The notes under the pieces were generated by a model. That model did not search any database, was not told the origin of the DNA, and saw only the letters and a program-made list of their open reading frames with translations. Positions 1 through 64,000 of a stretch of 64,000 bases of DNA are shown piece by piece (the first letter of the stretch is position 1; each line of letters begins with the position of its first letter). The translations under genes were made by a program, and so were the position numbers. Source of the stretch: Candidatus Rokuibacteriota bacterium. GTDB taxonomy: Bacteria > Methylomirabilota > Methylomirabilia > Rokubacteriales > CSP1-6. The DNA lies in assembly GCA_003221515.1 (NCBI GenBank), contig QHSI01000098.1, positions 102,961 to 166,960 of the forward strand. Reading direction: 5' to 3'.

Positions 1-275
1 TCGGGCCCGGCTGGAATGGTCCATGGGCGGTGGTTCAGCCGGTGTACGTTCCCGTACCCCTCCTGCAGATTTCCATCGCCCACTACCCCGTGCCCCCGCC
101 GCCCTGGCGCGGACGTCGCCCCAACGAGCGGCCGCCCTGGGACGCCCACTACGGGCGTGAGTGGCGCGAGGCGACCCACGAGCGCGACTGGCGCGAAAAC
201 GAGGAGCGGTGGGACAAGGGCAAAGGGAAGAGTAAGGGCTGCCCGCCGGGACTCGCCAAGCAGGGACGCTGCTGA
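1..275 (+). CDS. C-terminal part of a small basic protein ending in a CPPG motif (5' truncated)
   Basis: The reading frame is already open at the left edge (codons run in frame from base 3), so the true start lies outside the window. The visible product is Pro/Arg/Trp-rich, has a charged central part (EWREATHERDWRE) and ends in GCPPGLAKQGRC. A CPPGLAK...C tail is typical of small secreted proteins of the CigR/RcnB type in proteobacteria, which have no established enzymatic role. The frame choice rests on this tail and on codon usage. A GTG at base 30 could also start a shorter 81-residue product, but nothing resembling a signal peptide follows it, which favours truncation. Function is unknown. 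Confidence 0.5.
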   Translation, partial: GPGWNGPWAVVQPVYVPVPLLQISIAHYPVPPPPWRGRRPNERPPWDAHYGREWREATHERDWRENEERWDKGKGKSKGCPPGLAKQGRC

Positions 276-399
276 CGCCGTCCGCCGGCGGGCCTGCCGC
301 CGCCGCCTGTGGCGCCATCCTCGGTCCGCGTCCCGATCAGCGCAGCGCCTCGGCGCGATCGCGGGCGACGTGCACCACGCGCATCCCCGCGTGCGTAAC

Positions 400-455
400 G
401 GTCACGTTCCTGTCGGTCACGTTCCTTGACCCCCGCCGAGACGAGGCGCTACGCT
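400..455 (+). promoter_or_regulatory. Putative promoter with a 12-bp tandem direct repeat before the acyl-CoA synthetase
   Basis: GGTCACGTTCCT occurs at 400-411 and again at 415-426 (15-bp period). The second copy abuts a -35-like TTGACC (426-431), which is 18 bases from a -10-like TACGCT (450-455). The arrangement suggests a regulator site next to the -35 of the gene starting at 514. No other gene is visible in 276-513. Inferred from sequence only. Confidence 0.35.
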
Positions 456-513
456 CGGCGCGGACTCGCGCCCTGCCCGGGAACCATCCACGACGGGTTG
501 GAGGAGGCTCGCC

Positions 514-2058
514 ATGATCGTTCCTCTCACGCTGGCTGATTTCATTGATCGCGCCGAGCTCGTCTACGGAGGTCGCGAGGCGATCGTCGACGAGCCGAAT
601 CCTCCGGGCGGCGGGCTTGGCCGGCTCACGTACGCGGAGTTCGCGGCCATGTCACGGAGCCTCGCGGTCGCGCTCGACGAGCTCGGCGTCGGCGAGAGCG
701 CGCGGATCGCGATCATCTCGCCCAACGCGGCGCGCTTCCTGGTGAGCCTCTTCGGCGTCAGCGTCTACGGCCGGGTCCTGGTGCCGGTGAACTTTCGGCT
801 CAACGCCGAGGAGATCCGCTACATCATCGAGCACTCGGGATCGACGGTGGCGCTGATCGATCCCGAGCTCGACGAGCCCCTGCGGCATCTCGCCGTCAAG
901 CATCGCGTCGTGCTGGGCGCCGCGACCGATGGGCAGCTCTTCGGCCGGCGCGGGGCGCGGCCGCGGTGGACGGTGAGCGACGAGAATGCGACGGTCTCGA
1001 TCAACTACACCTCGGGCACGACGGCGCGCCCGAAGGGAGTCCAGCTGACCCACCGCGGATGCTGGCTGAACGCGGTGACCTTCGGCTGGCATCTCGGCCT
1101 CTCGGACCGTGACGTCTACCTGCACACGCTGCCCACCTTCCACTGCAACGGCTGGGGCATGCCGTACGCGGTGACCGCCATCGGCGCGCGCCAGGTGATC
1201 GTCCGAAAGATCGACGGCGAGGAGATCCTGCAGCGCGTGGAGCGGGAAGGGGTGACGATCCTCAACTGCGCCCCGGCGGTCATCGCGGCCGTACTCGACG
1301 CAGGCGCCGCGCGACGCCAGCGCGGCCAGGCCATTCCCGGGCGCGGCCGGGTGCGCGTCGTGGTGGCGGGCGCGCCGCCGCCGTCGAAGACCATCGAGCG
1401 CATCGAGGCCGAGCTCGGCTGGGAGTTCATCCAGATCTACGGCCTCACCGAGACCTCGCCGCTCCTCACCATCAACCGGGCGCCGGGCGAGTGGGACGGG
1501 CTGGACGGGGCCGAGCGGGCCCGGCGGCTCTCGCGAGCGGGCGTGCCGGCCGTCGGCGTGAAGATGGCGGTCGACGGCGGCGGCGAGATCCTGGCGCGCT
1601 CGAACAACGTCTTCGAGGGGTACTGGGCGCAGCCAGCGGAGACGGCCAAGGCCGTCGTCGACGGCTGGTTCCACACCGGCGACGGCGGGCACGAGGAGGG
1701 GCCCTACGTCGTGATCGCCGACCGCAAGAAGGACGTCATCATCACCGGCGGCGAGAACGTCTCGTCGATCGAGGTCGAGGACTGCCTGTTCCAGCATCCG
1801 GCGGTCGCCGAGACGGCGGTCATCGGCGTGCCGGACGAGAAGTGGGGCGAGACGATCAAAGCGCTCGTCGTGCTGCGCCCGGGCTCGGCGTCCACGGAGC
1901 GTGAGCTGATCGACTTCTGTCGGGGCCGGCTCGCGCACTTCAAGTGCCCGACCTCGATCGAGTTCCGCGACGCGCTCACGCGCACCGCGACCGGCAAGCT
2001 GCAGAAGTTCAAGCTCCGCGAGCCGTACTGGGCCGGCCGCGAGCGCCGCGTGAACTGA
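514..2058 (+). CDS. Acyl-CoA synthetase (AMP-forming, fatty-acyl-CoA ligase family)
   Basis: Activates a carboxylic acid with ATP to an acyl-adenylate and then transfers it to CoA, in the cytoplasm. The 514-residue length is normal for the ANL superfamily. Visible motifs in order: the Ser/Thr/Gly-rich P-loop YTSGTTARPKGV (about 166-177), the adenine-site IYGLTETSP (about 308), GWFHTGD (about 385), the hinge and CoA region KDVIITGGENVSSIE (about 406) and the C-terminal catalytic-lysine motif TATGKLQK (about 491-498). The ATG is preceded by GGAGGAGG at a suitable distance. The sequence resembles medium/long-chain or dimethylsulfoniopropionate-lyase-type ligases, but the substrate cannot be read from it. 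The gene stands alone. Confidence 0.92.
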   Translation: MIVPLTLADFIDRAELVYGGREAIVDEPNPPGGGLGRLTYAEFAAMSRSLAVALDELGVGESARIAIISPNAARFLVSLFGVSVYGRVLVPVNFRLNAEEIRYIIEHSGSTVALIDPELDEPLRHLAVKHRVVLGAATDGQLFGRRGARPRWTVSDENATVSINYTSGTTARPKGVQLTHRGCWLNAVTFGWHLGLSDRDVYLHTLPTFHCNGWGMPYAVTAIGARQVIVRKIDGEEILQRVEREGVTILNCAPAVIAAVLDAGAARRQRGQAIPGRGRVRVVVAGAPPPSKTIERIEAELGWEFIQIYGLTETSPLLTINRAPGEWDGLDGAERARRLSRAGVPAVGVKMAVDGGGEILARSNNVFEGYWAQPAETAKAVVDGWFHTGDGGHEEGPYVVIADRKKDVIITGGENVSSIEVEDCLFQHPAVAETAVIGVPDEKWGETIKALVVLRPGSASTERELIDFCRGRLAHFKCPTSIEFRDALTRTATGKLQKFKLREPYWAGRERRVN

Positions 2059-2074
2059 CGCGCGTCCCCCGTTC

Positions 2075-2103
2075 TTGACCGTGCCGCGCTCGCGTGCTAC
2101 TTC
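2075..2103 (+). promoter_or_regulatory. Putative sigma70-type promoter for the ModE-like gene
   Basis: TTGACC (2075-2080), a 17-base spacer and TACTTC (2098-2103) stand just before the ATG at 2113. Transcription would start within a few bases of the start codon, so the message would have almost no leader. Confidence 0.4.
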
Positions 2104-2112
2104 TCGGCCGAG

Positions 2113-2499
2113 ATGCACGGTCGAGAACATCGGCTCGCGGTTCGTCACAAAGTCTGGCTCGATGCCGGCGGTCGCTTCGCCCTGGGCGACGGCGGCACCG
2201 AGCTGCTGCGCGCCATCGAGACGACCGGCTCGGTACGGGCAGCGGCCCGGAGCGTCGGCTGGTCGTACCGGCACGCCCTGGCCTACCTGGACAACGCCGA
2301 GCGCGGCTTGCGGTGCGCGCTGGTTGAGCGTACCCGCGGCGGTCACGAGCGCGGCGGCGCGCGCCTGAGCGCCGACGGACGCGACTTCCTGCAGCGCTAC
2401 TCGCGGTTCCGGCGCCGCGCCCGGTCGGCGGTGCTCGCGTTGTACCGCGTGACGTTCGGCGGCCGGCCGGCGGCGCCGCGTGCCCGCCACCGCGGTTGA
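2113..2499 (+). CDS. ModE N-terminal-type winged-helix regulator (molybdate/tungstate)
   Basis: A 128-residue protein with a LysR/ModE-like winged helix: the stretch GGTELLRAIETTGSVRAAAR followed by SVGWSYRHALAYLDN is the classic ModE DNA-binding region, in which an Ala-rich recognition helix precedes WSYRHA. It has no molybdate-binding TOBE/Mop domains, so it belongs to the short ModE-N class, and its own ligand sensing is unclear. It lies 53 bases upstream of a tungstate-binding protein gene in the same direction, which strongly suggests it controls oxyanion uptake or molybdo/tungsto-enzyme genes. The C-terminal tail is Arg/Ala-rich and uninformative. Confidence 0.8.
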   Translation: MHGREHRLAVRHKVWLDAGGRFALGDGGTELLRAIETTGSVRAAARSVGWSYRHALAYLDNAERGLRCALVERTRGGHERGGARLSADGRDFLQRYSRFRRRARSAVLALYRVTFGGRPAAPRARHRG

Positions 2500-2552
2500 T
2501 GCGTCGCCACGGCTTCACGGCGCCGACCAGGCGATAAGCAAGAGGCGATCTC

Positions 2553-3437
2553 ATGCTCCGAGCGCTGGTGCTCACGATGCTGCTGCTGGCGACGCTCGTT
2601 CCGTCGAGCGGGGCGGCGCAGCGCGCGCCGGTCATCCTGTCGACGACGACGAGCACCCAGGACTCGGGGCTGCTCGAGGTGCTCGTCCCGATGTTCGAGC
2701 GACAGACGGGCTACGCCGTCAAGACGATCGCGGTCGGCACCGGCCAGGCGCTCACGCTGGCGGCGCGCGGCGAGGCCGACGTCGTGCTCGCCCACGCCCC
2801 CGCGCTCGAGAAGAAATACGTCGCCGAGGGCAAGATGCTCAACCGGCGGCTCGTCATGTACAACGACTTCGTCGTCATCGGCCCGGCCGAGGACCCGGCG
2901 AGGGTCAAAGGCACGAAGAAGGCCGCCGACGCGCTGAAGGCCATCGCCGACGCCGGCGCGCGCTTCGTCTCGCGAGGCGACAACTCGGGCACGCACGTCC
3001 TCGAGAAGTCGCTCTGGAAGCGTGCCGGAGTCGAGCCCGGCGGCGGCTGGTATATCGAGTCGGGGCAGGGGATGGGCGCGACGCTGGGCATCGCCGACGA
3101 CCGGAAGGCCTACACGCTCACGGACCGCGCGACCTTTCTGGCGTTTCAGAAGCGCGTGCGGCTGCCGATTCTCCTGGAGGGCGACCGCCCGCTGTTCAAC
3201 ATCTATTCCGTGATGGAGGTCAACCCGGGCAACGGCCCCAAGGTCAACACGTCGGGCGGCAAGGCCTTCGCCGACTTCATGCTGTCGGCCGACATCCAGA
3301 AGGTGATCAAGACGTTCGGCGTCGACAAGTACGGCCAGGCCCTCTTCGTGCCCGTCGCCGGGATGAGCGAGGAGCAGGTCGGGAGCTCGCCGCGCCGCGC
3401 GCCCGGGCGCGGGCCTACTTCTCGAACGCCCGCTTGA
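2553..3437 (+). CDS. tupA: Tungstate ABC transporter substrate-binding protein, TupA family
   Basis: A periplasmic binding protein with a signal peptide (residues 1-22, LLLATLVPSSGAAQ) followed by the diagnostic oxyanion-pocket motif STTTSTQDSGLLEVL. Further TupA signatures are GTGQALTLAARGEADVVLAHA, FVSRGDNSGTHVLEKSLWK and YTLTDRATFLAF. TupA binds tungstate with very high selectivity for import by TupB (permease) and TupC (ATPase). Neither partner gene is in this window. The last ~25 residues go beyond the usual LFVP end and are Pro/Arg-rich. The stop lies 23 bases inside the convergent solute-binding gene, so the two 3' ends overlap. An AAGAGGCGATCTC stretch before the ATG provides a ribosome-binding site. 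Confidence 0.93.
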   Translation: MLRALVLTMLLLATLVPSSGAAQRAPVILSTTTSTQDSGLLEVLVPMFERQTGYAVKTIAVGTGQALTLAARGEADVVLAHAPALEKKYVAEGKMLNRRLVMYNDFVVIGPAEDPARVKGTKKAADALKAIADAGARFVSRGDNSGTHVLEKSLWKRAGVEPGGGWYIESGQGMGATLGIADDRKAYTLTDRATFLAFQKRVRLPILLEGDRPLFNIYSVMEVNPGNGPKVNTSGGKAFADFMLSADIQKVIKTFGVDKYGQALFVPVAGMSEEQVGSSPRRAPGRGPTSRTPA

Positions 3438-4737
3438 TCTCGTTCTCCGCCCAGAGGATCGCCTCCTTGGGCTTCGACGTGTTCGTGACGACCTTGGCGA
3501 ACATGTTCGGGATGATGTAGCTGTTCGTGATGAGCTGAATCCGCTCGTCCGGCGGCGCCGGCCACCCGTAGAGATGCGAGTACCGGGCGATGGACTTGAG
3601 CGGCTTGTACTTCTTGTCGATGTCCCACACCGGGTGGTTTTCCATGTCGCGCCACATCGGGTGGTTGTAGTTGTCACCCGACATCACCCACTCGTGATAC
3701 TGCTGCGGCTCGAAGAACCACTTCAGGAACTCCTTCGCGGGCTCGACGTTCTTGCTGAACTTCCAGATCCCGAGGCTCCGTGGAACGCCGACGGTGTGCC
3801 GCCCGGCGGGACCGGCCGGCGAGGGGTGAAAGCCGGTGAGCTCGGCGACCGGCAGCTTCTGCTCCTTCGCGACCACATAGTGGCTGATCGGGTTCTGGAT
3901 CCACGAGCCCTTGCCGGAATTCAGCCACTGGTTGTTGGCGGCGTTGTCCCATGAGAGCACCGCCGGATCCATCGCGTCGTCGTAGAGCACCTTCACGTAG
4001 TCGACGGCGGCCTCGGTCGCCTTGGAGTTGATGGCCACGGTCTTGCCGTCCTCGGCGATGTCCTTGGCGCCGTAGGACCAGAGGATGGAGTAGAGGGACG
4101 AGACCGAGTCGGTGGTTTGGCTGATCGCAAAGCCCACCGGATGGCCGAGCTTCTTCAGCTTCCGCCCGGCGCGCAGCAGGTCGTCCCACGTGTCCGGCTC
4201 ACGCTCGCCGACCTTCTCGAACAGGTCGATACGATGGCTCCCCGGGAACGAGATGAACAGGTAGGGAACGCCGAGCCACTGGCCCTTGACCAGCGCGTGC
4301 TCCTTGGCAAAGGGATACCAGTCGCCGTGCTTCCGGGCCAGGTCGTTACAGACGTCGGACACGTCGAGCAGCCCCGGCTGAAAGAGCCACGGATAGTGCA
4401 TCTCGAGGCTCACGATGTCGTGGCCTGACCGGCCCATGATCTCGGCCGAGAGCTTGGCCGGCATCTGCACGGACTGGATGTGGTCGATGCGCACGTTCAT
4501 GCCGGACTGCTTGGTGAAGCGCTTGGCGAGCTCGGCCAGCTTGGCGTCCGAGGTGGGCGCGTAGTTGACCGCGGTCAGAAGGCTTACCTCGCGCGCGGCC
4601 CAGCTGGCCGGCGGCTGCCCGGCCGCGAGGATTCCCGCGACCCCGGCGAGCGCCCGCCCGCCCGTCCTCAGAAACGCGCGTCGGCTCTTGTCAGCCCGGT
4701 GAGCTGCGCGGGTGCTCCCTCGTCGCGTCTCGCGCAT
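3415..4737 (-). CDS. Tat-exported extracellular solute-binding protein, family 1
   Basis: A 440-residue ABC transporter binding protein. The start is set at 4737 because GAGGAG lies 7 bases upstream; an ATG five codons further out has no such site. The N-terminus carries a twin-arginine signal (KSRRAFLRTGGRALAGVAGILAAG), so the protein folds before export. The body has the sugar-type family 1 binding fold: ELAKRFTKQSGMNVRIDHIQ, AEIMGRSGHDIVSLEM, and the domain-closing region around WVMSGDNYNHPM near the end. No permease or ATPase genes flank it. The ligand (sugar, polyol or similar) cannot be assigned. Its 3' end overlaps tupA by 23 bases. Confidence 0.88.
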   Translation of the reverse strand: MRETRRGSTRAAHRADKSRRAFLRTGGRALAGVAGILAAGQPPASWAAREVSLLTAVNYAPTSDAKLAELAKRFTKQSGMNVRIDHIQSVQMPAKLSAEIMGRSGHDIVSLEMHYPWLFQPGLLDVSDVCNDLARKHGDWYPFAKEHALVKGQWLGVPYLFISFPGSHRIDLFEKVGEREPDTWDDLLRAGRKLKKLGHPVGFAISQTTDSVSSLYSILWSYGAKDIAEDGKTVAINSKATEAAVDYVKVLYDDAMDPAVLSWDNAANNQWLNSGKGSWIQNPISHYVVAKEQKLPVAELTGFHPSPAGPAGRHTVGVPRSLGIWKFSKNVEPAKEFLKWFFEPQQYHEWVMSGDNYNHPMWRDMENHPVWDIDKKYKPLKSIARYSHLYGWPAPPDERIQLITNSYIIPNMFAKVVTNTSKPKEAILWAENEIKRAFEK

Positions 4738-4895
4738 CGCAGATCTCCTCACGTGGACAGACCGACCTCGTGGCGGTGCGCGCCGCAGGCCGTTGCGGGG
4801 CTGGGGCTCCGCCGGCCGAGGCGCGGTGATAAAATGCGCGTGGACTGTAGCCGCCGCTCCGGCCGGCTGTCAAACAATCCGTCGGCCGAGAGGCG

Positions 4896-5078
4896 CTAGC
4901 GCGGCTGGCTCAGATCGCGGCCGGCTTCGAGGTAGGCGATCTCCAGATCGATCGAGGTGAGGATGCTCTCGAGTTTCATGACCCACTCGGGATAGCCCGC
5001 TTTCGCGAGCTCACCCTCGGCGTGGCACAGGTGGGCGGCGGCGCGCAGGAGCCGTTGAACCTGCTCGGGACTGTCCAT
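4896..5078 (-). CDS. Small hypothetical protein (60 aa)
   Basis: A short reading frame starting MDSPEQVQRLLRAAAHLCHAEGELAKAG. It is acidic-to-neutral and predicted mostly helical. Its third-position GC and amino-acid balance look more like a real gene than the opposite-strand alternatives. It has no recognisable domain, signal peptide or membrane segment. It sits alone between the solute-binding gene and the transglutaminase-like gene, and the surrounding 4738-4895 and 5079-5292 show no other coding signal. Its existence is plausible, not proven. Confidence 0.4.
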   Translation of the reverse strand: MDSPEQVQRLLRAAAHLCHAEGELAKAGYPEWVMKLESILTSIDLEIAYLEAGRDLSQPR

Positions 5079-5292
5079 GCCGGATCCGACGGCGGCAAAC
5101 TCCGTGCCGAACTCCTAACCCCGTGATTCTCGGGCCGGGGGCCGAACCGGTAACCGAGCACCACTGTCCGGCTCGACGTCGGCCGGCCTACAGAGCGTCA
5201 GAGCTTCGACACTCCCGATAGCCCGGAATGTTACGATTCACGGTCATCGTGAAGACCCAGCCCTCCAGCGTCGTACCTGCCGTGACCAGCGC

Positions 5293-5907
5293 GTGACCGA
5301 CCGCTTCGGCTGGACCACCCCTGAATGGCGGGCGTTGCGGGCGCTCCGGACGCCCGTCGGGATCCAACGGGCGCTCGAGGCGATGCCGTATCACGTCGCC
5401 GCCACGGCCTGGTCTCCGCGCCGAGTGCTGCGCGAGAGAACCGCCCACTGTCTCGAGGGCGCCGTGTTCGCGGCCGCGGCGCTTCGCGCGCTGGGCTTTC
5501 TGCCGTTGCTGCTCGATCTGGAGGCCGTGCAGGACACCGATCACGTGATCGCGGTGTATCGGCAGCGCGGCCACTGGGGTGCCGTCGGCAAGTCGAACTT
5601 CTCGGGCCTGCGCTATCGGGAGCCAGTCTACCGGAGCGTGCGCGAGCTGGTGCTGAGCTATTTCGAGAGCTACGTGAATTTGCGGGGCGAGCGGACTCTG
5701 CGCGCTTACTCTCGTCCGATCAACCTGGCCCGCTTCGATCGGACGTATCCGGGCTGGATGACGTCGGCGGACGACCTCTGGTGGATCCCGGAGCACCTGG
5801 CCGGCGCGCCTCACACCCGGCTACTCACCGGGGTGATGACCCGGAGCCTTTCGCGCGTCGATCGGCGCTCGCTGGCCGCCGGGCTGGTCGGGTACCGGGC
5901 GCATTGA
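5293..5907 (+). CDS. Transglutaminase-like cysteine peptidase-fold protein
   Basis: A 204-residue cytoplasmic protein (no signal peptide) starting at GTG. The core HCLEGAVFAAAALRALGFLPLLLDLEA, followed by DHVIAVYRQRGHWGAVGKSNFSG, matches the papain-like transglutaminase fold: a Cys in a helix after AHC, then a conserved His in DHVIAVYR. The Cys and His are visible; the third catalytic acid is less clear. Standalone proteins of this type are widespread in environmental bacteria and mostly uncharacterised. The neighbouring TPR/beta-barrel gene follows 49 bases later under its own promoter. Confidence 0.7.
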   Translation: MTDRFGWTTPEWRALRALRTPVGIQRALEAMPYHVAATAWSPRRVLRERTAHCLEGAVFAAAALRALGFLPLLLDLEAVQDTDHVIAVYRQRGHWGAVGKSNFSGLRYREPVYRSVRELVLSYFESYVNLRGERTLRAYSRPINLARFDRTYPGWMTSADDLWWIPEHLAGAPHTRLLTGVMTRSLSRVDRRSLAAGLVGYRAH

Positions 5908-5920
5908 AGGAGCGACCGGT

Positions 5921-5950
5921 TTGATTTGTCCGTGGCGATTCGGGTATAAC
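5921..5950 (+). promoter_or_regulatory. Promoter giving a probable leaderless transcript of the TPR/barrel gene
   Basis: TTGATT (5921-5926), an 18-base spacer and TATAAC (5945-5950), then exactly 6 bases to the GTG at 5957. The expected transcription start coincides with the start codon and there is no Shine-Dalgarno sequence. This is why GTG 5957 is preferred over the upstream TTG at 5921, which would fall inside the -35. Confidence 0.6.
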
Positions 5951-5956
5951 CCGAAT

Positions 5957-7531
5957 GTGATCCGCGTCGTCACGCGGGTGTTGTTCATCGCGGCTCTCGT
6001 CCTGGTTTCGAGCCATGGGTCGGTCGCGCTCGCCCAGACCACCGAAGCTGACGTCTACGTGGCACAAGCCGTGCTCGACTTCGACGAGAAGCGGTACGAC
6101 CAGGCGCTCGCGAACCTGCGCCGCGCCCTCGAGCTCGAACCCGATCACGTCGAGGCGCTCTATTTCACCGGCGCCGTCTACGCGGCGCAGCGGCGGCCCG
6201 ATCTGGCCGCGCCGTTCCTGGAGCGGGCGCGGGCGAAGTCGCCGCAGGACACGTCGATCGCCTTCCAGCTCGGTCTGGTCTACTTCGCCCAGCAGGAATT
6301 CGAGAAGGCCGAGAAGATCTTCGAGCCGCTGTTCAAGACGAGCCCCGAGCTCGACGGCCTCGGCTATTACGTCGGATTCCTGCGCTACCGGAAGAAGGAC
6401 TATCGCGGCGCGCTCGCCGCCTTCCGCGGCGGTCGCTCGGCCGACCCCGAGCTCCAGCAGCTGACCCGGTTCTACACGGGCCTGGCGCTCGGCGTCCTCG
6501 GCCTGCCGGGGCAGGCGGCGGCCGAGGTCGAGCAGGCGCTCCGGCTGGCGCCCGGCTCCCAGCTCACCGGGCCGGCCGAGCGGTTGCGCGACACGATCGT
6601 GGCGTCGCGACAGAAGGAGCGGCGGTTCTTCCTCGAGACGCGCCTCGGTGCCACCCACGACGACAACGTGATCGTGCGTCCCACCGAGAACTTCCGCGAG
6701 ACGCTGGTGCCGGACCTGCGGCGCCACAAGCACGAGTCGGTCGGCGAGCTGTTCGGCCTGACCACGAACTACGTCTGGTGGCGCACCACCGATTGGGAAT
6801 CGTCGATCGGCTACTCGTTCTTCACGACGTACGTCAACGAGATTCCGAAGTTCAACGTCATCAGCAACCTGTTCAGCGCCGACGTCACCAGCAAGACGAC
6901 GGTCTTCCAGCTGCCGCTGCAGACCAATCTACAGTACGCGTGGGACATCCTGCTGCTCGGCGACGAGGAGCTGCTCACGCGCCACAACGTCGCGCTGTCG
7001 TCGGTGCTCGTCGAGAGCGCGCATCACTTCACGCAAGGCTTCGTGCGCTACCAGGCGAAGAACTTCGCCGAGCCCGTCAATCCGCGGCCGGTGCCGGACG
7101 AGCTCCGGGACGCCGACAACTACATGGCCGGCTTCCTGCATTTCATCCGGTTCGCGGAGGACAAGCACTTCATCAAGGCGGGCTATCAGTTCGACTGGGA
7201 GGACACCGAGGGACGGAACTACTCGTACCAGGGCAGCCGGTACAGCCTCGGCGGCCAGTACACGCTCCCCTGGCACGCCATCCGGTTGAAGTACGACGTG
7301 GACCTGCACCTGCGCTCGTACACGTACAAGAACACGATCCTGCCTTCGTACGCGCCTGGCTCGAAGTGGCGTGAGGACCAGGAGATCACGAACATCGTCC
7401 GCGCCGAGCTGCCCTTGCCCGGCAACTTCACGCTTTCAGCGGAGTATCAGAACTCGCGGGTGTTCTCGAACGTCGAGCTCTTCGACTATACCCGGAACGT
7501 GGTCTCGCTGATCCTGTCCTGGTCGTACTGA
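5957..7531 (+). CDS. TPR-repeat protein with C-terminal outer-membrane beta-barrel-like domain
   Basis: A 524-residue secreted protein. A signal peptide (VVTRVLFIAALVLVSSHGSVALAQ) is followed by tetratricopeptide repeats over roughly residues 25-200 (VLDFDEKRYDQALANLRRALELEPDHVEALYFTGAVYA and related units). The rest alternates aromatic/polar strands typical of a transmembrane barrel (TNYVWWRTTDWESSIGYSFF, FLHFIRFAEDKHFIKAGYQF) and ends in the aromatic ILSWSY, the usual BAM recognition end. The architecture resembles surface-lipoprotein-modifier-like proteins. It faces, tail to tail, a FecR-domain gene beside a CHASE2 cyclase. These three families often sit together, which suggests an envelope-sensing module. 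Confidence 0.75.
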   Translation: MIRVVTRVLFIAALVLVSSHGSVALAQTTEADVYVAQAVLDFDEKRYDQALANLRRALELEPDHVEALYFTGAVYAAQRRPDLAAPFLERARAKSPQDTSIAFQLGLVYFAQQEFEKAEKIFEPLFKTSPELDGLGYYVGFLRYRKKDYRGALAAFRGGRSADPELQQLTRFYTGLALGVLGLPGQAAAEVEQALRLAPGSQLTGPAERLRDTIVASRQKERRFFLETRLGATHDDNVIVRPTENFRETLVPDLRRHKHESVGELFGLTTNYVWWRTTDWESSIGYSFFTTYVNEIPKFNVISNLFSADVTSKTTVFQLPLQTNLQYAWDILLLGDEELLTRHNVALSSVLVESAHHFTQGFVRYQAKNFAEPVNPRPVPDELRDADNYMAGFLHFIRFAEDKHFIKAGYQFDWEDTEGRNYSYQGSRYSLGGQYTLPWHAIRLKYDVDLHLRSYTYKNTILPSYAPGSKWREDQEITNIVRAELPLPGNFTLSAEYQNSRVFSNVELFDYTRNVVSLILSWSY

Positions 7532-7558
7532 TCCGCGGCCGCGCTCACTGGCCGATCT

Positions 7559-8536
7559 TCACCACGCCACCGGTCTGCACGTCGACGAAGCTGACCCGAA
7601 CGGGCCATTGATCGGCGGCCTCATCAGGGGCCCGTTGAGATTGCCCCCTACTCCTCCATGGACCGGAGGCCCGTTGGGATTGTTCACTGGCAGCTGCGGC
7701 AGTGTCGGCAGTGTCTGCAGTGATGGCAACGACGGCGCGCCGCCCGGGAGAATCAGGTTCTGGGCATTCGTGTTCGGGCCGGGCGGCGGCGGAATCGCCG
7801 GCGGCGTGAAGTTGGGCAAGCCCGTGCTGAACGTCGCGACCGTCGCGCCCATCACCGTGTCGCGGGCGCCGTCCTGACCGCCGTTGACCGCTTGCACGCC
7901 GGAGATCGTCAGGCCGCCCCAGGCACCGTTGTGCATGGCCTGCGTCATCGGCCCCGAGTTCACCAGGGCGCCGGTAGCGGTCGCGAAGGTGTTGGGGCCG
8001 ATGTTGAGGAGCTGCGTGCCGACGGTGAAGAGGACCTGGCCGGAGAACGTGAAGATGTTGGTCGTGGTGCCGCCTTGGGCGCCGCTCGCGTCAGCGGTCG
8101 ACCGAATGACCTCGACCACGAAGACGGTGCCGCGGACCGCGGCGACCGCGTTCGGTGTCTTGACCTCGATCTGATCGCCCGGCTGCATCCGATCCTTGGC
8201 GACAGCGACGGCGATCTTCCCGGAGTCGAGATCGATGGTCGTGCGGCCGGGAATCTGGGTGATGGTCAGCGCCGAGCGCTCACGGACGGTGACGACGGCC
8301 CGGCCACCCAGGAACAGACGCGCGAGGGAGCGGTCGCCGGTGACGACGCGGTCGTTCAGCAAGACATCGTCCTTGAACTTGAGGGGTACCGGCTGAGGCT
8401 GGGTCGTGCGGGCAGCGGTGACGTTGCCCTGGAGATTGGTGACGACGCCGGCTTTCGTTGCCTGACCGAGTGCGAGCGAGGGCCAGATCGTGGCGAGCAG
8501 AGACACTGCGAGAACGTTTCGATAGACACCAGCCAT
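7559..8536 (-). CDS. FecR-domain periplasmic protein (possible 3' frameshift)
   Basis: The start is placed at 8536, where GAGGGGAG precedes the ATG and the product begins MAGVYRNVLAV with a clear signal peptide ending SLALGQA. The FecR domain covers about residues 30-190: PLKFKDDVLLNDRVVTGDRSLARLFL, then VTVRERSALTITQIPGRTTIDLDSGKIAVAVA and IEVKTPNAVAAVRGT. A Pro/Asn-rich tail follows (PPAIPPPPGPNTNA). The annotated end SASSTCRPVAW looks unnatural; shifting one base near 7601 gives RVSFVDVQTGGVVKIGQ ending at 7545, which looks like real protein. FecR domains outside iron-sensor systems are thought to bind ligands or polymers in the periplasm. It is divergent from the CHASE2 cyclase gene. Confidence 0.82.
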   Translation of the reverse strand: MAGVYRNVLAVSLLATIWPSLALGQATKAGVVTNLQGNVTAARTTQPQPVPLKFKDDVLLNDRVVTGDRSLARLFLGGRAVVTVRERSALTITQIPGRTTIDLDSGKIAVAVAKDRMQPGDQIEVKTPNAVAAVRGTVFVVEVIRSTADASGAQGGTTTNIFTFSGQVLFTVGTQLLNIGPNTFATATGALVNSGPMTQAMHNGAWGGLTISGVQAVNGGQDGARDTVMGATVATFSTGLPNFTPPAIPPPPGPNTNAQNLILPGGAPSLPSLQTLPTLPQLPVNNPNGPPVHGGVGGNLNGPLMRPPINGPFGSASSTCRPVAW

Positions 8537-8610
8537 GCTGCGGCTCCCCTCAGCGTCGGGCGTCCGGGAATTCCCGGAGTCGGGATGCATCGAATCAGAC
8601 CAATGGCCGA

Positions 8611-8639
8611 ACTATTGCCTCTGGACAAAGGCTTGTCAA
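8611..8639 (-). promoter_or_regulatory. Sigma70-type promoter of the FecR-domain gene
   Basis: Read on the minus strand: a perfect TTGACA (8639-8634), a 17-base spacer and AATAGT (8616-8611), giving a leader of about 70 bases before the ATG at 8536. A 6-bp dyad, GAATGA (8665-8670) and TCATTC (8679-8684), lies just upstream, between this promoter and the divergent cyclase gene, and is a possible operator. The 200-base divergent region is visibly AT-richer than its surroundings. Confidence 0.6.
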
Positions 8640-8736
8640 GTGCGTATCAAATCAGCGATTTCCTGAATGAGTGGATAGTCATTCGGCCGCCGCTTGGGGG
8701 TTTGCCCGGAATGCTAACGGTGGCGTAGAGTTGCGG

Positions 8737-10866
8737 ATGATGGGGCGGCGGCTCAGACGCTTTTGGAACCTGACGCGCAGGCATCTCGGCGGCATCGGCG
8801 CCGCTGTTCTTACTGTCGGTCTGGTTTACAGCGGGTCGGTCGAATGGCTCGAGCTCCGGTCGCTCGACAAGCGCTTCGAGCTCCGCCCCAGGCGCGCTCC
8901 CAGCGCGCCGATCGTCATCGTCTCGATCGACGAGGCATCGGTGAGAGAGCTGAACGAGCCCTGGCCCTTCCCGCGGCGTCTGCACGGCCAGCTCATCGAT
9001 CGCATCAGCGCCTGGAAGCCGCTCGTCATCGGCTTCGACGTCATCTTTCCCGAGCCCTCGTCACGCGGCAGGAAGGACGACGAGGTGCTCGGCGCCGCGG
9101 TCGCGCGTGCCGGCAACGTCGTCCTCGCCGCCTCGTGCATCAAGGAGATGCAGGCGTTGACCGACATCCAGATAGGTTACGTCGTCGTCGATTGCAACTT
9201 GCCCATCCTCGAGGTTGGCCGCGGCGCCGTCGCCGCCGCCCCGGTCGATTTGTATCAGGATGCCGACAGCCATGTCCGCCGTGCACCGCTGAACGTACTG
9301 GTCGGCGACAAGATGGAGCCCGGCTTCGACCACCAGATCTATCGCCAGGCCGTTGCCGCCGGACTGCCGGCGAAGGCGTTGCCGGATGCCGACACGATCC
9401 TGGTCAATTTCAGGGGCGGCCGTGACTCGTTCCCATCGATTCCGTACTACCGGATCGTCAAGGGCGAGGTGACGCCCGAGGAGTTCCCCGGGGAGCTCAC
9501 CGGCAAGATCGTCCTGATCGGCTCGACCACCCAGGCGGAACACGACGTCTTTCCGACGGTGTTCAGCGGCGGCGTGGGCATGTCGGGCGTCGAGATCCAC
9601 GCCAACGTGCTGGAGACACTCATTCGCGGCGATCCGATTCGCGAAGTGCCGCGGACGGTGTCGACCGCGCTCGCGCTGATCGCCGCATTGGCCGGATCGG
9701 GACTCGTCGTGCGCTTCCGTGCGCTCCGAGCGCTCGTGGTGACGGCGCTGGTGTGGGTCGTCGTCGCGGGACTCTCGTACGCCATCTTCGCGACGGCCGA
9801 CGTCTGGCTGCGTGATGCGGCGTTCACGGTCGGCCTGATGCTCGGCTACGGCTCGACCGCGACCGAGCACTTCATCCGCACGCAGCGGGAGCGGCGGCGG
9901 ATGTCCCTCTTCTTCTCCCAGGAGGTCGTCCGCACGCTGATGCGGGAGCGCGACGAGGGAAGCCTCACGTCGAGCCGCCGTGTCGTGACCGTGCTCTTCT
10001 CCGACATCCGCGATTTCACCTCGCTCTCGGAGAAGCTCGCGCCCGAGCAGGTCAACGAGATGGTGCTCGATTACCTCACCGAGATGACCGAGATCGTCGA
10101 GAAGAACGGCGGCGTGGTCGACAAGTACATCGGCGACTGCGTGATGGCGCTCTACAACGCGCCGCTGCCGAACGCGGACCACGCCGCGAACGCGGTCCGC
10201 ACCGGGCTCGAGCTCCAGGAGCGCGTGCTCAGCGTGTCGGCCAAGTGGCACGCCAAGATCGGCGTACCGATCCGCTGCGGCGTCGGCATCAACACCGGCG
10301 AGGCGGTCGTGGGCTTCCTGGGCTCACGGAAGCGCCCGGCGTACACGGCGATCGGCGACGCCGTCAACCTCGCGGCGCGGCTCGAGCCCCTCACCAAGGA
10401 CCACGGCGCCTCGATCATCATCAGCGAGTACACCCACGAGCTCGTGCAGGGACGCTTCCCGACGCGCCCGCTGGGCGAAGTGACGGTCAAAGGCAAGCTG
10501 CTGCCGGTGAAGATCTACGGCGTGGTGCCGGCCAGCGTGCGCCAGCACACTCGCGTCGCGCTCGACGCGGCCGCCATGCTCACCACGATCGGCGACGGGC
10601 AGAGCTGGCGTGCCCGAACCGCCGACATCAGCGAAGGCGGGCTGGCGCTCACCGGCCTGCCGCCCGACTGGGACGTCGGCCGCAAGATCCAGATTCGACT
10701 CGACGGCGGCGGGCTCTCGCGGCAGGTCTACGCCCAGGGCACGATCGTCTCGCGCCGCGGCGACGCCGCCGGGGTGCAGTTCACGACGGTGGAGGGCGAC
10801 TCGAAGCCCGCGATCGCCGATTGCGTGGCGCGCGGGCGCGAGACCGCGCTGGACGACGATCAGTAG
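8737..10866 (+). CDS. CHASE2 sensor - class III adenylate/guanylate cyclase - PilZ fusion
   Basis: A 709-residue membrane receptor. An N-terminal membrane anchor (about 15-35) precedes an extracytoplasmic CHASE2 domain (IVIVSIDEASVRELNEPWPFPRRLHG... KIVLIGSTTQAEHDVFPT, about 60-300). Three hydrophobic helices (about 310-390) follow, then a class III cyclase domain (about 415-595). The cyclase has metal-binding Asp residues in VLFSDIRDFTSLSE and DKYIGDCVMALYN and transition-state Asn/Arg in AIGDAVNLAARLE. The Thr in AYTAIGD favours ATP as substrate. The C-terminal ~105 residues form a PilZ domain with the c-di-GMP signature RQHTR ... DISEGG (RxxxR and DxSxxG). The protein is therefore predicted to make cAMP under joint control of an external signal and c-di-GMP. 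Start chosen at the first ATG of ATGATG after GTAGAGTTGCGG. Confidence 0.9.
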   Translation: MMGRRLRRFWNLTRRHLGGIGAAVLTVGLVYSGSVEWLELRSLDKRFELRPRRAPSAPIVIVSIDEASVRELNEPWPFPRRLHGQLIDRISAWKPLVIGFDVIFPEPSSRGRKDDEVLGAAVARAGNVVLAASCIKEMQALTDIQIGYVVVDCNLPILEVGRGAVAAAPVDLYQDADSHVRRAPLNVLVGDKMEPGFDHQIYRQAVAAGLPAKALPDADTILVNFRGGRDSFPSIPYYRIVKGEVTPEEFPGELTGKIVLIGSTTQAEHDVFPTVFSGGVGMSGVEIHANVLETLIRGDPIREVPRTVSTALALIAALAGSGLVVRFRALRALVVTALVWVVVAGLSYAIFATADVWLRDAAFTVGLMLGYGSTATEHFIRTQRERRRMSLFFSQEVVRTLMRERDEGSLTSSRRVVTVLFSDIRDFTSLSEKLAPEQVNEMVLDYLTEMTEIVEKNGGVVDKYIGDCVMALYNAPLPNADHAANAVRTGLELQERVLSVSAKWHAKIGVPIRCGVGINTGEAVVGFLGSRKRPAYTAIGDAVNLAARLEPLTKDHGASIIISEYTHELVQGRFPTRPLGEVTVKGKLLPVKIYGVVPASVRQHTRVALDAAAMLTTIGDGQSWRARTADISEGGLALTGLPPDWDVGRKIQIRLDGGGLSRQVYAQGTIVSRRGDAAGVQFTTVEGDSKPAIADCVARGRETALDDDQ

Positions 10867-10885
10867 CGGCGGCGCGCTGCGCCTC

Positions 10886-11317
10886 TCACGCCCCGGTCGA
10901 GCCGAAGCCGGCGGCGCCGCGCTCGCTCGGCGGTAACTCGCTCATCTCGGCCAGCTTCACCTGCTCGACGCGCTGAATGACGAGCTGCGCCACGCGTTGA
11001 CCGCGCTGCACGGTGACGGACTTCGCGTCGTGGTTCACGAGCAGGATCTTCACCTCGCCCCGGTAGCCAGAGTCGACCAGCCCCGGCGTATTGAGGATCG
11101 TCAGCCCCTGCGTCAGCGCGAGGCCCGAGCGGGGTAGCACGAGCCCGGCGTAACCGGTGGGAATGGCGACGGCGAGGCCGGTGCCGACGACGCCGCGGGC
11201 GCCCGGCTCGAGCGTCAGGTCGTGGGCGGCATGCAGGTCGAGTCCCGCGTCGCCCTCGCGCGCGTAGGCCGGCAGCGGCACCGACGGGTCGAGCCGCTTC
11301 ACCGCGAGCGTGATCAC
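10886..11317 (-). CDS. dut: dUTP diphosphatase (dUTPase)
   Basis: A 143-residue homotrimeric dUTPase hydrolysing dUTP to dUMP, which keeps uracil out of DNA and supplies thymidylate synthesis. All five family motifs are visible: DAGLDLHA, PRSGLA, GLVDSGYRGEV, QRGQRVAQLVI and the C-terminal P-loop-like ERGAAGFGSTG. The start codon overlaps the stop of the upstream quinone-reductase gene by four bases, so the two are translationally coupled on the minus strand. Confidence 0.96.
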   Translation of the reverse strand: MITLAVKRLDPSVPLPAYAREGDAGLDLHAAHDLTLEPGARGVVGTGLAVAIPTGYAGLVLPRSGLALTQGLTILNTPGLVDSGYRGEVKILLVNHDAKSVTVQRGQRVAQLVIQRVEQVKLAEMSELPPSERGAAGFGSTGA

Positions 11318-12288
11318 GGGATCACCACGACCTTGCCGTGGCTCTCGCGTGCCGCGATCGCGGCCAGCGCCTGCGGCGCCCGCCGGAGCGGGAACGTCTT
11401 CCAGACGATGGGCTTGAGCTGACCGGCCTCCGCGAGGTTCAGGAGCTCGACCATCCAGCGCCGCACCATGGTGGGCTCGCGCTGGCGGTAGAGCCCCCAG
11501 TGGACGCCGACCACGCTGATGTTCTTGAGGAGCACGCGGTTGGCGGCGACCTCACCGATGCGGCCGCTGGTGAAGCCGATCAGCAGCAGCCGGCCCTCGA
11601 ACGCGATGCAGCGGGTCGAGCCCTCGAACACGTCGCCGCCGACCGGATCGAAGACGACGTTCGCGCCCTGGCCGTGCGTCTCCCGGCTCACTCGCTCGAC
11701 CCACGCCTCGGTCTGGTAGTCGATGCCCACGTCGGCGCCGGCGGCGCCCGCGATCTCGAGCTTCTCTCGCGAACCGGCGGTGGCGATGACGCGCGCGCCC
11801 AGCGCACGCCCGAGCTGCACTGCCGCGAGGCCGGTGGAGCCCGCGGCCGCGTGGACGAGCAGCGTCTCACCGCGGCGCAGCGCGGCGCGATGGACGAGCG
11901 CGCACCATGCGGTCAGATACGCGAGGCCGAAGGCCGCGCCCTCCTCGTAGGTCATGAACTCCGGCAGGGCGTAGACGTGGCGCTGATCCACCGCGACCGC
12001 CTCCGCGTAGCCGCCCCACGCGAGGGTTGCGAACACGCGCTCCCCGAGGCCGACCTCGGTCACGCCGGCGCCCACGTCGCGCACGACCCCCGCCACTTCG
12101 AAGCCCGGGCTGAAGGGGAACTGCGGCCGGTGCTGATAGGTGCCCCGCACGAGGAGGATGTCGGGAAAGGTGCAGCCGATCGCGCGGACGTCGATGACGA
12201 CCTCGCCCGCTTGCGGCCGGGGCATCGGCACGTCCGCGTACTCGAGCGTCGACGGCTCGCCCCACCCGCGCGCCAGCATCGCTTTCAT
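11314..12288 (-). CDS. NADPH:quinone oxidoreductase / zinc-independent MDR family
   Basis: A 324-residue medium-chain dehydrogenase/reductase. The start at MKAMLARGWGEPSTLEY matches the family's usual first residues; nine further codons upstream are unlikely. An N-terminal GroES-like domain carries GCTFPDILLVRGTYQHRPQFPFSPGFEVAG, and the NAD(P)-binding Rossmann motif lies in LLVHAAAGSTGLAAVQLGRALGARVIATAGS. The structural zinc-binding cysteines of alcohol dehydrogenases are absent, as in quinone oxidoreductases. It is likely to reduce quinones or enones with NADPH. Immediately followed by dut with a 4-base overlap. Confidence 0.9.
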   Translation of the reverse strand: MKAMLARGWGEPSTLEYADVPMPRPQAGEVVIDVRAIGCTFPDILLVRGTYQHRPQFPFSPGFEVAGVVRDVGAGVTEVGLGERVFATLAWGGYAEAVAVDQRHVYALPEFMTYEEGAAFGLAYLTAWCALVHRAALRRGETLLVHAAAGSTGLAAVQLGRALGARVIATAGSREKLEIAGAAGADVGIDYQTEAWVERVSRETHGQGANVVFDPVGGDVFEGSTRCIAFEGRLLLIGFTSGRIGEVAANRVLLKNISVVGVHWGLYRQREPTMVRRWMVELLNLAEAGQLKPIVWKTFPLRRAPQALAAIAARESHGKVVVIP

Positions 12289-12335
12289 CGTCTCGACCCG
12301 CGCGAATCCTAGCACGAGGCGGGTAAGATGAGCGC

Positions 12336-12641
12336 GTGCCCGACTCCCCCGCGACGCTCGCCGGCGTCACTGTGCTCGACCTCGCGACGTATCTGGCCGC
12401 GCCGCTCTGCGCGACGTTCTTCGGCGAATTCGGCGCCGAGGTGATCGAGGTCGAGCAGCCGCGCGTCGGCGACGATCTGCGCCGCCTTGGCCGCAGCACC
12501 GACGGGGCGGGCGGCGGCTCCTCCTGGTGGCTCGTGGAGGCGCGCAACAAGAAGTCGATCACCGGCGAGGAGATCTACGGACAGCCGCTCGGCCTCGGGC
12601 GCGCGGAGCTGGAGCGGCTCCGCGCCCGCGGCGTCATCTGA
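12336..12641 (+). pseudogene. CaiB/BaiF family III CoA-transferase, collapsed by an in-frame internal deletion
   Basis: The first ~75 residues are a normal CaiB/BaiF N-terminus (LAGVTVLDLATYLAAPLCATFFGEFGAEVIEVEQP ... WLVEARNKKSIT). The last ~25 are a normal C-terminus (GEEIYGQPLGLGRAELERLRARGVI). About 300 central residues, including the catalytic Asp region, are missing between 12559 and 12565, yet the frame is kept. Family members are about 400 residues and this is 101, so it cannot be an active transferase. A TAAGAT hexamer lies 6 bases before the GTG start, so the 5' signals are intact. Deletion in the genome or a collapse in assembly are both possible. Its 3' end overlaps the convergent protease gene by 8 bases. 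Confidence 0.8.
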
Positions 12642-14595
12642 CGCTCGGCGCCTGCGCGCGCTCCTGGTCGGTGGCGACGACGAGGTTCGAGAGGCGCCTG
12701 AGCAGCTCGATGGCCAGCTGGGGACGGTTCCGGACGAGCCACTCGAGCCGCTCGTCCTTGATCACGAGCAGCTCGACGTCCTCGGCGGCGGCGGCGGTGG
12801 CCGAGCGCGGTCCCTTGCGGAAGAGCCCGATCTCGCCGAGGGGCTCGCCCTCACCGATCCGGTTCAAGACCTTTTCTACACCGTCGAAGCTCCGGCGGAT
12901 CTCGACGGTTCCGGAGTGGATGACGAAGGCCTCGTCGCGGGCGTCGTCGCCCTCTTTGAAGATGATCTCGCCGCGCTTGAACGTCCGCCGCTCGATGTCG
13001 CCCAGCGACAGGTTCTTGTAGATTTCGAGGCCGATCGACGGCAGCGCCGACTTGCCCTCGACCGGCAGCCGCGCGTTGGTCCACCCGCCGAGGCCGCCCT
13101 TGAGGATCCGCACGTGCTTGTAGCCCCGCTGGCGGAGCAGGGCGGCGACCCGCTCGCTGGTCGCCTCCTCGGGGCTCGTGCAGTAGGTGACGATCATCTG
13201 CGTGGGCTCGATGTTGAGCGGAGCCTTGTCCGCCTCCTCGGGCGCGAGCCGGATCGAGCCCGGCAGCCGGAGCGGGCTCGTCTCGAAGTCGGCCTTGGTC
13301 CGCACGTCGAGCAAGACCGGATTGAGCCCTCGCTCGATGAACCCGATGACCTGAGTCGGCACGACCCGGAAGCGATTCTTCCACCAGCGCTTGCCCCACA
13401 TGCCGCCGTAGACGCCGACACTCGCCAGCGTCACGCCCAGCGTCGCCAGCGCCCACGGGAACGGCTGCGGCGGCGGGTTCTTCGCGAGCCGGTCGGCCTT
13501 CTCCAGCGTGTGCTTGACGTCGACCAGGTTCGGCACCAGCTTGTCGGCCTCGGTGAGCTTCGCGACGGACGCTTTGTAGTGCCCGTCGAAGAAGAGCTCG
13601 ATCGCGGCGGCCCACACGGCGTTGAACTTGCTGTCGCCGGGCTTCTTGACCTCGGTGCCCTGCAGGAAGGTGGCGACGTCCCTCGCCGGAATCAGGAAGT
13701 TGAACCCTTGCACGGGCGCGCCCGACGCCGAGAGCGTGACGGCCACCATCACGCCGACCAGCGTGGCCTCGTCGCCGATCGCGGGCCCGCCGCTGTTGCC
13801 GTGGGACGCGGAGGCGTCCGTCTGCACGAGATCCTGACCGATCTGGTCCTGCTTGATCCCGGACACGGCGCCGTTGGTGACCGACGCCTCGAGCGTGGCG
13901 CTCTGGTTGAGCAGCTCGTGGGACAGGACGACGCCCGGAAAGCCCAGGATGTGGACGGCATCGCCGATCTGCGGCTCGCGCTTGGCGAGACCGATCGCCG
14001 GGTACTCGCCGTCCGGCACGCGCAGGAGCGCCAGGTCGCGCCCCGAGCCGGGCAGCGGCTTGCCGGCGTTGTCGAGCAGGAGCAGTGGGCTGAACTTCTT
14101 GACCTCTGCCTTGAGCTTGGCGCCGTTCGAGAGCAGGACGGTGATCTGTGGCTGCGCCTCGACCTTGGCGCCGGCGAGCGCGCGGCCGATGGCCTCCCGG
14201 CGGATTTCTTCCTCGACTTCCGGCCGCGCCCCGACCATGAATCCTCGAGCGCGGAGCTGCGGCACGACGCACGCTTCGTCGATCGCCTTTTTCTTCAGCT
14301 CGTGTATGACCCACGCCGGCAGCCGGAACGCCGGGTCGATGACGTGCGCGTTGGTGATGATGAAGCCGCGGCCGTCGACGAACCAGCCGGTGCCCGTCTC
14401 CCGAAACGGCGGTGGGGTCACCGTCGTCGGCCCGCGCCCGCAGTTCAGCGTCACGTCGGCGCCCACCTCGGCGGTGATGAGCACGACGGCCGGCTTCACC
14501 CGGAGAATGGCTTCCTGGACGGACAGCGCCTCGATCGGCGTGGGAGCGGCGAGCCAGGCGCTCGCGAACAGGAGCCCGACGATCGAGGCTCTCAT
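12634..14595 (-). CDS. Trypsin-like (HtrA-type) protease - rhodanese - cyclic-nucleotide-binding fusion
   Basis: A 653-residue exported or membrane protein. The start at 14595 gives a signal sequence (MRASIVGLLFASAWLAAPTP). The protease domain (about 25-310) has His in IITNAHVI (about 83), Asp in GRDLALLRV (about 186) and Ser in ASHGNSGGPA (about 266). A single membrane segment follows (PWALATLGVTLASVGVYGG, about 380). Then come a rhodanese domain with PVLLDVRTKADFE and an active-site Cys in VTYCTSPEEATSERVA (about 465), and a cNMP-binding domain with IIFKEGDDARDEAFVIHSG and the phosphate-binding cassette GEIGLFRKGPRSATA. With the membrane segment, protease outside and rhodanese/cNMP inside is the expected topology. 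The order of domains is unusual. Confidence 0.88.
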   Translation of the reverse strand: MRASIVGLLFASAWLAAPTPIEALSVQEAILRVKPAVVLITAEVGADVTLNCGRGPTTVTPPPFRETGTGWFVDGRGFIITNAHVIDPAFRLPAWVIHELKKKAIDEACVVPQLRARGFMVGARPEVEEEIRREAIGRALAGAKVEAQPQITVLLSNGAKLKAEVKKFSPLLLLDNAGKPLPGSGRDLALLRVPDGEYPAIGLAKREPQIGDAVHILGFPGVVLSHELLNQSATLEASVTNGAVSGIKQDQIGQDLVQTDASASHGNSGGPAIGDEATLVGVMVAVTLSASGAPVQGFNFLIPARDVATFLQGTEVKKPGDSKFNAVWAAAIELFFDGHYKASVAKLTEADKLVPNLVDVKHTLEKADRLAKNPPPQPFPWALATLGVTLASVGVYGGMWGKRWWKNRFRVVPTQVIGFIERGLNPVLLDVRTKADFETSPLRLPGSIRLAPEEADKAPLNIEPTQMIVTYCTSPEEATSERVAALLRQRGYKHVRILKGGLGGWTNARLPVEGKSALPSIGLEIYKNLSLGDIERRTFKRGEIIFKEGDDARDEAFVIHSGTVEIRRSFDGVEKVLNRIGEGEPLGEIGLFRKGPRSATAAAAEDVELLVIKDERLEWLVRNRPQLAIELLRRLSNLVVATDQERAQAPSVR

Positions 14596-14642
14596 CGGCT
14601 GGCAACGTATCACGGAGCGCGCGCAGCGTACAATGACGGCCC
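14596..14642. promoter_or_regulatory. Overlapping divergent promoters in a 47-base intergenic space
   Basis: On the plus strand TACAAT (14629-14634) stands 8 bases before the cupin ATG. On the minus strand TTGTAC (14633-14628), an 18-base spacer and TACGTT (14609-14604 region) face the protease gene. The two promoters share the GTACAA bases, so they should exclude one another. Both transcripts would be nearly leaderless. Confidence 0.4.
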
Positions 14643-15305
14643 ATGACGTCCAACGACACGTTGCGACTGTGCGAGGACGCGCTGCCCTCCGACGGCCGAC
14701 TCGCGCTGCCACCGCGCGCGCGTGTGATCTACGTGAAGCGCGGCGGCGTCGTGGTGGCGAGCGCGGGCCGCGACTCGCGCGTCGCGGAGGACCAGGCGTG
14801 GCACGGCGCCGTCGCGTGCTCGGTGACGGCCGGAAGCGGCGGCGCCACGCTGTGGCGGTGGGAGCTGATCCGCGGCGCCGGCGCGGCCGAGGACTCACAC
14901 GCCGGAACGACGCGGGTGTTGCTCGAGCACGCCATCGACCTCGACCAGGGCGGGGAATATCTGATGCGCGCCGACCGGGTGGACTTCGCGCCGGGCGGCG
15001 TCGCGCTGCCGCATCGCCACCGCGGCGGCGGCATCCGGTGCCTGGTCGCCGGCACGCTCGACGTCACGGTCGGCGACCGGCCGGCGCGACGGATCGCGCC
15101 CGGCGGCGCCTGGTTCGAGAGCGGCCGTGAGCCGGTGCTGGCGGTCGCGTCGAAGGACGACGCGACGAGCTTCATCCGCGTCGCGATCCTGCCGCGCGAG
15201 ATCCGCGGCCGGACGTCGATCATCTACGTGAACCCGAGCGACGCCGAGCGCGGACGCCCGCGCACGTACACGGTCTTCGTCGACGAGCCGATCGCGCTCG
15301 ACTGA
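14643..15305 (+). CDS. Cupin-fold protein of unknown function
   Basis: A 220-residue cytoplasmic protein with two cupin-like halves. The second is clearer: VALPHRHRGGGIRCLVAGTLDVTVGD supplies a His-rich metal-binding motif (HRHRGGG), followed by GGAWFESGREPVLAVAS. The first half (residues 50-110) lacks metal ligands. Bicupins of this kind bind small acids or act as sensors; no substrate can be named. crcB follows 30 bases downstream in the same direction, so they may be cotranscribed. Confidence 0.65.
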   Translation: MTSNDTLRLCEDALPSDGRLALPPRARVIYVKRGGVVVASAGRDSRVAEDQAWHGAVACSVTAGSGGATLWRWELIRGAGAAEDSHAGTTRVLLEHAIDLDQGGEYLMRADRVDFAPGGVALPHRHRGGGIRCLVAGTLDVTVGDRPARRIAPGGAWFESGREPVLAVASKDDATSFIRVAILPREIRGRTSIIYVNPSDAERGRPRTYTVFVDEPIALD

Positions 15306-15335
15306 TTCGACGGCGATTCGAGGAGGAGGAGGGAC

Positions 15336-15728
15336 GTGGTGGAGCGCTTCCTCTTGATCTGCGCCGGCGGCGCGATCGGCACCGGGCTCCGATATCTGAC
15401 CGCCGGGCTCGCCGCGCGCTGGCTCGGCGCCGACTTCCCCTACGGCACGCTGATCGTCAACGTCGTCGGCTCGTTCCTGATCGGCCTGATCCAGCAGGTC
15501 GGCTTGACGACGCTGCTCATCCCGGACACGGCGCGCCTGTTCTTGACGGTCGGCATCATGGGCGGGCTCACGACGTACTCGTCCTTCACCTACGAGACGC
15601 TGCGGCTGGTCGAGGGCGGCGCGTGGGGTCAGGCGTGGATCAACGTCCTGGTGACGACGGCGCTCTGCCTGGCGGTGTGCTTTCTCGGCATCGCGGCCGG
15701 GCGCCTGCTCGTCGAGGCACGGGTGTAG
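15336..15728 (+). CDS. crcB: Fluoride channel CrcB/Fluc
   Basis: A 130-residue four-helix membrane protein that exports fluoride as an antiparallel dimer. It shows the family motifs GGAIGTGLRYL, the FPYGTLIVNVVGSFLIGL stretch with the pore-lining Asn, and GGLTTYSSFTYET with the TTYSTF-like Phe/Thr track. Length is normal. A GGAGGAGGAGGGA stretch precedes the GTG start. No fluoride riboswitch is visible upstream. A damaged DUF190 gene follows directly; crcB-DUF190 is a common bacterial pair. Confidence 0.95.
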   Translation: MVERFLLICAGGAIGTGLRYLTAGLAARWLGADFPYGTLIVNVVGSFLIGLIQQVGLTTLLIPDTARLFLTVGIMGGLTTYSSFTYETLRLVEGGAWGQAWINVLVTTALCLAVCFLGIAAGRLLVEARV

Positions 15729-15730
15729 CG

Positions 15731-16032
15731 ATGAGAAAGATCGAAGGCGAGCAAGTCTCGATGCGCGTGTTTCTCGGCGAATCCGACCGCGCCGGCCACC
15801 GACCACTGTCCACAGCGCTGCTGGAGCTTTTCAAGGCCAGAGGCCTTGCCGGCGCGACCATCGTGGATCTGCCGTTGGTGATCGAGGTAGTGGACACGCA
15901 GGAGCACCTGGACGCGGTGCTCCCGGAGGTGGACCGCCTCATGCCGGGGGGCTGATCACGATGGAGAAAGTGCATGTCCTGCACTACGCTCCCAACGGCG
16001 CTGCTCAGCGGCCGCCCCAGCGCGCCTCCTGA
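15731..16032 (+). pseudogene. DUF190 family gene broken by an internal deletion and a frameshift
   Basis: The start (MRKIEGEQVSMRVFLGESDRAGHRPL) and the segment LLELFKARGLAGATI match DUF190, but the family's central RG.GFG....H...LSPDLP block is missing. Instead AGATI runs directly into VDLPLVIEVVD, a deletion of about 23-25 residues. The frame then stops at 15953 within six Gs (15946-15951). Shifting by one base restores the expected C-terminus LITMEKVHVLHY up to a stop at 16030-16032. Two independent lesions argue for decay, although a homopolymer error could explain the second. The family is of unknown function and often accompanies crcB. Confidence 0.75.
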
Positions 16033-16517
16033 TAAATGCGCCGCTGCGCGTCGGTCAGGAGGTCGCGCGTCTTGAGGTGCGTGAGGAGATGGACCAATCG
16101 GACCTCGCTCCGCGCGCGCTCGACCTCGGCGACCGCCGCCCGCACCGACGCCTCGCCGGCCACGCGGTCGGCGAAGAGGCGGCGCAGCCTGGCCTCCGCC
16201 TCGAGCAGGCGCGCGCTCTTGGGCTTCGACTCCGCGGACATCGCGTGCAGGAGCGCCCGCACTTTCGTCGCCTGGTCGGCGGTGAGGCCCAGAGGCTCTT
16301 GCAGCTCCAGCACGTGCAGCGGCCCAGGGTAGCCGTTCTGGTCGGCCGCGAACGCCAGGCCGAACCCTCGGCCGTCTCCGACCACCTTCTCGAACTCGGT
16401 CTCGCACGCCTGGGCGGCCTGATGGCCGCGCGATGGGCTCCCGTCGTGCGCGTGCTGGGCCCACGCCAACGACGCGACGAGCCCGATCGCGGCGAGCGTC
16501 ATGACCATGGTTCGCAT
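16005..16517 (-). CDS. Spy/CpxP-like periplasmic protein
   Basis: A 170-residue secreted helical protein. The signal peptide MRTMVMTLAAIGLVASLAWAQ is followed by His-rich residues (HAHDGSPSRGHQ) and an LTXXQ-like core: LQEPLGLTADQATKVRALLHAM, then VHLLTHLKTRDLLTDAQRRIYQ. Spy/CpxP and CnrX-type metal-sensor relatives share this fold, binding unfolded proteins or metal ions in the periplasm. Residues 43-70 are an insertion not typical of Spy. AAGGAGG precedes the ATG. Its 3' end overlaps the tail of the decayed DUF190 gene. Confidence 0.75.
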   Translation of the reverse strand: MRTMVMTLAAIGLVASLAWAQHAHDGSPSRGHQAAQACETEFEKVVGDGRGFGLAFAADQNGYPGPLHVLELQEPLGLTADQATKVRALLHAMSAESKPKSARLLEAEARLRRLFADRVAGEASVRAAVAEVERARSEVRLVHLLTHLKTRDLLTDAQRRIYQEARWGGR

Positions 16518-16607
16518 TCCGGGACCTCCTTCGATGTCTGACCAGCAGGGTGAGGCCGGCGCGGCGGGACGTCCGCCCCTGGACAGCCGGCGGCGCGTCC
16601 TGCCGTG

Positions 16608-19160
16608 CTAGGCGAAGCGCGCCAGGTATCGCGCGAGCGCGGCGGATTCGCGCTCGCGCAGGCGCACCGCGATGCGGAGCTGCTCGAGGTACTGCTCGAG
16701 CACCTTGCCGCCGAAGTCGACGTTCCGCCCGCGGAAGAACGCGTGCACGTCGCGCTCCTGCTCGGGCGAGGCCAGGCCGATCACACCCTCGGCCATGCGC
16801 CGGAGGCCGGCCTTGGGGTATTGCCGGTCCATGGTGTCCCAGTTCGACTTCACGAAGTCCCAGGCCAGCTCCCGCCCGTAGACCGACATCAAGAGCGACC
16901 GGGCCACGAACGGCGCGTCCTGGGTCCGGATCTCGCCGTTGATCGTGCGCTCGAGCGTCTGGGTCAAGAGCTCGCGCTGCCGAAACGCGGTCAGCGCGTA
17001 GAGATACCGCTGCTCCTCCTGCGGCGTGGACGCGGACTTGAACCGCTTCAGGAAGTCGTCATAGCGTGCCGCGTCGCCCGCGTGCGCCAGCACGCCGATG
17101 AGGGCTGGGAGCACGTTGGGATCGACGTCGCCCGCCGCGCGTGCGTAGAGCTCGGCGGCCCGGCCCTGGACGCCGCGGTCGTCGCCGAGCACGGCGAGGG
17201 CGCGCACCAGATCGCCGCGGAGCTGGCGCGTCAGCTCGTCCTCGCCGGGCCGAGCCGTCCAGCCCAACTCCGCGAACGCGGGGGCCACGCGATCGCGCAC
17301 GAGCGCGGCCAGCGGTGGGCGGCTCTTCCCCTCGATGATTCGATTCAACGTGCCGAACGAGGCGATCAGGATCGACCACACGTTGCGGTCGCGCTCGGCG
17401 CGGAAGCGCGCCGTCAGGTCGAGATAGTCGGTGAGCTGCATGAGGCCGGCGACCGTCACCGCCCACGCGTCATTGACAAGGTTGAAGCGCTCGATGGCGG
17501 CCAACGTGGGCAGCGTCTTCAGGAGACGCTCCAGTAGCTCGCCGCTGTAGCGCACGCGATAGAACCCGTGGCCACCCTCGTTGACGAGCACCGCCTCGAG
17601 GCGCTCGGGCGCCGCCAGCCGCGTCTCGCTCTGGGCCAAGAGCCGCCGCTCGCTCGCCGCGCGGCCGGAGGCGCTGATCCGCACCTGGACGGGCACCTGC
17701 CAGCGCTGCTCGGTCGCGGGCGCCGGCCCCGCGAGGGGCTCGGGCAGGTACGTGAAGCGCTGCTGGCTCAGCACGAGCTCGCCACCCTCGAGCCGCGCGC
17801 TCACGAGCGGGTACCCGGGTTTGAAGATCCAGCCGTCCATGACCTCGGGGATCGGCTGGCGCGCGGCGAGGCCGAGCGCGGCCCAGAGGTCGCCGGTGTC
17901 GGCGTTGGCGTAGGCGTGCTTCCCTAGATAATCGCGGACGCCGTCGCGGAACACTGTCGGCCCCAGGTATTGCTCGAGCATCCGGAGGACGGAGGCGCCC
18001 TTCTCGTAGGTCAGCACGTCGAACATCGCGTCGGCGTCCCGCGGCGCCCCGACATGGAACTCGATCGGCCGCGTCGAGTGGAGCCCGTCCACCGAGAGCG
18101 CCGCCGCGCGCGAGACGCCGAACGTCGTCCACCGCTGCCACTCCGGCTTCCACGCGTCGACCGCCAGAATCTCCATGAACGTGGCGAAGGCCTCGTTGAG
18201 CCAGATACCGTTCCACCACGTCATGGTCACCAGGTCGCCGAACCACATGTGGGCGTTCTCGTGGGCGACCACGTCGGCGACGCGCTCGAGCTCGGCGTGC
18301 GAGGCGGCGCGCTCGTCCACCAGCAGCGCGGTCTCCCGGAAGGTGATCGCGCCGAGGTTCTCCATCGCCCCGGCGGCGAAGTCCGGGATCGCGAGCAGAT
18401 CGAGCTTGTCGCTCGGGTAGGGCAGGCCGTAGTAGTCCTCGAAGAAGCGGAGCGAGGCGACCCCGATCTCGTGACCGAACGCGGCGAGCCGTCGCTTGCC
18501 CGGCACACACCAGACGCGCACGGGTGTTGGGCCGACGTGGACCGGGTCCGTCGCCTCCAGCTCGCCGACGACGAAGGCCACCAGGTAGGTGGACATCTTC
18601 ATCGTGTCGGCGAAGGTGACGGCCTTGCGGCGGCCCTCGACGCGCTCGGACGCCACCGCCGTATTCGACACGGCCGTGAGCGTCGAGTCGATCACCAGCG
18701 TCACCGCGAACACGGCCTTGAACGCCGGCTCGTCCCAGCACGGGAACGCGCGACGCGCGTCCGTCGCCTCGAACTGCGTGGCGGCCATGAGCCGCGTGAC
18801 GCCGCTCGGGTCCTTGTAGCTCGACCGGTAGAAGCCGCGCAGCTTGTCGTTCAGCGTTCCGGTGAAGGCCAGCCGGAGCCGCCAGCGCCCGGGCGCGAGC
18901 GGCGACGGAAACGTGATCCGGCAGCGTTCCGCCGCCTCGTCCACGACGGGCGTCCCGCGCCGGGAGTCGCCGCGCTCGTTCACGACCGTGGCATCGCCGA
19001 TCGCCAGCTCGACCGCGTTGAGGACGATCTCCGACGTCGCCTCCGCGACGTCGAGCGTGATCGTCTCGTCGCCCGTGAAGGTGAGCGTCGTCAGATCGGG
19101 TTCGAGCCGAAGCTCGTAGCGAATCGGTGTCACGTGCCTCGGCAACCGGTGCTGATCCAA
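16608..19160 (-). CDS. M1 family metallo-aminopeptidase
   Basis: An 850-residue zinc aminopeptidase removing N-terminal residues from peptides. The start is placed at TTG 19160 because GGAG lies 7 bases upstream and the product begins LDQHRLPRHVTPIRYELRLEPDL, the usual first motif of the family. Key motifs: substrate N-terminus-binding GAMENLGAITFRE, zinc site HENAHMWFGDLVTMTWWNGIWLNEAFATF (HEXXH plus Glu 18 residues on) and the Tyr in DVLTYEKGASVLRMLE. The C-terminal ERAP1-like helical domain (VNEGGHGFYRVRYSGELL onward) is complete. No signal peptide, so cytoplasmic. The gene is divergent from the multihaem cytochrome gene, with 83 bases between them. Confidence 0.95.
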   Translation of the reverse strand: MDQHRLPRHVTPIRYELRLEPDLTTLTFTGDETITLDVAEATSEIVLNAVELAIGDATVVNERGDSRRGTPVVDEAAERCRITFPSPLAPGRWRLRLAFTGTLNDKLRGFYRSSYKDPSGVTRLMAATQFEATDARRAFPCWDEPAFKAVFAVTLVIDSTLTAVSNTAVASERVEGRRKAVTFADTMKMSTYLVAFVVGELEATDPVHVGPTPVRVWCVPGKRRLAAFGHEIGVASLRFFEDYYGLPYPSDKLDLLAIPDFAAGAMENLGAITFRETALLVDERAASHAELERVADVVAHENAHMWFGDLVTMTWWNGIWLNEAFATFMEILAVDAWKPEWQRWTTFGVSRAAALSVDGLHSTRPIEFHVGAPRDADAMFDVLTYEKGASVLRMLEQYLGPTVFRDGVRDYLGKHAYANADTGDLWAALGLAARQPIPEVMDGWIFKPGYPLVSARLEGGELVLSQQRFTYLPEPLAGPAPATEQRWQVPVQVRISASGRAASERRLLAQSETRLAAPERLEAVLVNEGGHGFYRVRYSGELLERLLKTLPTLAAIERFNLVNDAWAVTVAGLMQLTDYLDLTARFRAERDRNVWSILIASFGTLNRIIEGKSRPPLAALVRDRVAPAFAELGWTARPGEDELTRQLRGDLVRALAVLGDDRGVQGRAAELYARAAGDVDPNVLPALIGVLAHAGDAARYDDFLKRFKSASTPQEEQRYLYALTAFRQRELLTQTLERTINGEIRTQDAPFVARSLLMSVYGRELAWDFVKSNWDTMDRQYPKAGLRRMAEGVIGLASPEQERDVHAFFRGRNVDFGGKVLEQYLEQLRIAVRLRERESAALARYLARFA

Positions 19161-19243
19161 GCAAGATCTCCGAAAGCGATCAGGATGACTGCGGGCCTTA
19201 CTGTACTCCAGGACTCCATCGGTCACGCTATCATGCGACGTCG

Positions 19244-20449
19244 ATGCGACCGCACCTTCGCGCGGCGTGCGCCGCCATGCTGATCGTGCTGCTCGGCGCC
19301 TCCGCCCTCGGCGCCGACGCGATCCAGGATTTCCTCCGGCGCCACTGGAGCCGACCGCTCGCGCCCCAGGGGCCGCCGCCCGCGCGGTACTCTCCGCTCG
19401 AAGCCTCGCTCCACCCGGACGCGTGCGGCTCCTGTCATCCCGCGCAGCTGGCCGACTGGCGCGAGAGCCTGCATGCCGCCGCGATGGGCCCGGGCGTCGC
19501 CGGACAGCTGATCGAGATGCGGGAGAGCGACCCGTCATCGGCGCTCTCGTGCTTCACCTGCCACGCGCCGCTCGCCGAGCAGGCGCCGATCGTCGCGCAG
19601 GGGAACACGGCGGTCGCCAACCCGGAGTACGACGCGGTGCTGGGCGGTCAGGGGCTGCCGTGCGCCGGCTGCCACGTGCGCCGTCACGAGCGCTTCGGCC
19701 CACCGCGGCGCGACGGCTCGCTGGCGAGCGGCGCCCCGCGCGAGACGCTGCCCCACGGCGGCGTCACCCGCACGCCGGCGTTCCTCAAGTCGGAGTTCTG
19801 CCGCGACTGTCACCAGTTCACATCCGACGGCTTTGCGCTGAACGGCAAGCTCCTCGAGAACACCTACAACGAATGGAAGGCGAGCCGCTTCGCGCGCGAG
19901 GGCGTGCAGTGCCAGGACTGCCACATGCCGGTGCGTCGCCATCGATGGCGCGGGATCCACGACGCGGAGATGGTGCGCTCCGGGCTCACGATCAGCGCGA
20001 AGGCGGATGCGCCACGCTATCAACCTGGCGACGTCGCGGTCGTCCGGCTGCGCGTGACCAGCACGCGCGTCGGCCACGCGTTTCCGACCTACGTCACGCC
20101 GCGAGTCGTCCTGAGCGCCGAGCTGGTGGACGGCGCCGGCCAATCGATTGCCGGCAGCCGCCAGGAGAAGATCATCGGTCGCGAGGTCGCCCTCGATCTC
20201 TCGCGCGAAGCGTTCGACACGCGGCTCGGGCCGGGCCGGAGCGCGACGCTCGAGTACCGGATCAAGGTGCCGGCGCGCGGAGCGCGCGCGCGCCTGGCCG
20301 TGGTCGTCGAGCCCGACGCCTTCTACGCCGCGTTCTTCGGGGTGCTGCTGCGGCAGGGCGCCGGGCGCGGCGAGGCGCAGATTCGACAGGCGCTCGACGC
20401 CGCGCGCCGCTCGCCCTTCACCGTGTTCGAGCGCGAGCTGCCGCTGTAG
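19244..20449 (+). CDS. Five-haem c-type cytochrome, cytochrome c-554-like
   Basis: A 401-residue periplasmic protein. The signal peptide AACAAMLIVLLGASALGA is followed by five CXXCH haem sites: CGSCH, CFTCH, CAGCH, CRDCH and CQDCH (residues about 63 to 228). The C-terminal ~170 residues are haem-free and beta-rich (YQPGDVAVVRLRVTSTRVGHAFPTYVTPRVVLSAEL). The N-terminal part resembles the cytochrome c-554/multihaem family that moves electrons from N or S compounds to the respiratory chain. The partner cannot be seen here. TATCAT lies 9 bases before the ATG, with no Shine-Dalgarno. Confidence 0.88.
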   Translation: MRPHLRAACAAMLIVLLGASALGADAIQDFLRRHWSRPLAPQGPPPARYSPLEASLHPDACGSCHPAQLADWRESLHAAAMGPGVAGQLIEMRESDPSSALSCFTCHAPLAEQAPIVAQGNTAVANPEYDAVLGGQGLPCAGCHVRRHERFGPPRRDGSLASGAPRETLPHGGVTRTPAFLKSEFCRDCHQFTSDGFALNGKLLENTYNEWKASRFAREGVQCQDCHMPVRRHRWRGIHDAEMVRSGLTISAKADAPRYQPGDVAVVRLRVTSTRVGHAFPTYVTPRVVLSAELVDGAGQSIAGSRQEKIIGREVALDLSREAFDTRLGPGRSATLEYRIKVPARGARARLAVVVEPDAFYAAFFGVLLRQGAGRGEAQIRQALDAARRSPFTVFERELPL

Positions 20450-20468
20450 CTGACCGAAGCGCTACCGA

Positions 20469-20534
20469 GGAGCGCCACGGCTTGCCGGGGCGCTCCGAGC
20501 GCCGGGGGGGGTCGGGGGCCATCTCGGGGCCCCC
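20469..20534. terminator. Two hairpins between convergent cytochrome and ggt genes
   Basis: GGAGCGCC (20469-20476) pairs with GGCGCTCC (20489-20496). GGGGGCC (20514-20520) pairs with GGCCCCC (20528-20534). Both are perfect stems in the 97-base space between two convergent genes. There is no long T-run, so termination would rely on the very strong GC stems. Confidence 0.5.
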
Positions 20535-20546
20535 AACTCTGTAAAT

Positions 20547-22163
20547 CTACCAGCCGAGCGCGGCGCCGTCGGCGCGCGGATCGGAGCCGCCGGTCAGTCC
20601 GTCGGACTCGATTCTGATCACCTGCGCGTGGCCCATGAGGTCGCTCCATTCCTCGACGACCTCCACGTCGTGTCCGCGGGCTCGCAGTGACTCGGTGACG
20701 CCGTCGCCGAAGCGCGTCTCGAGCCGCAGCGCCCCGGTGGCCTCGCCCCACGTGCGCCCGTAGAGCCAACGGGGCGCCTCGACCGCCGCCTGCGGCCCGA
20801 GGCGCCGATCGAGGATGCGCGTGACCAGCGCCGCTTGCGTCTGCGGTTGGCCCTCGCCGCCCATCGTGCCGTAGACCAGGCGCGGACGCCCATCCACCAG
20901 ATACATGGACGGGATCAGCGTGTGGGCGGTCTGCTTGCGCGGCGCCAGGCGGTTCACGTGCGCGGGGTCCAGCGAGAAGGACGCGCCGCGGTTCTGCAAG
21001 AGGATCCCGGTGTCTCCGGCGATCACGCCCGAGCCGAACTCCCAATAGAGGCTCTGGATCAGGGACACCGCGTTGGCGTCCGCGTCGGCGGTGACGATCG
21101 CGATCGTGTCGCCGTCGAGCGCGGCGCCGGGCGCGGGTCGGGCCGCGCGTCGCGAGATCATCCGGCGTCGGTCGGCCAGGCGCGCCCCATCGAGGCAGTG
21201 CGCGACCGGCACCTCGACGAACGTCGGGTCGGCCAGGTAGCGATCACGATCCTCGAACGCGAGCTTCGTCGCCTCGACGACCAGATGCACGTAGTCGGCC
21301 TCGTCCAGCGCGGCGAGATCGAAGGCTTCGAGGAGCGACAGGATCGCGAGGGCCGCGAAGCCCTGCGTCGGCGGCGGAAAGCTCGCAGCCTCGCCGCCAC
21401 GATAGGAAACGCGCAGCGGCTCGACCCACTGGGCCCGGTGCGCCGCCAGGTCGTCGGGGGTCAGCGGGCTACCGGCGGCCGCCGCGCCCTGCGCGATCCG
21501 CCGGCCGAGCGCGCCGCGATAGAACGTCTCGGCGCCGCCGCGCGCGATCTCCTCCAGTGTCGCCGCGAGCTCCGACTGCACGAAGCGCTCTCGCGCCAGG
21601 AGCGCCGGATGATAGACCCGCCAGAGGGGGGCGCGCAGCTCGGCCGGCGCGGCGGCGCCGAACAGGTCGTCGGCGTCCGCGGTCTCGCGCCGCTGCCCCC
21701 GTGAGGGCGCGAAGCCGTCGCGGGCGCAGGTGATCCCGCTCGTGAAGAGCTCGGGCCATGCGATCGGCGACCCCAGCGCGTCGCGGCTCAGCGCGTGAGC
21801 TTCCGACCATCCCGACACGACGCCGGGGACCGTCAGCGCCGCCGCGCCGCCGCGTACCGGGATCGCGGCGCCGAAGCGCCGCCGGTAGGTCTCGAGGTCG
21901 GCGGCCGCCGCCGAGCGGCCGGCGGCGTTCAGCGCGCGCAGCGTGCCGCGCCGCCCGTCGTGGATCAGCCAGAAGCTGTCGCCCCCCACGCCGTTCATGT
22001 GCGGATAGACGACCGCGACGGTTGTCGCGGCGGCGATGGCGGCATCGACGGCGTTGCCGCCCTGCCGGAGGATCGCCACGCCCGCTTCGGCGGCCAGCGC
22101 GTGCGGCGCGGCGACGACCCCGCGCGGCCATCGGCGTTCGGCCCAGCGGGTGGTGGCGCTCAC
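20547..22163 (-). CDS. ggt: Gamma-glutamyltransferase family protein
   Basis: A 538-residue Ntn-hydrolase that cleaves or transfers gamma-glutamyl groups (glutathione and related). The large-subunit start MSATTRWAERRWPRGVVAAPHALAAEAG and GGNAVDAAIAAATTVAVVYPHMNGVGGD are standard. The autocatalytic processing site is the Thr in LDGDTIAIVTADADANAVSLIQS. Downstream, GSGVIAGDTGILLQNRGASFSLDP and YGTMGGEGQPQTQ are the expected small-subunit motifs. No signal peptide is visible, so this is a YwrD-like cytoplasmic member. A TATCAT hexamer lies exactly 6 bases before the GTG start, pointing to a leaderless message. Confidence 0.92.
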   Translation of the reverse strand: MSATTRWAERRWPRGVVAAPHALAAEAGVAILRQGGNAVDAAIAAATTVAVVYPHMNGVGGDSFWLIHDGRRGTLRALNAAGRSAAAADLETYRRRFGAAIPVRGGAAALTVPGVVSGWSEAHALSRDALGSPIAWPELFTSGITCARDGFAPSRGQRRETADADDLFGAAAPAELRAPLWRVYHPALLARERFVQSELAATLEEIARGGAETFYRGALGRRIAQGAAAAGSPLTPDDLAAHRAQWVEPLRVSYRGGEAASFPPPTQGFAALAILSLLEAFDLAALDEADYVHLVVEATKLAFEDRDRYLADPTFVEVPVAHCLDGARLADRRRMISRRAARPAPGAALDGDTIAIVTADADANAVSLIQSLYWEFGSGVIAGDTGILLQNRGASFSLDPAHVNRLAPRKQTAHTLIPSMYLVDGRPRLVYGTMGGEGQPQTQAALVTRILDRRLGPQAAVEAPRWLYGRTWGEATGALRLETRFGDGVTESLRARGHDVEVVEEWSDLMGHAQVIRIESDGLTGGSDPRADGAALGW

Positions 22164-22701
22164 GCGGCCATGATAGCGAGAGGACTCCGCCTACGCGGGC
22201 CTCGATTCGGAAGGAGCGGGCAGTTCGTTACCATCTGTTCCGAATTGTCCAACGGCCACGACGCCAATGCGACACCGCTCACCCGTCCAGCCTGATCTCA
22301 TCGCGAGTTGAGAATCGCGCGCCGGTGGCACCGCCCTTGCGTGTGACTCATGACGATGAGCGGCAAAGCGCGGGCGCTCGATGCTTTGAAGACTGCTCGG
22401 GCCAGGGTGATGCTGTTCTTTCTATCAGAGCCAGTGCGCCGGCTGATCGCCACGCTCATCTGAGTACTGCTGCTTCCTTTCCGGAGCATGGCCACCCGGC
22501 GACGTCGAGTCCCTCGACTCGCTAGCCGAGCTCGAGCAGACCGACCAGATCGCGCTCCGCGCCGGATCCCACCAGGAGAATGCGATCGCCGATCTTCAAG
22601 AATCGTTCGTCCAGCGCCAGCTCCCATGGCATGAGGACGCGACGGAATCACCGGAGCGATCGCCGAGGGAAGCGCGAGGGCCGCTCCCTTGATTTCATCC
22701 G
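22164..22701. other. 538-base intergenic region at the left edge of the lasso cluster
   Basis: This is the longest gap in the window and is AT-richer than its surroundings. It holds the ggt -10 element (TATCAT, 22175-22170 on the minus strand), a gene fragment at 22522-22632 and a doubtful 37-codon plus-strand frame (22350-22463). TTGATT at 22689-22694, 18 bases before AGATTC, is a weak candidate promoter for the lasso operon. The region may mark the boundary of an inserted cluster. Confidence 0.4.
22522..22632 (-). pseudogene. Short fragment resembling the end of an NAD-binding (TrkA/ion-channel-type) domain
   Basis: On the minus strand, ATG to TAG encodes 36 residues with a natural-looking sequence, LDERFLKIGDRILLVGSGAERDLVGLLELG. 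A KxGDRILLVGS stretch is typical of the regulatory domains that follow potassium channels. The frame is open only a few codons further upstream before a stop. It is most likely a remnant, not a gene. The family assignment is a guess from one motif. Confidence 0.3.
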
Positions 22702-22737
22702 GTGAATGTGAAAGATTCGGTGCGAGAAATGGCGCCG

Positions 22738-23031
22738 ATGAGCAGGCCCACCCTGGCGTCTCGAGTCACCCTCAACTCGGACATCGCATTCCGTGAGCTG
22801 GACGGCGAGCTGGTAATCCTCAACCTCGAGACCGGCATCTATTTCGGACTCGACCCGGTGGGTGCGCGGACCTGGACGCTCATCGAACACCACGGATCCC
22901 TCGGCGCGGTGTTGGAGGTGCTCTGCTCCGAATACGACGCCCCTCCTGCCGTGCTCGAGCGCGACCTGCTCGAGCTCGTCGACCAGCTGTGCGCGAAAGG
23001 ACTGACGCGTGTCGCCGCGAGCTCCGCGTAG
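22738..23031 (+). CDS. Lasso peptide leader-recognition protein B1 (PqqD-like RRE)
   Basis: A PqqD-fold RiPP recognition element that binds the precursor leader and hands it to the B2 protease. Typical features: SRVTLNSDIAFRELDGELVILNLETGIYFGLDPVGARTW and a C-terminal helix pair (LERDLLELVDQLCAKGLTRV). The ATG at 22738 gives a family-like N-terminus (MSRPTLASRV). A GTG at 22702 and an ATG at 22729 are alternatives, and none has a good ribosome-binding site. It overlaps the B2 gene by 23 bases, and split B1/B2 proteins are the rule in this class of cluster. First gene of the putative operon. Confidence 0.88.
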   Translation: MSRPTLASRVTLNSDIAFRELDGELVILNLETGIYFGLDPVGARTWTLIEHHGSLGAVLEVLCSEYDAPPAVLERDLLELVDQLCAKGLTRVAASSA

Positions 23032-23518
23032 CGCAGTCCTGGGGCGCGCGCTCCACCGCGCCGCGGCGCTTTCCCGAGACGACTGGGCCGTCTTCGCTCG
23101 TGCGCTGGGGCTCCTGTCGCTCGTGAGCCTCGGTCTCAAGGTCGCCGGGCTCCGGCGCACGCTCGCCCTGGTCGATTCGCGAGCCGAGGCGAGGCGTCGC
23201 TGCGCCGGCGTCGATCCTCGTGGCGCGACGCGCATCGCCTGGCTCGTGGAGATCGCCGCTCGCTGCTGCCTGCCACGGCCCACGTGTCTCACGAAGGCGC
23301 TCGTCGTCTTCTCGCTCCTCAAGCGCCGCGGGCTGCCGGCGGAAGTGGTTCTCGGGGTCACGAAGGCCCGAGGGCCGCTCGAGGGGCACGCCTGGGTTCA
23401 GCTCGGGGAGGGCGCCGTCGTCGGCGATCCGGAGCCCGTGAGGTACACCACGCTCTGCCGCATCCCCGCCTTGCCGCCCTCTCCCACGACCACCGCCGCG
23501 CCCGAGCGCGCGCCGTGA
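23009..23518 (+). CDS. Lasso peptide leader protease B2 (transglutaminase-like)
   Basis: A 169-residue cysteine protease of the lasso B2 family that removes the leader so the macrolactam can form. The catalytic Cys is Cys93 in PTCLTKALVVFSLLKRRGLPAEVVLGV, His is His127 in LEGHAWVQL, and the likely Asp is Asp140, 13 residues later. An N-terminal membrane-like helix (FARALGLLSLVSLGLKV) is usual for B2. It starts at GTG inside the B1 gene and its TGA overlaps the GTG of the cyclase gene, so B1-B2-C should be translated as a coupled unit. Confidence 0.92.
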   Translation: MSPRAPRSAVLGRALHRAAALSRDDWAVFARALGLLSLVSLGLKVAGLRRTLALVDSRAEARRRCAGVDPRGATRIAWLVEIAARCCLPRPTCLTKALVVFSLLKRRGLPAEVVLGVTKARGPLEGHAWVQLGEGAVVGDPEPVRYTTLCRIPALPPSPTTTAAPERAP

Positions 23519-25425
23519 GCGGTCTCGCCGGCGTGTACGGCCTCGACGGTCGTCCACTCGACCGCGCGCTGCTCAGGAGGATGACCGAGGCGGTCGCGCA
23601 CCGCGGCCCGGACGGCGAGGGCTTCTGGAGCGACGGGCCGATCGGCCTCGGGCATCGCAGCTCGCGCACGACGCCGGAGTCGTTGGATGAGAAGCAGCCG
23701 CTGCTCGACGAGAGCGGAACGCTGTGCCTCGTGCTCGACGGACGGGTCGACAACCGCGCGGAGCTTGCCGCATGGCTGCGAGCGGCCGGCGTCCATCTTC
23801 GAACCGACACCGACGCGGAGCTGGTGCTGCAGTCGTATGCCCTGTGGGTCGACGGCTGCGCCTCGCGGATCGTCGGCGATTTCGCGTTTGCGATCTGGGA
23901 TCGCCGGCGCCGCCGGCTCTTCTGCGCGCGGGACCCGCTGGGGATCCGGCCGTTTTACTACCGAGATGACGGACGGACCTTCATCTGGGGCTCGGAGCTG
24001 CGCCAGCTTCTCGATACCTTGCCGCTCGGCCCCGAGCCGAACGAAGGAGTCGTGGGCGAGTACCTGAGCAGTCGCCTGGTCGACATCCACGAGACCCTCT
24101 ACCGCGGCATCCTGCGTTTGCCGCCGGGCCACGCGCTGACCGTCGAGGAGGGTCGCGTTCGCACGACGCGCTACTTCGACGTGGATCCGCGCCGCGAGAT
24201 CCGGTATCGCTCCGACGGCGAGTACGCGGAGCACTTCCTCGAGATCTTCCGCGAGGCGGTGCGCTGTCGGCTCCGGAGCGTCACCCCCGTCGCCGTGTTC
24301 CTGAGCGGAGGGCTCGACTCCTCGTCGATCGTCGGCGTCGCCGCCCGGCTCGCTCGCGACGGGCACGTACCTGGAGGGGGATTCGAGGCGTACTCCCTCG
24401 ACTTCACGCAAGCCGAGGCGGACGAGAGGGGCTGGGTCGACGACGTCGCGAGGATGTGGAAATTGCCGGTGCGTCACGTGAGCGCCGACGACGCCGTCCC
24501 GCCCTCGCTGGCCGAGCAGGTCGCCGATCTTCGGGACTTTCCGGATCTCCCCAACACGCACCCCTGGGGACTCCTGCTTGCCGAGGCGCGTCGACGTGGC
24601 GCTCGCACCGCGCTCTGGGGCTACGGCGGTGACGAGTGGCTCACCGGCGACACTGCGCACTGCGCCGATCTGCTCCGCCGGATGCGTCTGGTCGCGCTCG
24701 CGCGTCGGGTCCAGGACGATATTCGCTCCTTGACTTCGCTGGGCGGCCCGCCAGTCGGCCTGGCAGATCCAATCAGATGGTCGGTGATGCCGCTGCTTCC
24801 GCGCCCGGCCAAACGGCTCGTGCGGCGCTTCCGACGCTGGGACGTCCCGGACTGGATCGCGCCCGACTTCGCCCGACGCGTCGGACTCCAGGAAAGGCTC
24901 GCGCCGGACGTCCCCACACCTCGGTTCCCGACGTTCGCCCAGCGCGCCATCCACCGCCAGCTGCAGAGCGGCTGGAGCGCGGCCGAGTACGAAATGGTGG
25001 ACCGGTTCGAGACGCGCCGGTCCATGGAGAGCCGGTTTCCCTTCAACGATCGGCGGCTCATCGAATTCGCCCTGGCGCTGCCCGAGGCGCAGCGCTGGCG
25101 AGGCACCGAGACGAAGTTCATCCTGCGCCAGGCGGCGGGGGATCTGCTTCCCTCCTCCATGGCACACCGGAAGACCAAAGGTGACTTCACGTACCTCTTC
25201 GCTGCGTCGCTCGAGCGCGAGGGCGTCGACGAGACGTTCGCCCGGCTCCGCCTGGAGGCCGACGGGTTCGTGCGCGGCGACCGGGTGCGGGAGATGTATC
25301 GGCGTTTCCGCGGCGGCGATCTCGGATGCCTGGGTATCCTCTGGATGATCCTCGCGACGGAGTGGTGGTATCGAACCATGTTTCCCGCGTCACGCGTGGC
25401 GCGGGCCGACGGGGAGACACGATGA
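23515..25425 (+). CDS. Lasso cyclase C (asparagine-synthetase-like macrolactam synthetase)
   Basis: A 636-residue AsnB homologue that adenylates the side-chain carboxylate of the acidic ring residue and closes it onto the new N-terminus. The start is GTG 23515, overlapping the B2 stop (GTGA). An upstream-extended frame exists but lies within B2. The product begins MSGLAGVYGLDG: the glutaminase nucleophile Cys2 of true asparagine synthetases is replaced by Ser, as expected if no glutamine hydrolysis is needed. The ATP-pyrophosphatase loop SGGLDSSS is at about 264-271. GYGGDEWLTGD and the C-terminal KTKGDFTY are also present. Its stop overlaps the ATG of the precursor gene. Confidence 0.93.
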   Translation: MSGLAGVYGLDGRPLDRALLRRMTEAVAHRGPDGEGFWSDGPIGLGHRSSRTTPESLDEKQPLLDESGTLCLVLDGRVDNRAELAAWLRAAGVHLRTDTDAELVLQSYALWVDGCASRIVGDFAFAIWDRRRRRLFCARDPLGIRPFYYRDDGRTFIWGSELRQLLDTLPLGPEPNEGVVGEYLSSRLVDIHETLYRGILRLPPGHALTVEEGRVRTTRYFDVDPRREIRYRSDGEYAEHFLEIFREAVRCRLRSVTPVAVFLSGGLDSSSIVGVAARLARDGHVPGGGFEAYSLDFTQAEADERGWVDDVARMWKLPVRHVSADDAVPPSLAEQVADLRDFPDLPNTHPWGLLLAEARRRGARTALWGYGGDEWLTGDTAHCADLLRRMRLVALARRVQDDIRSLTSLGGPPVGLADPIRWSVMPLLPRPAKRLVRRFRRWDVPDWIAPDFARRVGLQERLAPDVPTPRFPTFAQRAIHRQLQSGWSAAEYEMVDRFETRRSMESRFPFNDRRLIEFALALPEAQRWRGTETKFILRQAAGDLLPSSMAHRKTKGDFTYLFAASLEREGVDETFARLRLEADGFVRGDRVREMYRRFRGGDLGCLGILWMILATEWWYRTMFPASRVARADGETR

Positions 25426-25580
25426 ACGAGGAGCCGACTCCGGACGCGACGCTCGGACCTTCGAAGAAGCCCTACGCGAAGCCCCAATTGATCGAGTACG
25501 GACCCGTCGAGAAGCTGACGCACTCGGGCACGCAGAGCCTCGGCGACGCGGGCCCCATGATGATGCCGGGGTGCCTATGA
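25422..25580 (+). CDS. Lasso peptide precursor (52 aa)
   Basis: The ATG overlaps the cyclase stop (ATGA). The leader fits the RRE-binding pattern YxxPxLx3Gx5Tx exactly: Tyr18, Pro21, Leu23, Gly27, Thr33 (KKPYAKPQLIEYGPVEKLTH). With Thr at the -2 position, cleavage follows His34. The predicted 18-residue core is SGTQSLGDAGPMMMPGCL. Asp8 gives an eight-residue ring closed on Ser1 and a ten-residue tail. A start at Gly36 (seven-residue ring) is the only other sensible option. Odd points: Ser as first residue, a Met triplet where the steric plug should be, a lone Cys at position 17 and no Lys/Arg/Trp/Tyr/Phe in the core. Confidence 0.9.
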   Translation: MNEEPTPDATLGPSKKPYAKPQLIEYGPVEKLTHSGTQSLGDAGPMMMPGCL

Positions 25581-25618
25581 TGGAGCGCCGCGCCAGCATG
25601 CCAATGGCGTCGGTCTGA
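25577..25618 (+). other. 13-codon mini-ORF bridging precursor and methyltransferase genes
   Basis: ATG ATG GAG ... TGA encodes MMERRASMPMASV. Its first codon overlaps the precursor stop (ATGA) and its TGA overlaps the ATG of the methyltransferase (TGATG). A ribosome leaving the precursor could therefore walk through to the next gene. It may be a coupling device and not a functional peptide, or simply chance. Confidence 0.35.
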
Positions 25619-26778
25619 TGTCACTCGTCCTCGACGAGCATCGTCTGTACCTCGCTGACACGGCCCGGGTGTCCGCCTTCCGGCGGGCTATCGAGGAGGT
25701 CGTCACGCCCGGCGACGTGGTGCTGGACCTCGGTGCGGGCACCGGGATCCTCGGACTGATGGCCTGTCGCGCCGGCGCCAAGCGGGTCTATGCGGTCGAC
25801 GAGGGGCCGATCATCGGTCTGGCGCACGAGGTCGCCGCGGCCAACGGGTTCCAGGACCGGATCACCCACGTCAAGGGGCTCTCCACCCGAGTGGAGCTGC
25901 CGGAGCGAGTCGACGTGGTTCTCGCCGACCAGATCGGGCGGTTCGGATTCGAGTCAGGCATTCTCGAGTACTTCGGGGACGCTCGGGCGCGCTTCCTGAA
26001 GTCGGCCGGCGTCATGGTGCCGAGCGAGATCGGGCTCGTCGTGGCGCCGGTCGAGTGTCCCGACCTCTTCGGGCAGGTCGAGTTCTGGGGGCGGATGCCC
26101 GCTGGCTACGACTTCCGCCCGGCGCTCGCGATCGCCGCGAACACCGGTTACCCGGCCAGGTTCGACCCGGCTCACCTGCTCGGAGCTCCTGCGCGGGCCA
26201 TCTCGCTCACGCTCTCGACGGCGGCGCCGGCCGCCGCTCTGAGCTCCGAGGTTGTCCTCGTGGCAGAGCGGCCAGGGACCCTTCACGGGATCGGCGGCTG
26301 GTTCGACGCGAAGCTCTCACCGGGTGTCACACTCACCAACTCCCCGCTCGCGGCGCGGCCGATCCTCCGGAGACAGGTTTTCTTTCCGATTGCCCGCCCG
26401 GTCGCGCTCGACGAGCACGACCAGATCCGCGTAAGGCTGCGGATCCTCCCCGCCGCGGCGATCGTGACCTGGACCGTCGACGTCAAGGCCGGGCGCGACG
26501 GGCGCGGACCCGCCCCGGAGAGCAAGGGCCGGTTCGCGCATTCCACCTTCCAGGGCCTGCTCCTCTGCAAAGAAGACCTGGAGCGGACCGATCTCCACTT
26601 CGTGCCGCGACTGTCCCCTTGGGGCGAAGCGCGGCGGTCCGTTCTCGAGTTGTGCGATGGCCGGCGGGCCCTCGGCGAAATCGAGCGCGAGGTCCACGGT
26701 CGCCACCCAACCCTCTTCCGCTCGCATGCGGAAGCGGCCGCTTTCGTCACCGAGGTCGTCACGCGCTACGCGGTGTAG
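25618..26778 (+). CDS. PRMT-like methyltransferase with C-terminal PqqD-like domain
   Basis: A 386-residue SAM-dependent enzyme. Motif I VVLDLGAGTGILGLMACRAGAKRVYAVDEG (35-63) and the following region are clearly of the protein-arginine-methyltransferase fold. In the double-Glu loop the first Glu position reads Asp (ADQIGRFGFESG: Asp104, Glu112), and the THW loop is replaced by AHSTFQG. So arginine may not be the substrate. The last ~45 residues (SVLELCDGRRALGEIEREVHG ... AAAFVTEVVTRYAV) look like a PqqD-type RRE, which could dock this enzyme on the precursor leader. It sits directly after the precursor gene, so it is a probable lasso tailoring enzyme. The core has no Arg or Lys, leaving the methylated atom open. 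Confidence 0.8.
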   Translation: MSLVLDEHRLYLADTARVSAFRRAIEEVVTPGDVVLDLGAGTGILGLMACRAGAKRVYAVDEGPIIGLAHEVAAANGFQDRITHVKGLSTRVELPERVDVVLADQIGRFGFESGILEYFGDARARFLKSAGVMVPSEIGLVVAPVECPDLFGQVEFWGRMPAGYDFRPALAIAANTGYPARFDPAHLLGAPARAISLTLSTAAPAAALSSEVVLVAERPGTLHGIGGWFDAKLSPGVTLTNSPLAARPILRRQVFFPIARPVALDEHDQIRVRLRILPAAAIVTWTVDVKAGRDGRGPAPESKGRFAHSTFQGLLLCKEDLERTDLHFVPRLSPWGEARRSVLELCDGRRALGEIEREVHGRHPTLFRSHAEAAAFVTEVVTRYAV

Positions 26779-26784
26779 TTGGGC

Positions 26785-27732
26785 GTGGCCTCGTATTCCG
26801 CCTTTGGGCTTGTCGTCTCCAGTAACGTGCCGCTGCCGGGACTCCCTCGAGTCCCCGACGAGCCGCCCGATTGCGTGTTCGAATCGCGTCGCGGCCCGAT
26901 CAGCGAGCGTTCGACCGGTCGCCGCCATGCGCTTCGCCTGCCGAATGGCGCGATTTCTCTGGTCATCGGACGCTGCCGATCGGGATTCCTCGTTCGGTTT
27001 CCCGGTCTCGCCCTCTTCCTCGTGTCGCGCGCCGGAGACCGTGTGCGCGGTGCACCGTCGCGAGGCGCGCGCCCGGCGATCGTCGCGCATCTCTTCCTGT
27101 CCCAGGTGCTGCCTCTGGCGCTGAGCCGCCAGGGCCGGCTCGTCATGCACGCGAGCGCCGTGGCGACCCCGCACGGTGCCGTCGCGTTTCTCGGAGCCGC
27201 CGGCCAGGGAAAGTCGACGCTGAGCGCGAGCTTTGTGCGTCGATCGTTCCCCCTCCTCACGGACGATGCGCTCCTGCTCATCGAGAACGGGACGACGCTG
27301 ACGGGCGTGCCTAGCTACCCCGAGATTCGGCTGCAGCCCGACGTGCTGGCGGTGCTCGGGAACGGTGGCCTCGAGGTGCACGACGTCGAGCATCGGGCTG
27401 GCAAGAAGCGGCTCAGGCTCGATCGCGGATCACGGTTATTCAGTCGAGAGCCCGTGCCGGTTCGGCGCATCTACGTCCTTGGCTGCGCGGAGCCGTCCGC
27501 ACGCTCTGGTGCCGCGACCATCTCTGCGGTCACGCCGCGCGAGGCGTTCATCGAGCTCGTCAAGCACACCTATCGGCTGGATCTCGACGACCGAAGCCGT
27601 TTGCGCGACGAGTTTGACTCGATCGGCCGCATCGCGGCGCGCCCGGCTCTCGTCTACCGGCTTGCCGTCCCGCGCGATCTGTCGGAGTTACCCGCGGTCC
27701 ACGCGGTGATCCTGGATCATTGCGGCTCGTGA
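26785..27732 (+). CDS. HprK-like serine kinase associated with lasso peptide clusters
   Basis: A 315-residue protein of the HPr-kinase-like family that accompanies paeninodin-type lasso clusters, where such kinases phosphorylate the C-terminal Ser of the precursor. The start is GTG 26785 (MASYSAFGLVVSSNVPLPGL, a typical first motif); a TTG two codons earlier directly follows the methyltransferase stop. The conserved VMHASAV, Walker A GAAGQGKST and the LLTDDALLLI Asp pair are all present. Here the predicted core ends in Leu, with Ser/Thr only at 1, 3 and 5, so the phosphate acceptor is not obvious. Its stop overlaps the GTG of the next gene. Confidence 0.88.
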   Translation: MASYSAFGLVVSSNVPLPGLPRVPDEPPDCVFESRRGPISERSTGRRHALRLPNGAISLVIGRCRSGFLVRFPGLALFLVSRAGDRVRGAPSRGARPAIVAHLFLSQVLPLALSRQGRLVMHASAVATPHGAVAFLGAAGQGKSTLSASFVRRSFPLLTDDALLLIENGTTLTGVPSYPEIRLQPDVLAVLGNGGLEVHDVEHRAGKKRLRLDRGSRLFSREPVPVRRIYVLGCAEPSARSGAATISAVTPREAFIELVKHTYRLDLDDRSRLRDEFDSIGRIAARPALVYRLAVPRDLSELPAVHAVILDHCGS

Positions 27733-28892
27733 GGGGAGCGGGCCTGCCCTCGACGGATATCGCGCTGTCGCGCGAGACGCGCGTGCTCGTCGGCGCAGTC
27801 CGCTGGTTCGTCGGCGCCGCCACCGAGGACGATCTCGTCGGGCTGCTCGGCGGCGGCGGCCTGGACTGGTCCAGGCTCTTCGAGCAGGCGGAGCGAGAGG
27901 GGATCACTGGAATCGTCGCCCGAGCCCTCGATAGCCTTTCGCCGCGTGAGGGTTTGGCCCTGCCCCTCGATCGCTGGCGTGCCGCGACGCGGGCCGTCGC
28001 CGTCAGCAACATGACGTCGCTGTCCGAGCTGGCGGCGCTCCGAGCGATGCTGCGCCGGGGCCACCGCCCGATGATTTTGTTGAAGGGCGCGGCCCTGCTC
28101 GACGACGAGTATCGAGGGCATCTGGGCCTGCGACCCCTGGGCGATATCGATCTGCTGTTGCGCCCATCGGACCTGCCTGCGGTCACCGGATGGCTGCGGG
28201 ACCGGGGCTACAAACCCGTCTCGTCGTCATCCCCGTTCTTCTCCCGAGGCGTGGTCTCGTTCGACCTCCACACGGAGATCGTCGGGAGCGAGTGGGTCGG
28301 CCTCAAAGGGCGCGCCTTTCGCCTGGATCCTGCGGCCCTCTGGCGCGAAGCCATACGACTCGAGCCACACGATCCGACTACGCTCGTCCTCTCGCGTGTC
28401 CACCTGCGGCTCCACCTGGCCGTGCACGCCCTCAAGCACTCGTACTCCCGTTTGATCTGGCTGGTCGACCTTGCGCTCGTGCTGCGAGACGCCCCCTGGG
28501 CGTCTCTGCTGGGGGAGGCTCGAGCCGCAGGGGCCATGCGACCGCTCGCCTACGCCGTCTCCGCCCTCGACACGCTGCTGGGTCGTCTGGAGATGCCGGA
28601 CGCAGTGCGCGGAGAGCTGCCAGCCCTCAGCGCGCTCGAGCGGGCGTTCATCCGCCTCGTCGCGAGTCGGAGGGGGATGGAGACTCCTGGTGAGCTGTTG
28701 GTGGCGTTCTCGATCCCGGGCGCGATCGGGAAGGCCGCGTACCTGGCGGAGCTCGTCTTCCCCAAGCGACCAGTCCTGGCGCGCCACTACCCCATGACTC
28801 CGTCGTGGCTTCTCTATCCGCGCCGCGTGCTACGCCTAGTGAGCCTCAGCCTTCAGGAGGGCACGAAGCTCTGGCACCGGCGCGGAGGGTGA
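27729..28892 (+). CDS. NTP_transf_5-type nucleotidyltransferase of the lasso cluster
   Basis: A 387-residue member of the nucleotidyltransferase family 5 (PF14907-like) that recurs in kinase-containing lasso clusters. The catalytic fold is seen in ILLKGAALLDDEYRGHLGLRPLGDIDLLLRPSD, with the GDIDLL acidic pair. The rest is helical, with FDLHTEIVGSEWVGLKGRAF and LAVHALKHSYSRLIWLVDLALVL. It may transfer a nucleotide to the peptide or to the phosphate added by the kinase; its role is not established. The start is taken at GTG 27729, which overlaps the kinase stop (GTGA); a TTG three codons upstream is the alternative. Last gene of the cluster; no ABC exporter follows. Confidence 0.85.
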   Translation: MRGAGLPSTDIALSRETRVLVGAVRWFVGAATEDDLVGLLGGGGLDWSRLFEQAEREGITGIVARALDSLSPREGLALPLDRWRAATRAVAVSNMTSLSELAALRAMLRRGHRPMILLKGAALLDDEYRGHLGLRPLGDIDLLLRPSDLPAVTGWLRDRGYKPVSSSSPFFSRGVVSFDLHTEIVGSEWVGLKGRAFRLDPAALWREAIRLEPHDPTTLVLSRVHLRLHLAVHALKHSYSRLIWLVDLALVLRDAPWASLLGEARAAGAMRPLAYAVSALDTLLGRLEMPDAVRGELPALSALERAFIRLVASRRGMETPGELLVAFSIPGAIGKAAYLAELVFPKRPVLARHYPMTPSWLLYPRRVLRLVSLSLQEGTKLWHRRGG

Positions 28893-28903
28893 TCCGGGCC
28901 GCC

Positions 28904-29401
28904 ATGCAGTGGCTCGTCGACGGCTACAACGTGATCCGGCGCGATCCCGACCTGCGCGCCCGCGAGGCCGAGAGCCTCGAGGCCGGTCGAAAGGCGTTGC
29001 TCCACCTGCTGGCGCAGGCGCGCGGCGCGGCCGGCGACCAGTTCACGGTCGTCTTCGACGGCGCGCGAGTCTCGGGCGGGAACCCGTCGGAGGGACGGAT
29101 CCGAACGATCTTTTCCCGGCCGCCGCGCACGGCGGACGACGAGCTGATGCGCCTGGCCCGGCAATGGCGCGAGGGCGGGGTGGTCGTGAGCTCCGACCGC
29201 AAGATCCAGGACGCGGCCCGCCGCGCGGGATGTCCGGTGCTGACCGCGGAGCAGTTTCTGGATGGGCTGACCGCGTCCTCGGACGACGAACGCGAGCAGC
29301 CCGAGGACGATCGTCCCCGCGAAAAACGAGGCAATCCGCGCCGCCTTTCGCGAGAGGCGCGGGCCGCTCAGCGCGCGCTCCGTCGCCTACGTGAACCTTG
29401 A
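28904..29401 (+). CDS. NYN-domain (YacP/Rae1-like) ribonuclease
   Basis: A 165-residue PIN-like nuclease. It begins MQWLVDGYNVIRRDPDLR with the family's first catalytic Asp, continues with FTVVFDGARVSGG, then ADDELMRLARQWREGGVVVSSDRKIQDAARRAG with the remaining acidic residues. The C-terminal tail is Glu/Arg-rich. YacP/Rae1 relatives cut mRNA at the ribosome. A GTG at 28889 overlapping the upstream stop would add five residues; ATG 28904 is preferred because family members begin with the LVDGYN strand. It may be read through from the lasso operon but is more likely a resident housekeeping gene. Confidence 0.85.
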   Translation: MQWLVDGYNVIRRDPDLRAREAESLEAGRKALLHLLAQARGAAGDQFTVVFDGARVSGGNPSEGRIRTIFSRPPRTADDELMRLARQWREGGVVVSSDRKIQDAARRAGCPVLTAEQFLDGLTASSDDEREQPEDDRPREKRGNPRRLSREARAAQRALRRLREP

Positions 29402-29437
29402 TTTTGAGCCGGATTCGTGGAATAAAACTATCGTCCC

Positions 29438-29698
29438 ATGGCCCGACATTATTTCATCGTCGCGCGCGACCAGACGAGCCTCTGCGAGTACCTCTCGCGG
29501 CAGTTCGCATCTGAGGAAAACGTCGAGGTGTTCCTGGATCGCCGGAGCCCTCACGACCGCCGGAAACCCCCGGAGCGCTCTCTTGCCGGCGCCAACGGGA
29601 AGGTCGTCGTCGACCGCCGAGCCACCGATCGGCGCCAGCAGCCCTTCGTCGACAGCCAGTTGCGCTCGCTCGGCTACGCGATGCTCCGGGTAGACTAG
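29438..29698 (+). CDS. Small DRR-motif protein, paralogue of the one at 44323
   Basis: An 86-residue protein with an N-terminal strand HYFIVARDQTSLCEYLSRQFASEENVEVFLDRR, a variable basic middle with repeated DRR motifs (DRRSPHDRRK ... VVDRRATDRR) and the end LRSLGYAMLRVD. A second copy in this window shares FIV...L..L....VEV.LDRR...RR and S.G....R. No known domain is recognised. The N-terminal part could be a degenerate response-regulator or TIR-like fold, but this is speculation. TTGATT (29399-29404), 18 bases, then TAAAAC (29423-29428) lies 9 bases before the ATG. Confidence 0.75.
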   Translation: MARHYFIVARDQTSLCEYLSRQFASEENVEVFLDRRSPHDRRKPPERSLAGANGKVVVDRRATDRRQQPFVDSQLRSLGYAMLRVD

Positions 29699-29819
29699 GC
29701 CGATAGGCCCTCCTCTCCGCCGGGTTCTTTTCACTATTTCCGTTCGCGTTTAGCGCTCTCGTCGCCCGAAGTGTCTCCATTTGTTGACACCTGGGGAGGG
29801 TGGGTGACACCGTGACGGC

Positions 29820-30284
29820 GTGCTGCCGCGCTCGCTGCTCTTGCTGCCCCTCCTGCTCCTCACGGCGCCAGCCGCGTTGGCCGCTCCACTCGAGGGGGCC
29901 GTCGTCCGGGTCGTGGACGGCGACACGATCCACGTAAAGATCGGTGAGCGCGTCGAGAAGGTCCGCTACATCGGCGTGAACACCCCGGAAGTCCACCACC
30001 CCACCAAGGGAGAGGAACCGGGAGGCCGCGAGGCGACCGACGCGAACCGGCGTCTGGTCGCCGGCAAGCGCGTGCGGCTCGAGACCGACGTGCAGGCGCG
30101 CGATCGATACGGCCGGCTGCTGGCGTACGTCTGGGTCGGTGACGTGATGGTGAACGCGGAGTTGGTGCGCCAGGGCTACGCGCAGGTCATGACCGTCCCG
30201 CCGAACGTTCGGCACCAGGAGCTCTTCGTCAAGCTGCAGCGCGAGGCCCGCGAGGCCGGCCGCGGTCTTTGGCGAAAGGCCTAG
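29820..30284 (+). CDS. Secreted staphylococcal-type thermonuclease
   Basis: A 154-residue SNase-fold nuclease with signal peptide SLLLLPLLLLTAPAALAA. Active-site residues are visible in VVDGDTIHVKI (Asp), RYIGVNTPEV (Arg, calcium Asn/Thr), EATDANRRLVAGKRVRLETDVQARDRYGRLLAYVWVGDVMVNAELVRQG (catalytic Glu in the EA segment, Arg in DRYGR). The domain is complete, so the enzyme should degrade DNA/RNA in the periplasm or outside. GTG start; a GTGTC-GACAC inverted pair lies upstream. It overlaps the convergent GNAT gene by four bases. Confidence 0.92.
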   Translation: MLPRSLLLLPLLLLTAPAALAAPLEGAVVRVVDGDTIHVKIGERVEKVRYIGVNTPEVHHPTKGEEPGGREATDANRRLVAGKRVRLETDVQARDRYGRLLAYVWVGDVMVNAELVRQGYAQVMTVPPNVRHQELFVKLQREAREAGRGLWRKA

Positions 30285-30709
30285 CCGTCGACGTTCTTGA
30301 TGTAGCGCAGCATCCGTTCGTCGCGGCGCCAGCCCTGATCGGTGAGCGAATCCCAGAAGCCGACGGCGTGGGCTTCGTGGCGCTCGACGAGGGCCGAGAT
30401 CCGATGGGCGCCCCTGGCTCTCAGCACGCGCACCGCATCGTCGACGAGCCGGCGCGCGAGCCCGTGACGCCGCGCCTCCGGGGCGACCGCCAGGCGGTAG
30501 ATGTTTCCCCGCCACCCGTCCCATCCCCCGATGACGCTGCCCACGATGACGCCGTCCTCGACGGCGACGAGCAGTCCGTCGTCCTGGTGGGCGATGAGCT
30601 GCTCGAGCTCGACCCGCGTATCGGTTGGACTCGGAATGGCGCCGGCGCGCTGCCACAGCGCCAGCACGGCCGGACACTCCGCGACACGACAAGGCCTGAT
30701 CACGATCAT
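30281..30709 (-). CDS. GNAT family N-acetyltransferase
   Basis: A 142-residue acetyltransferase. It has the full fold: VIRPCRVAECPAVLALWQRAG, GLLVAVEDGVIVGSVIGGWDGWRGNIYRLAVAPEARRHGLARRLVDDAVRVLRARGAHRI (acetyl-CoA pyrophosphate loop R/Q-xxG-x-A in EARRHGLARRL) and AVGFWDSLTDQGW near the end. The family is close to YpeA. The substrate is unknown. CAGGAG seven bases before the ATG is a good ribosome-binding site. Confidence 0.92.
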   Translation of the reverse strand: MIVIRPCRVAECPAVLALWQRAGAIPSPTDTRVELEQLIAHQDDGLLVAVEDGVIVGSVIGGWDGWRGNIYRLAVAPEARRHGLARRLVDDAVRVLRARGAHRISALVERHEAHAVGFWDSLTDQGWRRDERMLRYIKNVDG

Positions 30710-30789
30710 CCGCGTGCTCCTGGCGATTGGGGTTTGCGCCTGTCCGATGCCCCCCGTATCATACGAAGGGCCGCTTCGAGAGGAGACTC

Positions 30790-33700
30790 ATGGCGATCAA
30801 GCGCGACTTCACCCTGGACGCCAAATATCGTCTGGACGAGGGGCAGATCTTCCTCTCGGGCATCCAGGCGCTGGTGCGCTTGCCGCTCGACCAGCACAAA
30901 GCCGACAAGCGTCGCGGGCTCAACACCGCCACGCTGATCTCCGGATATCGCGGCTCGCCGCTCGGCGGCCTCGATCTCACGCTCGAGCGCAATCCCGAGC
31001 TGCTGCGCGAGCACAACGTCGTCTTCATCTCGGGCGTCAACGAAGACCTCGGCGCGACGGCGGTGTACGGCAGCCAGCTCGCCAACCTGTTTCCGAAGCC
31101 CAAGTACGACGGCGTCCTCGGCATGTGGTACGGCAAGGGGCCCGGCGTGGACCGGACGGGCGACGTATTCAAGCACGCGAACTACGCGGGGGTCTCGCGC
31201 AACGGCGGCGTGCTGGCGCTCGGCGGCGACGACCCGCTGTCCAAGTCGTCCACGATCCCGTCGCACTCCGAGGTGGCGTTCTACGACGCGCTGTTCCCGG
31301 TGCTCTTCCCCGGCAACACGCAGGAGATCCTCGACCTGGGCCGGCTCGGCTTCGAGCTCTCGCGCTACTCCGGGCTCTGGGTGGGTTTCAAGATCGTGAC
31401 CAACGTCGCCGACGAGATCGGCACCGCCGAGGTCGCGCCCGATCGCCTCGTGATCGCCGATCCCGGCTTCCTCTACGAGGGCAAGCCGTGGCACCAGAAA
31501 CAGAACCCGTTGCTGATGCCGCCGTGGGGGCTCGAGACCGAGCGCGAGATCCACTACGGCCGGCTCGAGGCGGCGAAGGCCTTCGCGGCGACGCACAAGC
31601 TGAACCGGATCACCGTCCCGACGCCGAACGCGTGGCTCGGCATCGCGGCGCCCGGCAAGACCTACTACGACCTCCGCGAGGCGCTCGCCGAGCTCGGCCT
31701 CGACGACGCCGCGCTCGGCCATCACGGGATCCGCCTGCTGAAGATCGGGATGCTGTTCCCGATGGAGCCGACGATCGTCCGCGAGTTCGCCGCGGGCCTC
31801 GAGGAGCTCCTGGTGATCGAGGAGAAGCGCGCGTTCTGCGAGCTGTTCATCCGCGACGTCCTCTACAACCAGGCCGTGCGCCCGCTCGTGTTCGGCAAGC
31901 GCGACGAGCGCGAGCGCCCGCTGGTGCCCGCCGACAGCGAGCTCGACGCTGATCGCATCGCTCAGATCGTGGCCTCGCGCCTCGAGCGACGTCTCCACCT
32001 CGAGTCGATCACCGCGCGCGTGGCGCTCCTCGAGGCGCTGCGCCAGCGGCCCGCGTCCCTCACGCTCGCGCGCCAGCCCTACTTCTGCTCGGGCTGCCCG
32101 CACAACCGCTCGACCGTGCTGCCGGAAGGCTCGATGGCCAGCGCCGGCATCGGCTGCCACGGGATGGCGTTGCTGATGGATCGCCGGACGATGGGGCTGA
32201 CGCACATGGGCGGCGAGGGTGTCCAGTGGGTCGGCATCGCGCCGTTCACCGAGACGAACCATCTCTTCCAGAACCTGGGCGACGGCACCTTCTTCCACTC
32301 GGGCTCGCTGGCGATCCGCCAGGCGATCGCGGCCGGCACCAACGTCACCTACAAGATCCTCTACAACTCCGCGGTGGCGATGACGGGCGGCCAGGACGCC
32401 GCCGGCGCGATGCCGGTGCCCGAGCTGACGCGCTCGCTGACGGCCGAAGGCGTCAAGCGCATCGTCGTGATGACCGACGAGCCGGACAAGTATCCGGCCG
32501 GCACCGTGTGGGATTCGGGCGTCGAGGTGTGGCACCGCGACCGGCTCGACGAGGCGCAGCGCCTGCTGCGCGACATTCCGGGCGTCACCGCGCTCGTCTA
32601 CGACCAGCGGTGCGCCGCGGAAAAACGCCGGCTGCGCAAGCGGGACCGGCTGCCCGACCCATCGATGCGGGTGTTCATCAACGAAGCCGTCTGCGAAGGG
32701 TGCGGCGACTGCGGCGTGAAGAGCAACTGCCTCTCCGTGCACCCGGTCGAAACGGAATTCGGGCGGAAGACGCACATTCATCAGTCATCCTGCAACAAGG
32801 ACTACTCGTGCCTGAAGGGCGATTGTCCATCGTTCGTCACGATCGTGCCGCTGGGTCCACCGCAGAAGAAGGCGCGTCGCGTCTTCAAGGTCGACCAGAC
32901 GCTGCCCGAGCCCGCGCTCAAGGTCCCGCGAGACGCTAATATTTTCATGATGGGCATCGGCGGCACCGGCGTCGTCACCGTGAACCAGGTGCTGGGCACC
33001 GCCGCGCTGCTGGACGGCAAGCACGTGCGCGGCCTCGACCAGACCGGGCTCAGCCAGAAGGGCGGGCCGGTCGTCTCGCACCTGAAGATTTTCGAGCACG
33101 CCCCGGAAGGTTCCAACAAGATCTCGGCCGGCTCCGCCGACTGCTATCTCGGCTTCGACATCCTCGTCGCGACCTCGCCACAAAACCTCGATCACGCGCG
33201 CTCCGATCGCACGATCGCGGTGATCTCGACCAGCGAGGTGCCGACCGGCGCGATGGTGACGTCGACGACCGTGGAGTTCCCGGAGACGAACGGGCTCGTC
33301 ATGTCGATCGACCGCGTCACGCGCAAGGACGAGAACGTCTACCTCGACGCGCTCGGCTTGGCCGAGATGCTCTTCGACGACCACATGGCCGCCAACATGA
33401 TCGTGCTCGGTGCCGCCTGGCAGGCCGGCGCGATCCCGGTCAGCGCCATCGCGATCGAGGAGGCGATCGTGCTCAACGGCGTCTCGGTGCCGATGAACAG
33501 CCACGCGTTCCGGGTCGGCCGCCGGCTCGTCGCCGATCCGGCGTGGGCGCAGAGTCTCACCCGGCGCCGCGTGGGCGCGATCGAGGACGCGCCGGCGCTC
33601 TCCGCGGAGGCGCGGCAGGTGGTGGACGCCGCCGGCGCCGCCGGCGAGCTGAAGCGGCTGCTCGAGGTCCGGGTGCCCGAGCTGATCGCGTATCAGAACG

Positions 33701-34254
33701 GGTCGTACGCGCGGGAGTACGTGAGCTTCGTCACGCGCGTCCGTCAGGCGGAGGCCGCCGGCGTGCCCGGTGAGTCGCGCCTCTCCGAAGCGGTGGCGCG
33801 CTATCTGTTCAAGCTCATGGCGTACAAGGACGAGTACGAGGTGGCGCGCCTGCACCTCAAGAACGACATCGCCCACGCGCTGGCCGCGGAGTACCCGGGC
33901 GGCGTGAAGCTCAGCTACAACCTGCACCCGCCGTTCCTCCGCGCGCTCGGCCTGACGCAGAAGATCAAGCTGGGCACGTGGTTCGACCCGATCTTCGGCC
34001 TCCTCGCCCGCCTGAAGGGGTTGCGCGGCACCGCGCTCGACCCGTTCGGGCGCGCCGAGGTGCGGCGCGTCGAGCGCCAACTCGCCGGCGAGTACCGCGG
34101 GCTCGTCGAGAAGTCACTGGTCGGCCTCTCGCCCGAGACGCACGCGCGGGCGGTGAAGCTGGCCGAGCTGCCCGACCTGATCCGCGGCTACGAAGACATC
34201 AAGCTCCGCAACGTCCAGCGCTTCCGGGACGAGGTTCGCGCGCTCGGCTTCTGA
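30790..34254 (+). CDS. Indolepyruvate ferredoxin oxidoreductase, fused large form
   Basis: A 1154-residue pyruvate-ferredoxin-oxidoreductase-superfamily enzyme that decarboxylates aryl- or branched-chain 2-oxoacids to acyl-CoA using TPP and iron-sulfur clusters. The start at [15 protein letters not shown] follows AGAGGAG. In order: TPP pyrimidine-binding half ([30 protein letters not shown]), TPP half ([45 protein letters not shown]), a cysteine-rich cluster region ([13 protein letters not shown] ... [15 protein letters not shown], about 634-690) and a gamma domain ([38 protein letters not shown]). The C-terminal DUF6537-like part is complete. The length matches single-polypeptide family members. 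Confidence 0.96.
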   Translation: [1154 protein letters not shown]

Positions 34255-34282
34255 GCGCGGCGCGGCCGAGGAGAGGGACGCA

Positions 34283-34549
34283 ATGGCCGATCTCGACAAG
34301 CAGATGAAGAAGCTCCAGAAGCACCTCAAGAAGCTGAAGGGGCAGGCCAACAAGGCGAGTGGTCAGGCGCGCCGGCGCATGAAGCGGATCGAGCGGCGCA
34401 CCCGCGTCGAGGTCGAGCGCGCGCTGCGCCGGGCCGAGCCACGCGTCCGCGAGGCCGTCGCCCAGGCGACGCTCATCAGCCGCAGCCTCCGCGTCGGCGT
34501 CCGCGCCGGCGCCGCCGCCTATCGCGCGGGTCGCGCCCCCAAGCGCTGA
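34283..34549 (+). CDS. Small basic Ala/Arg-rich coiled-coil protein
   Basis: An 88-residue protein (MADLDKQMKKLQKHLKKLKG...) with strongly helical, Lys/Arg-rich heptads, then VREAVAQATLISRSLRVGVRAGAAAYRAG, possibly a weak amphipathic helix. It resembles histone-H1-like or alanine-rich nucleoid proteins only in composition. GAGGAGAGG precedes the ATG. It lies 28 bases after the oxidoreductase gene and converges on arfB. Function unknown. Confidence 0.65.
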   Translation: MADLDKQMKKLQKHLKKLKGQANKASGQARRRMKRIERRTRVEVERALRRAEPRVREAVAQATLISRSLRVGVRAGAAAYRAGRAPKR

Positions 34550-34555
34550 ATCCCC

Positions 34556-34981
34556 TCAATCGTCGTCGCGGGTGCGCTCGCGCTTGAGCGCGCTCCGCCG
34601 CTTCTTTGCGTCGATCCGTTGCTGGCGGGCGCCGGCCGACGGTCGCGACGCCTTCCGCGGGCGCGGCTCGCGAAGCGCCTGCGCGACGAGCGCCCGCACC
34701 CGCTCGCGCGCATCCTCGACGTTCCGCGCCTGATTGCGGGTGACCTGGCTGGTGACCATGAGCCGGCCGTCGGCGTCGAGCCGGTGACGGCACAGGGCGA
34801 GCAGACGGGCGCGCGCCGCCTCCGACAGCCCCTCGATCGCCGCGAGGTCCACGCGCAGATCGACCTTGGTCGCGACCTTGTTGACGTTCTGGCCGCCCGG
34901 CCCGGAGGCGCGCACGGCGCGGACCTGCAGCGCTCCCTCCGGCACCCGCACGGTGTCGCCGACGACGATCGCGGGGCTCAC
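34556..34981 (-). CDS. arfB: Alternative ribosome-rescue factor ArfB (GGQ peptidyl-tRNA hydrolase)
   Basis: A 141-residue class I release-factor-like protein that frees stalled ribosomes without a stop codon. The GGQ loop is in VRASGPGGQNVNKVATKVDLRVDL, followed by the C-terminal basic tail needed to enter the empty mRNA channel (RQQRIDAKKRRSALKRERTRDDD). No codon-recognition domain is present. It starts at GTG 34981. TACAAT lies exactly 6 bases upstream on its strand, back to back with the ade promoter. Confidence 0.95.
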   Translation of the reverse strand: MSPAIVVGDTVRVPEGALQVRAVRASGPGGQNVNKVATKVDLRVDLAAIEGLSEAARARLLALCRHRLDADGRLMVTSQVTRNQARNVEDARERVRALVAQALREPRPRKASRPSAGARQQRIDAKKRRSALKRERTRDDD

Positions 34982-35010
34982 GCCCCGATTGTAGCGTCTA
35001 TAATTCCACC
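34982..35010. promoter_or_regulatory. Back-to-back leaderless promoters of arfB and ade in 29 bases
   Basis: Minus strand: TACAAT at 34993-34988, then 6 bases to the arfB GTG. Plus strand: TATAAT at 34999-35004, then 6 bases to the ade GTG. Five bases separate the two hexamers, so each -35 must lie near or inside the other gene. There is no room for a Shine-Dalgarno in either direction. Confidence 0.65.
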
Positions 35011-36720
35011 GTGACCATCGCTGAGCGTCGGCGTCTCACCGACGTCGCGCGTGGCGGCGCGCACGCCGATCTCTACGTGCGCGGCGGATCGCTGCTCAAC
35101 GTCTACACCGGGGAGCTCTATCCGGCCGGCGTCGCCGTCCGCGGCGAACGCATCGCGTACGTCGGCGCCCGCGACGACATGATCGGCCCGCGCACGCGCG
35201 TCGTGGACGCGAGCGGGCAGGTGATCGTGCCGGGCTACATCGACCCGCACGTGCATCCGGCGACCCTCACGACGCCGGCGGCGCTGGCCCGCTTCGTGCT
35301 GCCGCTCGGCACGACCGCAGTCGTCGCCGACACGCTGCAGTTCTGGGAGCTGGGGGGCCTGGCCGCGTTCCGCGCCGCGGCCGACGCGCTGATGGCGACG
35401 CCGCTCCGTTTCTATTGGATGATCCGCCCGCACGCCCAGAGCCGTACGCGCGACGAGCTGAAGATGTTCGGCCTCCCCGCGCTCGTGCGCGCCCTGCGCC
35501 ACCCGCGCGCCGTGGCGGTCGGCGAGGTGACGCGCTGGCCCGACGCCTGGAGCGGTGACGCCGAGCTCCTGCGGCGGCTGGCGCAGGCCCCCCGCGGGCG
35601 TGTGGAGGGCCACACCGCCGGCGCGTCGGCGGAGAAGATCGCCGCGATCGCGGCGGCCGGATTCACCTCGGACCACGAGCCGATCACCGCCCAGGAGGTC
35701 CTCGACCGGGCGCGGCAGGGCATCGCGGTGATGTTGCGCGAGTCGTCGCTCCGTCCCGACCTGGTCGGGCTGCTCGACGCGCTCAAGACGGCGCCGGCGC
35801 TGGCCTCGCGGCTCATGCTCACCAGCGACGGCTCGATGCCGGCGTTCATGCGGACCCACGGCTTCGTCGATCACCTGATCCGGGTCGCGCTCGAGCGCGG
35901 CGTGGCGCCGATCGACGCGTACCGGATGGCGACGCTGAACCCCGCGACCTACTACGGGCTCGACGCCGATCTCGGCGGCGTGGCCCCCGGGCGCTACGCC
36001 GACATCGGCCTGCTCGACGACCTCGCCGAGCCGCGCCCGGCGACGGTGATCGCCCGCGGCACGATCGTCGCCGCCGGCGGCCGGCTGCTGGCGCGGATCC
36101 CCGAGCCGTCGTGGCGACGCGTGTTCACGTCCGCGACGGCGCGTCTCGACGTGCGATGGCGCGCGCGGCCGCGGGACTTCGCGCTGCCCGCGCGCGAGCG
36201 TTATCCGGTCCTCAAGCTGACCAGCGCGGTGATCAGCCGGCTGGAGGAGCGGCCGATGGCGCCGGGCGATCTGCACGCGGCCCTCCTGGACCGCGCGGGC
36301 CGCTGGGTCGCGCCCGGCGTCGTCGCCGGCTTCGCCGAGCGGATCGACGGCTTCGCGACCACCACCAGCACCGACTTCAACGTGCTCGCGCTCGGCCGGC
36401 GGCCGGAGGCGATGGCGCAGGCGGTCAACCGGGTCCTCGACCTGCACGGCGGCATCGTCCTCGTCGACGGCGACCGCGTCGCGTACGAGCTGCCGCTGCC
36501 GATCGGCGGCATCATGACGCCGGGATCCGTCGAGGAGGCCGCGGGGCGCGAGGACGAGCTGCGTCGCCTGCTGGTCGAGCGCGGCTACCCACACCACGAG
36601 CCGCTCTACACCCTCTTCTTCCTGGCGGCGGACTTTCTGCCGGCCGTGCGCCTGTCGCCCCGCGGCGTCTGGGACGTCAAGCGGAGCCGGGTCCTGCTGC
36701 CCTCGCGCCCGCGGCGATGA
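35011..36720 (+). CDS. ade: Adenine deaminase
   Basis: A 569-residue amidohydrolase converting adenine to hypoxanthine and ammonia in purine salvage. It shows the metal-binding HxH in VIVPGYIDPHVHPA, then GRVEGHTAGAS (metal His), FTSDHEPITAQEV and LMLTSDGSMPAFM (catalytic Asp). The C-terminal domain typical of Ade (APGVVAGFAERIDGFATTTSTDFNVLALG and LPLPIGGIMT) is present. It starts at GTG, six bases after TATAAT, and overlaps the ATG of the downstream esterase (ATGA). Confidence 0.93.
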   Translation: MTIAERRRLTDVARGGAHADLYVRGGSLLNVYTGELYPAGVAVRGERIAYVGARDDMIGPRTRVVDASGQVIVPGYIDPHVHPATLTTPAALARFVLPLGTTAVVADTLQFWELGGLAAFRAAADALMATPLRFYWMIRPHAQSRTRDELKMFGLPALVRALRHPRAVAVGEVTRWPDAWSGDAELLRRLAQAPRGRVEGHTAGASAEKIAAIAAAGFTSDHEPITAQEVLDRARQGIAVMLRESSLRPDLVGLLDALKTAPALASRLMLTSDGSMPAFMRTHGFVDHLIRVALERGVAPIDAYRMATLNPATYYGLDADLGGVAPGRYADIGLLDDLAEPRPATVIARGTIVAAGGRLLARIPEPSWRRVFTSATARLDVRWRARPRDFALPARERYPVLKLTSAVISRLEERPMAPGDLHAALLDRAGRWVAPGVVAGFAERIDGFATTTSTDFNVLALGRRPEAMAQAVNRVLDLHGGIVLVDGDRVAYELPLPIGGIMTPGSVEEAAGREDELRRLLVERGYPHHEPLYTLFFLAADFLPAVRLSPRGVWDVKRSRVLLPSRPRR

Positions 36721-37646
36721 GCACGCGCCTCGTCGCGCTGGCCGTCGTCGGCGCGGCGCTGATCGCCGCCGTCGCGGTCCACGGGGCGCCGAAGAAGGAC
36801 GAGCCGTTCAAGCGCGGTGCCCTCGGTCGCCGCGCCTATCGCCTGTACGTGCCCCTGAAGGCGTCCGTTGAGCCGCGCACGCTGGTCGTCGCGCTGCACG
36901 GATGCTGGCAGACGCCCGAGGACTTCGCGCGAGGCACGCGACTCAACGACGCGGCCGAGCGCCGCGGGCTGCTCGTGCTGTACCCGGCGCAGAGCCGCTG
37001 GGACAACGTGAACCGATGCTGGAACTGGTTCGATCCCGCCAACCAATCTCGCCAGGCGGGCGAAACCGCGGAGCTCGCGGCACTGGTCCAGGCGGTGGCG
37101 CGCGAGCAGGGGACCGCGCCCGGCCGCGCGATCACGATCGGATTCTCGGCTGGCGGATTCATGGCCGTGAACCTCCTCTGCGCGGCACCCGAGCTGGTCT
37201 CGGCGGTCGCGGTCGTGGCCGGCGGGCCGTATCGCTGCGGCCTCGGGCTCGACGGCGCGCTCGAGTGCATGCGCGGGCTCCGGCTCGACGGCGCCGCGTC
37301 GGCCGCCGCCTGCCAGGCCGCCGCGGGGCGGCGCACGCTGGCGGTGCGCGCCTCGCTGTGGCAGGGCGATCAGGACACCGTCGTGGCGCCCGCCAACCTC
37401 CGGGCGCTCGAGACGATGTTCAGTCGGCTCGTCGGGGCGGAGGCGCGGGTCACCGAGACCCGCGACCGAGCCATGCGCGTGCTCCATCACGACGGCCGCG
37501 GTGATCCGCTGATCGAGGCGTGGTTCGTGCCGGGCCTCGGCCACGCCTGGAGCGGCGGCGATCCACGCGCCACCCACACCTGGCCGCCGGGTCCGAACGC
37601 CACCGATCTGATCCTGGATTTCCTGCTCGAGCCGCGTGTGAAGTGA
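36717..37646 (+). CDS. Secreted PHB-depolymerase/LpqC-like esterase
   Basis: A 309-residue alpha/beta hydrolase. The ATG overlaps the ade stop, so the two are coupled. A short signal/anchor (LVALAVVGAALIAAVAVHGA) is followed by RRAYRLYVPLKASVEPRTLVVALHGCWQTPEDFARGTRLNDAAERRGLLVLYP, standard for the family. The nucleophile lies in ITIGFSAGGFMAVNL (GxSxG), the Asp probably in ASLWQGDQDTVVAP and His in VPGLGHAWSGG. Such enzymes cleave polyhydroxyalkanoate oligomers or aryl/feruloyl esters. The natural substrate is unknown. Confidence 0.88.
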   Translation: MSTRLVALAVVGAALIAAVAVHGAPKKDEPFKRGALGRRAYRLYVPLKASVEPRTLVVALHGCWQTPEDFARGTRLNDAAERRGLLVLYPAQSRWDNVNRCWNWFDPANQSRQAGETAELAALVQAVAREQGTAPGRAITIGFSAGGFMAVNLLCAAPELVSAVAVVAGGPYRCGLGLDGALECMRGLRLDGAASAAACQAAAGRRTLAVRASLWQGDQDTVVAPANLRALETMFSRLVGAEARVTETRDRAMRVLHHDGRGDPLIEAWFVPGLGHAWSGGDPRATHTWPPGPNATDLILDFLLEPRVK

Positions 37647-37677
37647 GCGCCCGCGCGGCGCGCGGCGAGCGCTCGAC

Positions 37678-38946
37678 GTGACCGACGGCGTCCCGCGACG
37701 CCAGCGGCAGCTCGCGCTCGGCGTGCTGGTCGCCGCGGCCGTCGTCGCGGTCCTCGCGTTTCCGCTTCGCGCGACGTGGTGGGGCGGCTGGATCCTGGCG
37801 ATCGCCGAGGCCGGGATCGTCGGCGGACTCGCCGACTGGTTCGCCGTCACCGCGCTGTTCCGCCGGCCGCTCGGCCTGCCGATTCCCCACACCGCGCTCA
37901 TCCCGGCCAACTGGGAGCTGATGGCGGCGCGCGTCGGCACGATGGTCGGCAGCCGCGTGCTCACCAAGGAGTACGTGGCGCGCGAGATCGCGCGCGTGGA
38001 CGTCTCCGCGCTGATCGCGCGCGCCGCCGAGCGCATCACCGCGCGCGACCTCGACGTGGCCACCCGCGAGCTGGCGCGCTGGCTCTCGGCCGAGCTGTCG
38101 GCGAAGGCGGCGGGGGATGCGGTGACGCGACTGCGCGACCTGCTGCTGGCTCACCCGTTGAGCCCGACGCTCGCCCGCGCGCTCGAGCTGGCGCGCCGCT
38201 ACGGATGGGACGAGCGGATGCTGACCGCGCTGGCCGGCGCGCTCGCGGAGGCGCTCGAGCGACCCGCGCTGCGCGAGACCGTCGGCGATCTGGTCGACGA
38301 CGTCCTCGGTCGCTATCGCGAGCGCATGGGCGCGTACCCCCGCTTCTGGATGGGGGTGGCGAGCCTGCTCGGGCTCCTCGATCGGGATCGCGCCGTCGCC
38401 GCCATCCAGTCGGGGCTGCGCGAGGTCGTCCGGGATCCCGACCATCCGCTGCGTCGCCGCATCACCGACACGCTCGGCGAGCTGCCCGAGCGGCTACGCC
38501 GCGACACACGGCTGGCGGCGCGCGTCGAGAAGGCGAAGGTCGAGCTCCTGGCCGCGCCGGCCGCGACGCGCGTGCTGGAAGACACGGCGGCGGCGCTGCG
38601 CGGCGCGCTGCTCAGCGGCCTCGAGCGCCCCGGCTCCGAGCTGCGCGCGTGGATCGTCGAGCGGCTCGACCGTGCGCGCCGTGCGCTCATCGAGGACGAG
38701 GAGCTCCGCCGGCAGCTCGACGGCTGGGTGAAGGCGCGGGTGATCGAGACCGTCGAGCGCTACCACCAGCGGCTCGCGGGGTTCATCGAGAACGGCGTGC
38801 TCGCGCTCGGTCCCGAAGGCGCGGTGCGGCTCATCGAGGAGCACGCCGGCGACGACCTGCAGTTCATCCGCGTCAACGGCACCGTCGTCGGCGGGCTCGC
38901 CGGCGGATTGCTCTACCTCGTGCATCTCCTGCTTCGCTTGGTCTAG
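37678..38946 (+). CDS. DUF445 inner-membrane protein
   Basis: A 422-residue protein with N-terminal membrane helices (LALGVLVAAAVVAVLAFPL) and the diagnostic ILAIAEAGIVGGLADWFAVTALFRRPLGLPIPHTALIPANWELMAARVG. This is followed by a long helical Arg/Ala-rich domain and a C-terminal hydrophobic segment (VVGGLAGGLLYLVHLLLRLV). This is the full YjiN-like/DUF445 layout. Family function is unknown. GTG start 31 bases after the esterase. Confidence 0.9.
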   Translation: MTDGVPRRQRQLALGVLVAAAVVAVLAFPLRATWWGGWILAIAEAGIVGGLADWFAVTALFRRPLGLPIPHTALIPANWELMAARVGTMVGSRVLTKEYVAREIARVDVSALIARAAERITARDLDVATRELARWLSAELSAKAAGDAVTRLRDLLLAHPLSPTLARALELARRYGWDERMLTALAGALAEALERPALRETVGDLVDDVLGRYRERMGAYPRFWMGVASLLGLLDRDRAVAAIQSGLREVVRDPDHPLRRRITDTLGELPERLRRDTRLAARVEKAKVELLAAPAATRVLEDTAAALRGALLSGLERPGSELRAWIVERLDRARRALIEDEELRRQLDGWVKARVIETVERYHQRLAGFIENGVLALGPEGAVRLIEEHAGDDLQFIRVNGTVVGGLAGGLLYLVHLLLRLV

Positions 38947-38961
38947 CGCGACCTCGGGCCT

Positions 38962-39105
38962 GCTCGCGCGTGGGGGCGGAGCCCAGGACCTGTCGCGACC
39001 ACGACGGCTGCCCAGCCCGCCACGCCGGATCCCTTCGCGGGGCCCACGGGCAACGCTGACTACACGGGTCGCGACAGGTCCCGGGCTCCGCCCCCGCGCG
39101 CGAGC
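38962..39105. repeat. Stem-variable inverted-repeat element, copy A
   Basis: Two 39-base arms (38962-39000 and 39067-39105) are complementary at 37 positions, one exception being a G-T pair. They flank a 66-base interior. The interior edges carry GACCACG (38997-39003) and TGACTACACGGGTC (39057-39070), with CCCGCCAC at 39016-39023. Copy B at 62049-62194 has the same three motifs at nearly the same distances but entirely different arm sequences that are again self-complementary. A 15-base near-copy (14/15) of the left interior edge recurs at 39122-39136. It lies just after the DUF445 stop. Confidence 0.85.
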
Positions 39106-39337
39106 ACGCGCGGCGACTTCTCGACCACAACGGCTGTGGCTGCATCACGGCCAATCGCGCCGGTCATCCGCCATCGCATCGACGTGGGCGGCCGCCTCGG
39201 GCCAACGCGTCAGCTGCTGGTCGCCTTGGCGCGAGCGTGAAACGCTCGGTCGCCTCGCGAGCGGTGGGTGGAACGGGTTTGTGGGGTGGGGGGTTTTCAC
39301 GTAGACTTCGACACGCGAAATCTTGCGGGAGGTCTCC
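39106..39337. other. Non-coding region before the peptide ABC transporter, with a perfect small hairpin
   Basis: Together with repeat A this makes a 391-base gene-free stretch. It contains a perfect hairpin CGAGCGT-GAA-ACGCTCG (39232-39248), a partial repeat-A edge (39122-39136), a G/T-rich run (39265-39295) and the GGGAGG ribosome-binding site of the gene at 39338. No reading frame here looks like a gene. Confidence 0.6.
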
Positions 39338-40969
39338 ATGTCGCGTGCGCGCATCGCGCCGTTTCCGGCGCTTCTGATCGCGTTCGTCGTCGGTGCTGGT
39401 CTGATCAGTCCGGCCGCGAGCCAGACGGCCTCGGCGCCGACGCCGAAATCGGGCGGCGTCCTCAACATGATGCTGCGCGAAGACCTCTCGCAGGGCTTCG
39501 CGATCCACGAGACGTCCACGATCTCGACGGTCTGGCCGGCGATGCCCTGCTTCAACAACCTCGTGCTCTTCGATCCTCTGAAGAAGACGGAGAGCGTCGA
39601 GACGATCATCGGTGAGCTCGCTGAAAAGTGGTCGTGGCAGGACAATTTCCGGAACCTGGTGTTCTTCCTCCGCAAGAACGTCAAGTGGCACGACGGCCAG
39701 CCGTTCACCTCGAAGGACGTGAAGTTCACCTTCGACATGCTCCGCGAGGCGCCCGACGCGCCGGCGAAGCTCCGGATCAACCCGCGCAAGGACTGGTACG
39801 CGAACATCGAGGCGATCGAGGCGGCCGACCCGCACACCGCGGTGTTCCGCCTCAAGAAGCCGCAGCCGTCGCTGCTGCTGATGCTCGCGTCCGGCTACAC
39901 GCCGATCTACGCCGCCCACGTGCCGCCGGCGACCTACCGGACGGCCTGCGTCGGCACCGGACCGTTCAAGGTCAAGGAGTGGCGGAAGGGCGAATTCATC
40001 GAGATGGTCCGGAACCCGGACTACTTCGTCAAGGGCCGGCCGTACCTCGACGGGCTCAAGTACTTCGTGATCGTCGAGCGTGGCACGCGGCAGGCGGCGA
40101 TCCAGGCCGGCAAGCTCGACGCCTCGTTCCCCGGCGAGACCACCAAGACCGCGGCCGAGCAGCTCAAGAAGGCGGTGCCGCAGCTGGTGATCACGCCGTT
40201 CAGCCAGAACGTCAGCGACAACATCATCATGAACGTGAAGAAGCCGCCCTTCGACAACCCGAAGGTGCGGCTGGCCGTCAGCCACGCGATCGATCGCCGG
40301 GCGCTCATCCAGGCGGTGCACCAGGGCGGCGCCGTCGTCGGGGCCGCCTCGGCGCCCAAGCCCCTCGGCTTCTGGGGGCTCTCCGAGAAGGACCTCATGG
40401 GCCTGCCCGGCTACGCCGCGCGCCCGGCCGACGAGAAGGCGCTGGCCAAGAAGCTGATGGGCGAGGTTGGCTTCTCCCCGGAGAAGCCGCTGCGGGTCGA
40501 GATCGTCACCCGCGCGATCGCCGTCTACGTCGACATGGCGTCGTTCGTCATCAACGAGCTGAAGCAGATCGGCATCGACGCCTCGCTGAAGCAGATCGAG
40601 ACTGCGCAGTGGCACGCGATGGCGACGCGCGGCGACTACCAGATCGGCGCGAACCTCACCGGGATCGGCCCGGACGACCCGGACGCCAACCTCTACGAGA
40701 ACTACGCCTGCGGCTCGCCCCGCAACTACAGCCAGTACTGCAGCGAAGAAGTCATGAAGATGATCGACGCGCAGTCGCAGGAGCTCGATCCGAAGAAGCG
40801 CCTGACGCTCAACTACGCGATCCAGCGCAAGCTCGAGGCCGACGCCGCGCGGCCCATCCTGGACTGGAAGCTCGATTACTTCACCGTGTGGCCGCACGTG
40901 AAGAACCTGATCCCGCACCAGTCCATCTACAACTTCGGCCGGATGCAGGAAGTGTGGAGCGACAAGTAG
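39338..40969 (+). CDS. Peptide/nickel-type ABC transporter substrate-binding protein (family 5)
   Basis: A 543-residue periplasmic binding protein. The start at MSRARIAPF follows GGGAGG. Signal peptide LLIAFVVGAGLISPAASQ. Family-5 motifs: IIGELAEKWSWQDN, VFFLRKNVKWHDGQPFTSKDVKFTFDML, YVGTGPFKVKEWRKGEF-like segment (CVGTGPFKVKEW), RLAVSHAIDRRALIQAV. It is the first gene of a three-gene transport operon (two permeases follow) next to an amidase. The probable ligands are peptides or amide compounds. Confidence 0.93.
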   Translation: MSRARIAPFPALLIAFVVGAGLISPAASQTASAPTPKSGGVLNMMLREDLSQGFAIHETSTISTVWPAMPCFNNLVLFDPLKKTESVETIIGELAEKWSWQDNFRNLVFFLRKNVKWHDGQPFTSKDVKFTFDMLREAPDAPAKLRINPRKDWYANIEAIEAADPHTAVFRLKKPQPSLLLMLASGYTPIYAAHVPPATYRTACVGTGPFKVKEWRKGEFIEMVRNPDYFVKGRPYLDGLKYFVIVERGTRQAAIQAGKLDASFPGETTKTAAEQLKKAVPQLVITPFSQNVSDNIIMNVKKPPFDNPKVRLAVSHAIDRRALIQAVHQGGAVVGAASAPKPLGFWGLSEKDLMGLPGYAARPADEKALAKKLMGEVGFSPEKPLRVEIVTRAIAVYVDMASFVINELKQIGIDASLKQIETAQWHAMATRGDYQIGANLTGIGPDDPDANLYENYACGSPRNYSQYCSEEVMKMIDAQSQELDPKKRLTLNYAIQRKLEADAARPILDWKLDYFTVWPHVKNLIPHQSIYNFGRMQEVWSDK

Positions 40970-40991
40970 ACCCGCGGGCGACGGCGGGCGC

Positions 40992-41945
40992 GTGAAGACG
41001 TACCTCGCGCAGCGCCTCGTCGTCGCCCTTCTGACGTTGCTCGGCATGTCGGCGGTGATCTTCGCCCTGCTGCGCCTCGCCCCCGGCGACATCGTCGACA
41101 TCCTGTTCTCGACCGCCGGCTACGTCAGCCCAGCCGAGAAGCAGGCGATCATGAAAGAGCTGGGGATCGACCACCCGTACTGGGTCCACTACCTCGACTG
41201 GCTCCGGCAGATCGCGGTCGTCGACCTCGGCATGTCCTACCGGTACGATCTGCTGGCCTGGCAGCTCATCAAGCCCCTGGTGCCGGTGACGCTCGAGCTG
41301 GCCGCGCTCTCGATCCTGTTCGCGGTGCTCATCGGCGTGCCCTCCGGCGTCGTCAGCGCCGTGCGGCAGGACACCGCGCTCGACTATGCGCTGCGGGTGT
41401 TCAGCCTGGCCGGGCTCTCGATGCCGGCGTTCTGGCTCGGCATGGTGATCATCCTGGGGCTGGTCACGTGGTTCGCCTGGATCCCACCGCTCAGCTACGT
41501 GTCGCCGACGGAAAATTTCAAACTGCACGCCGTCCAGTTCCTGCTGCCGGCGCTGGCGGTCGGCTATCGCTCCTCGGCGCTGATCATGCGCATCACGCGC
41601 TCGTCGCTGCTGGAGGTGATGCGCGAAGACTACATCCGCACCGCGTGGGCCAAGGGGCAGACCGGCCGCGTCGTCATCTGGCGTCACGCGCTCAAGAACG
41701 CGATGTTGCCGGTGGTCACCATCATCGGGATCGAGTTCGCCTTCCTGATCGGCGGCCTGGTGGTCACCGAGACCGTCTTCAACCTGCCCGGCGTCGCCCG
41801 GTTCCTGGTGCAGGCGATCCTCTGGCGGGACTATCCGGTCGTGCAGAACCTCGTGATGTTCATCGCCATCGTGGTGATCCTCTCCAACCTGCTGGTCGAC
41901 ATGCTGTACGGCGTGCTCGACCCGCGCGTGCGCTATGGCGGTTAG
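40992..41945 (+). CDS. Dipeptide/oligopeptide ABC transporter permease, DppB type
   Basis: A 317-residue inner-membrane permease with six helices. It begins MKTYLAQRLVVALLTLLGMSAVIFALLRLAPGD, the standard DppB start, and has the ATPase-contacting EAA loop MREDYIRTAWAKGQTGRVVIWRHALKNAMLPVVT. It ends in the family-typical LVDMLYGVLDPRVRYG. The stop overlaps the next permease's start by 11 bases. Confidence 0.95.
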   Translation: MKTYLAQRLVVALLTLLGMSAVIFALLRLAPGDIVDILFSTAGYVSPAEKQAIMKELGIDHPYWVHYLDWLRQIAVVDLGMSYRYDLLAWQLIKPLVPVTLELAALSILFAVLIGVPSGVVSAVRQDTALDYALRVFSLAGLSMPAFWLGMVIILGLVTWFAWIPPLSYVSPTENFKLHAVQFLLPALAVGYRSSALIMRITRSSLLEVMREDYIRTAWAKGQTGRVVIWRHALKNAMLPVVTIIGIEFAFLIGGLVVTETVFNLPGVARFLVQAILWRDYPVVQNLVMFIAIVVILSNLLVDMLYGVLDPRVRYGG

Positions 41946-42831
41946 GCCGACCGCCATCGCGGTGCCGGTCGGACGGGCGTCGCGCGACGGCCTCGTGGCG
42001 GCCGTGGTCCGCTTCGCCCGCAAGAAGCCGCTCGGCGCCGCCGGCGGCGTGCTGATGCTCGTCATGCTGGTGACCGCGGTCTTCGCCGACGTGCTGCAAA
42101 CCCACGATCCCATCGCCACCAACGCCGCCTACACCCTGGGCGCGCCGAACGCCGAGCACTGGCTCGGCACCGATCATCTCGGCCGCGACATCTACTCGCG
42201 CATCGTCCATGGCGCGCGCGTCTCGCTCGTCGTGGGCGTAGCCTCGACACTCCTGGGTTCGGTGCTCGGCGGGATCATCGGGCTCCTGTCCGGCTACGTC
42301 GGCGGCAAGAGCGATCTCGTGACCCAGCGGGTCCTCGATATATTACAAGGGCTGCCGCTGCTCGTGCTGGCGCTGGTGATGTCGGCGGCGCTCGGCCCCG
42401 CGGTCCACAACGTGATCATCGCGATCTCGATCCCGATCGTTCCGCGGGCGGCCCGCGTGATCCGCGCGAGCGTGCTGTCGATCCGCGAGATGCAGTACGT
42501 CGAGGCGGCGCGCGCGCTCGGCGTGCGGCACGTCCGCATCGCGTTCCGGCACATCCTGCCCAACACCATCGGACCGTTCATCGTGCTGTGCACCGCGCAG
42601 CTCGGGAGCGCGATCCTCGTCGAGGCGACGCTGTCGTTCCTCACGCTCGGCGTCCCCGAGCCGTATCCGTCGTGGGGCCGCATGCTGTCCGTCTCGGCCG
42701 CCGAGTACGCGCAGAAGGCGCCGCATCTCGTGCTGTTTCCGGGCGTGGCCATCAGCCTCGTGGTCTTCGGCTCGAACTTGCTGGGCGACGCCCTCCGGGA
42801 CACGCTCGATCCCCGGCTCCGCGGCTCGTGA
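41935..42831 (+). CDS. Dipeptide/oligopeptide ABC transporter permease, DppC type
   Basis: A 298-residue permease. It shows a first helix preceded by RFARKKPLGAAGGVLMLVML, the conserved HWLGTDHLGRDIYSRIVHGARVSL, the EAA loop MQYVEAARALGVRHVRIAFRHILPN and the C-terminal LLGDALRDTLDPRLRGS. It forms the pore with the DppB-type partner. The two ATPase subunits that such transporters need are not in this window; the next gene is an amidase. Confidence 0.95.
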   Translation: MAVRPTAIAVPVGRASRDGLVAAVVRFARKKPLGAAGGVLMLVMLVTAVFADVLQTHDPIATNAAYTLGAPNAEHWLGTDHLGRDIYSRIVHGARVSLVVGVASTLLGSVLGGIIGLLSGYVGGKSDLVTQRVLDILQGLPLLVLALVMSAALGPAVHNVIIAISIPIVPRAARVIRASVLSIREMQYVEAARALGVRHVRIAFRHILPNTIGPFIVLCTAQLGSAILVEATLSFLTLGVPEPYPSWGRMLSVSAAEYAQKAPHLVLFPGVAISLVVFGSNLLGDALRDTLDPRLRGS

Positions 42832-42879
42832 GTCGATCCTCGAGCACGCGGTGCGGCTATAGAACAAGGAGGCTGGCCG

Positions 42880-44292
42880 ATGGCTGACGTGAACCTCTCC
42901 TGGCTGCCCGCGACCGAGCTCGCGGCCCTCATCCGGAGGAAGAAGGTGTCGCCGGTGGAGGTGGTCGACGCGGTTCTCGATCGCGTCGCCCGGATCAACC
43001 CGCGGCTGAACGCCTTCGTGACGCTCACCGAAGAGCCGGCGCGTCGCGACGCCAAGGCCGCCGAGCGCGCGGTCGGCAAGCGCTCCGCCAAGCTCGGCCC
43101 GCTGCACGGCGTGCCGTTCTCGGTGAAGGACCTGGTGATCACCCGCGGCGTGCGCACGACGTTCGGCACCCCGCTCTACCGGGACAACGTGCCGGCCGAG
43201 GACGCGCCGATGGTGGAGCGGTTGAAGGCGGCCGGCGGCATCATGCTCGGCAAGACGAACACGCCGACCTTCGGCTGGATCGGTGCGACTCACAACCTCG
43301 TCTTCGGGATCACGCGAAACCCGTGGAACCTCGAGCGCACGCCCGGCGGCTCGAGCGGCGGCGCCTCGGCGGCCGCGGCCGCCGGACTCGGGCCGCTGCA
43401 CGTCGGCACCGACGGCGGCGGCTCGATCCGCATTCCCGCGTCGTGCGCCGGCGTCTTCGGCCACAAGCCGTCCTACGGGCGCATTCCCACCTATCCGGTG
43501 AGCGGCGCGTGGAGCCTCTCGCACATCGGGCCGCTGACGCGCACGGTGGCCGATGCCGCACTGGTCATGACGGTATGCGCCGGTCCGGACGAGCGCGACC
43601 AGTACTCGCTGCCCGGGCCCGCCGTCGACTACGTGAAGGCGCTGCGCGGCAGCGTCAAGGGCCTGCGCGTCGCGTACGCCGACGACCTCGGCTTCGCCGA
43701 CGCCGTCGATCCCGAAGTGCGCGCCGTGTGCGCGAAGGCGGCCCGGACGTTCCGCGAGCTCGGCTGTCAGCTCGACGAGGTCAAGCCGGCCTGGCCGTCG
43801 CCGCGCGAGTGCTGGGGCGAGATCTTCTGCGGGGGCATCGCGACGCGGCTGGCGCCCTACGTCGATCGCCGCACCGAGATCGAGCCCGGGCTCCACCGCA
43901 TCATCGAGACCACGCTCAAGAACGGGCCCACGAAGTACGTGCAGGCGTGGTTCGATCGGCTCGCGTGGTGGCAACATCCCCGCGCGTTCTTCGAGAAGTA
44001 CGATCTCCTGCTGACGCCCACGATCGCGTGCCCGCCGTTCGCGGTGGGCCTCGACAACCCGACCGAGATCGCCGGCAAGCCGGTCGAGCCGTACGCGTGG
44101 ATCCCGTTCACGTATCCGTTCAATTTGACGGGCCAGCCGGCCGCGTCGGTGCCGTGCGGGTTCAGCAGGGACGGACTGCCGATCGGTCTCCAGATCGTCG
44201 GCCGCCGCTTCGACGACGTGCTGGTGCTGCGGGCCTGCGCCGCGTTCGAGCGTGCGCGCCCGTGGGCCCAGCATCGTCCGCCGGTGGACTGA
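42880..44292 (+). CDS. Amidase signature family enzyme
   Basis: A 470-residue amidase with the Ser-cisSer-Lys triad: Lys in GVPFSVKDLVITRGV (about 86), cis-Ser in the TPGGSSGGASAAAAAGLGPLHVGTDGGGSIRIPASCAGVFGHKPSYGR block, and the nucleophile Ser in DGGGSIR. It hydrolyses carboxamides to acids and ammonia. GatA-type use in tRNA-Gln formation is unlikely because no gatB/gatC lie nearby, and the gene follows a peptide/amide transporter, suggesting amide scavenging. AAGGAGG lies before the ATG. Confidence 0.92.
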   Translation: MADVNLSWLPATELAALIRRKKVSPVEVVDAVLDRVARINPRLNAFVTLTEEPARRDAKAAERAVGKRSAKLGPLHGVPFSVKDLVITRGVRTTFGTPLYRDNVPAEDAPMVERLKAAGGIMLGKTNTPTFGWIGATHNLVFGITRNPWNLERTPGGSSGGASAAAAAGLGPLHVGTDGGGSIRIPASCAGVFGHKPSYGRIPTYPVSGAWSLSHIGPLTRTVADAALVMTVCAGPDERDQYSLPGPAVDYVKALRGSVKGLRVAYADDLGFADAVDPEVRAVCAKAARTFRELGCQLDEVKPAWPSPRECWGEIFCGGIATRLAPYVDRRTEIEPGLHRIIETTLKNGPTKYVQAWFDRLAWWQHPRAFFEKYDLLLTPTIACPPFAVGLDNPTEIAGKPVEPYAWIPFTYPFNLTGQPAASVPCGFSRDGLPIGLQIVGRRFDDVLVLRACAAFERARPWAQHRPPVD

Positions 44293-44322
44293 ATCGCGCG
44301 GCTATAATCTGGGGACGACGTC

Positions 44323-44556
44323 ATGGACCGACTTCTCTTCATCGTCTCGCAGGGCCGGCGGCAGCTGTACGACTCGCTCAAGCAGGTGCTCTCGCTCGAG
44401 AAGGACGTCGAGGTCATCCTCGACCGGCGCGAGGTGAAGCGCCGGCGTCACGAGGCGCCGCACGCGATGGAGCGACGCCGCTACGGCCGGCGCGGCCGGC
44501 CGCGCGAGGACACCGAGATCCAGTCCCGCGGCTGGACGGTGGTGCGACTGCCGTAA
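44323..44556 (+). CDS. Small DRR-motif protein, paralogue of the one at 29438
   Basis: A 77-residue protein, MDRLLFIVSQGRRQLYDSLKQVLSLEKDVEVILDRREVKRRRHEAP..., ending SRGWTVVRLP. It shares with the 29438 gene the FIV strand, the spaced Leu residues, VEV.LDRR, an Arg-rich middle (ERRRYGRRGR) and the S.G....R end; overall similarity is moderate. A perfect TATAAT (44303-44308) lies 14 bases upstream of the ATG. No known family is recognised. The presence of two such genes under their own AT-rich promoters suggests a small conserved regulatory family. Confidence 0.75.
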   Translation: MDRLLFIVSQGRRQLYDSLKQVLSLEKDVEVILDRREVKRRRHEAPHAMERRRYGRRGRPREDTEIQSRGWTVVRLP

Positions 44557-44619
44557 CGCCGAGCGCTGTCCGAAATACTGGACATTGACGGCGCCAGCGT
44601 CGGGGGCGACGCTGCGCTG

Positions 44620-45147
44620 GTGCACCTCGCCGATCTCCTCGTCGCCATCGCCGTGTTCGGCCTGATCGCGGCCGCCACGTTCACCACGCTCCAGGAAGGG
44701 CTGCGTGCGTACACGACCGGCGCGGCGCGCGCCGAATCGCAGCAGAGCGCGCGCGTCGCGCTCGAGCGTCTCGCCGGCGACCTTCGCATCGCCGGCCTCG
44801 GCCCTCAAGACGCCGCGTTCGCCGCGATCTCGCTCGCCGAGCCGACGCGGGTCGTGCTCCATCGCGACCTCGACGGCGACGGCGCCGTCACCGCGAGCGG
44901 CGAGACGATCACCTGGAGCCTCACCGGCCGGACGCTGCGCCGCGACGCGGGCGGCGGCGCGCAGCCGATCATCGATGGCGTGCGGAGCTTCGTCCTCGAG
45001 TATCTCGACGCCGCCGGCGCGCCCACCGCGAGCGCGAGCGACGTCCGCACCGTCGTGATCACGCTGGTGACCGAGGCCGAGTCGGTGGTGGCCGGCCGCG
45101 ACGTCACGACGACATTCGCGACGCGCGTACGACTGCGCAATCGGTGA
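44620..45147 (+). CDS. PilW/GspJ-like minor pseudopilin, atypical N-terminus
   Basis: A 175-residue protein with a type IV pilin-like hydrophobic start (LADLLVAIAVFGLIAAATFTTLQEGL) and a PilW-like body (QQSARVALERLAGDLRIAGLGPQD, GDGAVTASGETITWSL, VRSFVLEYLDAAG). The usual prepilin cleavage site (Gly before Phe, Glu at +5) is not found: the +5 position reads Asp and no Gly precedes the hydrophobic helix. GTG 44620 is the only plausible start, so the gene may be 5' eroded. No other pilus genes are nearby. Confidence 0.65.
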   Translation: MHLADLLVAIAVFGLIAAATFTTLQEGLRAYTTGAARAESQQSARVALERLAGDLRIAGLGPQDAAFAAISLAEPTRVVLHRDLDGDGAVTASGETITWSLTGRTLRRDAGGGAQPIIDGVRSFVLEYLDAAGAPTASASDVRTVVITLVTEAESVVAGRDVTTTFATRVRLRNR

Positions 45148-45168
45148 CCGGCGCGTTACACTCGCGGC

Positions 45169-45957
45169 ATGAGCAAACGCGTACCTCGTGTCCCCACGAC
45201 AGTTCTCGCACTGGCTCTTGGCGTCGTCGTCGCGTGCACCACCGTGCCGCTCACCGGGCGCACGCAAATCATGCTCATGCCGGAGAGCACCGAGCAGGAG
45301 ATGGGCGTCACCGCCTTTCGTCAGGCCCTCACCAAATCCAAGGTCTCCACCGATCCGGCGCTCAACGCGCAGCTGACACGCGTCGGTGCCCGGATCGCCG
45401 CAGCGACCGGCCGCACCGACTATCAGTGGGAGTTCAAGGTCTTCGAGGACAAGCAGGTGAACGCGTTCTGCCTCCCGGGCGGCAAGGTCGTCGTCTATAC
45501 CGGCATCCTGCCAGTGACCCGCGACGACGCCGGCCTGGCGGCGGTCGTCGGCCACGAGGTCGCTCACGCGATAGCCCGTCACGGCGGCGAGCGCGTGAGC
45601 CAGAACTACATTGCCCAGCTCGGGCTCGCCGGAACCCAGCTCGCGCTATCGGGACAGGACCCGCTTCTGGCTCAAGGCGTCATCACGGCGCTCGGTGCCG
45701 GAGCGACAGTCGGCTATCTGTTGCCCTACAGCCGCTTGCAAGAGTCAGAGGCGGATCATCTCGGCCTCATCTACATGGCGAAGGCCGGGTATCATCCGTC
45801 GGCCGCTCGTGACCTATGGGTGAGGATGGCCGAAATGTCGAAAGCCCAGCAGAAACCGCCCGAGTTCCTCTCGACGCACCCGGCGGACGCCACCCGGATC
45901 AGGCAGATCGAGGCTTGGCTGCCCGAGGCGGTGAAGTACTACCAGCCCGGCTCGTAG
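45169..45957 (+). CDS. M48 family zinc metalloprotease lipoprotein
   Basis: A 262-residue LoiP/BepA-like protease. The signal ends in a lipobox-like VVVACTT, so it is probably lipid-anchored. The HEXXH zinc site is in AAVVGHEVAHAIARHGGERVSQ, with the third ligand Glu in LQESEADHLGLIYMAKAGY. STHPADATRIRQI near the end is typical. It degrades misfolded outer-membrane proteins in relatives. TACACT lies exactly 6 bases before the ATG. Confidence 0.93.
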   Translation: MSKRVPRVPTTVLALALGVVVACTTVPLTGRTQIMLMPESTEQEMGVTAFRQALTKSKVSTDPALNAQLTRVGARIAAATGRTDYQWEFKVFEDKQVNAFCLPGGKVVVYTGILPVTRDDAGLAAVVGHEVAHAIARHGGERVSQNYIAQLGLAGTQLALSGQDPLLAQGVITALGAGATVGYLLPYSRLQESEADHLGLIYMAKAGYHPSAARDLWVRMAEMSKAQQKPPEFLSTHPADATRIRQIEAWLPEAVKYYQPGS

Positions 45958-45988
45958 GGTAAGGTCCCGACCCTAAAAACCACCATCC

Positions 45989-46015
45989 GGGGGGCTGAAG
46001 TGGGATTGGCCCCCC
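45989..46015 (+). terminator. GC hairpin after the M48 gene
   Basis: GGGGGGC (45989-45995) pairs perfectly with GCCCCCC (46009-46015) around a 13-base loop. A second short stem, GTCGC/GCGAC, lies at about 46021-46040. They separate the protease gene from the dcw promoter. Confidence 0.5.
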
Positions 46016-46073
46016 CACCCGTCGCTCGTTAGCTCGCGACCCCTAATCCCCATAAAAATCTTCAGTTTTCCCC

Positions 46074-46128
46074 TTGACACCACCTTGTGGGTGACGCTAA
46101 TGTCGCTATCTAAGTGGGACAGAGTGGG
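46074..46128 (+). promoter_or_regulatory. dcw operon promoter with MraZ-type GTGGG boxes
   Basis: A perfect -35 TTGACA (46074-46079), an 18-base spacer and -10 TAATGT (46098-46103). GTGGG occurs at 46087-46091 (between -35 and -10) and twice in 10-bp phase downstream (46114-46118 and 46124-46128). Direct GTGGG/TGGGN repeats with a 10-bp period are the known operator of MraZ, whose gene follows. Autoregulation of the cluster is therefore expected. Confidence 0.75.
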
Positions 46129-46156
46129 ATGAATTACAGAGTCGTACGGCTCGGCC

Positions 46157-46597
46157 GTGTTTAGGGGGCGCTATCAGCACACGCTCGACCCGAAGGGGCG
46201 CCTGAGCGTGCCGGCGAAATTTCGGGACGCCCTGGCGCATTACGAGGGCGGGCTGATCGTCGTGCCCGATGGCCAGTGCCTCGAGGTGCATCCGCTCGAG
46301 GAGTGGCAACGGATCGAGACGAAGCTGCGCGAGCAGCCCTCGTTCAACCCGGAGGTGCGCGAGGTGAGCCGGCTCTACGTCTCGCGCGCCAAGGACGTGT
46401 CGCTCGACTCGGCGGGGCGCATCCTCCTCCCGCCGGACGTGCGGGAGCTGGCGGGGCTCCACAAGGAAGTGACGCTGGTGGGCGGAGGGCTGCCGCGATT
46501 CGAGATCTGGGATCGCACCCGGTTCGACGAGTACGAGCGCAACCGCTCCGAGCGGCTGCCCTCGTTGTTCGACCGGCTGTCGGGCATGGGAGTGTAG
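46157..46597 (+). CDS. mraZ: Transcriptional regulator MraZ
   Basis: A 146-residue protein with two SpoVT/AbrB-like halves: FRGRYQHTLDPKGRLSVPAKFRDAL (first DPKGR) and ARDVSLDSAGRILLPPDVRELA (SLDSAGRILLP). It forms a ring that binds GTGGG repeats and controls the division and cell-wall cluster. GTG start. First gene of the dcw operon; the next gene, rsmH, begins within or just after its stop. Confidence 0.96.
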   Translation: MFRGRYQHTLDPKGRLSVPAKFRDALAHYEGGLIVVPDGQCLEVHPLEEWQRIETKLREQPSFNPEVREVSRLYVSRAKDVSLDSAGRILLPPDVRELAGLHKEVTLVGGGLPRFEIWDRTRFDEYERNRSERLPSLFDRLSGMGV

Positions 46598-46611
46598 CGG
46601 TTCACGTTCCG

Positions 46612-47475
46612 GTGCTCGCCGACGAGGTCGCGTTCTTCCTGCGACCACGGGGCGGGGGATGGGTGATCGATGGGACGGTGGGGATGGGCGGTCACGCCGA
46701 GGTCATGTTGAGCGGCACCGACGCCTCGGTGCGCCTCCTCGGCCTCGACGTGGATCCCGAGGCGCTGGCCCGGGCAGGCGCGCGGCTGGCCGTGTTCGGC
46801 GACCGCGTGAGTCTCGCGCGCTCGAGCTTCCGGCACATCGGGCGCGCCGCCGCTGCCCAGGGGATCGACCGGGCCGGCGCGATCCTGCTGGACCTGGGTG
46901 TCTCTTCCTGGCAGCTCGAGGAGTCGGGCCGGGGCTTCTCCTTCCAGCGTGACGACGAGCCCCTCGACATGCGCCTGGATCCCTCGGCCGCGCAGACGGC
47001 GGCCACGCTCCTGAACCACCTGCCGGAGGCCGAGCTCGCGCGGATCATCTTCGAGTACGGGGAGGAGCCCCACGCCCGGCGCATCGCGCGGGCGATCGTC
47101 CGTCGCCGACCCCTGGCGCGCTCCGGCGACCTCGTCGCCGCCGTCCGCGCCGCGGTGCCCCGCGCGGCGTGGCCGAGGCGCCTTCACGTCGCCACGCGCA
47201 CCTTCCAGGCCCTGCGCATCGCCGTCAACGACGAAACCGGCGCCCTCAACGAGGCGCTGGCGGACGCGCCCCCGCTGCTGGCCCCCGGCGGCCGGATGGG
47301 CGTCATCTCGTTCCACTCGGGCGAAGATCGCATCGTGAAGCGCACGTTCCGAGCTCTCGAGCCGGCGGGATTCGCCGAGCTCGAGCCGTCGCCCCGGCAG
47401 CCCACGGACGACGAGGTGCGGAGTAATCCCCGCGCCCGGAGCGCGAAGCTGCGAGTGCTGGAGCGGCTCCCATGA
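46612..47475 (+). CDS. rsmH: 16S rRNA (cytosine1402-N4)-methyltransferase RsmH
   Basis: A SAM-dependent methyltransferase acting on C1402 in the 30S P-site. Motif I is VIDGTVGMGGHAEVMLSG; others are LLGLDVDPEALARAG, GAILLDLGVSSWQLEESGRGFSFQRDDEPLDMRLD, TFQALRIAVNDE and MGVISFHSGEDRIVKRTF. The family's N-terminal HVPVL is encoded (bases 46603-46617), but no ATG, GTG or TTG lies in frame just before it. The first usable codon is the GTG within it (46612), annotated here. Upstream in-frame GTGs lie deep inside mraZ. The true start may be a rare codon. Overlaps ftsL by ATGA. Confidence 0.92.
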   Translation: MLADEVAFFLRPRGGGWVIDGTVGMGGHAEVMLSGTDASVRLLGLDVDPEALARAGARLAVFGDRVSLARSSFRHIGRAAAAQGIDRAGAILLDLGVSSWQLEESGRGFSFQRDDEPLDMRLDPSAAQTAATLLNHLPEAELARIIFEYGEEPHARRIARAIVRRRPLARSGDLVAAVRAAVPRAAWPRRLHVATRTFQALRIAVNDETGALNEALADAPPLLAPGGRMGVISFHSGEDRIVKRTFRALEPAGFAELEPSPRQPTDDEVRSNPRARSAKLRVLERLP

Positions 47476-47852
47476 AAAAGGCCCAGCGACTGCATCGCGA
47501 ACCCGACCCCCGCGTCCGGCGTGTGCTGGGGGTGGCGCTCGCCACCTCGGCATTGCTCGTCGCCGGCGCCCTCACCGTCGTCGGCGTCCGCCTCGAGCAG
47601 GTTCACCTCGCGTACCGGCTCGACGCCCTCCGGGGCGACCGGACGCGGGCGGCGGAGACGATCCGCCAGCTCGAGATCGAGGTGGCCACGCTCCGGTCGC
47701 CCAGCCGGCTCGAGGCGCGCGCGCGCCAGATCGGCCTCGTCGCGCCCGGGCGCGATCAGGTCCGGCTCGCGCGCGAGTACGTGAGCGCGGGCACCGGTCT
47801 CGCGGCGGAGCGCAACCGCGCCGCCGCGCTGACGGCGCCGGGCGCTCGGTGA
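47472..47852 (+). CDS. ftsL: Cell division protein FtsL
   Basis: A 126-residue bitopic membrane protein: cytoplasmic basic start, one helix (VALATSALLVAGALTVVGV), then a periplasmic coiled coil (YRLDALRGDRTRAAETIRQLEIEVATLRSPSRLEARARQIGL). Identified by position between rsmH and ftsI, topology and the LxxEVAxLxSPxRLE pattern. It links FtsQ/FtsB to FtsWI activation. Starts ATGA with rsmH and ends GTGA with ftsI. Confidence 0.9.
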   Translation: MKKAQRLHREPDPRVRRVLGVALATSALLVAGALTVVGVRLEQVHLAYRLDALRGDRTRAAETIRQLEIEVATLRSPSRLEARARQIGLVAPGRDQVRLAREYVSAGTGLAAERNRAAALTAPGAR

Positions 47853-49822
47853 AGGACGCCGCCGTCCGGACGCGGGTCCTCCTGTTCGCGGCGGTCCTGG
47901 CGGTCGTGTTCGGCGGCCTCACGGGCCGCCTGGCGTGGCTGATGATCATCAAGCACGGGGACCTGGCCCAGATCGCCGAGCGCCAGTACTCCCGCACCGT
48001 GGTCCTTCGCGCCCAGCGCGGTCCGATCGTCGACCGCCAGGGCGCTCCGCTGGCTACCTCGACCGCGACCGAGTCGCTCTTCGTCCAGCCTCGCAGCGTC
48101 GGCGACCCGGTTCGCGTCGCCGCGCGCGTCGCGCCGCTGGTCGGCGTCCCCGAGGCGGAGGTGCACGCGGCGTTGACGGGCTCCCGCTCCTTCGTCTGGC
48201 TGCGGCGGAAGCTGCCGCCGGCGGTCACCGACCGGGTCAAGGCGCTGCGCGAGCCCGGGCTCGGCTTCCTCCCCGAGCCGCTCCGGCTCTATCCGAACCG
48301 GGAGCTGGCGGCGCACGTCCTCGGCTTCGAGGGCGCCGCGGGCGGGCTCGAGGGCATCGAGCGGGCTTGGAACACGGAGCTCGCCGGCGTGCCGGGCAAG
48401 GCGATCGTGGGTCGCGATGCGCTCGGCCGCGAGATCGAGGCGCCGCACACGCTCCAGGCCCCGCAGCCGGGCCAGGGGATCATGCTGACGATCGACCGCA
48501 CGATCCAGTACGTGGCCGAGCGCGAGATCGACGCCGCCTACCGGCGTACGCGCGCCAAGGCCGCGATGGCGGTCGTGCTCGACCCGCGCACCGGCGACAT
48601 CCTGGCGATCGCGATCCGGCCGACGTTCAACCCGAACACGTTCCTCGACGTCACGTCGGCCGATCTGTGGCGCAACCGCGCGGTGACCGATCCCTTCGAG
48701 CCCGGCTCGACGTTCAAGGCGATCCTCGCCGCCGCCGCCCTCGAGGAGGGTGCGATCCGGCCCGACGACCGGGTCTACGCCGAGAACGGCTCGATCACCG
48801 TCGCCGGGACGACGATCCGCGACTGGAAGAAGTACGGCTGGCTCACGTTCGCCGAGGTGCTGCAGAACTCGTCGAACGTCGGATCGATCAAGGTGGGGCT
48901 CGCCCTGGGCCGCGAGCGGTATCACCGCTACATGAAGGCGTTCGGCTTCGGCGCTATCACCGGTGTCGGGCTGGCCGGCGAGAGCCGCGGGCTCCTGCGC
49001 GACCCGCAGCGCTGGTCGGCCCTGTCGCTGCCGACGATGTCGATCGGCCAGGAGATCTCGGTCACCGCCCTGCAGCTCGCCGCGGCGTTCGGCGCCATCG
49101 CGAACGGCGGCACGCTGATGCAGCCCCGGCTCGTCCGGGCGACCTTCGACGCCGAGGGGCGCGAGGTGCGCCGCTTCGAGCCCAGGACGGTCCGCCAGGT
49201 GATCTCGCCCGAGACCGCGCGGACGCTCACCGGCCTGCTCGTGCGGGTCGTGGACGGCGGCACCGGGCGCTTCGCGGCGATCCCCGGGTACGCGGTCGCG
49301 GGCAAGACCGGCACGGCGCAGAAGCTCGATCCGGCGACCAAGCGCTACTCGCACGCGCCCGGTGTCCTCTCGTTCGTCGGCTTCGCGCCGGCCGACGATC
49401 CGCGGTTCGTCATCTTCGCGATGCTCGACGAGCCGAAGACCGAGCGGTGGGGCAGCGAGGCGGCGGCGCCGATCTTCAGCGCGATCGGTCGGGAAGCCCT
49501 CCGCTATCTCGAGATCGCGCCCCACGACGTGCCGCCGGTCCAGATCGTCACCGGCCCCGCGACGGAGACCGGCGCGCCAGCGCGGGTGCGGCTCGTGAGC
49601 ACGGCGGCGGAGATCGTGGACGCGGACGGGACGCGCCGGATGCCGGACCTGACCGGGCAGACGCTGCGCCAGGCCCTCGGCGTCCTCGAACCGCTCCACG
49701 TCGAAGTCCGCCTGGCCGGCCAGGGCCGCGTCGTGCGTCAGGCGCCCGCGCCGGGAGAGGCGCTCGAGGCCGGAACCGTCGCGCGGCTCACGCTGGCGCA
49801 CGCCTCGGGGCGCGAGCGGTGA
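47849..49822 (+). CDS. ftsI: Peptidoglycan transpeptidase FtsI (PBP3) with a PASTA domain
   Basis: A 657-residue septal transpeptidase. N-terminal membrane helix (LFAAVLAVVFGGLTGRLAWLMI), PBP dimerisation domain, then active-site SxxK in FEPGSTFKAI, SxN in LQNSSNVGSIKVG and KTG in VAGKTGTAQKLDP. The C-terminal ~65 residues (MPDLTGQTLRQALGVLEPLHVEVRLAG...) form a PASTA domain, as in Spo/Gram-positive and some other lineages. GTG start overlapping ftsL. Confidence 0.96.
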   Translation: MKDAAVRTRVLLFAAVLAVVFGGLTGRLAWLMIIKHGDLAQIAERQYSRTVVLRAQRGPIVDRQGAPLATSTATESLFVQPRSVGDPVRVAARVAPLVGVPEAEVHAALTGSRSFVWLRRKLPPAVTDRVKALREPGLGFLPEPLRLYPNRELAAHVLGFEGAAGGLEGIERAWNTELAGVPGKAIVGRDALGREIEAPHTLQAPQPGQGIMLTIDRTIQYVAEREIDAAYRRTRAKAAMAVVLDPRTGDILAIAIRPTFNPNTFLDVTSADLWRNRAVTDPFEPGSTFKAILAAAALEEGAIRPDDRVYAENGSITVAGTTIRDWKKYGWLTFAEVLQNSSNVGSIKVGLALGRERYHRYMKAFGFGAITGVGLAGESRGLLRDPQRWSALSLPTMSIGQEISVTALQLAAAFGAIANGGTLMQPRLVRATFDAEGREVRRFEPRTVRQVISPETARTLTGLLVRVVDGGTGRFAAIPGYAVAGKTGTAQKLDPATKRYSHAPGVLSFVGFAPADDPRFVIFAMLDEPKTERWGSEAAAPIFSAIGREALRYLEIAPHDVPPVQIVTGPATETGAPARVRLVSTAAEIVDADGTRRMPDLTGQTLRQALGVLEPLHVEVRLAGQGRVVRQAPAPGEALEAGTVARLTLAHASGRER

Positions 49823-49844
49823 GGTGGCGGTGCGAGCGACGCCC

Positions 49845-51320
49845 ATGAACGACCTGCTCGCGGCGCTCCCGGAGAAGCGCGTGATCGGCACGCTGCCGGC
49901 CTCGGTGTCGTCGATCGCGGGCGATTCGCGCCGCATCGAGCCGGGCGCCTGCTTCGTGGCGGTGCCGGGCTTCAAGCAGGACGGCCGTCGCTTCATCCCC
50001 GACGCGGTCCGGCGCGGCGCGGCCGTCGTCGTCACCGAGGGCGAGCCGATCGCCGACCTCGCCGTCGCTCAGGTGCTCGTGCCGTCGACGCGGGTGTCGC
50101 TGGCGCGGCTCGCCGGCGCCTACTACGGGCATCCGTCGCGCCAGCTCACGCTGGTCGGAATCACGGGGACCAACGGCAAGACCACGACCTCGTATCTGGT
50201 CGAGGCGCTGCTGCGCGCGCGCGGCCTGGCCACCGGCGTGATCGGCACCATCCAGTACGTGCTCGGCGACGAGACGCGGCCCGCCAACCAGACGACGCCG
50301 GAGGCGCTGGAGCTGCAGTCGATGCTGGCGCACATGCGCGATCGTAGAGTCGGGGGTGTGGCGATGGAGGTGTCGTCTCACGCGCTGGCACTCGCGCGCG
50401 CCGATGGTCTGGCGTTCGACGTCGGGGTCTTCACGAACCTCACGCAGGATCATCTGGACTTCCACGGGACCCTCGACGCCTATCGGCTCGCCAAGCGCCG
50501 GCTGTTCGAGCTGCTGGCCGAGTCGCCGAAGTCCGCACGCGCGGCCGCCATCAACGGTGACGATCCGTCGGCAGACGCGATGGTCCGCGGCCTCGACCTG
50601 AACGTCTACACCTTCGGGCTCGGTCCCAGCGCGCGAGTCCGGGCGGTGGAGCACAGGTCGTCGCTCGACGGGATCCGCATGACGGTCGCGACCGATGGAG
50701 GGCGCGTCGAGCTCACGTCGCCGCTGATCGGCGAGCACAACGTGATGAACCTGTTGGGCGCCGTCGCCACCGGACTGGCGCTGGGTCTCGAGCCGGCGGC
50801 GAGCGCGCTCGCGCTCTCGACGGTCGGCACGGTCCCCGGGCGCTTCGAGCAGGTGCGGGCCGGTCAGCCGTTCCTGGTCGTCGTCGACTACGCCCACACG
50901 CCGGACGCTCTCGAGCGCGCGCTGACCACGGCCCGCAAGCTCACGCGCGGGCGCCTCGCCGCCGTGTTCGGCTGCGGCGGCGACCGCGACCGCGGCAAGC
51001 GGCCGATCATGGGCGAGATCGCCGCGCGCCTGTGCGACTGGGTGTGGGTGACCTCCGACAACCCGCGCTCGGAGCGACCGGAGGCGATCATCGACGAAAT
51101 CGTCGTGGGCGTACGTCGAACGGGCATGGGGTCCGACCGCTACGCCATCCAGCCCGACCGCGCCGCCGCGATTCGGGCGGCCCTGCGCTGGGCCGACGCT
51201 TCTGATACGGTGGTCATAGCGGGCAAAGGCCACGAGACATACCAGCTCATTGGGGCCGAAATACTCCCGTTCGACGACCGAGAAATCGCGCGAAGAGTCC
51301 TGTCGGAGTCCCGGACCTAG
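49845..51320 (+). CDS. murE: UDP-MurNAc-tripeptide synthetase MurE (meso-DAP type)
   Basis: A 491-residue Mur ligase adding the third peptide residue. ATP loop GITGTNGKTTTSYLVEALL, MEVSSHALALARADG, and the carboxy-terminal FGCGGDRDRGKRPIMG. The substrate-selecting motif reads DNPR (VTSDNPRSERPE), which marks meso-diaminopimelate enzymes. The start is set at ATG 49845 (MNDLLAALPEKRV); a GTG seven codons earlier directly follows ftsI. Confidence 0.96.
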   Translation: MNDLLAALPEKRVIGTLPASVSSIAGDSRRIEPGACFVAVPGFKQDGRRFIPDAVRRGAAVVVTEGEPIADLAVAQVLVPSTRVSLARLAGAYYGHPSRQLTLVGITGTNGKTTTSYLVEALLRARGLATGVIGTIQYVLGDETRPANQTTPEALELQSMLAHMRDRRVGGVAMEVSSHALALARADGLAFDVGVFTNLTQDHLDFHGTLDAYRLAKRRLFELLAESPKSARAAAINGDDPSADAMVRGLDLNVYTFGLGPSARVRAVEHRSSLDGIRMTVATDGGRVELTSPLIGEHNVMNLLGAVATGLALGLEPAASALALSTVGTVPGRFEQVRAGQPFLVVVDYAHTPDALERALTTARKLTRGRLAAVFGCGGDRDRGKRPIMGEIAARLCDWVWVTSDNPRSERPEAIIDEIVVGVRRTGMGSDRYAIQPDRAAAIRAALRWADASDTVVIAGKGHETYQLIGAEILPFDDREIARRVLSESRT

Positions 51321-51328
51321 GAGCGCCT

Positions 51329-52723
51329 GTGCCACCCTTTACGGTCCAAGACATCGTCCGCGCCACCCAGGGCGCCCTGGTCGCGGGCGACCTCGTCGTG
51401 CCCGTCACGGGCGTGTCGATCGACTCCCGCGGGCTGGGGGTCGGCGAGGCCTTCTTCGCGATCCGCGGGTACCGTCTGGACGGCCACGCGTTCCTGGGCG
51501 AGGCGGCCTCACGCGGCGCGGCATGCCTCGTGGTGCACGCGCTCCACGACGACGTGCCCGCCAACGTGCCGTTAGTGCTGGTCGAAGACACCACCAAGGC
51601 GCTCGGCGCCCTGGCGGCGTACCACCGCGCGCGGTTCTCCATGCCGGTCGTTGCCGTCACCGGCTCGAACGGCAAGACGACCACCAAGGAGCTGATCGCT
51701 GGGGTCCTCGGGACGCGCTGGCAGGTGCTCAAGCCGACCGCCAGTTTCAACAACCAGTGGGGGCTCCCCCTGACACTCCTGCGGCTCGGCGCCGAGCACG
51801 AGGCGCTCGTGATCGAGATCGGCAGCCAGCATCCGGGCGAGATCGCCGCGCTGGCGGCCCTCGCCAAGCCGACCGTCGCAGTCGTCACGACCGTCGCGCA
51901 CGCGCACACCGAATTCCTCGGCTCCCTCGACGACGTCCGCACCGAGAAATCGGCGCTCGTCCGGGCGGTCGGCGCCGATGGGCGGGTCGCGCTCAACGCC
52001 GACGATCCGCGGGTGGCCGGGATGGCGCGCGATTCCCGGGCGCCCGTGATCACGTACGGACTCTCGCCGACCGCCCAGGTGCGGGCGACCGGTGACGTCG
52101 TCGAAGAGGGCCGCGGCCTCACGTTCACGCTCGAGAGCGGGGGCGTGCGCGCGCCAGTGAGGCTCGCGTTCGCCGGCCGCCACAACGTGACGAACGCCCT
52201 CGCCGCCGCCGCGGCGGGCGTGGCCCTGGGTTGGCCGCTCGACGAGATCGCCCGCGGGCTCGGCGAGGCGCGGCCGGTCGCGGGACGCTGCGTGTGGCGC
52301 GACGCGGGCGGTGTGCGGATCCTCGACGACACCTACAACGCCAACCCGGTGTCGGTCCGCGCCGCCCTCGACACGGTGGCCACGCGCCGCGGCGCCGACG
52401 GGTCGGCCGGCCGCCTCGTGGTCGTGCTGGGCGATATGCTCGAGCTCGGCGCCATCACCGACGAGGCGCACCAGGAGATGGGGCGGGCGGTGAGGGCGGC
52501 CGGCGCCGACGAGTTCGTCGGCGTGGGACGCCATGCGCGGTTGGCGGTGGAAACGGCGCGCGCGGCGGGCCTCGGCCACGCGCATCACGCCACGACGTTC
52601 GAGGACACGGTGGCCCACTTGCTGAAGCGGCTGGCCCCCGGAGACGTCGTGCTCGTCAAGGGCTCGCGGGGGATGCGCATGGAGCGGGTCGTGGATGCCC
52701 TGGTGGCGCGTCTGGCCCGATGA
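51329..52723 (+). CDS. murF: UDP-MurNAc-tripeptide:D-Ala-D-Ala ligase MurF
   Basis: A 464-residue Mur ligase that adds D-Ala-D-Ala. N-terminal uridine domain (VTGVSIDSRGLGVGEAFFAIRGYRLDGHAFLGEA), ATP loop VVAVTGSNGKTTTKELIAGVL, NNQWGLPLTLLRL, and the C-terminal GGVRILDDTYNANPVSVRAALDTV. GTG start 8 bases after murE with AGGAG upstream. Confidence 0.96.
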   Translation: MPPFTVQDIVRATQGALVAGDLVVPVTGVSIDSRGLGVGEAFFAIRGYRLDGHAFLGEAASRGAACLVVHALHDDVPANVPLVLVEDTTKALGALAAYHRARFSMPVVAVTGSNGKTTTKELIAGVLGTRWQVLKPTASFNNQWGLPLTLLRLGAEHEALVIEIGSQHPGEIAALAALAKPTVAVVTTVAHAHTEFLGSLDDVRTEKSALVRAVGADGRVALNADDPRVAGMARDSRAPVITYGLSPTAQVRATGDVVEEGRGLTFTLESGGVRAPVRLAFAGRHNVTNALAAAAAGVALGWPLDEIARGLGEARPVAGRCVWRDAGGVRILDDTYNANPVSVRAALDTVATRRGADGSAGRLVVVLGDMLELGAITDEAHQEMGRAVRAAGADEFVGVGRHARLAVETARAAGLGHAHHATTFEDTVAHLLKRLAPGDVVLVKGSRGMRMERVVDALVARLAR

Positions 52724-52732
52724 GGGACATCG

Positions 52733-53812
52733 ATGCTCTACTACTTCCTCGTCCCCCTCGCGAAGGACCACATCGTCTTCAACGTCTTTCGGTATCTCAC
52801 GTTCCGCTCGTTCATGGCCCTGATCTCGGCGCTGATCATCTCGCTGCTGATCGCGCCGTGGCTGATCCGCCGGCTGCGCGTGCTGCAGCACGGCGGCGAG
52901 ACGATTCGCGAGGACACGCCGGAGCGGCATCGCACGAAGAAGGGCACGCCGACGATGGGCGGCATCGTCATCCTCACGGCGATCATCGCGACGACCTTGG
53001 TGTGGGCCAATCTCACCAACCGGTACGTGTGGGTGGCGGTCCTCGCGACGGGCGGCTTCGGGCTGATCGGCGTCTGGGACGACCTGACCAAGGTGCGCAC
53101 GCGCAAGGGGCTGCCGACCCGCGTGAAGTTCACCGCCCAGCTCGTGGTGGCGTTCTCGGTGCTGCAGCTGATCTTCTGGCAGCCGCCCAGCGCGTGGCTC
53201 CCGGTGCTGGCGATTCCGTTCTTCAAGGGCTGGTTCGTGAATCTTGGCTGGCTCTGGATCCCGTTCGCGATGCTCGTGATCGTCGGCGCCTCGAACGCCG
53301 TGAACCTCACGGACGGGCTCGACGGGCTGGCGATCGGCCCGATCGTCATGGCCGGCGCCGCCTTCGGTGTCATCGCGTACCTGACGGGCAACTTCCGGGC
53401 CGCCGACTATCTGAAGATCCTCAACGTGCGGGGGGCGGGCGAGCTGACGGTATTCTGCGGGGCGCTGATCGGCGCGGCGATCGGGTTCCTGTGGTTCAAC
53501 TGCCATCCGGCCGAGATCTTCATGGGCGACGCGGGCTCGCTGGCCCTCGGCGGGGCGATCGGCACGCTCGCGGTGCTGACGAAGGCCGAGCTCTTGCTGC
53601 CGCTGATCGGCGGCCTGTACGTGGTCGAGGCGCTGTCGGTCATCATCCAGGTCGCGAGCTTCAAGCTGACGGGGCGGCGCGTCTTCCGCATGGCGCCGTT
53701 GCACCATCACTACGAGCTCTCGGGCTGGGCCGAGCCGAAGATCGTGGTGCGATTCTGGATCGTGTCGTTCGCGCTGGCGCTGCTGGCGATCACGACGCTG
53801 AAGCTCCGGTGA
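52733..53812 (+). CDS. mraY: Phospho-MurNAc-pentapeptide transferase MraY
   Basis: A 359-residue, ten-helix membrane enzyme producing lipid I. Characteristic loops: HRTKKGTPTMGGIVIL, GVWDDLTKVRTRKGLPTRVKF (DDxxK), SNAVNLTDGLDGLAIGP (catalytic NxxNxxDGxDGLA) and FMGDAGSLALGG plus MAPLHHHYELSGW. Complete. Confidence 0.97.
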   Translation: MLYYFLVPLAKDHIVFNVFRYLTFRSFMALISALIISLLIAPWLIRRLRVLQHGGETIREDTPERHRTKKGTPTMGGIVILTAIIATTLVWANLTNRYVWVAVLATGGFGLIGVWDDLTKVRTRKGLPTRVKFTAQLVVAFSVLQLIFWQPPSAWLPVLAIPFFKGWFVNLGWLWIPFAMLVIVGASNAVNLTDGLDGLAIGPIVMAGAAFGVIAYLTGNFRAADYLKILNVRGAGELTVFCGALIGAAIGFLWFNCHPAEIFMGDAGSLALGGAIGTLAVLTKAELLLPLIGGLYVVEALSVIIQVASFKLTGRRVFRMAPLHHHYELSGWAEPKIVVRFWIVSFALALLAITTLKLR

Positions 53813-53819
53813 CGGGCGC

Positions 53820-55235
53820 ATGAGCCCGCTGGACGGGCTGGACGAGGTGGACACGGTGGCTCGAGGACGCGCGTACCTTCGCTCGCTGGGCGGCCGGCGC
53901 GTGGCGGTGGTCGGCCTGGCGCGCAGCGGCGTCGCCGCGGCGCGCCTCCTGCGCGCCGCCGACGCGGACGTCGTCGGCGTCGACGCCAAGCCGCTCGGCG
54001 CGCTGGGGCGCGAGGTGGCCGCGCTCGCCGAGATCGGCGTGCGCCTGCACACCGGAGCCGAGGGCGGCGCCGCGGCGCTCGCCGGCGCCGAGCTCGTGGT
54101 GGTGAGCCCTGGTGTGCCGCTCGACGGCGATCAGCTCGCTTCGGCCCGCGCGCGGCAGGTCCCGATCATCGGCGAGCTCGAGCTCGGCTGGCGGGCGACC
54201 GAGGCCGACACGATCGCGATCACCGGGACGAACGGCAAGACCACCACCACGACGCTCGTCGGCGCCGTGCTGGCCCAGCAGCCGCGTCCGGTCCTGGTCG
54301 CCGGCAACATCGGCACGCCGCTGGCGGGGCACGCGCTCGCGTTCCCGGCCGACGGGCTCGTCGTGTGCGAGGCGTCGAGCTTCCAGCTCGAGGCCACCGA
54401 GCTCTTTCAACCGCGGGTGGCGGTGGTGCTGAACCTGGCGCCCGACCACCTCGATCGCCACGGAAGCTTCGAGGCGTACGTCGACGCGAAGGCGCGGATC
54501 TTCGCGAATCAGACGCCGGCCGACTGCGCGGTGCTCAACTTCGACGACGAGCCGACGCGGGCCCTGGCCGACCGGACGGCGGCGCCGGTGCTGTGGTTCA
54601 GCCGGCGGTCGCCGATGGCGCACGGCGTGTTCGTGCGCGATGGCTGGATCGCCGCCAAGCTCAACGGTCACGTCGAGGAGATCTGCCCGCTGTCGGAGAT
54701 CTTCCTGCGCGGCCAGCACAACGTCGAAAACGTCCTCGCCGCCACCGCCTGCGCATTGTGGACGGGCATGGCCCCGGCCGCGATCCGCTCGGCGGTCGGC
54801 CGCTTCCGCGGGGTCGCGCACCGGATCGAATGGGTCCGCGATCTCCGGGGCGTCCAGTACTTCAACGACTCCAAGGGCACCAACGTCGCGTCGACGCTCA
54901 AGGCTCTCGAGAGCTTCCCGGGCCGGATCGTGTTGATTGCGGGGGGCAAGGGCAAGGGCCAGGCGTGGGAGCCGCTCGCCGACGCGGCGCGCGGACGGGT
55001 CGTCCACACCGTGCTGATCGGGGAGGACGCGAAGAAGATCGGCGCCGCGCTCGCGGCCGCCTCGATCCCACTGACGTACTGCGACTCCATGCCGGCGGCC
55101 CTCGAGCGCGCCAAGACCGTCGCGACGCCCGGCGACGTGGTGCTGCTCTCGCCCGCGTGCGCCTCCTTCGACATGTTCGACAACTTCGAACATCGCGGCG
55201 ACGTCTTCAAAAAGCTCGTGGAGCGCCTCGACTGA
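53820..55235 (+). CDS. murD: UDP-MurNAc-L-alanine:D-glutamate ligase MurD
   Basis: A 471-residue Mur ligase. N-terminal Rossmann-like domain with GGRRVAVVGLARSGVAAARLL, ATP loop IAITGTNGKTTTTTLVGAVL, NLAPDHLDRHGSFEAYVDAKARIF, VQYFNDSKGTNVASTLKAL and the C-terminal LLSPACASFDMFDNFEHRGDVF. Complete. Followed by a 79-base gap with a strong hairpin. Confidence 0.97.
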   Translation: MSPLDGLDEVDTVARGRAYLRSLGGRRVAVVGLARSGVAAARLLRAADADVVGVDAKPLGALGREVAALAEIGVRLHTGAEGGAAALAGAELVVVSPGVPLDGDQLASARARQVPIIGELELGWRATEADTIAITGTNGKTTTTTLVGAVLAQQPRPVLVAGNIGTPLAGHALAFPADGLVVCEASSFQLEATELFQPRVAVVLNLAPDHLDRHGSFEAYVDAKARIFANQTPADCAVLNFDDEPTRALADRTAAPVLWFSRRSPMAHGVFVRDGWIAAKLNGHVEEICPLSEIFLRGQHNVENVLAATACALWTGMAPAAIRSAVGRFRGVAHRIEWVRDLRGVQYFNDSKGTNVASTLKALESFPGRIVLIAGGKGKGQAWEPLADAARGRVVHTVLIGEDAKKIGAALAAASIPLTYCDSMPAALERAKTVATPGDVVLLSPACASFDMFDNFEHRGDVFKKLVERLD

Positions 55236-55274
55236 TGAGACAGCGATACGCGTGGCTCGAAACGGTGGGGGGGT

Positions 55275-55306
55275 GTGGGGGAGGAGCGGCGCTCGCTCCC
55301 CCCCAC
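55275..55306. other. Strong G/C hairpin between murD and ftsW
   Basis: GTGGGGGAGGAGC (55275-55287) pairs with GCTCCCCCCCAC (55295-55306), 12 base pairs with one bulged A and a 7-base loop. It lies 8 bases before the ftsW ATG. It may attenuate or protect the transcript, and it covers the only purine-rich ribosome-binding candidate (GGAGGAG). Confidence 0.6.
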
Positions 55307-55314
55307 GTGGAATA

Positions 55315-56404
55315 ATGCCACGCAAGCTCGTGCCCGACATGTGGCTGTTTGGCGTCGCGGTCGTGCTGCTCTCCGCCGGCGTCGTGATGGTCTACTCCGC
55401 GAGCGCGATCGTGGCCGCCGACCGGTTCCACGACCCGTACTTTTTCCTCAAGAAGCAGCTCTTCTGGGCCGTGCTCGGCGCCGCATGCCTGTGGGGCGCG
55501 CTCCGCCTCGACTATCGCCGGCTCGAGGGGCTCGTGCTGCCGCTGCTGATCTTCGCGGGCGCGCTGCTCGTGCTGGTCCTGGTCTCGCCCTTCGGCCAGG
55601 CCATCAACGGCACGCGCCGCTGGATCCGGCTCGGGCCCATCTCGTTCCAGCCGGCGGAGCTGGCGAAGCTGGCGCTCGTCCTCTATCTCGCGGCGTTCCT
55701 GGCGCGTACGGGCGAGGCGGTCAACGACTTCCGCCGGGGCCTTCTGCCGCCACTGGCGGTGGCCGGGCTCCTGGCCGCGCTCGTCCTGGCCCAGCCGGAC
55801 CTCGGCAACTGCCTCACGCTGATCACGCTGACGTTCACGCTGCTGTTCATCGCGGGCGGGCGTGCCCGTCACCTCGCGTTCATCCTCGCCGCGGCGCTGC
55901 CGCCGCTCGTGTTCGCCGTGTGGGCGGCGCCGTACCGGCTCCGCCGCATCTTTGCGTTCATCGACCCGTGGTCGGATCCGCGGGGCAGCGGGTTCCAGAT
56001 CATCCAGTCGTGGCTGGCGTTCGGCAACGGCGGGCTCGTGGGCCAGGGCATCGGGGGCTCGCGGCAGAAGCTCTTCTACCTGCCGGAGTCGCACACCGAC
56101 TTCATCTTCGCGATCATCGGCGAGGAGCTGGGCTTCGTCGGTGCTACCGCGATCGTCGGGCTCTTCGTCGTGCTCATCTGGCGCGGGCTGCGGATCGGCC
56201 TGCGGGCGCCCGACGCCTTCAGCGGGTATCTGGCGCTGGGGATCACCGTGCTGATCGCGACGCAGACGCTCGTGAACCTGGGCGTCGTGACGGGCCTGTT
56301 GCCGACGAAGGGGCTCCCGCTGCCGTTCATCTCGTTCGGCGGCTCGGCCTTGCTCGTCACGATGCTCTCGACGGGCTTGCTCCTGAACATCTCACAGCAC
56401 GCCC

Positions 56405-56412
<8 letters not shown>
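55315..56412 (+). CDS. ftsW: Septal peptidoglycan glycosyltransferase FtsW
   Basis: A 365-residue SEDS polymerase with about ten helices. It begins [30 protein letters not shown] and shows [35 protein letters not shown], the [35 protein letters not shown] loop with the catalytic Asp and [17 protein letters not shown]. The stop overlaps the murC ATG (ATGTTTAA), leaving no space for murG. The end QHAHV is normal in length. Confidence 0.96.
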
Positions 56413-57798
<1,386 letters not shown>

Positions 57799-57805
<7 letters not shown>

Positions 57806-58677
57806 GAGAAATCCGGGGGGAAGTCCGGTTCAAAGAGCCCCTGAGCTTCCACACCTCGCTCCGCATCGGCGGCCCCGCCGACATCTTCGTCGTGCCGCAG
57901 GACGTCGACGACATTCGTCACGCCCTGATGTTCGCCGAGCGCGAGCAGCTGCCCGTCTCGGTCATCGGGGGCGGCAACAACATGCTCGTCAAAGACCGCG
58001 GCGTCCGCGGTGTGGTCCTGCGGCTCGAGGGGTGCCTCGGGCGCGCGGAGTTCCACGGTGAAGAGGCGATCGCCGGCGCGGGCGTCAGCCTGTCGGCGTT
58101 CATCCGCGAGGCCGCCGCCATCAATCTGGGCGGGATCGAGTGCCTGGTGGGTATTCCGGCCACCATCGGCGGGGCCTTGGCCATGAACGCCGGCACGACC
58201 GACGGCTGGATCGGTGACTTCGTGAGCGCCGTGTACTTCCTGCACCCGGACGGCACGCTCGGTGAGTTCAAGCCGGGCACGGCGGCGTTCACCTACCGGC
58301 ACTTCAACATGCCGGTCGGCGCCGTGCTGATCGGTTGCCGCATGCGCCTGCACCGGCGGGCGATGGCCGAGATCCAGAAGGAGATGAAGCAGCGGCTCAA
58401 GGTCAAGAAGTCGGCCCAGCCGCTGGCGCTGGCCTCGGCCGGCTGCGTGTGGAAGAACCCGCCCGGCGACGTCGCCACGCGGATGATCGAGAAGTGCGGC
58501 CTCAAGGGCAAGCGAATCAACGGCGCCGAGATCTCCTCCAAGCACGCGAACTTCATCGTGAACCGCGGCGGCGCGAGCTCGTCGGACATCGTCGCGCTCA
58601 TGGACCTGACGCGCGAGCGCGTCCAGGCGCAGTTCTCGGTCACCCTCGAGCACGAGATCAGGATCATCGGAGAGTAG
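57799..58677 (+). CDS. murB: UDP-N-acetylenolpyruvoylglucosamine reductase MurB
   Basis: A 292-residue FAD enzyme making UDP-MurNAc. FAD-binding segments [62 protein letters not shown]. The catalytic Ser/Cys region [13 protein letters not shown] and [22 protein letters not shown] indicate a type II (short) MurB. It abuts ftsQ with no gap; ddl, often between them, is absent. Confidence 0.96.
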
Positions 58678-59529
58678 ATGCCGAACGGACTCGGCTCGCC
58701 GCGCAGCCGCGCGTCCGTGCTCGCCGACATGGGCGAGCGCTCGGCGTTCGTCGCGCGGCAGCGCGTCGGCCGGCCGCGCCGCGCGCGCGCGGACCGGCGG
58801 CGCCGCTGGCGTCGGCTCGGCTGGATCGCCCTCACCCTGGCCGTCGTCCCCCTGGTCGCCGGCGGCGCCATGCACTGGCTCTTGACGACTCCGCGCTTCG
58901 GCGTCGCGAGCGTGGAGGTGCGCGGCGCTTCCCGCCTCGCGCCCGAGACGATCCTCACGGTGGCCGCGATTCCACGCGGTACGAACATCTTCCGCCTCGA
59001 CACCACCGGCGTGACCGGCCGCGTGGAGTCGTTGGCTGAAATACGAAGAGCCGACGTCGTGCGCGAGCTGCCGAACCGAGTGGTGATCAGCGTCGAGGAG
59101 CGGCGGCCGTTCACGCTCGTGCACGGCGGCCGCCTGCACTGGATGGACGAGGAGGGGCGGCTGCTCGGCGCCCCGGCCGAGGCGGTGACCTCCCCGCTGC
59201 CCGTCATCAGCGGCCTGTCGGCCGACGAGCTCGCGTCGATGCGCACCGCGCCGGGGCCGAAGGCCCGCGCGGCGATCGCGTTGATCCGGGCCATCGCCCG
59301 CAGCGGCAGCGAGCTGACCGCCGAGATCTCGGAGATCGACATGAGCCGCCGGGAGGGGCCCGTCCTGTACACGGTCGACGGCGTCGAGGTGCGATTGGGC
59401 AGCGAGGACTGGGAGGAGCGGCTCGCGCGACTCGAGGGCGTGCTGGCCCAGGTCGCGACGCAGGACGTGCGCGCGGTCGACCTGCGCTTCCGCGACCAGG
59501 TGGTGTTCCGTCGGGGCGAGGCCCGGTGA
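58678..59529 (+). CDS. ftsQ: Cell division protein FtsQ
   Basis: A 283-residue bitopic protein: basic cytoplasmic part (PRRARADRRRRWRRLG), one membrane helix (WIALTLAVVPLVAGGAMHWLL), a POTRA domain (FGVASVEVRGASRLAPETILTVAAIPRGTNIFRLD) and the FtsQ beta domain (VVRELPNRVVISVEERRPFTLV). Scaffold between early and late divisome proteins. Its stop overlaps the ftsA GTG. Confidence 0.94.
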   Translation: MPNGLGSPRSRASVLADMGERSAFVARQRVGRPRRARADRRRRWRRLGWIALTLAVVPLVAGGAMHWLLTTPRFGVASVEVRGASRLAPETILTVAAIPRGTNIFRLDTTGVTGRVESLAEIRRADVVRELPNRVVISVEERRPFTLVHGGRLHWMDEEGRLLGAPAEAVTSPLPVISGLSADELASMRTAPGPKARAAIALIRAIARSGSELTAEISEIDMSRREGPVLYTVDGVEVRLGSEDWEERLARLEGVLAQVATQDVRAVDLRFRDQVVFRRGEAR

Positions 59530-60770
59530 GGCGTGCCAAGCCGCGCGACCTCGTCGTCGGCCTGGACGTCGGCACCACCAAGATCTGCGCGGTCATCACC
59601 GAGCCCGGCCCCCTCGGTGTCCTGAGCGTCATCGGGGTCGGCACCGCGCCCTCGCGCGGGCTTCGGCGGGGCGTCGTGGTCAACATCGAGTCGACGGTCG
59701 AGGCGATCAAGACCGCCGTCGGCGAGGCCGAGCAAATGGCCGGCGTCGACGTCTCGGGCGTCTTCGCCGGCATCGCCGGCGGCCACATCCGCGGCGTGAA
59801 CAGCCGCGGCGTCGTGCCGATCACCGGCCGCGACCGCGAGGTGAGCGACGCCGACGTCGAGCGCGTGGTCGAGGCCGCGCGGGCGATCAACCTGCCCCAG
59901 GACCGCGAGATCATCCACGTGCTGCCGCAGAACTTCATCGTCGATGACGGCGAGGGGGTCCGCGAGCCGATCGGCATGTCCGGCGTGCGCCTCGAGGCCG
60001 AGGTGCACATCGTGACCGGCGCCGTCACCTCGGTCCAGAACGTCATCCGCTCGGTGAATCGCGCCGGCCTGACCGTGCAGGACATCGTGCTCGAGCCGCT
60101 CGCCTCCGCCGAGGCGGTGCTGCACGACGACGAGCGCGAGCTCGGCGTCCTGGCGATCGACATCGGCGGCGGCACGACCGACGTGGCGCTCATCCGCAAC
60201 GGTGCGGTCTGGCACACCGCGGTGCTGCCGCTCGGCGGCGATCACATCTCCAATGACATCGCGATCGGTCTGCGCACGCCGACGGCCGACGCCGAGGACA
60301 TCAAGAAGCGGTACGGGTGCGCGCTGACGGCGCTGGTGCCGGCCGAGGAGACCGTCGACGTACCGTCGGTCGGCGGCCGCAAGCCACGGCAGTTCTCACG
60401 GCAGCTGCTCTCGGAAATCATCCAGCCGCGCGTGGAAGAGATCTTCACGCTGGTGGCGCGGGATCTCGCGCGCGCGGGCTTTCAGGATGCGGCCACCGCC
60501 GGGGTCGTCGTCACCGGCGGCACTTCGATCATGGAAGGCGTCCCCGAGCTCGCCGAGGGCATCTTCGATCAGCCGGTACGCCGCGGCGTGCCGATCGGCA
60601 TCGGTGGGATGGCCGACGTGATCCAGAGCCCGATCTACGCGACCGGCGCCGGCCTGGCGATCTACGGCTCTCGTTCGCGGGCTCCAGGCGAGTTGTCGGG
60701 CGCAGCGGGCGGAACTCCGGTCGGGCGGTTGGCCCGGCTGGTGACAGGATTCCTGGGTGACATCTTCTAG
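59526..60770 (+). CDS. ftsA: Cell division actin homologue FtsA
   Basis: A 414-residue ATPase that tethers FtsZ to the membrane. [17 protein letters not shown] (phosphate 1), the 1C domain, [15 protein letters not shown] (phosphate 2), [19 protein letters not shown]. The C-terminus ([16 protein letters not shown]) is the amphipathic membrane-targeting helix. GTG start. Confidence 0.97.
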
Positions 60771-60870
60771 GCCGGGTCGGGACGGGCGACAGCCGACGCT
60801 CTTCGTGCCAGACGTGGACCGTTCAAGCGGTCGGAGGCGCGCCTCCGGCGACGAACACACACAGGAGGAC

Positions 60871-62040
60871 ATGATGGAAAAGGATCGCGGACGCCGCCCA
60901 CTCTTCGAGCTCGAGCAGCAGCAGCATGTGCAGGCCGCGAAGATCAAGGTGATCGGGCTCGGCGGAGGCGGTGGCAATGCGGTGGGCCGGATGATGGCGG
61001 CGCAGTTCACGGGCGTCGAGTTCATCGTCGCCAACACCGATCTCCAGGCGCTCCACGCCTCGCCGGCGCCGGTCAAGATCCAGCTCGGCACCAAGCTCAC
61101 CGCGGGCCTGGGCGCGGGCTCGAATCCGGAGGTCGGGCGCGGCGCGGCCCAGGAAGACCCGGATCAGATCACGCGGCTGCTGAGCGGCTCCGACATGGTG
61201 TTCATCACCGCGGGGCTCGGCGGCGGCACCGGCACCGGGGCGGCGCCGGTGGTCGCGTCGCTCGCGAAGGACCTCGGCATCCTGACCGTCGCGGTCGTCA
61301 CCAAGCCCTTCACCTTCGAGGGCCGGAAGCGGATGGTCCAGGCCGAGGCCGGGCTCGAGGCGTTGCGCGCGGTCGTGGACACGCTCATCACGATTCCGAA
61401 CCAGCGACTGCTGTCGGTCGTGGACCGCGGCACCCCGCTGATCGCCGCGTTCCGCGTCGCCGATTCGGTCCTGCAGCAGGCGGTGCAAGGGATCTCGGAT
61501 TTGATCCTGGTCCCCGGGCTCGTCAACCTCGACTTCGCCGACGTCCGCACGATCATGTCGGGCATGGGGCTGGCGATGATGGGCACCGGCACCGGGAAGG
61601 GCGAAAACCGCGCCCTGGACGCCGCGCAGAAGGCGGTCGCGAGCCCGCTGCTCGACGAGACCTCGATCCAGGGCGCCCGCGGCATCCTGATCAACTTCAC
61701 GGGCGGCGCCGACCTGTCGATTCACGAGGTCGAGGAAGCGGCGCGCATCGTCCAGGAGGCCGCGCACGAGGAGGCGCACATCATCTTCGGCGCCGTCATC
61801 GACCCGCAGCTTCAGGACGAGGTGCGCATGACGGTCATCGCGACCGGGTTCGCCGACAAGAAGGAAGCGACGGGCGTCAGCGGCAAGGTCGTCGATCTGC
61901 CCCGTGCGCGTCCCTCCATCCCGGCGGCCAGCCCTGCGCCGTGGCGGCGTCACGTTGCCGTCCCGCGTGCTGAGGGAGAGGCCGCGCTTGGCGACGCGGA
62001 CCTGGAGGTTCCGGCGTTCTTGCGGCGCCAGGCCGACTAG
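60871..62040 (+). CDS. ftsZ: Cell division tubulin homologue FtsZ
   Basis: A 389-residue GTPase. The start is set at ATG 60871 because AGGAGG (60863-60868) precedes it and the product opens [18 protein letters not shown]; an in-frame extension into ftsA has no support. [19 protein letters not shown], the tubulin signature [17 protein letters not shown] (about 115-131), and T7-loop residues in [11 protein letters not shown] are present. The C-terminal [13 protein letters not shown] is the conserved peptide binding FtsA. Repeat B starts 9 bases after the stop. Confidence 0.97.
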
Positions 62041-62048
62041 CTCGGCGT

Positions 62049-62194
62049 CGGGCGGTTGGGGGGCGGGCCGGGGGAGGCCATGCGGGACCACGCTAGCCTC
62101 CGCCCGCCACCTCGCTGTCGAATGCTGGTCTTCGGGCCGATCCTGATTACACGGGTCCCGCATGACCTCCCCCGGCCCGCCCCCCAACCGCCCG
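62049..62194. repeat. Stem-variable inverted-repeat element, copy B
   Basis: Two 40-base arms (62049-62088 and 62155-62194) match at 39 positions around a 66-base interior. The interior shares GACCACG (62086-62092), CCCGCCAC (62103-62110) and TGATTACACGGGTC (62144-62157) with copy A. The distance from CCCGCCAC to TGAYTACACGGGTC is 41 bases in both. The arm sequences are unrelated to copy A. It lies between ftsZ and pgeF in the same orientation, with no gene in 62041-62306. Confidence 0.85.
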
Positions 62195-62306
62195 TCATCG
62201 CGGTACGACCTGGACGCCAGGGCCGTATGCCCCCCCGGCCCACGCACAGTGCTCGCGCTCATCGGCGCGAGTCTCGCGACGCCACTGGTCGCTCGAGGGG
62301 CTTGGG

Positions 62307-63005
62307 TTGCCGCATGCGTTGACGACGCGGCATTGTCCGGGGGTGACGTCGTTTGCTGAGCCGATTTCGCCCGAGGCGCCGCGGGCGCCGTTTCGGTCGG
62401 AGGCCGCGGCGGTTCTCGGTGGGGCGGGGCTCGAGATGGGCCGTGTGACTTATGCGCGCCAGGTGCACGGCGCCGGGACGGCGCGCGCGCCGATCGGTGG
62501 CGGATTCGCCGGCTCGGTCGACGTTCTCGTCACGGCCGAGCGTCGGGTGCCGCTCGCGATCTTCACCGCCGATTGTCTGGCGCTCGTCCTCTACGATCCC
62601 AACGCGCGCGTGCTCGGCGTCGCCCACGTCGGGTGGCGCGGGACCGTGCGCGGGGCGACGCCGGCGGCCGTGCGCGCGGTCGCCGAGCTCGGTGCGCGCG
62701 CGGCCGCGCTCTACGTCGCGATCGCGCCGTCGATCGGCCCGTGTTGCTACGAAGTGGACGAGCCGGTCACCGCGGAGCTCGAGCGCGCGCTGGGTGATCG
62801 CTGGAGGGCGTGGGCCAAGCCCTCACGCGCCGGCCACGTGATGCTCGACCTGTGGGCAGCCAACGAGACGCTGCTGTGCGAGGCCGGCGTGTCGCCCGAC
62901 CACATCGACAACCCGCGGCTCTGCACGGCGTGCCATCCCGACCTCCTGTACTCGTACCGCAAGGGCAATCGCGGCCGCCTCGTGACAGTGGCCGCGCTCC
63001 CGTGA
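62307..63005 (+). CDS. pgeF: Peptidoglycan editing factor PgeF (YlmD/YfiH, laccase-domain)
   Basis: A 232-residue purine-nucleoside-phosphorylase-like/polyphenol-oxidase-family protein. Metal ligands appear in FTADCLALVLYDP (Cys), VAHVGWRGTVRG (His) and LCTACHPDLLYSYRKG (Cys/His). In E. coli the homologue removes L-Ser-containing peptidoglycan precursors made by MurC error, which suits its place after the dcw genes. A TTG start is assumed; no ATG is in frame nearby. Confidence 0.9.
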   Translation: MPHALTTRHCPGVTSFAEPISPEAPRAPFRSEAAAVLGGAGLEMGRVTYARQVHGAGTARAPIGGGFAGSVDVLVTAERRVPLAIFTADCLALVLYDPNARVLGVAHVGWRGTVRGATPAAVRAVAELGARAAALYVAIAPSIGPCCYEVDEPVTAELERALGDRWRAWAKPSRAGHVMLDLWAANETLLCEAGVSPDHIDNPRLCTACHPDLLYSYRKGNRGRLVTVAALP

Positions 63006-63071
63006 GCGCCGCGGGCTCCGTCGCGCTGATCCCACTCCCAGCCGCGGTCCCCTGCTAGAATCACCCTGGCC

Positions 63072-63767
63072 ATGAGCGAGATCGAGGCGAACCTCCAGCG
63101 CGTGCGCGAGCGGATCGCGCGTGCGGCCGAGCGCGCGGGCCGGCGGGCCCAGGACGTGCTGCTGGTCGGCGTCTCCAAGACCGTGGACGTCGAGCGAATC
63201 CGCCAGGCGATCGCGGCGGGCATCCCGGCGCTCGGCGAGAACCGCGTGCAGGAAGCCCGCGGCAAGGTCGACGAGCTCGGCCGCCCGGTTCCGTGGCATC
63301 TGGTGGGACATCTCCAGACCAACAAGGCGCGGGACGCTGTCGACCTCTTCGACGTCATCCACTCGCTCGATCGGCTCGACCTGGCCCGCGAGCTGGACAA
63401 GCGCGCGCACGCCCGCGGCCGCCCGGTGAGCGCGCTGGTCGAGGTGAACGTCGGCGGTGAGGCGTCCAAGGGCGGCGTGGCGCCCGACGAGCTCGGCCGG
63501 CTGCTCGAGGCCGTCGCCGCCCTCACGCACGTGAAGGTGCGCGGCCTCATGGCGATCCCGCCCGAAGCGAAGGACCCCGAGGATGCGCGCGTCTGGTTCC
63601 GCGCGCTGCGGAAGCTCGGCGAGCAGCACGGGCTCCCGGAGCTCTCGATGGGGATGAGCGGCGACTTCGAGGTGGCGATCGAGGAGGGCGCGACGCTGGT
63701 GCGGGTCGGCACGGCGATCTTCGGTGCCCGACCGCCGCGGCCGCAGACGGGGCCGGAGGGACGATGA
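63072..63767 (+). CDS. PLP-homeostasis protein YggS/PLPBP family
   Basis: A 231-residue PLP-binding TIM-barrel protein without known catalysis that buffers PLP. The Lys that binds PLP is in VLLVGVSKTVD. HLVGHLQTNKARDAVDLFDVIHSLDRL, VEVNVGGEASKGGVAPDEL and the phosphate-binding LSMGMSGDFEVAIEEGATLVRVGTAIFG are typical. Its TGA overlaps the proC ATG, the usual ylmE-proC pairing. TAGAAT lies 10 bases before its ATG. Confidence 0.95.
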   Translation: MSEIEANLQRVRERIARAAERAGRRAQDVLLVGVSKTVDVERIRQAIAAGIPALGENRVQEARGKVDELGRPVPWHLVGHLQTNKARDAVDLFDVIHSLDRLDLARELDKRAHARGRPVSALVEVNVGGEASKGGVAPDELGRLLEAVAALTHVKVRGLMAIPPEAKDPEDARVWFRALRKLGEQHGLPELSMGMSGDFEVAIEEGATLVRVGTAIFGARPPRPQTGPEGR

Positions 63768-64000
63768 CGATCAAGGGCCGCACCGTCGGCTTCGTGGGCG
63801 CCGGCAACATGGGCGAGGCGCTCATCAAGGGGCTGGTCGTGGCGAACGTGGTGCCGGCCAAGTCGGTCTACTCGGCGGACGTGCGCGGCGAACGTCTGAC
63901 CGAGCTCGCGAAGCAGTTCGGTATCCAGGCCGCGGCGGACAACTCCGACCTGGTCAGCCGCTGCGACGTCGTGATCCTGGCCGTGAAGCCGCAGATCATG
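63764..64000 (+). CDS. proC: Pyrroline-5-carboxylate reductase, N-terminal part (truncated by window end)
   Basis: The last step of proline synthesis. Only 79 residues are visible: TVGFVGAGNMGEALIKGLVVANVVPAKSVYSADV with the NAD(P)-binding GxGxMG, then CDVVILAVKPQIM. Start overlaps the upstream stop (ATGA). It continues beyond the right edge. Confidence 0.93.
   Translation, partial: MTIKGRTVGFVGAGNMGEALIKGLVVANVVPAKSVYSADVRGERLTELAKQFGIQAAADNSDLVSRCDVVILAVKPQIM

Follow-up and report, generated by a model that had tools for sequence, protein, structure and literature searches.

The seven genes described here are, judged from their sequences, a lasso-peptide biosynthetic cluster for which a threaded product is predicted. 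Their main interest lies in a methyltransferase of PRMT fold (MT) and in the candidate portable trio that it forms with an HprK-like kinase (K) and an NTP_transf_5 protein (N), rather than in the analogy with paeninodin drawn in the first-pass annotation. We consider it reasonably probable that K, N and a repurposed MT act on the same precursor within a lasso pathway. MT would then represent an apparently undescribed type of tailoring enzyme added to lasso peptides, and a PRMT-like enzyme that lacks the arginine-binding residues and has a probable peptide-binding domain of its own suggests a chemical mark not yet described for bacterial peptides.

Gene content, conservation and genomic site

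The cluster occupies positions 22738-28892 of the window, the 64,000-nt stretch of DNA that was analysed, in the genome of a soil Rokubacteria (Methylomirabilota). Profile matches confirm the order and places of the seven genes proposed earlier, B1-B2-C-A(precursor)-MT-K-N, all on the + strand (Table 1). The packing is less uniform than the 4-base overlaps "at most junctions" that had been claimed: these are found at only 2/6 junctions (B2/C and C/precursor), while B1/B2 and K/N overlap by 23 and 13 bases, MT/K are separated by 0 bases and a gap of 37 bases lies between the precursor and MT.

Table 1. Features of the cluster and its site (positions in the window)
Feature	Position	Strand	Evidence
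Gamma-glutamyltranspeptidase gene	20547..22163	-	
Stretch absent from empty sites of G017 and G019	22177..28903		blastn of flanks (L195, L196)
Beta-propeller gene remnant (~35 codons, then stop)	22356..22469	+	tblastn 6.9e-8, 66% identity over 38 positions
B1 (stand-alone leader-binding RRE, PqqD fold)	22738..23031	+	PF05402 1.3e-16
B2 (transglutaminase-like leader peptidase)	23009..23518	+	NF033537 80.5 bits (cut-off 33), PF13471 3e-21
C (macrolactam synthetase; GATase_7 + Asn_synthase)	23515..25425	+	PF00733 1.3e-48, PF13537 2.9e-31
A (52-aa precursor)	25422..25580	+	NF033521 19.1 bits vs cut-off 19; orthologues
MT (PRMT-fold methyltransferase)	25618..26778	+	profile match to PRMT6 2e-59
K (HprK-like peptide kinase, TTG start)	26779..27732	+	TIGR04352 5.5e-8, below cut-off; BsfK-like motif
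N (NTP_transf_5 nucleotidyltransferase)	27720..28892	+	PF14907 1.4e-39
NYN_YacP gene	28883..29401	+	

A leader-binding B1 protein, a B2 peptidase and a C cyclase lie side by side, as in lasso clusters. The nearest solved relative of B1 is TbiB1, itself a lasso B1 (5e-14), and its orthologues share 76-79% identity, with the start of one near the ATG of the window's B1. B2 has the expected residues in place (Cys93, His127, Asp140), and C contains the ATP-binding motif SGGLDSS and scores 453 bits against NF033535, under that model's cut-off of 525. No second lasso cluster was found in the genome, in which the other Asn_synthase genes inspected lack B1 and B2 and a single B2 was found; promoter/terminator and Rfam scans gave nothing informative. 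The reported absence of an exporter is borne out for the genes flanking the cluster. An oligopeptide-type permease pair, read from the sequence only, lies at 39.3-41.9 kb, >10 kb from the cluster.

The same seven-gene order is present in four genomes of the same genus (G020, G018, G013 and G014), with the set spread over two contigs in the last three and MT running off the contig end in G013 and G014. In G021, from another genus, the order is B1-B2-A-C-MT-K with N upstream, and in G090, a high-quality genome from another family, it is B1-B2 (twice)-C-A-MT-K-ABC ATPase-ABC permease-N. Because this last set carries an ABC exporter, the lack of one in the present cluster is a local feature. The same precursor family occurs in seven genomes from three lineages, contrary to the possibility, raised as grounds for refutation, that homologues of B1/B2/C would always accompany another precursor; other lasso clusters in the phylum have different precursors and no MT. 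We obtain dN/dS values of 0.21 (MT and C), 0.29 (A), 0.39 (K) and 0.67 (B2), so that C, the precursor and MT (range 0.21-0.29) are, on these ratios, under purifying selection. Together with the gene order kept in four congeners, these values argue that the cluster is not a chance assembly.

On its two sides the cluster is bordered by a gamma-glutamyltranspeptidase and an NYN_YacP gene. In two congeners (G017 and G019) this site is empty, with the flanks ~50-300 bases apart, while in G015 a cassette of B1, beta-propeller, K, radical-SAM and N genes lies there. The remnant listed in Table 1 corresponds to the first codons of the beta-propeller gene of this G015 radical-SAM/K/N cassette. In G030 (L052), a set of K, a B1-like gene, radical SAM, N and MT is found beside the same glutamyltranspeptidase. 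As the site is elsewhere empty or occupied by other cassettes, the lasso cluster behaves as a single replaceable unit.

The precursor, the kinase and the nucleotidyltransferase

The precursor consists of a leader (residues 1-34, MNEEPTPDATLGPSKKPYAKPQLIEYGPVEKLTH) and a predicted core (residues 35-52, SGTQSLGDAGPMMMPGCL). The leader contains YxxPxL at -17 to -12 (Y18, P21 and L23 at -17, -14 and -12) and Thr33 at -2, and the core has Ser35 at +1, Thr37 at +3 and Asp42 at +8, within the core positions 7-9 allowed for this residue. The placement of Tyr at -17 and of Thr at -2 (PMC10368454) are two independent rules, and both would make Ser35 residue 1 and Asp42 core residue 8. The congener precursors keep Ser/Thr1, Gly2, Thr3 and Gly7-Asp8-Ala-Gly-Pro-Met-Met, and each of the five genomes from the genus has the threonine that corresponds to Thr37.

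K contains the HprK-like His-Lys-Asp-Asp kinase motif (H124, K145, D162, D163) described in PMC9266682. Its full motif, H124-G139-G142-G144-K145-S146-D162-D163, has the same residues and spacing as that of BsfK (H148-G163-G166-G168-K169-S170-D186-D187), and the key residues are invariant in 8 homologues. The paeninodin-type analogy stands for the pairing of an HprK-like kinase with N and fails at the phosphorylation site: the precursor ends in Cys-Leu with no C-terminal Ser as phosphate acceptor, and none of its orthologues ends in Ser. We therefore reject a paeninodin-like phosphorylation of a C-terminal Ser. BsfK, for which the substrate precursor also lacks a C-terminal Ser and the bsf cluster carries an N gene, phosphorylates core Ser3 and accepts Thr3 (PMC10368454). 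Thr37 supplies the Ser/Thr required at this position, though the G021 precursor has Ala there and no hydroxyl; the leader differs from the bsf type in having Thr33 rather than Ile/Val at -2. By analogy, bsf is the better precedent.

The nucleotide mark suggested in the first-pass annotation is one option only for N. PsmN adds a hexose to phosphoserine, although the work on it allows for nucleotidylation with glycosylation by the host as a second step (PMC9266682), and by this precedent N may be a phospho-glycosyltransferase that adds a hexose rather than a nucleotide.

A PRMT fold with lost motifs and a probable added PqqD-like domain

A profile of nine homologues of MT (METHYLTRANSFERASE) matches PRMT6 over residues 5-275, and PRMT_C is matched in 9/9 of them. 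The PRMT fold, with a Rossmann domain plus the PRMT barrel, covers residues ~5-280 and is followed by a putative PqqD/RRE-like C-terminal domain at ~330-386. In the double-E loop, the first residue is Asp104 in place of the lost Glu and the second is Glu112, and ILR stands where THW is expected. The double-E and THW loops of PRMTs serve arginine binding. The first double-E glutamate and THW are missing in all lasso-linked MTs, which form two clades with strong support (100/100 and 100/99), and the second of these has lost the second glutamate too; the radical-SAM-linked MTs (L049, L052, L104) for the most part still have the glutamates and THW. Furthermore, the expected substrate offers no arginine acceptor, as the count of Arg in the 52-aa precursor is 0, and arginine methylation of the precursor was rejected on this ground.

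The last 60 residues of MT match the collected B1 sequences in a profile-profile comparison (E 3.9e-6, probability 87%), whereas control profiles of K, N, B2 and C against the same C-terminus give E 0.4-0.84, and the likeness is to the helical half of PqqD. Pfam PqqD matches the C-terminal part in three MT homologues only (2e-4 to 0.035) and not in the window's MT. AlphaFold yields three confident helices for the C-terminal piece and a pLDDT of 43 for the whole protein, for which the alignment is shallow. A Foldseek search with the domain returned nothing significant, PqqD 3g2b being at rank 5 (E 2). Overall, this domain is probably PqqD/RRE-like, which suggests leader binding.

MT also differs from the methyltransferases known from lasso clusters. 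It has no Pfam match of the lassomycin type (mitomycin-7-O-methyltransferase-like), with a PRMT barrel instead; for the PIMT type, PCMT is unmatched and core residue 6 is Leu, not Asp6. Apparently no PRMT-like enzyme has been described from a lasso cluster: we found no such paper in the literature searched, which lay mostly outside subscription papers, in keeping with the earlier view that this is an uncommon addition to lasso tailoring sets. Among the matches inspected in a plasmid collection there was no lasso cluster with MT, and those matches were PRMT-like genes in other contexts.

Association of MT with K and N

Across a sample of 388 genomes reaching far beyond the phylum, in which loci were counted by uniform profile criteria, a complete fused MT is accompanied by K and N within ~7 kb at every sampled locus (17/17). 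One of these, L109, has a weak N match (25 bits). Unfused PRMT genes are found with both K and N at 0/9 loci, with K alone in L111 and L145. The difference between fused and unfused genes gives a Fisher p of 3e-7, which is optimistic since each close relative enters the count on its own. The collected loci used to build the K and N profiles include the ones counted here, which makes the scores non-independent, but the choice of loci was made on MT alone. K and N also occur without MT at 15 sampled loci. Besides lasso clusters, the fused MT is found in radical-SAM cassettes (L049, L052, L104) and with small peptides that carry a TAT signal (L070, L071, L105, L107).

As every complete fused MT sampled has K and N nearby, while these also occur without it, MT has the look of an accessory to a portable K-N module, and it would methylate a non-arginine acceptor. 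The asymmetry suggests that this acceptor is made or exposed by K and N. More tentatively, and with the odds somewhat against so broad a reading, the kinase, the PRMT-fold/RRE-fusion MT and the NTP_transf_5 protein may be a portable trio placing a methylated phospho-conjugate on several ribosomal peptides that are unrelated to one another (lasso, radical-SAM and TAT-exported), with the PRMT fold having evolved towards a non-arginine acceptor. MT is tied to a pair for which even the best studied case, PsmN, allows more than one reading of the final chemistry.

Proposed pathway and alternatives

In the pathway that we favour, B1 would bind the leader through Y18, P21 and L23, B2 would cut after His34, and C would close an 8-residue ring by linking the Ser35 amino group with the Asp42 side chain. 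The product would be a lasso of 18 residues with a predicted unmodified mass of 1733.72 Da. Prior to folding, K would phosphorylate a core hydroxyl, most likely that of Thr37, and N would attach a sugar or nucleotidyl group to the phosphate. MT, a PRMT-fold enzyme repurposed for an acceptor other than arginine, would methylate the same precursor, probably with its own PqqD-like domain as a guide. As an add-on to the K-N module, it would most likely act on the groups that these two enzymes install or in concert with them. Against this reading, no product is known, residue 3 in G021 is Ala and the G021 kinase lacks an internal stretch, and the penultimate Cys of the clade's precursors points to the tail.

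The last observation leads to the alternative that survives best, in which MT acts on the Met/Cys-rich tail independently of K and N, by S-methylation of Cys51 or by forming a methyl ester at the C-terminal carboxylate; we hold this to be possible but on the doubtful side. A penultimate Cys, in Cys-Leu or Cys-Ile ends, is present in 6/7 precursors of this MT clade, from three lineages, versus 0/17 other sampled lasso precursors (p 5e-5, an association that kinship may inflate as it amounts to effectively ~three lineages), and C-terminal methyl esters are carried by lassomycin-type peptides (PMC9266682). However, the precursor of G014 terminates in MMMP without Cys while its MT looks intact save for the contig break, which is a mild argument against this reading, and in the second lasso MT clade the precursors finish with KTA, KSG or VVM. 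A tail target also gives no reason for the constant presence of K and N alongside fused MTs.

We judge it improbable that MT is a true arginine methyltransferase acting on a partner protein, or on the producer's own target in self-protection, instead of on the peptide. The match to the PRMT fold includes the C-terminal barrel, and a precursor devoid of Arg would fit a different target, yet the arginine-binding features named above are gone in all lasso-linked members, the MT gene directly follows that of the precursor and the probable RRE-like domain suggests leader binding. Least credible is a silent or decayed cluster, or an MT that is an inert passenger: a related lasso cluster (L161 in G045) keeps only a 125-residue remnant of an internally deleted MT, resembling the second clade, and the G014 precursor may be truncated, but all seven frames are intact in the window and in the congeners, and dN/dS is 0.21 for MT and C. 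Under our preferred reading, in which MT acts with K and N on the precursor, loss of the arginine site from a PRMT fold can go along with the acquisition of a probable peptide-recognition domain.

Comparison with known systems

The closest system is bsf of Bradymonas sediminis (BsfA/B1/B2/C/D/K/N; PMC10368454), which shares B1, B2, C, an HprK-like kinase that matches K in all eight motif residues and in their spacing, and an N gene, as well as the lack of a C-terminal Ser, the hydroxyl at core position 3 and Asp at core position 8. It differs in having no reported methyltransferase, Ile rather than Thr at leader -2 and an ABC transporter. Paeninodin (PadeK) and pseudomycoidin (PsmK and PsmN) share the HprK-like kinase, and pseudomycoidin also a nucleotidyltransferase that adds a hexose to the phosphate; in these systems, however, the phosphorylated residue is a C-terminal Ser and no PRMT-like gene is described. 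Lassomycin-type clusters (LasF, StspM) and those of lihuanodin and cellulonodin-2 (PIMT homologues) likewise combine a lasso cluster with a methyltransferase, but the folds are different and the targets are the C-terminal carboxylate or the ring Asp6.

MT has in common with the Class I PRMTs, of which PRMT6 is nearest by profile, the Rossmann domain plus the PRMT barrel. Unlike these enzymes, it has Asp as the first double-E residue, has lost THW, starts after the usual N-terminal helix and carries the extra PqqD-like domain. Finally, the HPr-rel-A-like and SynChlorMet-like RiPP cassettes share an HprK-like kinase, a PqqD protein and NTP_transf_5, with a fused MT in L070, L071, L049, L052 and L104, and in these a radical SAM or a small TAT peptide takes the place of B2/C and the lasso precursor.

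RiPP cassettes at the lasso site and elsewhere

The gap between the gamma-glutamyltranspeptidase and NYN_YacP genes, which the lasso cluster fills in the window, is a place of mutual RiPP cassette replacement. In the compared genome G015, this site is occupied by a cassette of B1, beta-propeller, HprK-like kinase, radical-SAM and NTP_transf_5 genes, while in G017 and G019 it is empty; the window still retains a short beta-propeller gene remnant.

Kinase and radical-SAM genes also adjoin B1 and B2-type leader peptidases, without the C cyclase, at L170, L174, L183 and L145 (also L171 and L177), and radical-SAM cassettes too are marked by the NCBIfam 'lasso B2' model. AHL-lactonase-like genes lie close to the fused PRMT in two radical-SAM contexts. 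A mixed locus in G244 (L108) apparently represents two adjoining RiPP systems. At four loci lacking lasso genes, small ORFs with a twin-arginine-like signal (for example, ...MAMGMTWSPGCSLLN) adjoin the HprK-like kinase, fused PRMT and NTP_transf_5 genes, and are possible substrates of this trio in other lineages.

Features at the compared loci
Locus	Position	Feature
Window	22356-22469	beta-propeller gene remnant
L194 (G015:C60)	1-12000	radical-SAM cassette
L108	6500-19500	fused PRMT, two kinases, two C, two B1, B2, radical SAM, NTP_transf_5
L070	11061-11285	small ORF
L071	9046-9282	small ORF
L105	13210-13380	small ORF
L107	8977-9207	small ORF
L049	5748-6683	AHL-lactonase-like metallo-beta-lactamase
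L052	8367-9161	AHL-lactonase-like metallo-beta-lactamase

Within the phylum of the window, the lasso clusters of L155, L158, L159 and L163 each carry two C genes, and their precursors have tails rich in Lys/Thr/Ser. Those of L152 and L153 (G015 and G018) contain the kinase and NTP_transf_5 genes without the methyltransferase, their precursors ending in a C-terminal Ser (...ISNAS, ...ITNVS); G018 harbors both this kind and that of the window.

Follow-up and report, generated by a model that had tools for sequence, protein, structure and literature searches.

A lasso peptide gene cluster of Candidatus Rokubacteria with a conserved Met/Cys-Leu tail and a PRMT-fold methyltransferase

A soil Candidatus Rokubacteria genome that carries a lasso-peptide gene set contains a short open reading frame whose product ends in a run of Met residues and a single Cys near the C-terminus. 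Does this frame encode a lasso precursor, and what might the genes around it do to its tail? We examined it within the surrounding 64,000-nucleotide stretch of DNA (the window) and in relation to 95 genomes of the same class. The locus at 25422–25580 is a lasso precursor and lies within a genuine lasso gene cluster. Taken as a whole, the data are probably best explained by a lasso cluster that makes a tailored product with a Met/Cys tail.

The precursor gene and its cluster

The precursor gene A runs from an ATG at 25422 to a stop codon at 25578–25580 on the plus strand and encodes 52 residues, MNEEPTPDATLGPSKKPYAKPQLIEYGPVEKLTH (leader) followed by SGTQSLGDAGPMMMPGCL (core). An earlier note on this DNA had described an exact YxxPxLx3Gx5Tx leader and a core at 25524–25577 (+), and both are borne out: the stretch YAKPQLIEYGPVEKLTH matches the motif exactly and is its sole match in all six frames of the window, and the core was correctly read with exact coordinates. 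Sixty windows of equal length simulated with a first-order Markov model gave no match. Relative to the proposed core, the motif's Tyr is at -17, its Pro at -14, its Leu at -12 and its Thr at -2, a spacing that agrees with the demarcation given in the available part of PMC10368454. The NCBIfam model lasso_leader_L3 scores 19.1 bits against a cut-off of 19, a bare pass by 0.1 bit. The features of the cluster are as follows.

22702..23031 (+): B1, PqqD-family leader-binding protein (RRE); Pfam PqqD 1.3e-16, NCBIfam lasso_PqqD_Bac 3e-11 (below cut-off)
23009..23518 (+): B2, transglutaminase-like leader peptidase; NCBIfam lasso_biosyn_B2 82.4 bits (cut-off 33), Cys93 and His127 seen by eye
23515..25425 (+): C, asparagine-synthase-like lasso cyclase; lass_lactam_cya 456.9 bits (below cut-off 525), asn_synth_AEB 272.6 (cut-off 267.1), SGGLDSS loop intact
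25422..25523 (+): A, 34-residue leader containing YAKPQL and Thr(-2); exact motif and lasso_leader_L3
25524..25577 (+): A, core SGTQSLGDAGPMMMPGCL with predicted ring 1–8 and tail 9–18; leader motif spacing and Asp8 conservation
25618..26778 (+): MT, SAM methyltransferase of PRMT fold, arginine pocket altered, short helical domain at the C-terminus; PRMT6 sequence and model matches
26779..27732 (+): HPrK-like lasso precursor kinase; HprK_rel_A 5.5e-8 (below cut-off), catalytic motif
27720..28892 (+): NTP_transf_5 nucleotidyltransferase-like protein (NT); Pfam PF14907 1.4e-39, GDID motif

The gene order is thus B1 (PqqD), B2, C, A, MT, HPrK-like kinase and NTP_transf_5, all on the plus strand. 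B1, B2 and C are adjacent; B2 scores above its NCBIfam cut-off, while the lasso-specific models for B1 and C score below theirs. The three tailoring-enzyme genes that follow the core lasso genes were absent from the earlier note. With 150 of 218 candidates scored, ABC_tran (PF00005) has 137 matches in the genome, all on other contigs, and an ABC exporter was thus not found on that of the window.

The flanks hold a multihaem cytochrome c554-type protein (19127–20446, ≈2 kb upstream of the cluster), an adjoining gamma-glutamyltranspeptidase on the minus strand (20547–22163) and, downstream, a large 2-oxoacid:ferredoxin oxidoreductase-like protein (POR, DUF6537; 30727–34251).

Relatives of the precursor and conservation of its core

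Homologs were sought in the 95 class genomes with the precursor alignment (17/95 at E 0.01), with MT (21/95 at 1e-6, seven of which have at least 55% identity and are called close MT here) and with the B2 family (27/95). Precursors beside lasso genes were read from 37 regions and three earlier loci, giving a table of 21 precursors (22 with the window) that takes in only precursors fitting the search pattern. Within the genus, the precursor is conserved in five of nine genomes, the window's included; the other four cores are TGTATLGDAGPMMMPCL (G008), SGTANHGDAGPMMMP (G002), TGTQNLGDAGPMMRACL (G006) and SGTQTLGDAGPMMMTCL (G001). Further relatives were identified in G021, from another genus of the same family (GSATVGSDGGSGMMNMQCL), and in G087, which belongs to a different family of the class and has TSGRSGGGTDSSMTMVCI if the motif is applied strictly. 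A search for related precursors with a Met/Cys tail, as the earlier note had proposed, found them in the window's own genus and in two further genera.

The Met/Cys-Leu tail is conserved in these relatives. All seven precursors of the close-MT clusters (7/95 genomes) have at least two tail Met residues, and six of the seven have a Cys and end in Cys-Leu or Cys-Ile. Among the 15 other tabulated lasso precursors Cys is found in none and at least two Met in two; one of the 15, from G045, has a 49% identical MT stretch of ≈46 residues on the opposite strand, which was not counted as close MT. Searches with the precursor alignment gave no relatives in viral contigs, and the precursor had no plasmid match at E 10. 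MT matched three loci among genome contigs, all from Rokubacteria, in a sample that essentially does not cover other phyla; the placement of the window's genome in Candidatus Rokubacteria follows from these named relatives.

The exception within the genus is G002 (L012:4662 onward), a natural variant without Cys-Leu in which the neighboring cyclase and MT are kept. Its core stops after MMMP, which compared with G008 looks like a loss of six bases. A selenocysteine reading of the in-frame TGA can be dismissed, since the apparent loss gives an ordinary stop at this point.

The Ser1-Asp8 ring put forward in the earlier note fits the new sequences: Asp8 is present in all five genus members and in G021, and thus in six of the seven close-MT precursors, window included. 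That note had staked the ring on homologs carrying an acid at core positions 7–9, which holds for these six but not for G087, where the strict rule puts the first acid at position 10. Were G087 cleaved two residues further on, both Thr(-2) and Asp8 would be restored, and the core would be GRSGGGTDSSMTMVCI. Genus members start the core with Ser or Thr and G021 with Gly; the available part of PMC6784204 lists Cys, Ser, Ala and Trp as alternatives to Gly. Thr3 is invariant in the five genus members and replaced by Ala in G021, and G087 has Ser at this position only if the cut is shifted. The only hydroxyl residues of the window core are Ser1, Thr3 and Ser5, and Arg is absent.

The window tail, AGPMMMPGCL, has no residue larger than Met. 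Its Met triplet and lack of charge, both pointed out before, stand for the window core but not for G006, where the third Met is replaced by Arg. The lone Cys is likewise confirmed, but its position 17 is particular to the window, which has one extra Gly; in every precursor that retains the Cys, exactly one residue follows it. With a single core Cys, internal disulfides as in lasso classes I, III or IV are ruled out.

Several other lasso loci of the class were noted in passing. L117:3042, L117:3208 and L116:8579 (Methylomirabilota, with lasso genes) are precursor-like ORFs with a good leader and a core of ≈6–8 residues without a tail, e.g., QASIDTIE. In the precursors of L087, L101, L102 and L111, read by the strict motif, positions 7–9 hold no acid but position 10 does (L101 also has Asp1), hinting at a shifted cleavage or a larger ring. 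Two same-genus precursors (L101:3253 and L102:7877) end in Ser (SNAS and TNVS), as in the C-terminal-Ser kinase type, and G006 thus has two lasso clusters. L103, L105 and L109 each have a tandem pair of cyclase-like genes in a single cluster. The G087 cluster includes an ABC transporter ATPase and an ABC-2 membrane protein, and in it (L084:3264–8135) the cyclase is preceded by two B1–B2 pairs together with a TPR protein and an ORF resembling methyltransferases.

The pN/pS ratio was summed over the 10 pairs of the five genus sequences as raw proportions from few sites and with the window's extra Gly codon left out. The leader has the lowest value, 0.07, followed by the tail with 0.28, the ring with 0.58 and the N-terminal extension with 0.74. 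The low leader and tail values relative to the N-terminal extension indicate a real gene under constraint, and the ring varies more than the tail. The C-terminal Leu is kept by four genus members and has a different codon in each (CTA, CTC, CTG and TTG), and the Cys is encoded by TGC in the genus and TGT in G021 and G087.

MT is the most conserved cluster protein between the window and G021/G087 (56–60% identity), compared with 46–47% for B1, 40–49% for C, 31–39% for B2, 31–38% for the HPrK-like kinase and 26–27% for NT. In the cyclase tree the genus, G021 and G087 group together (support 0.92). The G087 kinase does not follow this pattern: it lies apart from the genus and G021 kinases, beside that of G085, which belongs to the same genus as G087. 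A, C and MT therefore look co-inherited and the kinase exchanged. The cyclase tree rules out counting the tail–MT association as independent events, so Fisher values computed for it at lineage level do not stand as significance; the group does not have three independent origins.

The putative tailoring enzymes

MT matches PRMT6 among PDB sequences (1.8e-26). Its AlphaFold model (pLDDT 84.7) also has PRMT6 as best Foldseek match (E 8.7e-30; TM 0.65 by query and 0.76 by target), so that sequence, predicted model and Foldseek all place it in the PRMT fold. The likeness in fold and sequence covers residues 8–279, but SEWMGY of PRMT6 is ADQIGR in MT, with the second Glu displaced by one, and the THW loop is lost. 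The double-Glu loop and the THW loop of protein arginine methyltransferases have a role in arginine binding, and in the alignment MT has neither in its usual form. An [AS]DQIGR loop is common to the MT clade members that cover the region. An acidic pair (Asp, Glu) remains, and the sequence may thus still be compatible with arginine binding; the window core, however, offers no arginine. The C-terminal domain resembles PqqD weakly: Pfam PqqD is not found in the window protein and reaches 0.0019, below cut-off, in the homolog from G017.

In G002, MT is retained on two contig pieces (92 and 83%). More distant MTs (34–36%) are found in the clusters of G017 and G005, where the precursors have no Cys. 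Thirteen plasmid records matched MT, all with less than 60% identity, and the one examined, from Tropicibacter, has no annotated lasso gene.

The window kinase contains the motif H-x14-G-x2-G-x-GKS-x15-DD, and the BsfK-spaced His...GxxGxGKS...DD catalytic motif is present in all eight kinases checked, window included. BsfK phosphorylates Ser3 of the core and accepts Thr3, aided by B1, according to the available part of PMC10368454; the window core has Thr3. PadeK and PsmK use a C-terminal Ser (PMC9266682, available part), an acceptor that is ruled out for the window core, which ends in Cys-Leu.

The proposed product, its alternatives and known systems

In the proposed pathway, the kinase and NTP_transf_5 would act on the precursor ahead of leader removal and cyclization. 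B1 would grip the leader at YAKPQL, B2 would cleave after His34, and C would link the Ser1 amine to Asp8 with the tail enclosed. The product would be a lasso of 18 residues, eight of them in the ring, with AGPMMMPGCL as its tail. We hold the ring and the cut with high confidence, and the tail would be threaded through the ring. As no bulkier residue is on offer, Met12-Met13 and their neighbors are the likely steric lock, so the Met residues may act as plugs, as suggested earlier. The evidence for the pathway is the gene content and order, the exact and non-random leader, the homologs in the genus and two further genera, the constraint on the tail, the Met-rich tails beside every close MT and the high conservation of MT relative to the other cluster proteins.

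The modifications are graded less firmly. That the kinase phosphorylates Thr3 in the ring, as its BsfK-spaced motif and the invariance of Thr3 in the genus would suggest, seems to us evenly balanced; extension of the Thr3 phosphate by NTP_transf_5 is a more tentative step. Methylation of the tail end by the PRMT-fold enzyme, at the Cys thiol or the C-terminal carboxylate, is plausible at somewhat short of even chances. Since the single Cys allows no internal disulfide, its thiol, free or methylated, probably contributes to the activity. We regard as rather doubtful the fuller proposal that a PRMT-fold enzyme was repurposed to methylate the conserved Met-Met...Cys-Leu/Ile tail of a lasso at a site other than arginine (Cys thiol or C-terminal carboxylate), and that the resulting lasso, rich in thioethers, may be a ligand for a soft metal. 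Ala at position 3 in G021 and the lack of an ABC exporter match on the window's contig among the 150 (of 218) candidates scored count against the pathway, and the distant MTs beside Cys-less precursors in G017 and G005 against the MT–tail pairing.

Could the product simply be an ordinary, unmodified class II lasso, its Met/Cys-Leu tail inherited without special function while the tailoring genes act elsewhere or decay? The cyclases unite the clade just as MT does, so common ancestry may be all that ties the tail to MT, and G002 keeps MT after losing Cys-Leu, so the Cys may not be the MT target; many clusters of the class also combine an HPrK-like kinase with varied tails. Yet the kinase motif and MT are intact across the genus, the last Leu changes synonymously, and the tail, at pN/pS 0.28, is less variable than the ring (0.58), all of which make this reading unlikely, though it deserves serious weight.

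The lack of an aromatic or bulky plug raises the prospect of a branched, unthreaded macrolactam, the window tail having no residue larger than Met. We consider this improbable, as the gene set is that of threaded lasso peptides and an 8-residue ring tolerates smaller plugs. Slimmer still are the chances of a lasso that binds a soft, Cu(I)-like metal through its tail Met thioethers and Cys thiol. M-x-M and Met-Met motifs do bind Cu(I), and the Met-rich tail with its terminal Cys is kept in three genera, but one Met is Arg in G006, the Cys is missing from G002, and Pfam found no dedicated metal-uptake or resistance family among eight cluster-region and six flanking proteins, the multihaem cytochrome ≈2 kb upstream notwithstanding. 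A lasso with a tailored Met/Cys tail thus remains our preferred reading.

Literature searches found nothing linking lasso peptides with PRMT or with Methylomirabilota, or on methionine-rich or copper-linked lasso peptides; for Rokubacteria and lasso peptides they gave two papers. No comparable Met/Cys tail was seen in the lasso literature on kinases and nucleotidyltransferases, C-terminal cysteine, Acidobacteria, RODEO/tailoring, streptomonomicin/Ser1 or chalkophores/metallophores, and the available parts of two reviews (PMC9266682, PMC8498205) show no PRMT-fold methyltransferase for lasso peptides.

Among known systems, as described in the accessible parts of the sources, the Bradymonas bsf cluster (BsfA/B1/B2/C/K/N; PMC10368454) shares the split B1/B2, the kinase, the nucleotidyltransferase, a ring closed on Asp8 and a kinase target at ring residue 3 (Thr in the window). 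It has Gly1 and Ile(-2) where the window has Ser1 and Thr(-2), and the window differs further by the extra PRMT-fold methyltransferase and the Met/Cys-Leu tail, and in that no ABC exporter was found close to its cluster. Paeninodin and pseudomycoidin (PadeK, PsmK, PsmN; PMC9266682, PMC8498205) also have an HPrK-like kinase and, for pseudomycoidin, a nucleotidyltransferase, but their kinases use a C-terminal Ser, whereas the window tail has no Ser or Thr. Lassomycin-like clusters with StspM (PMC9266682) likewise contain a methyltransferase, from which the window MT is set apart, by description, through its PRMT fold. Compared with these systems, the cluster would extend the chemistry of lasso peptides by a Met-rich tail with a single terminal Cys, and their tailoring by a PRMT-type methyltransferase fold.
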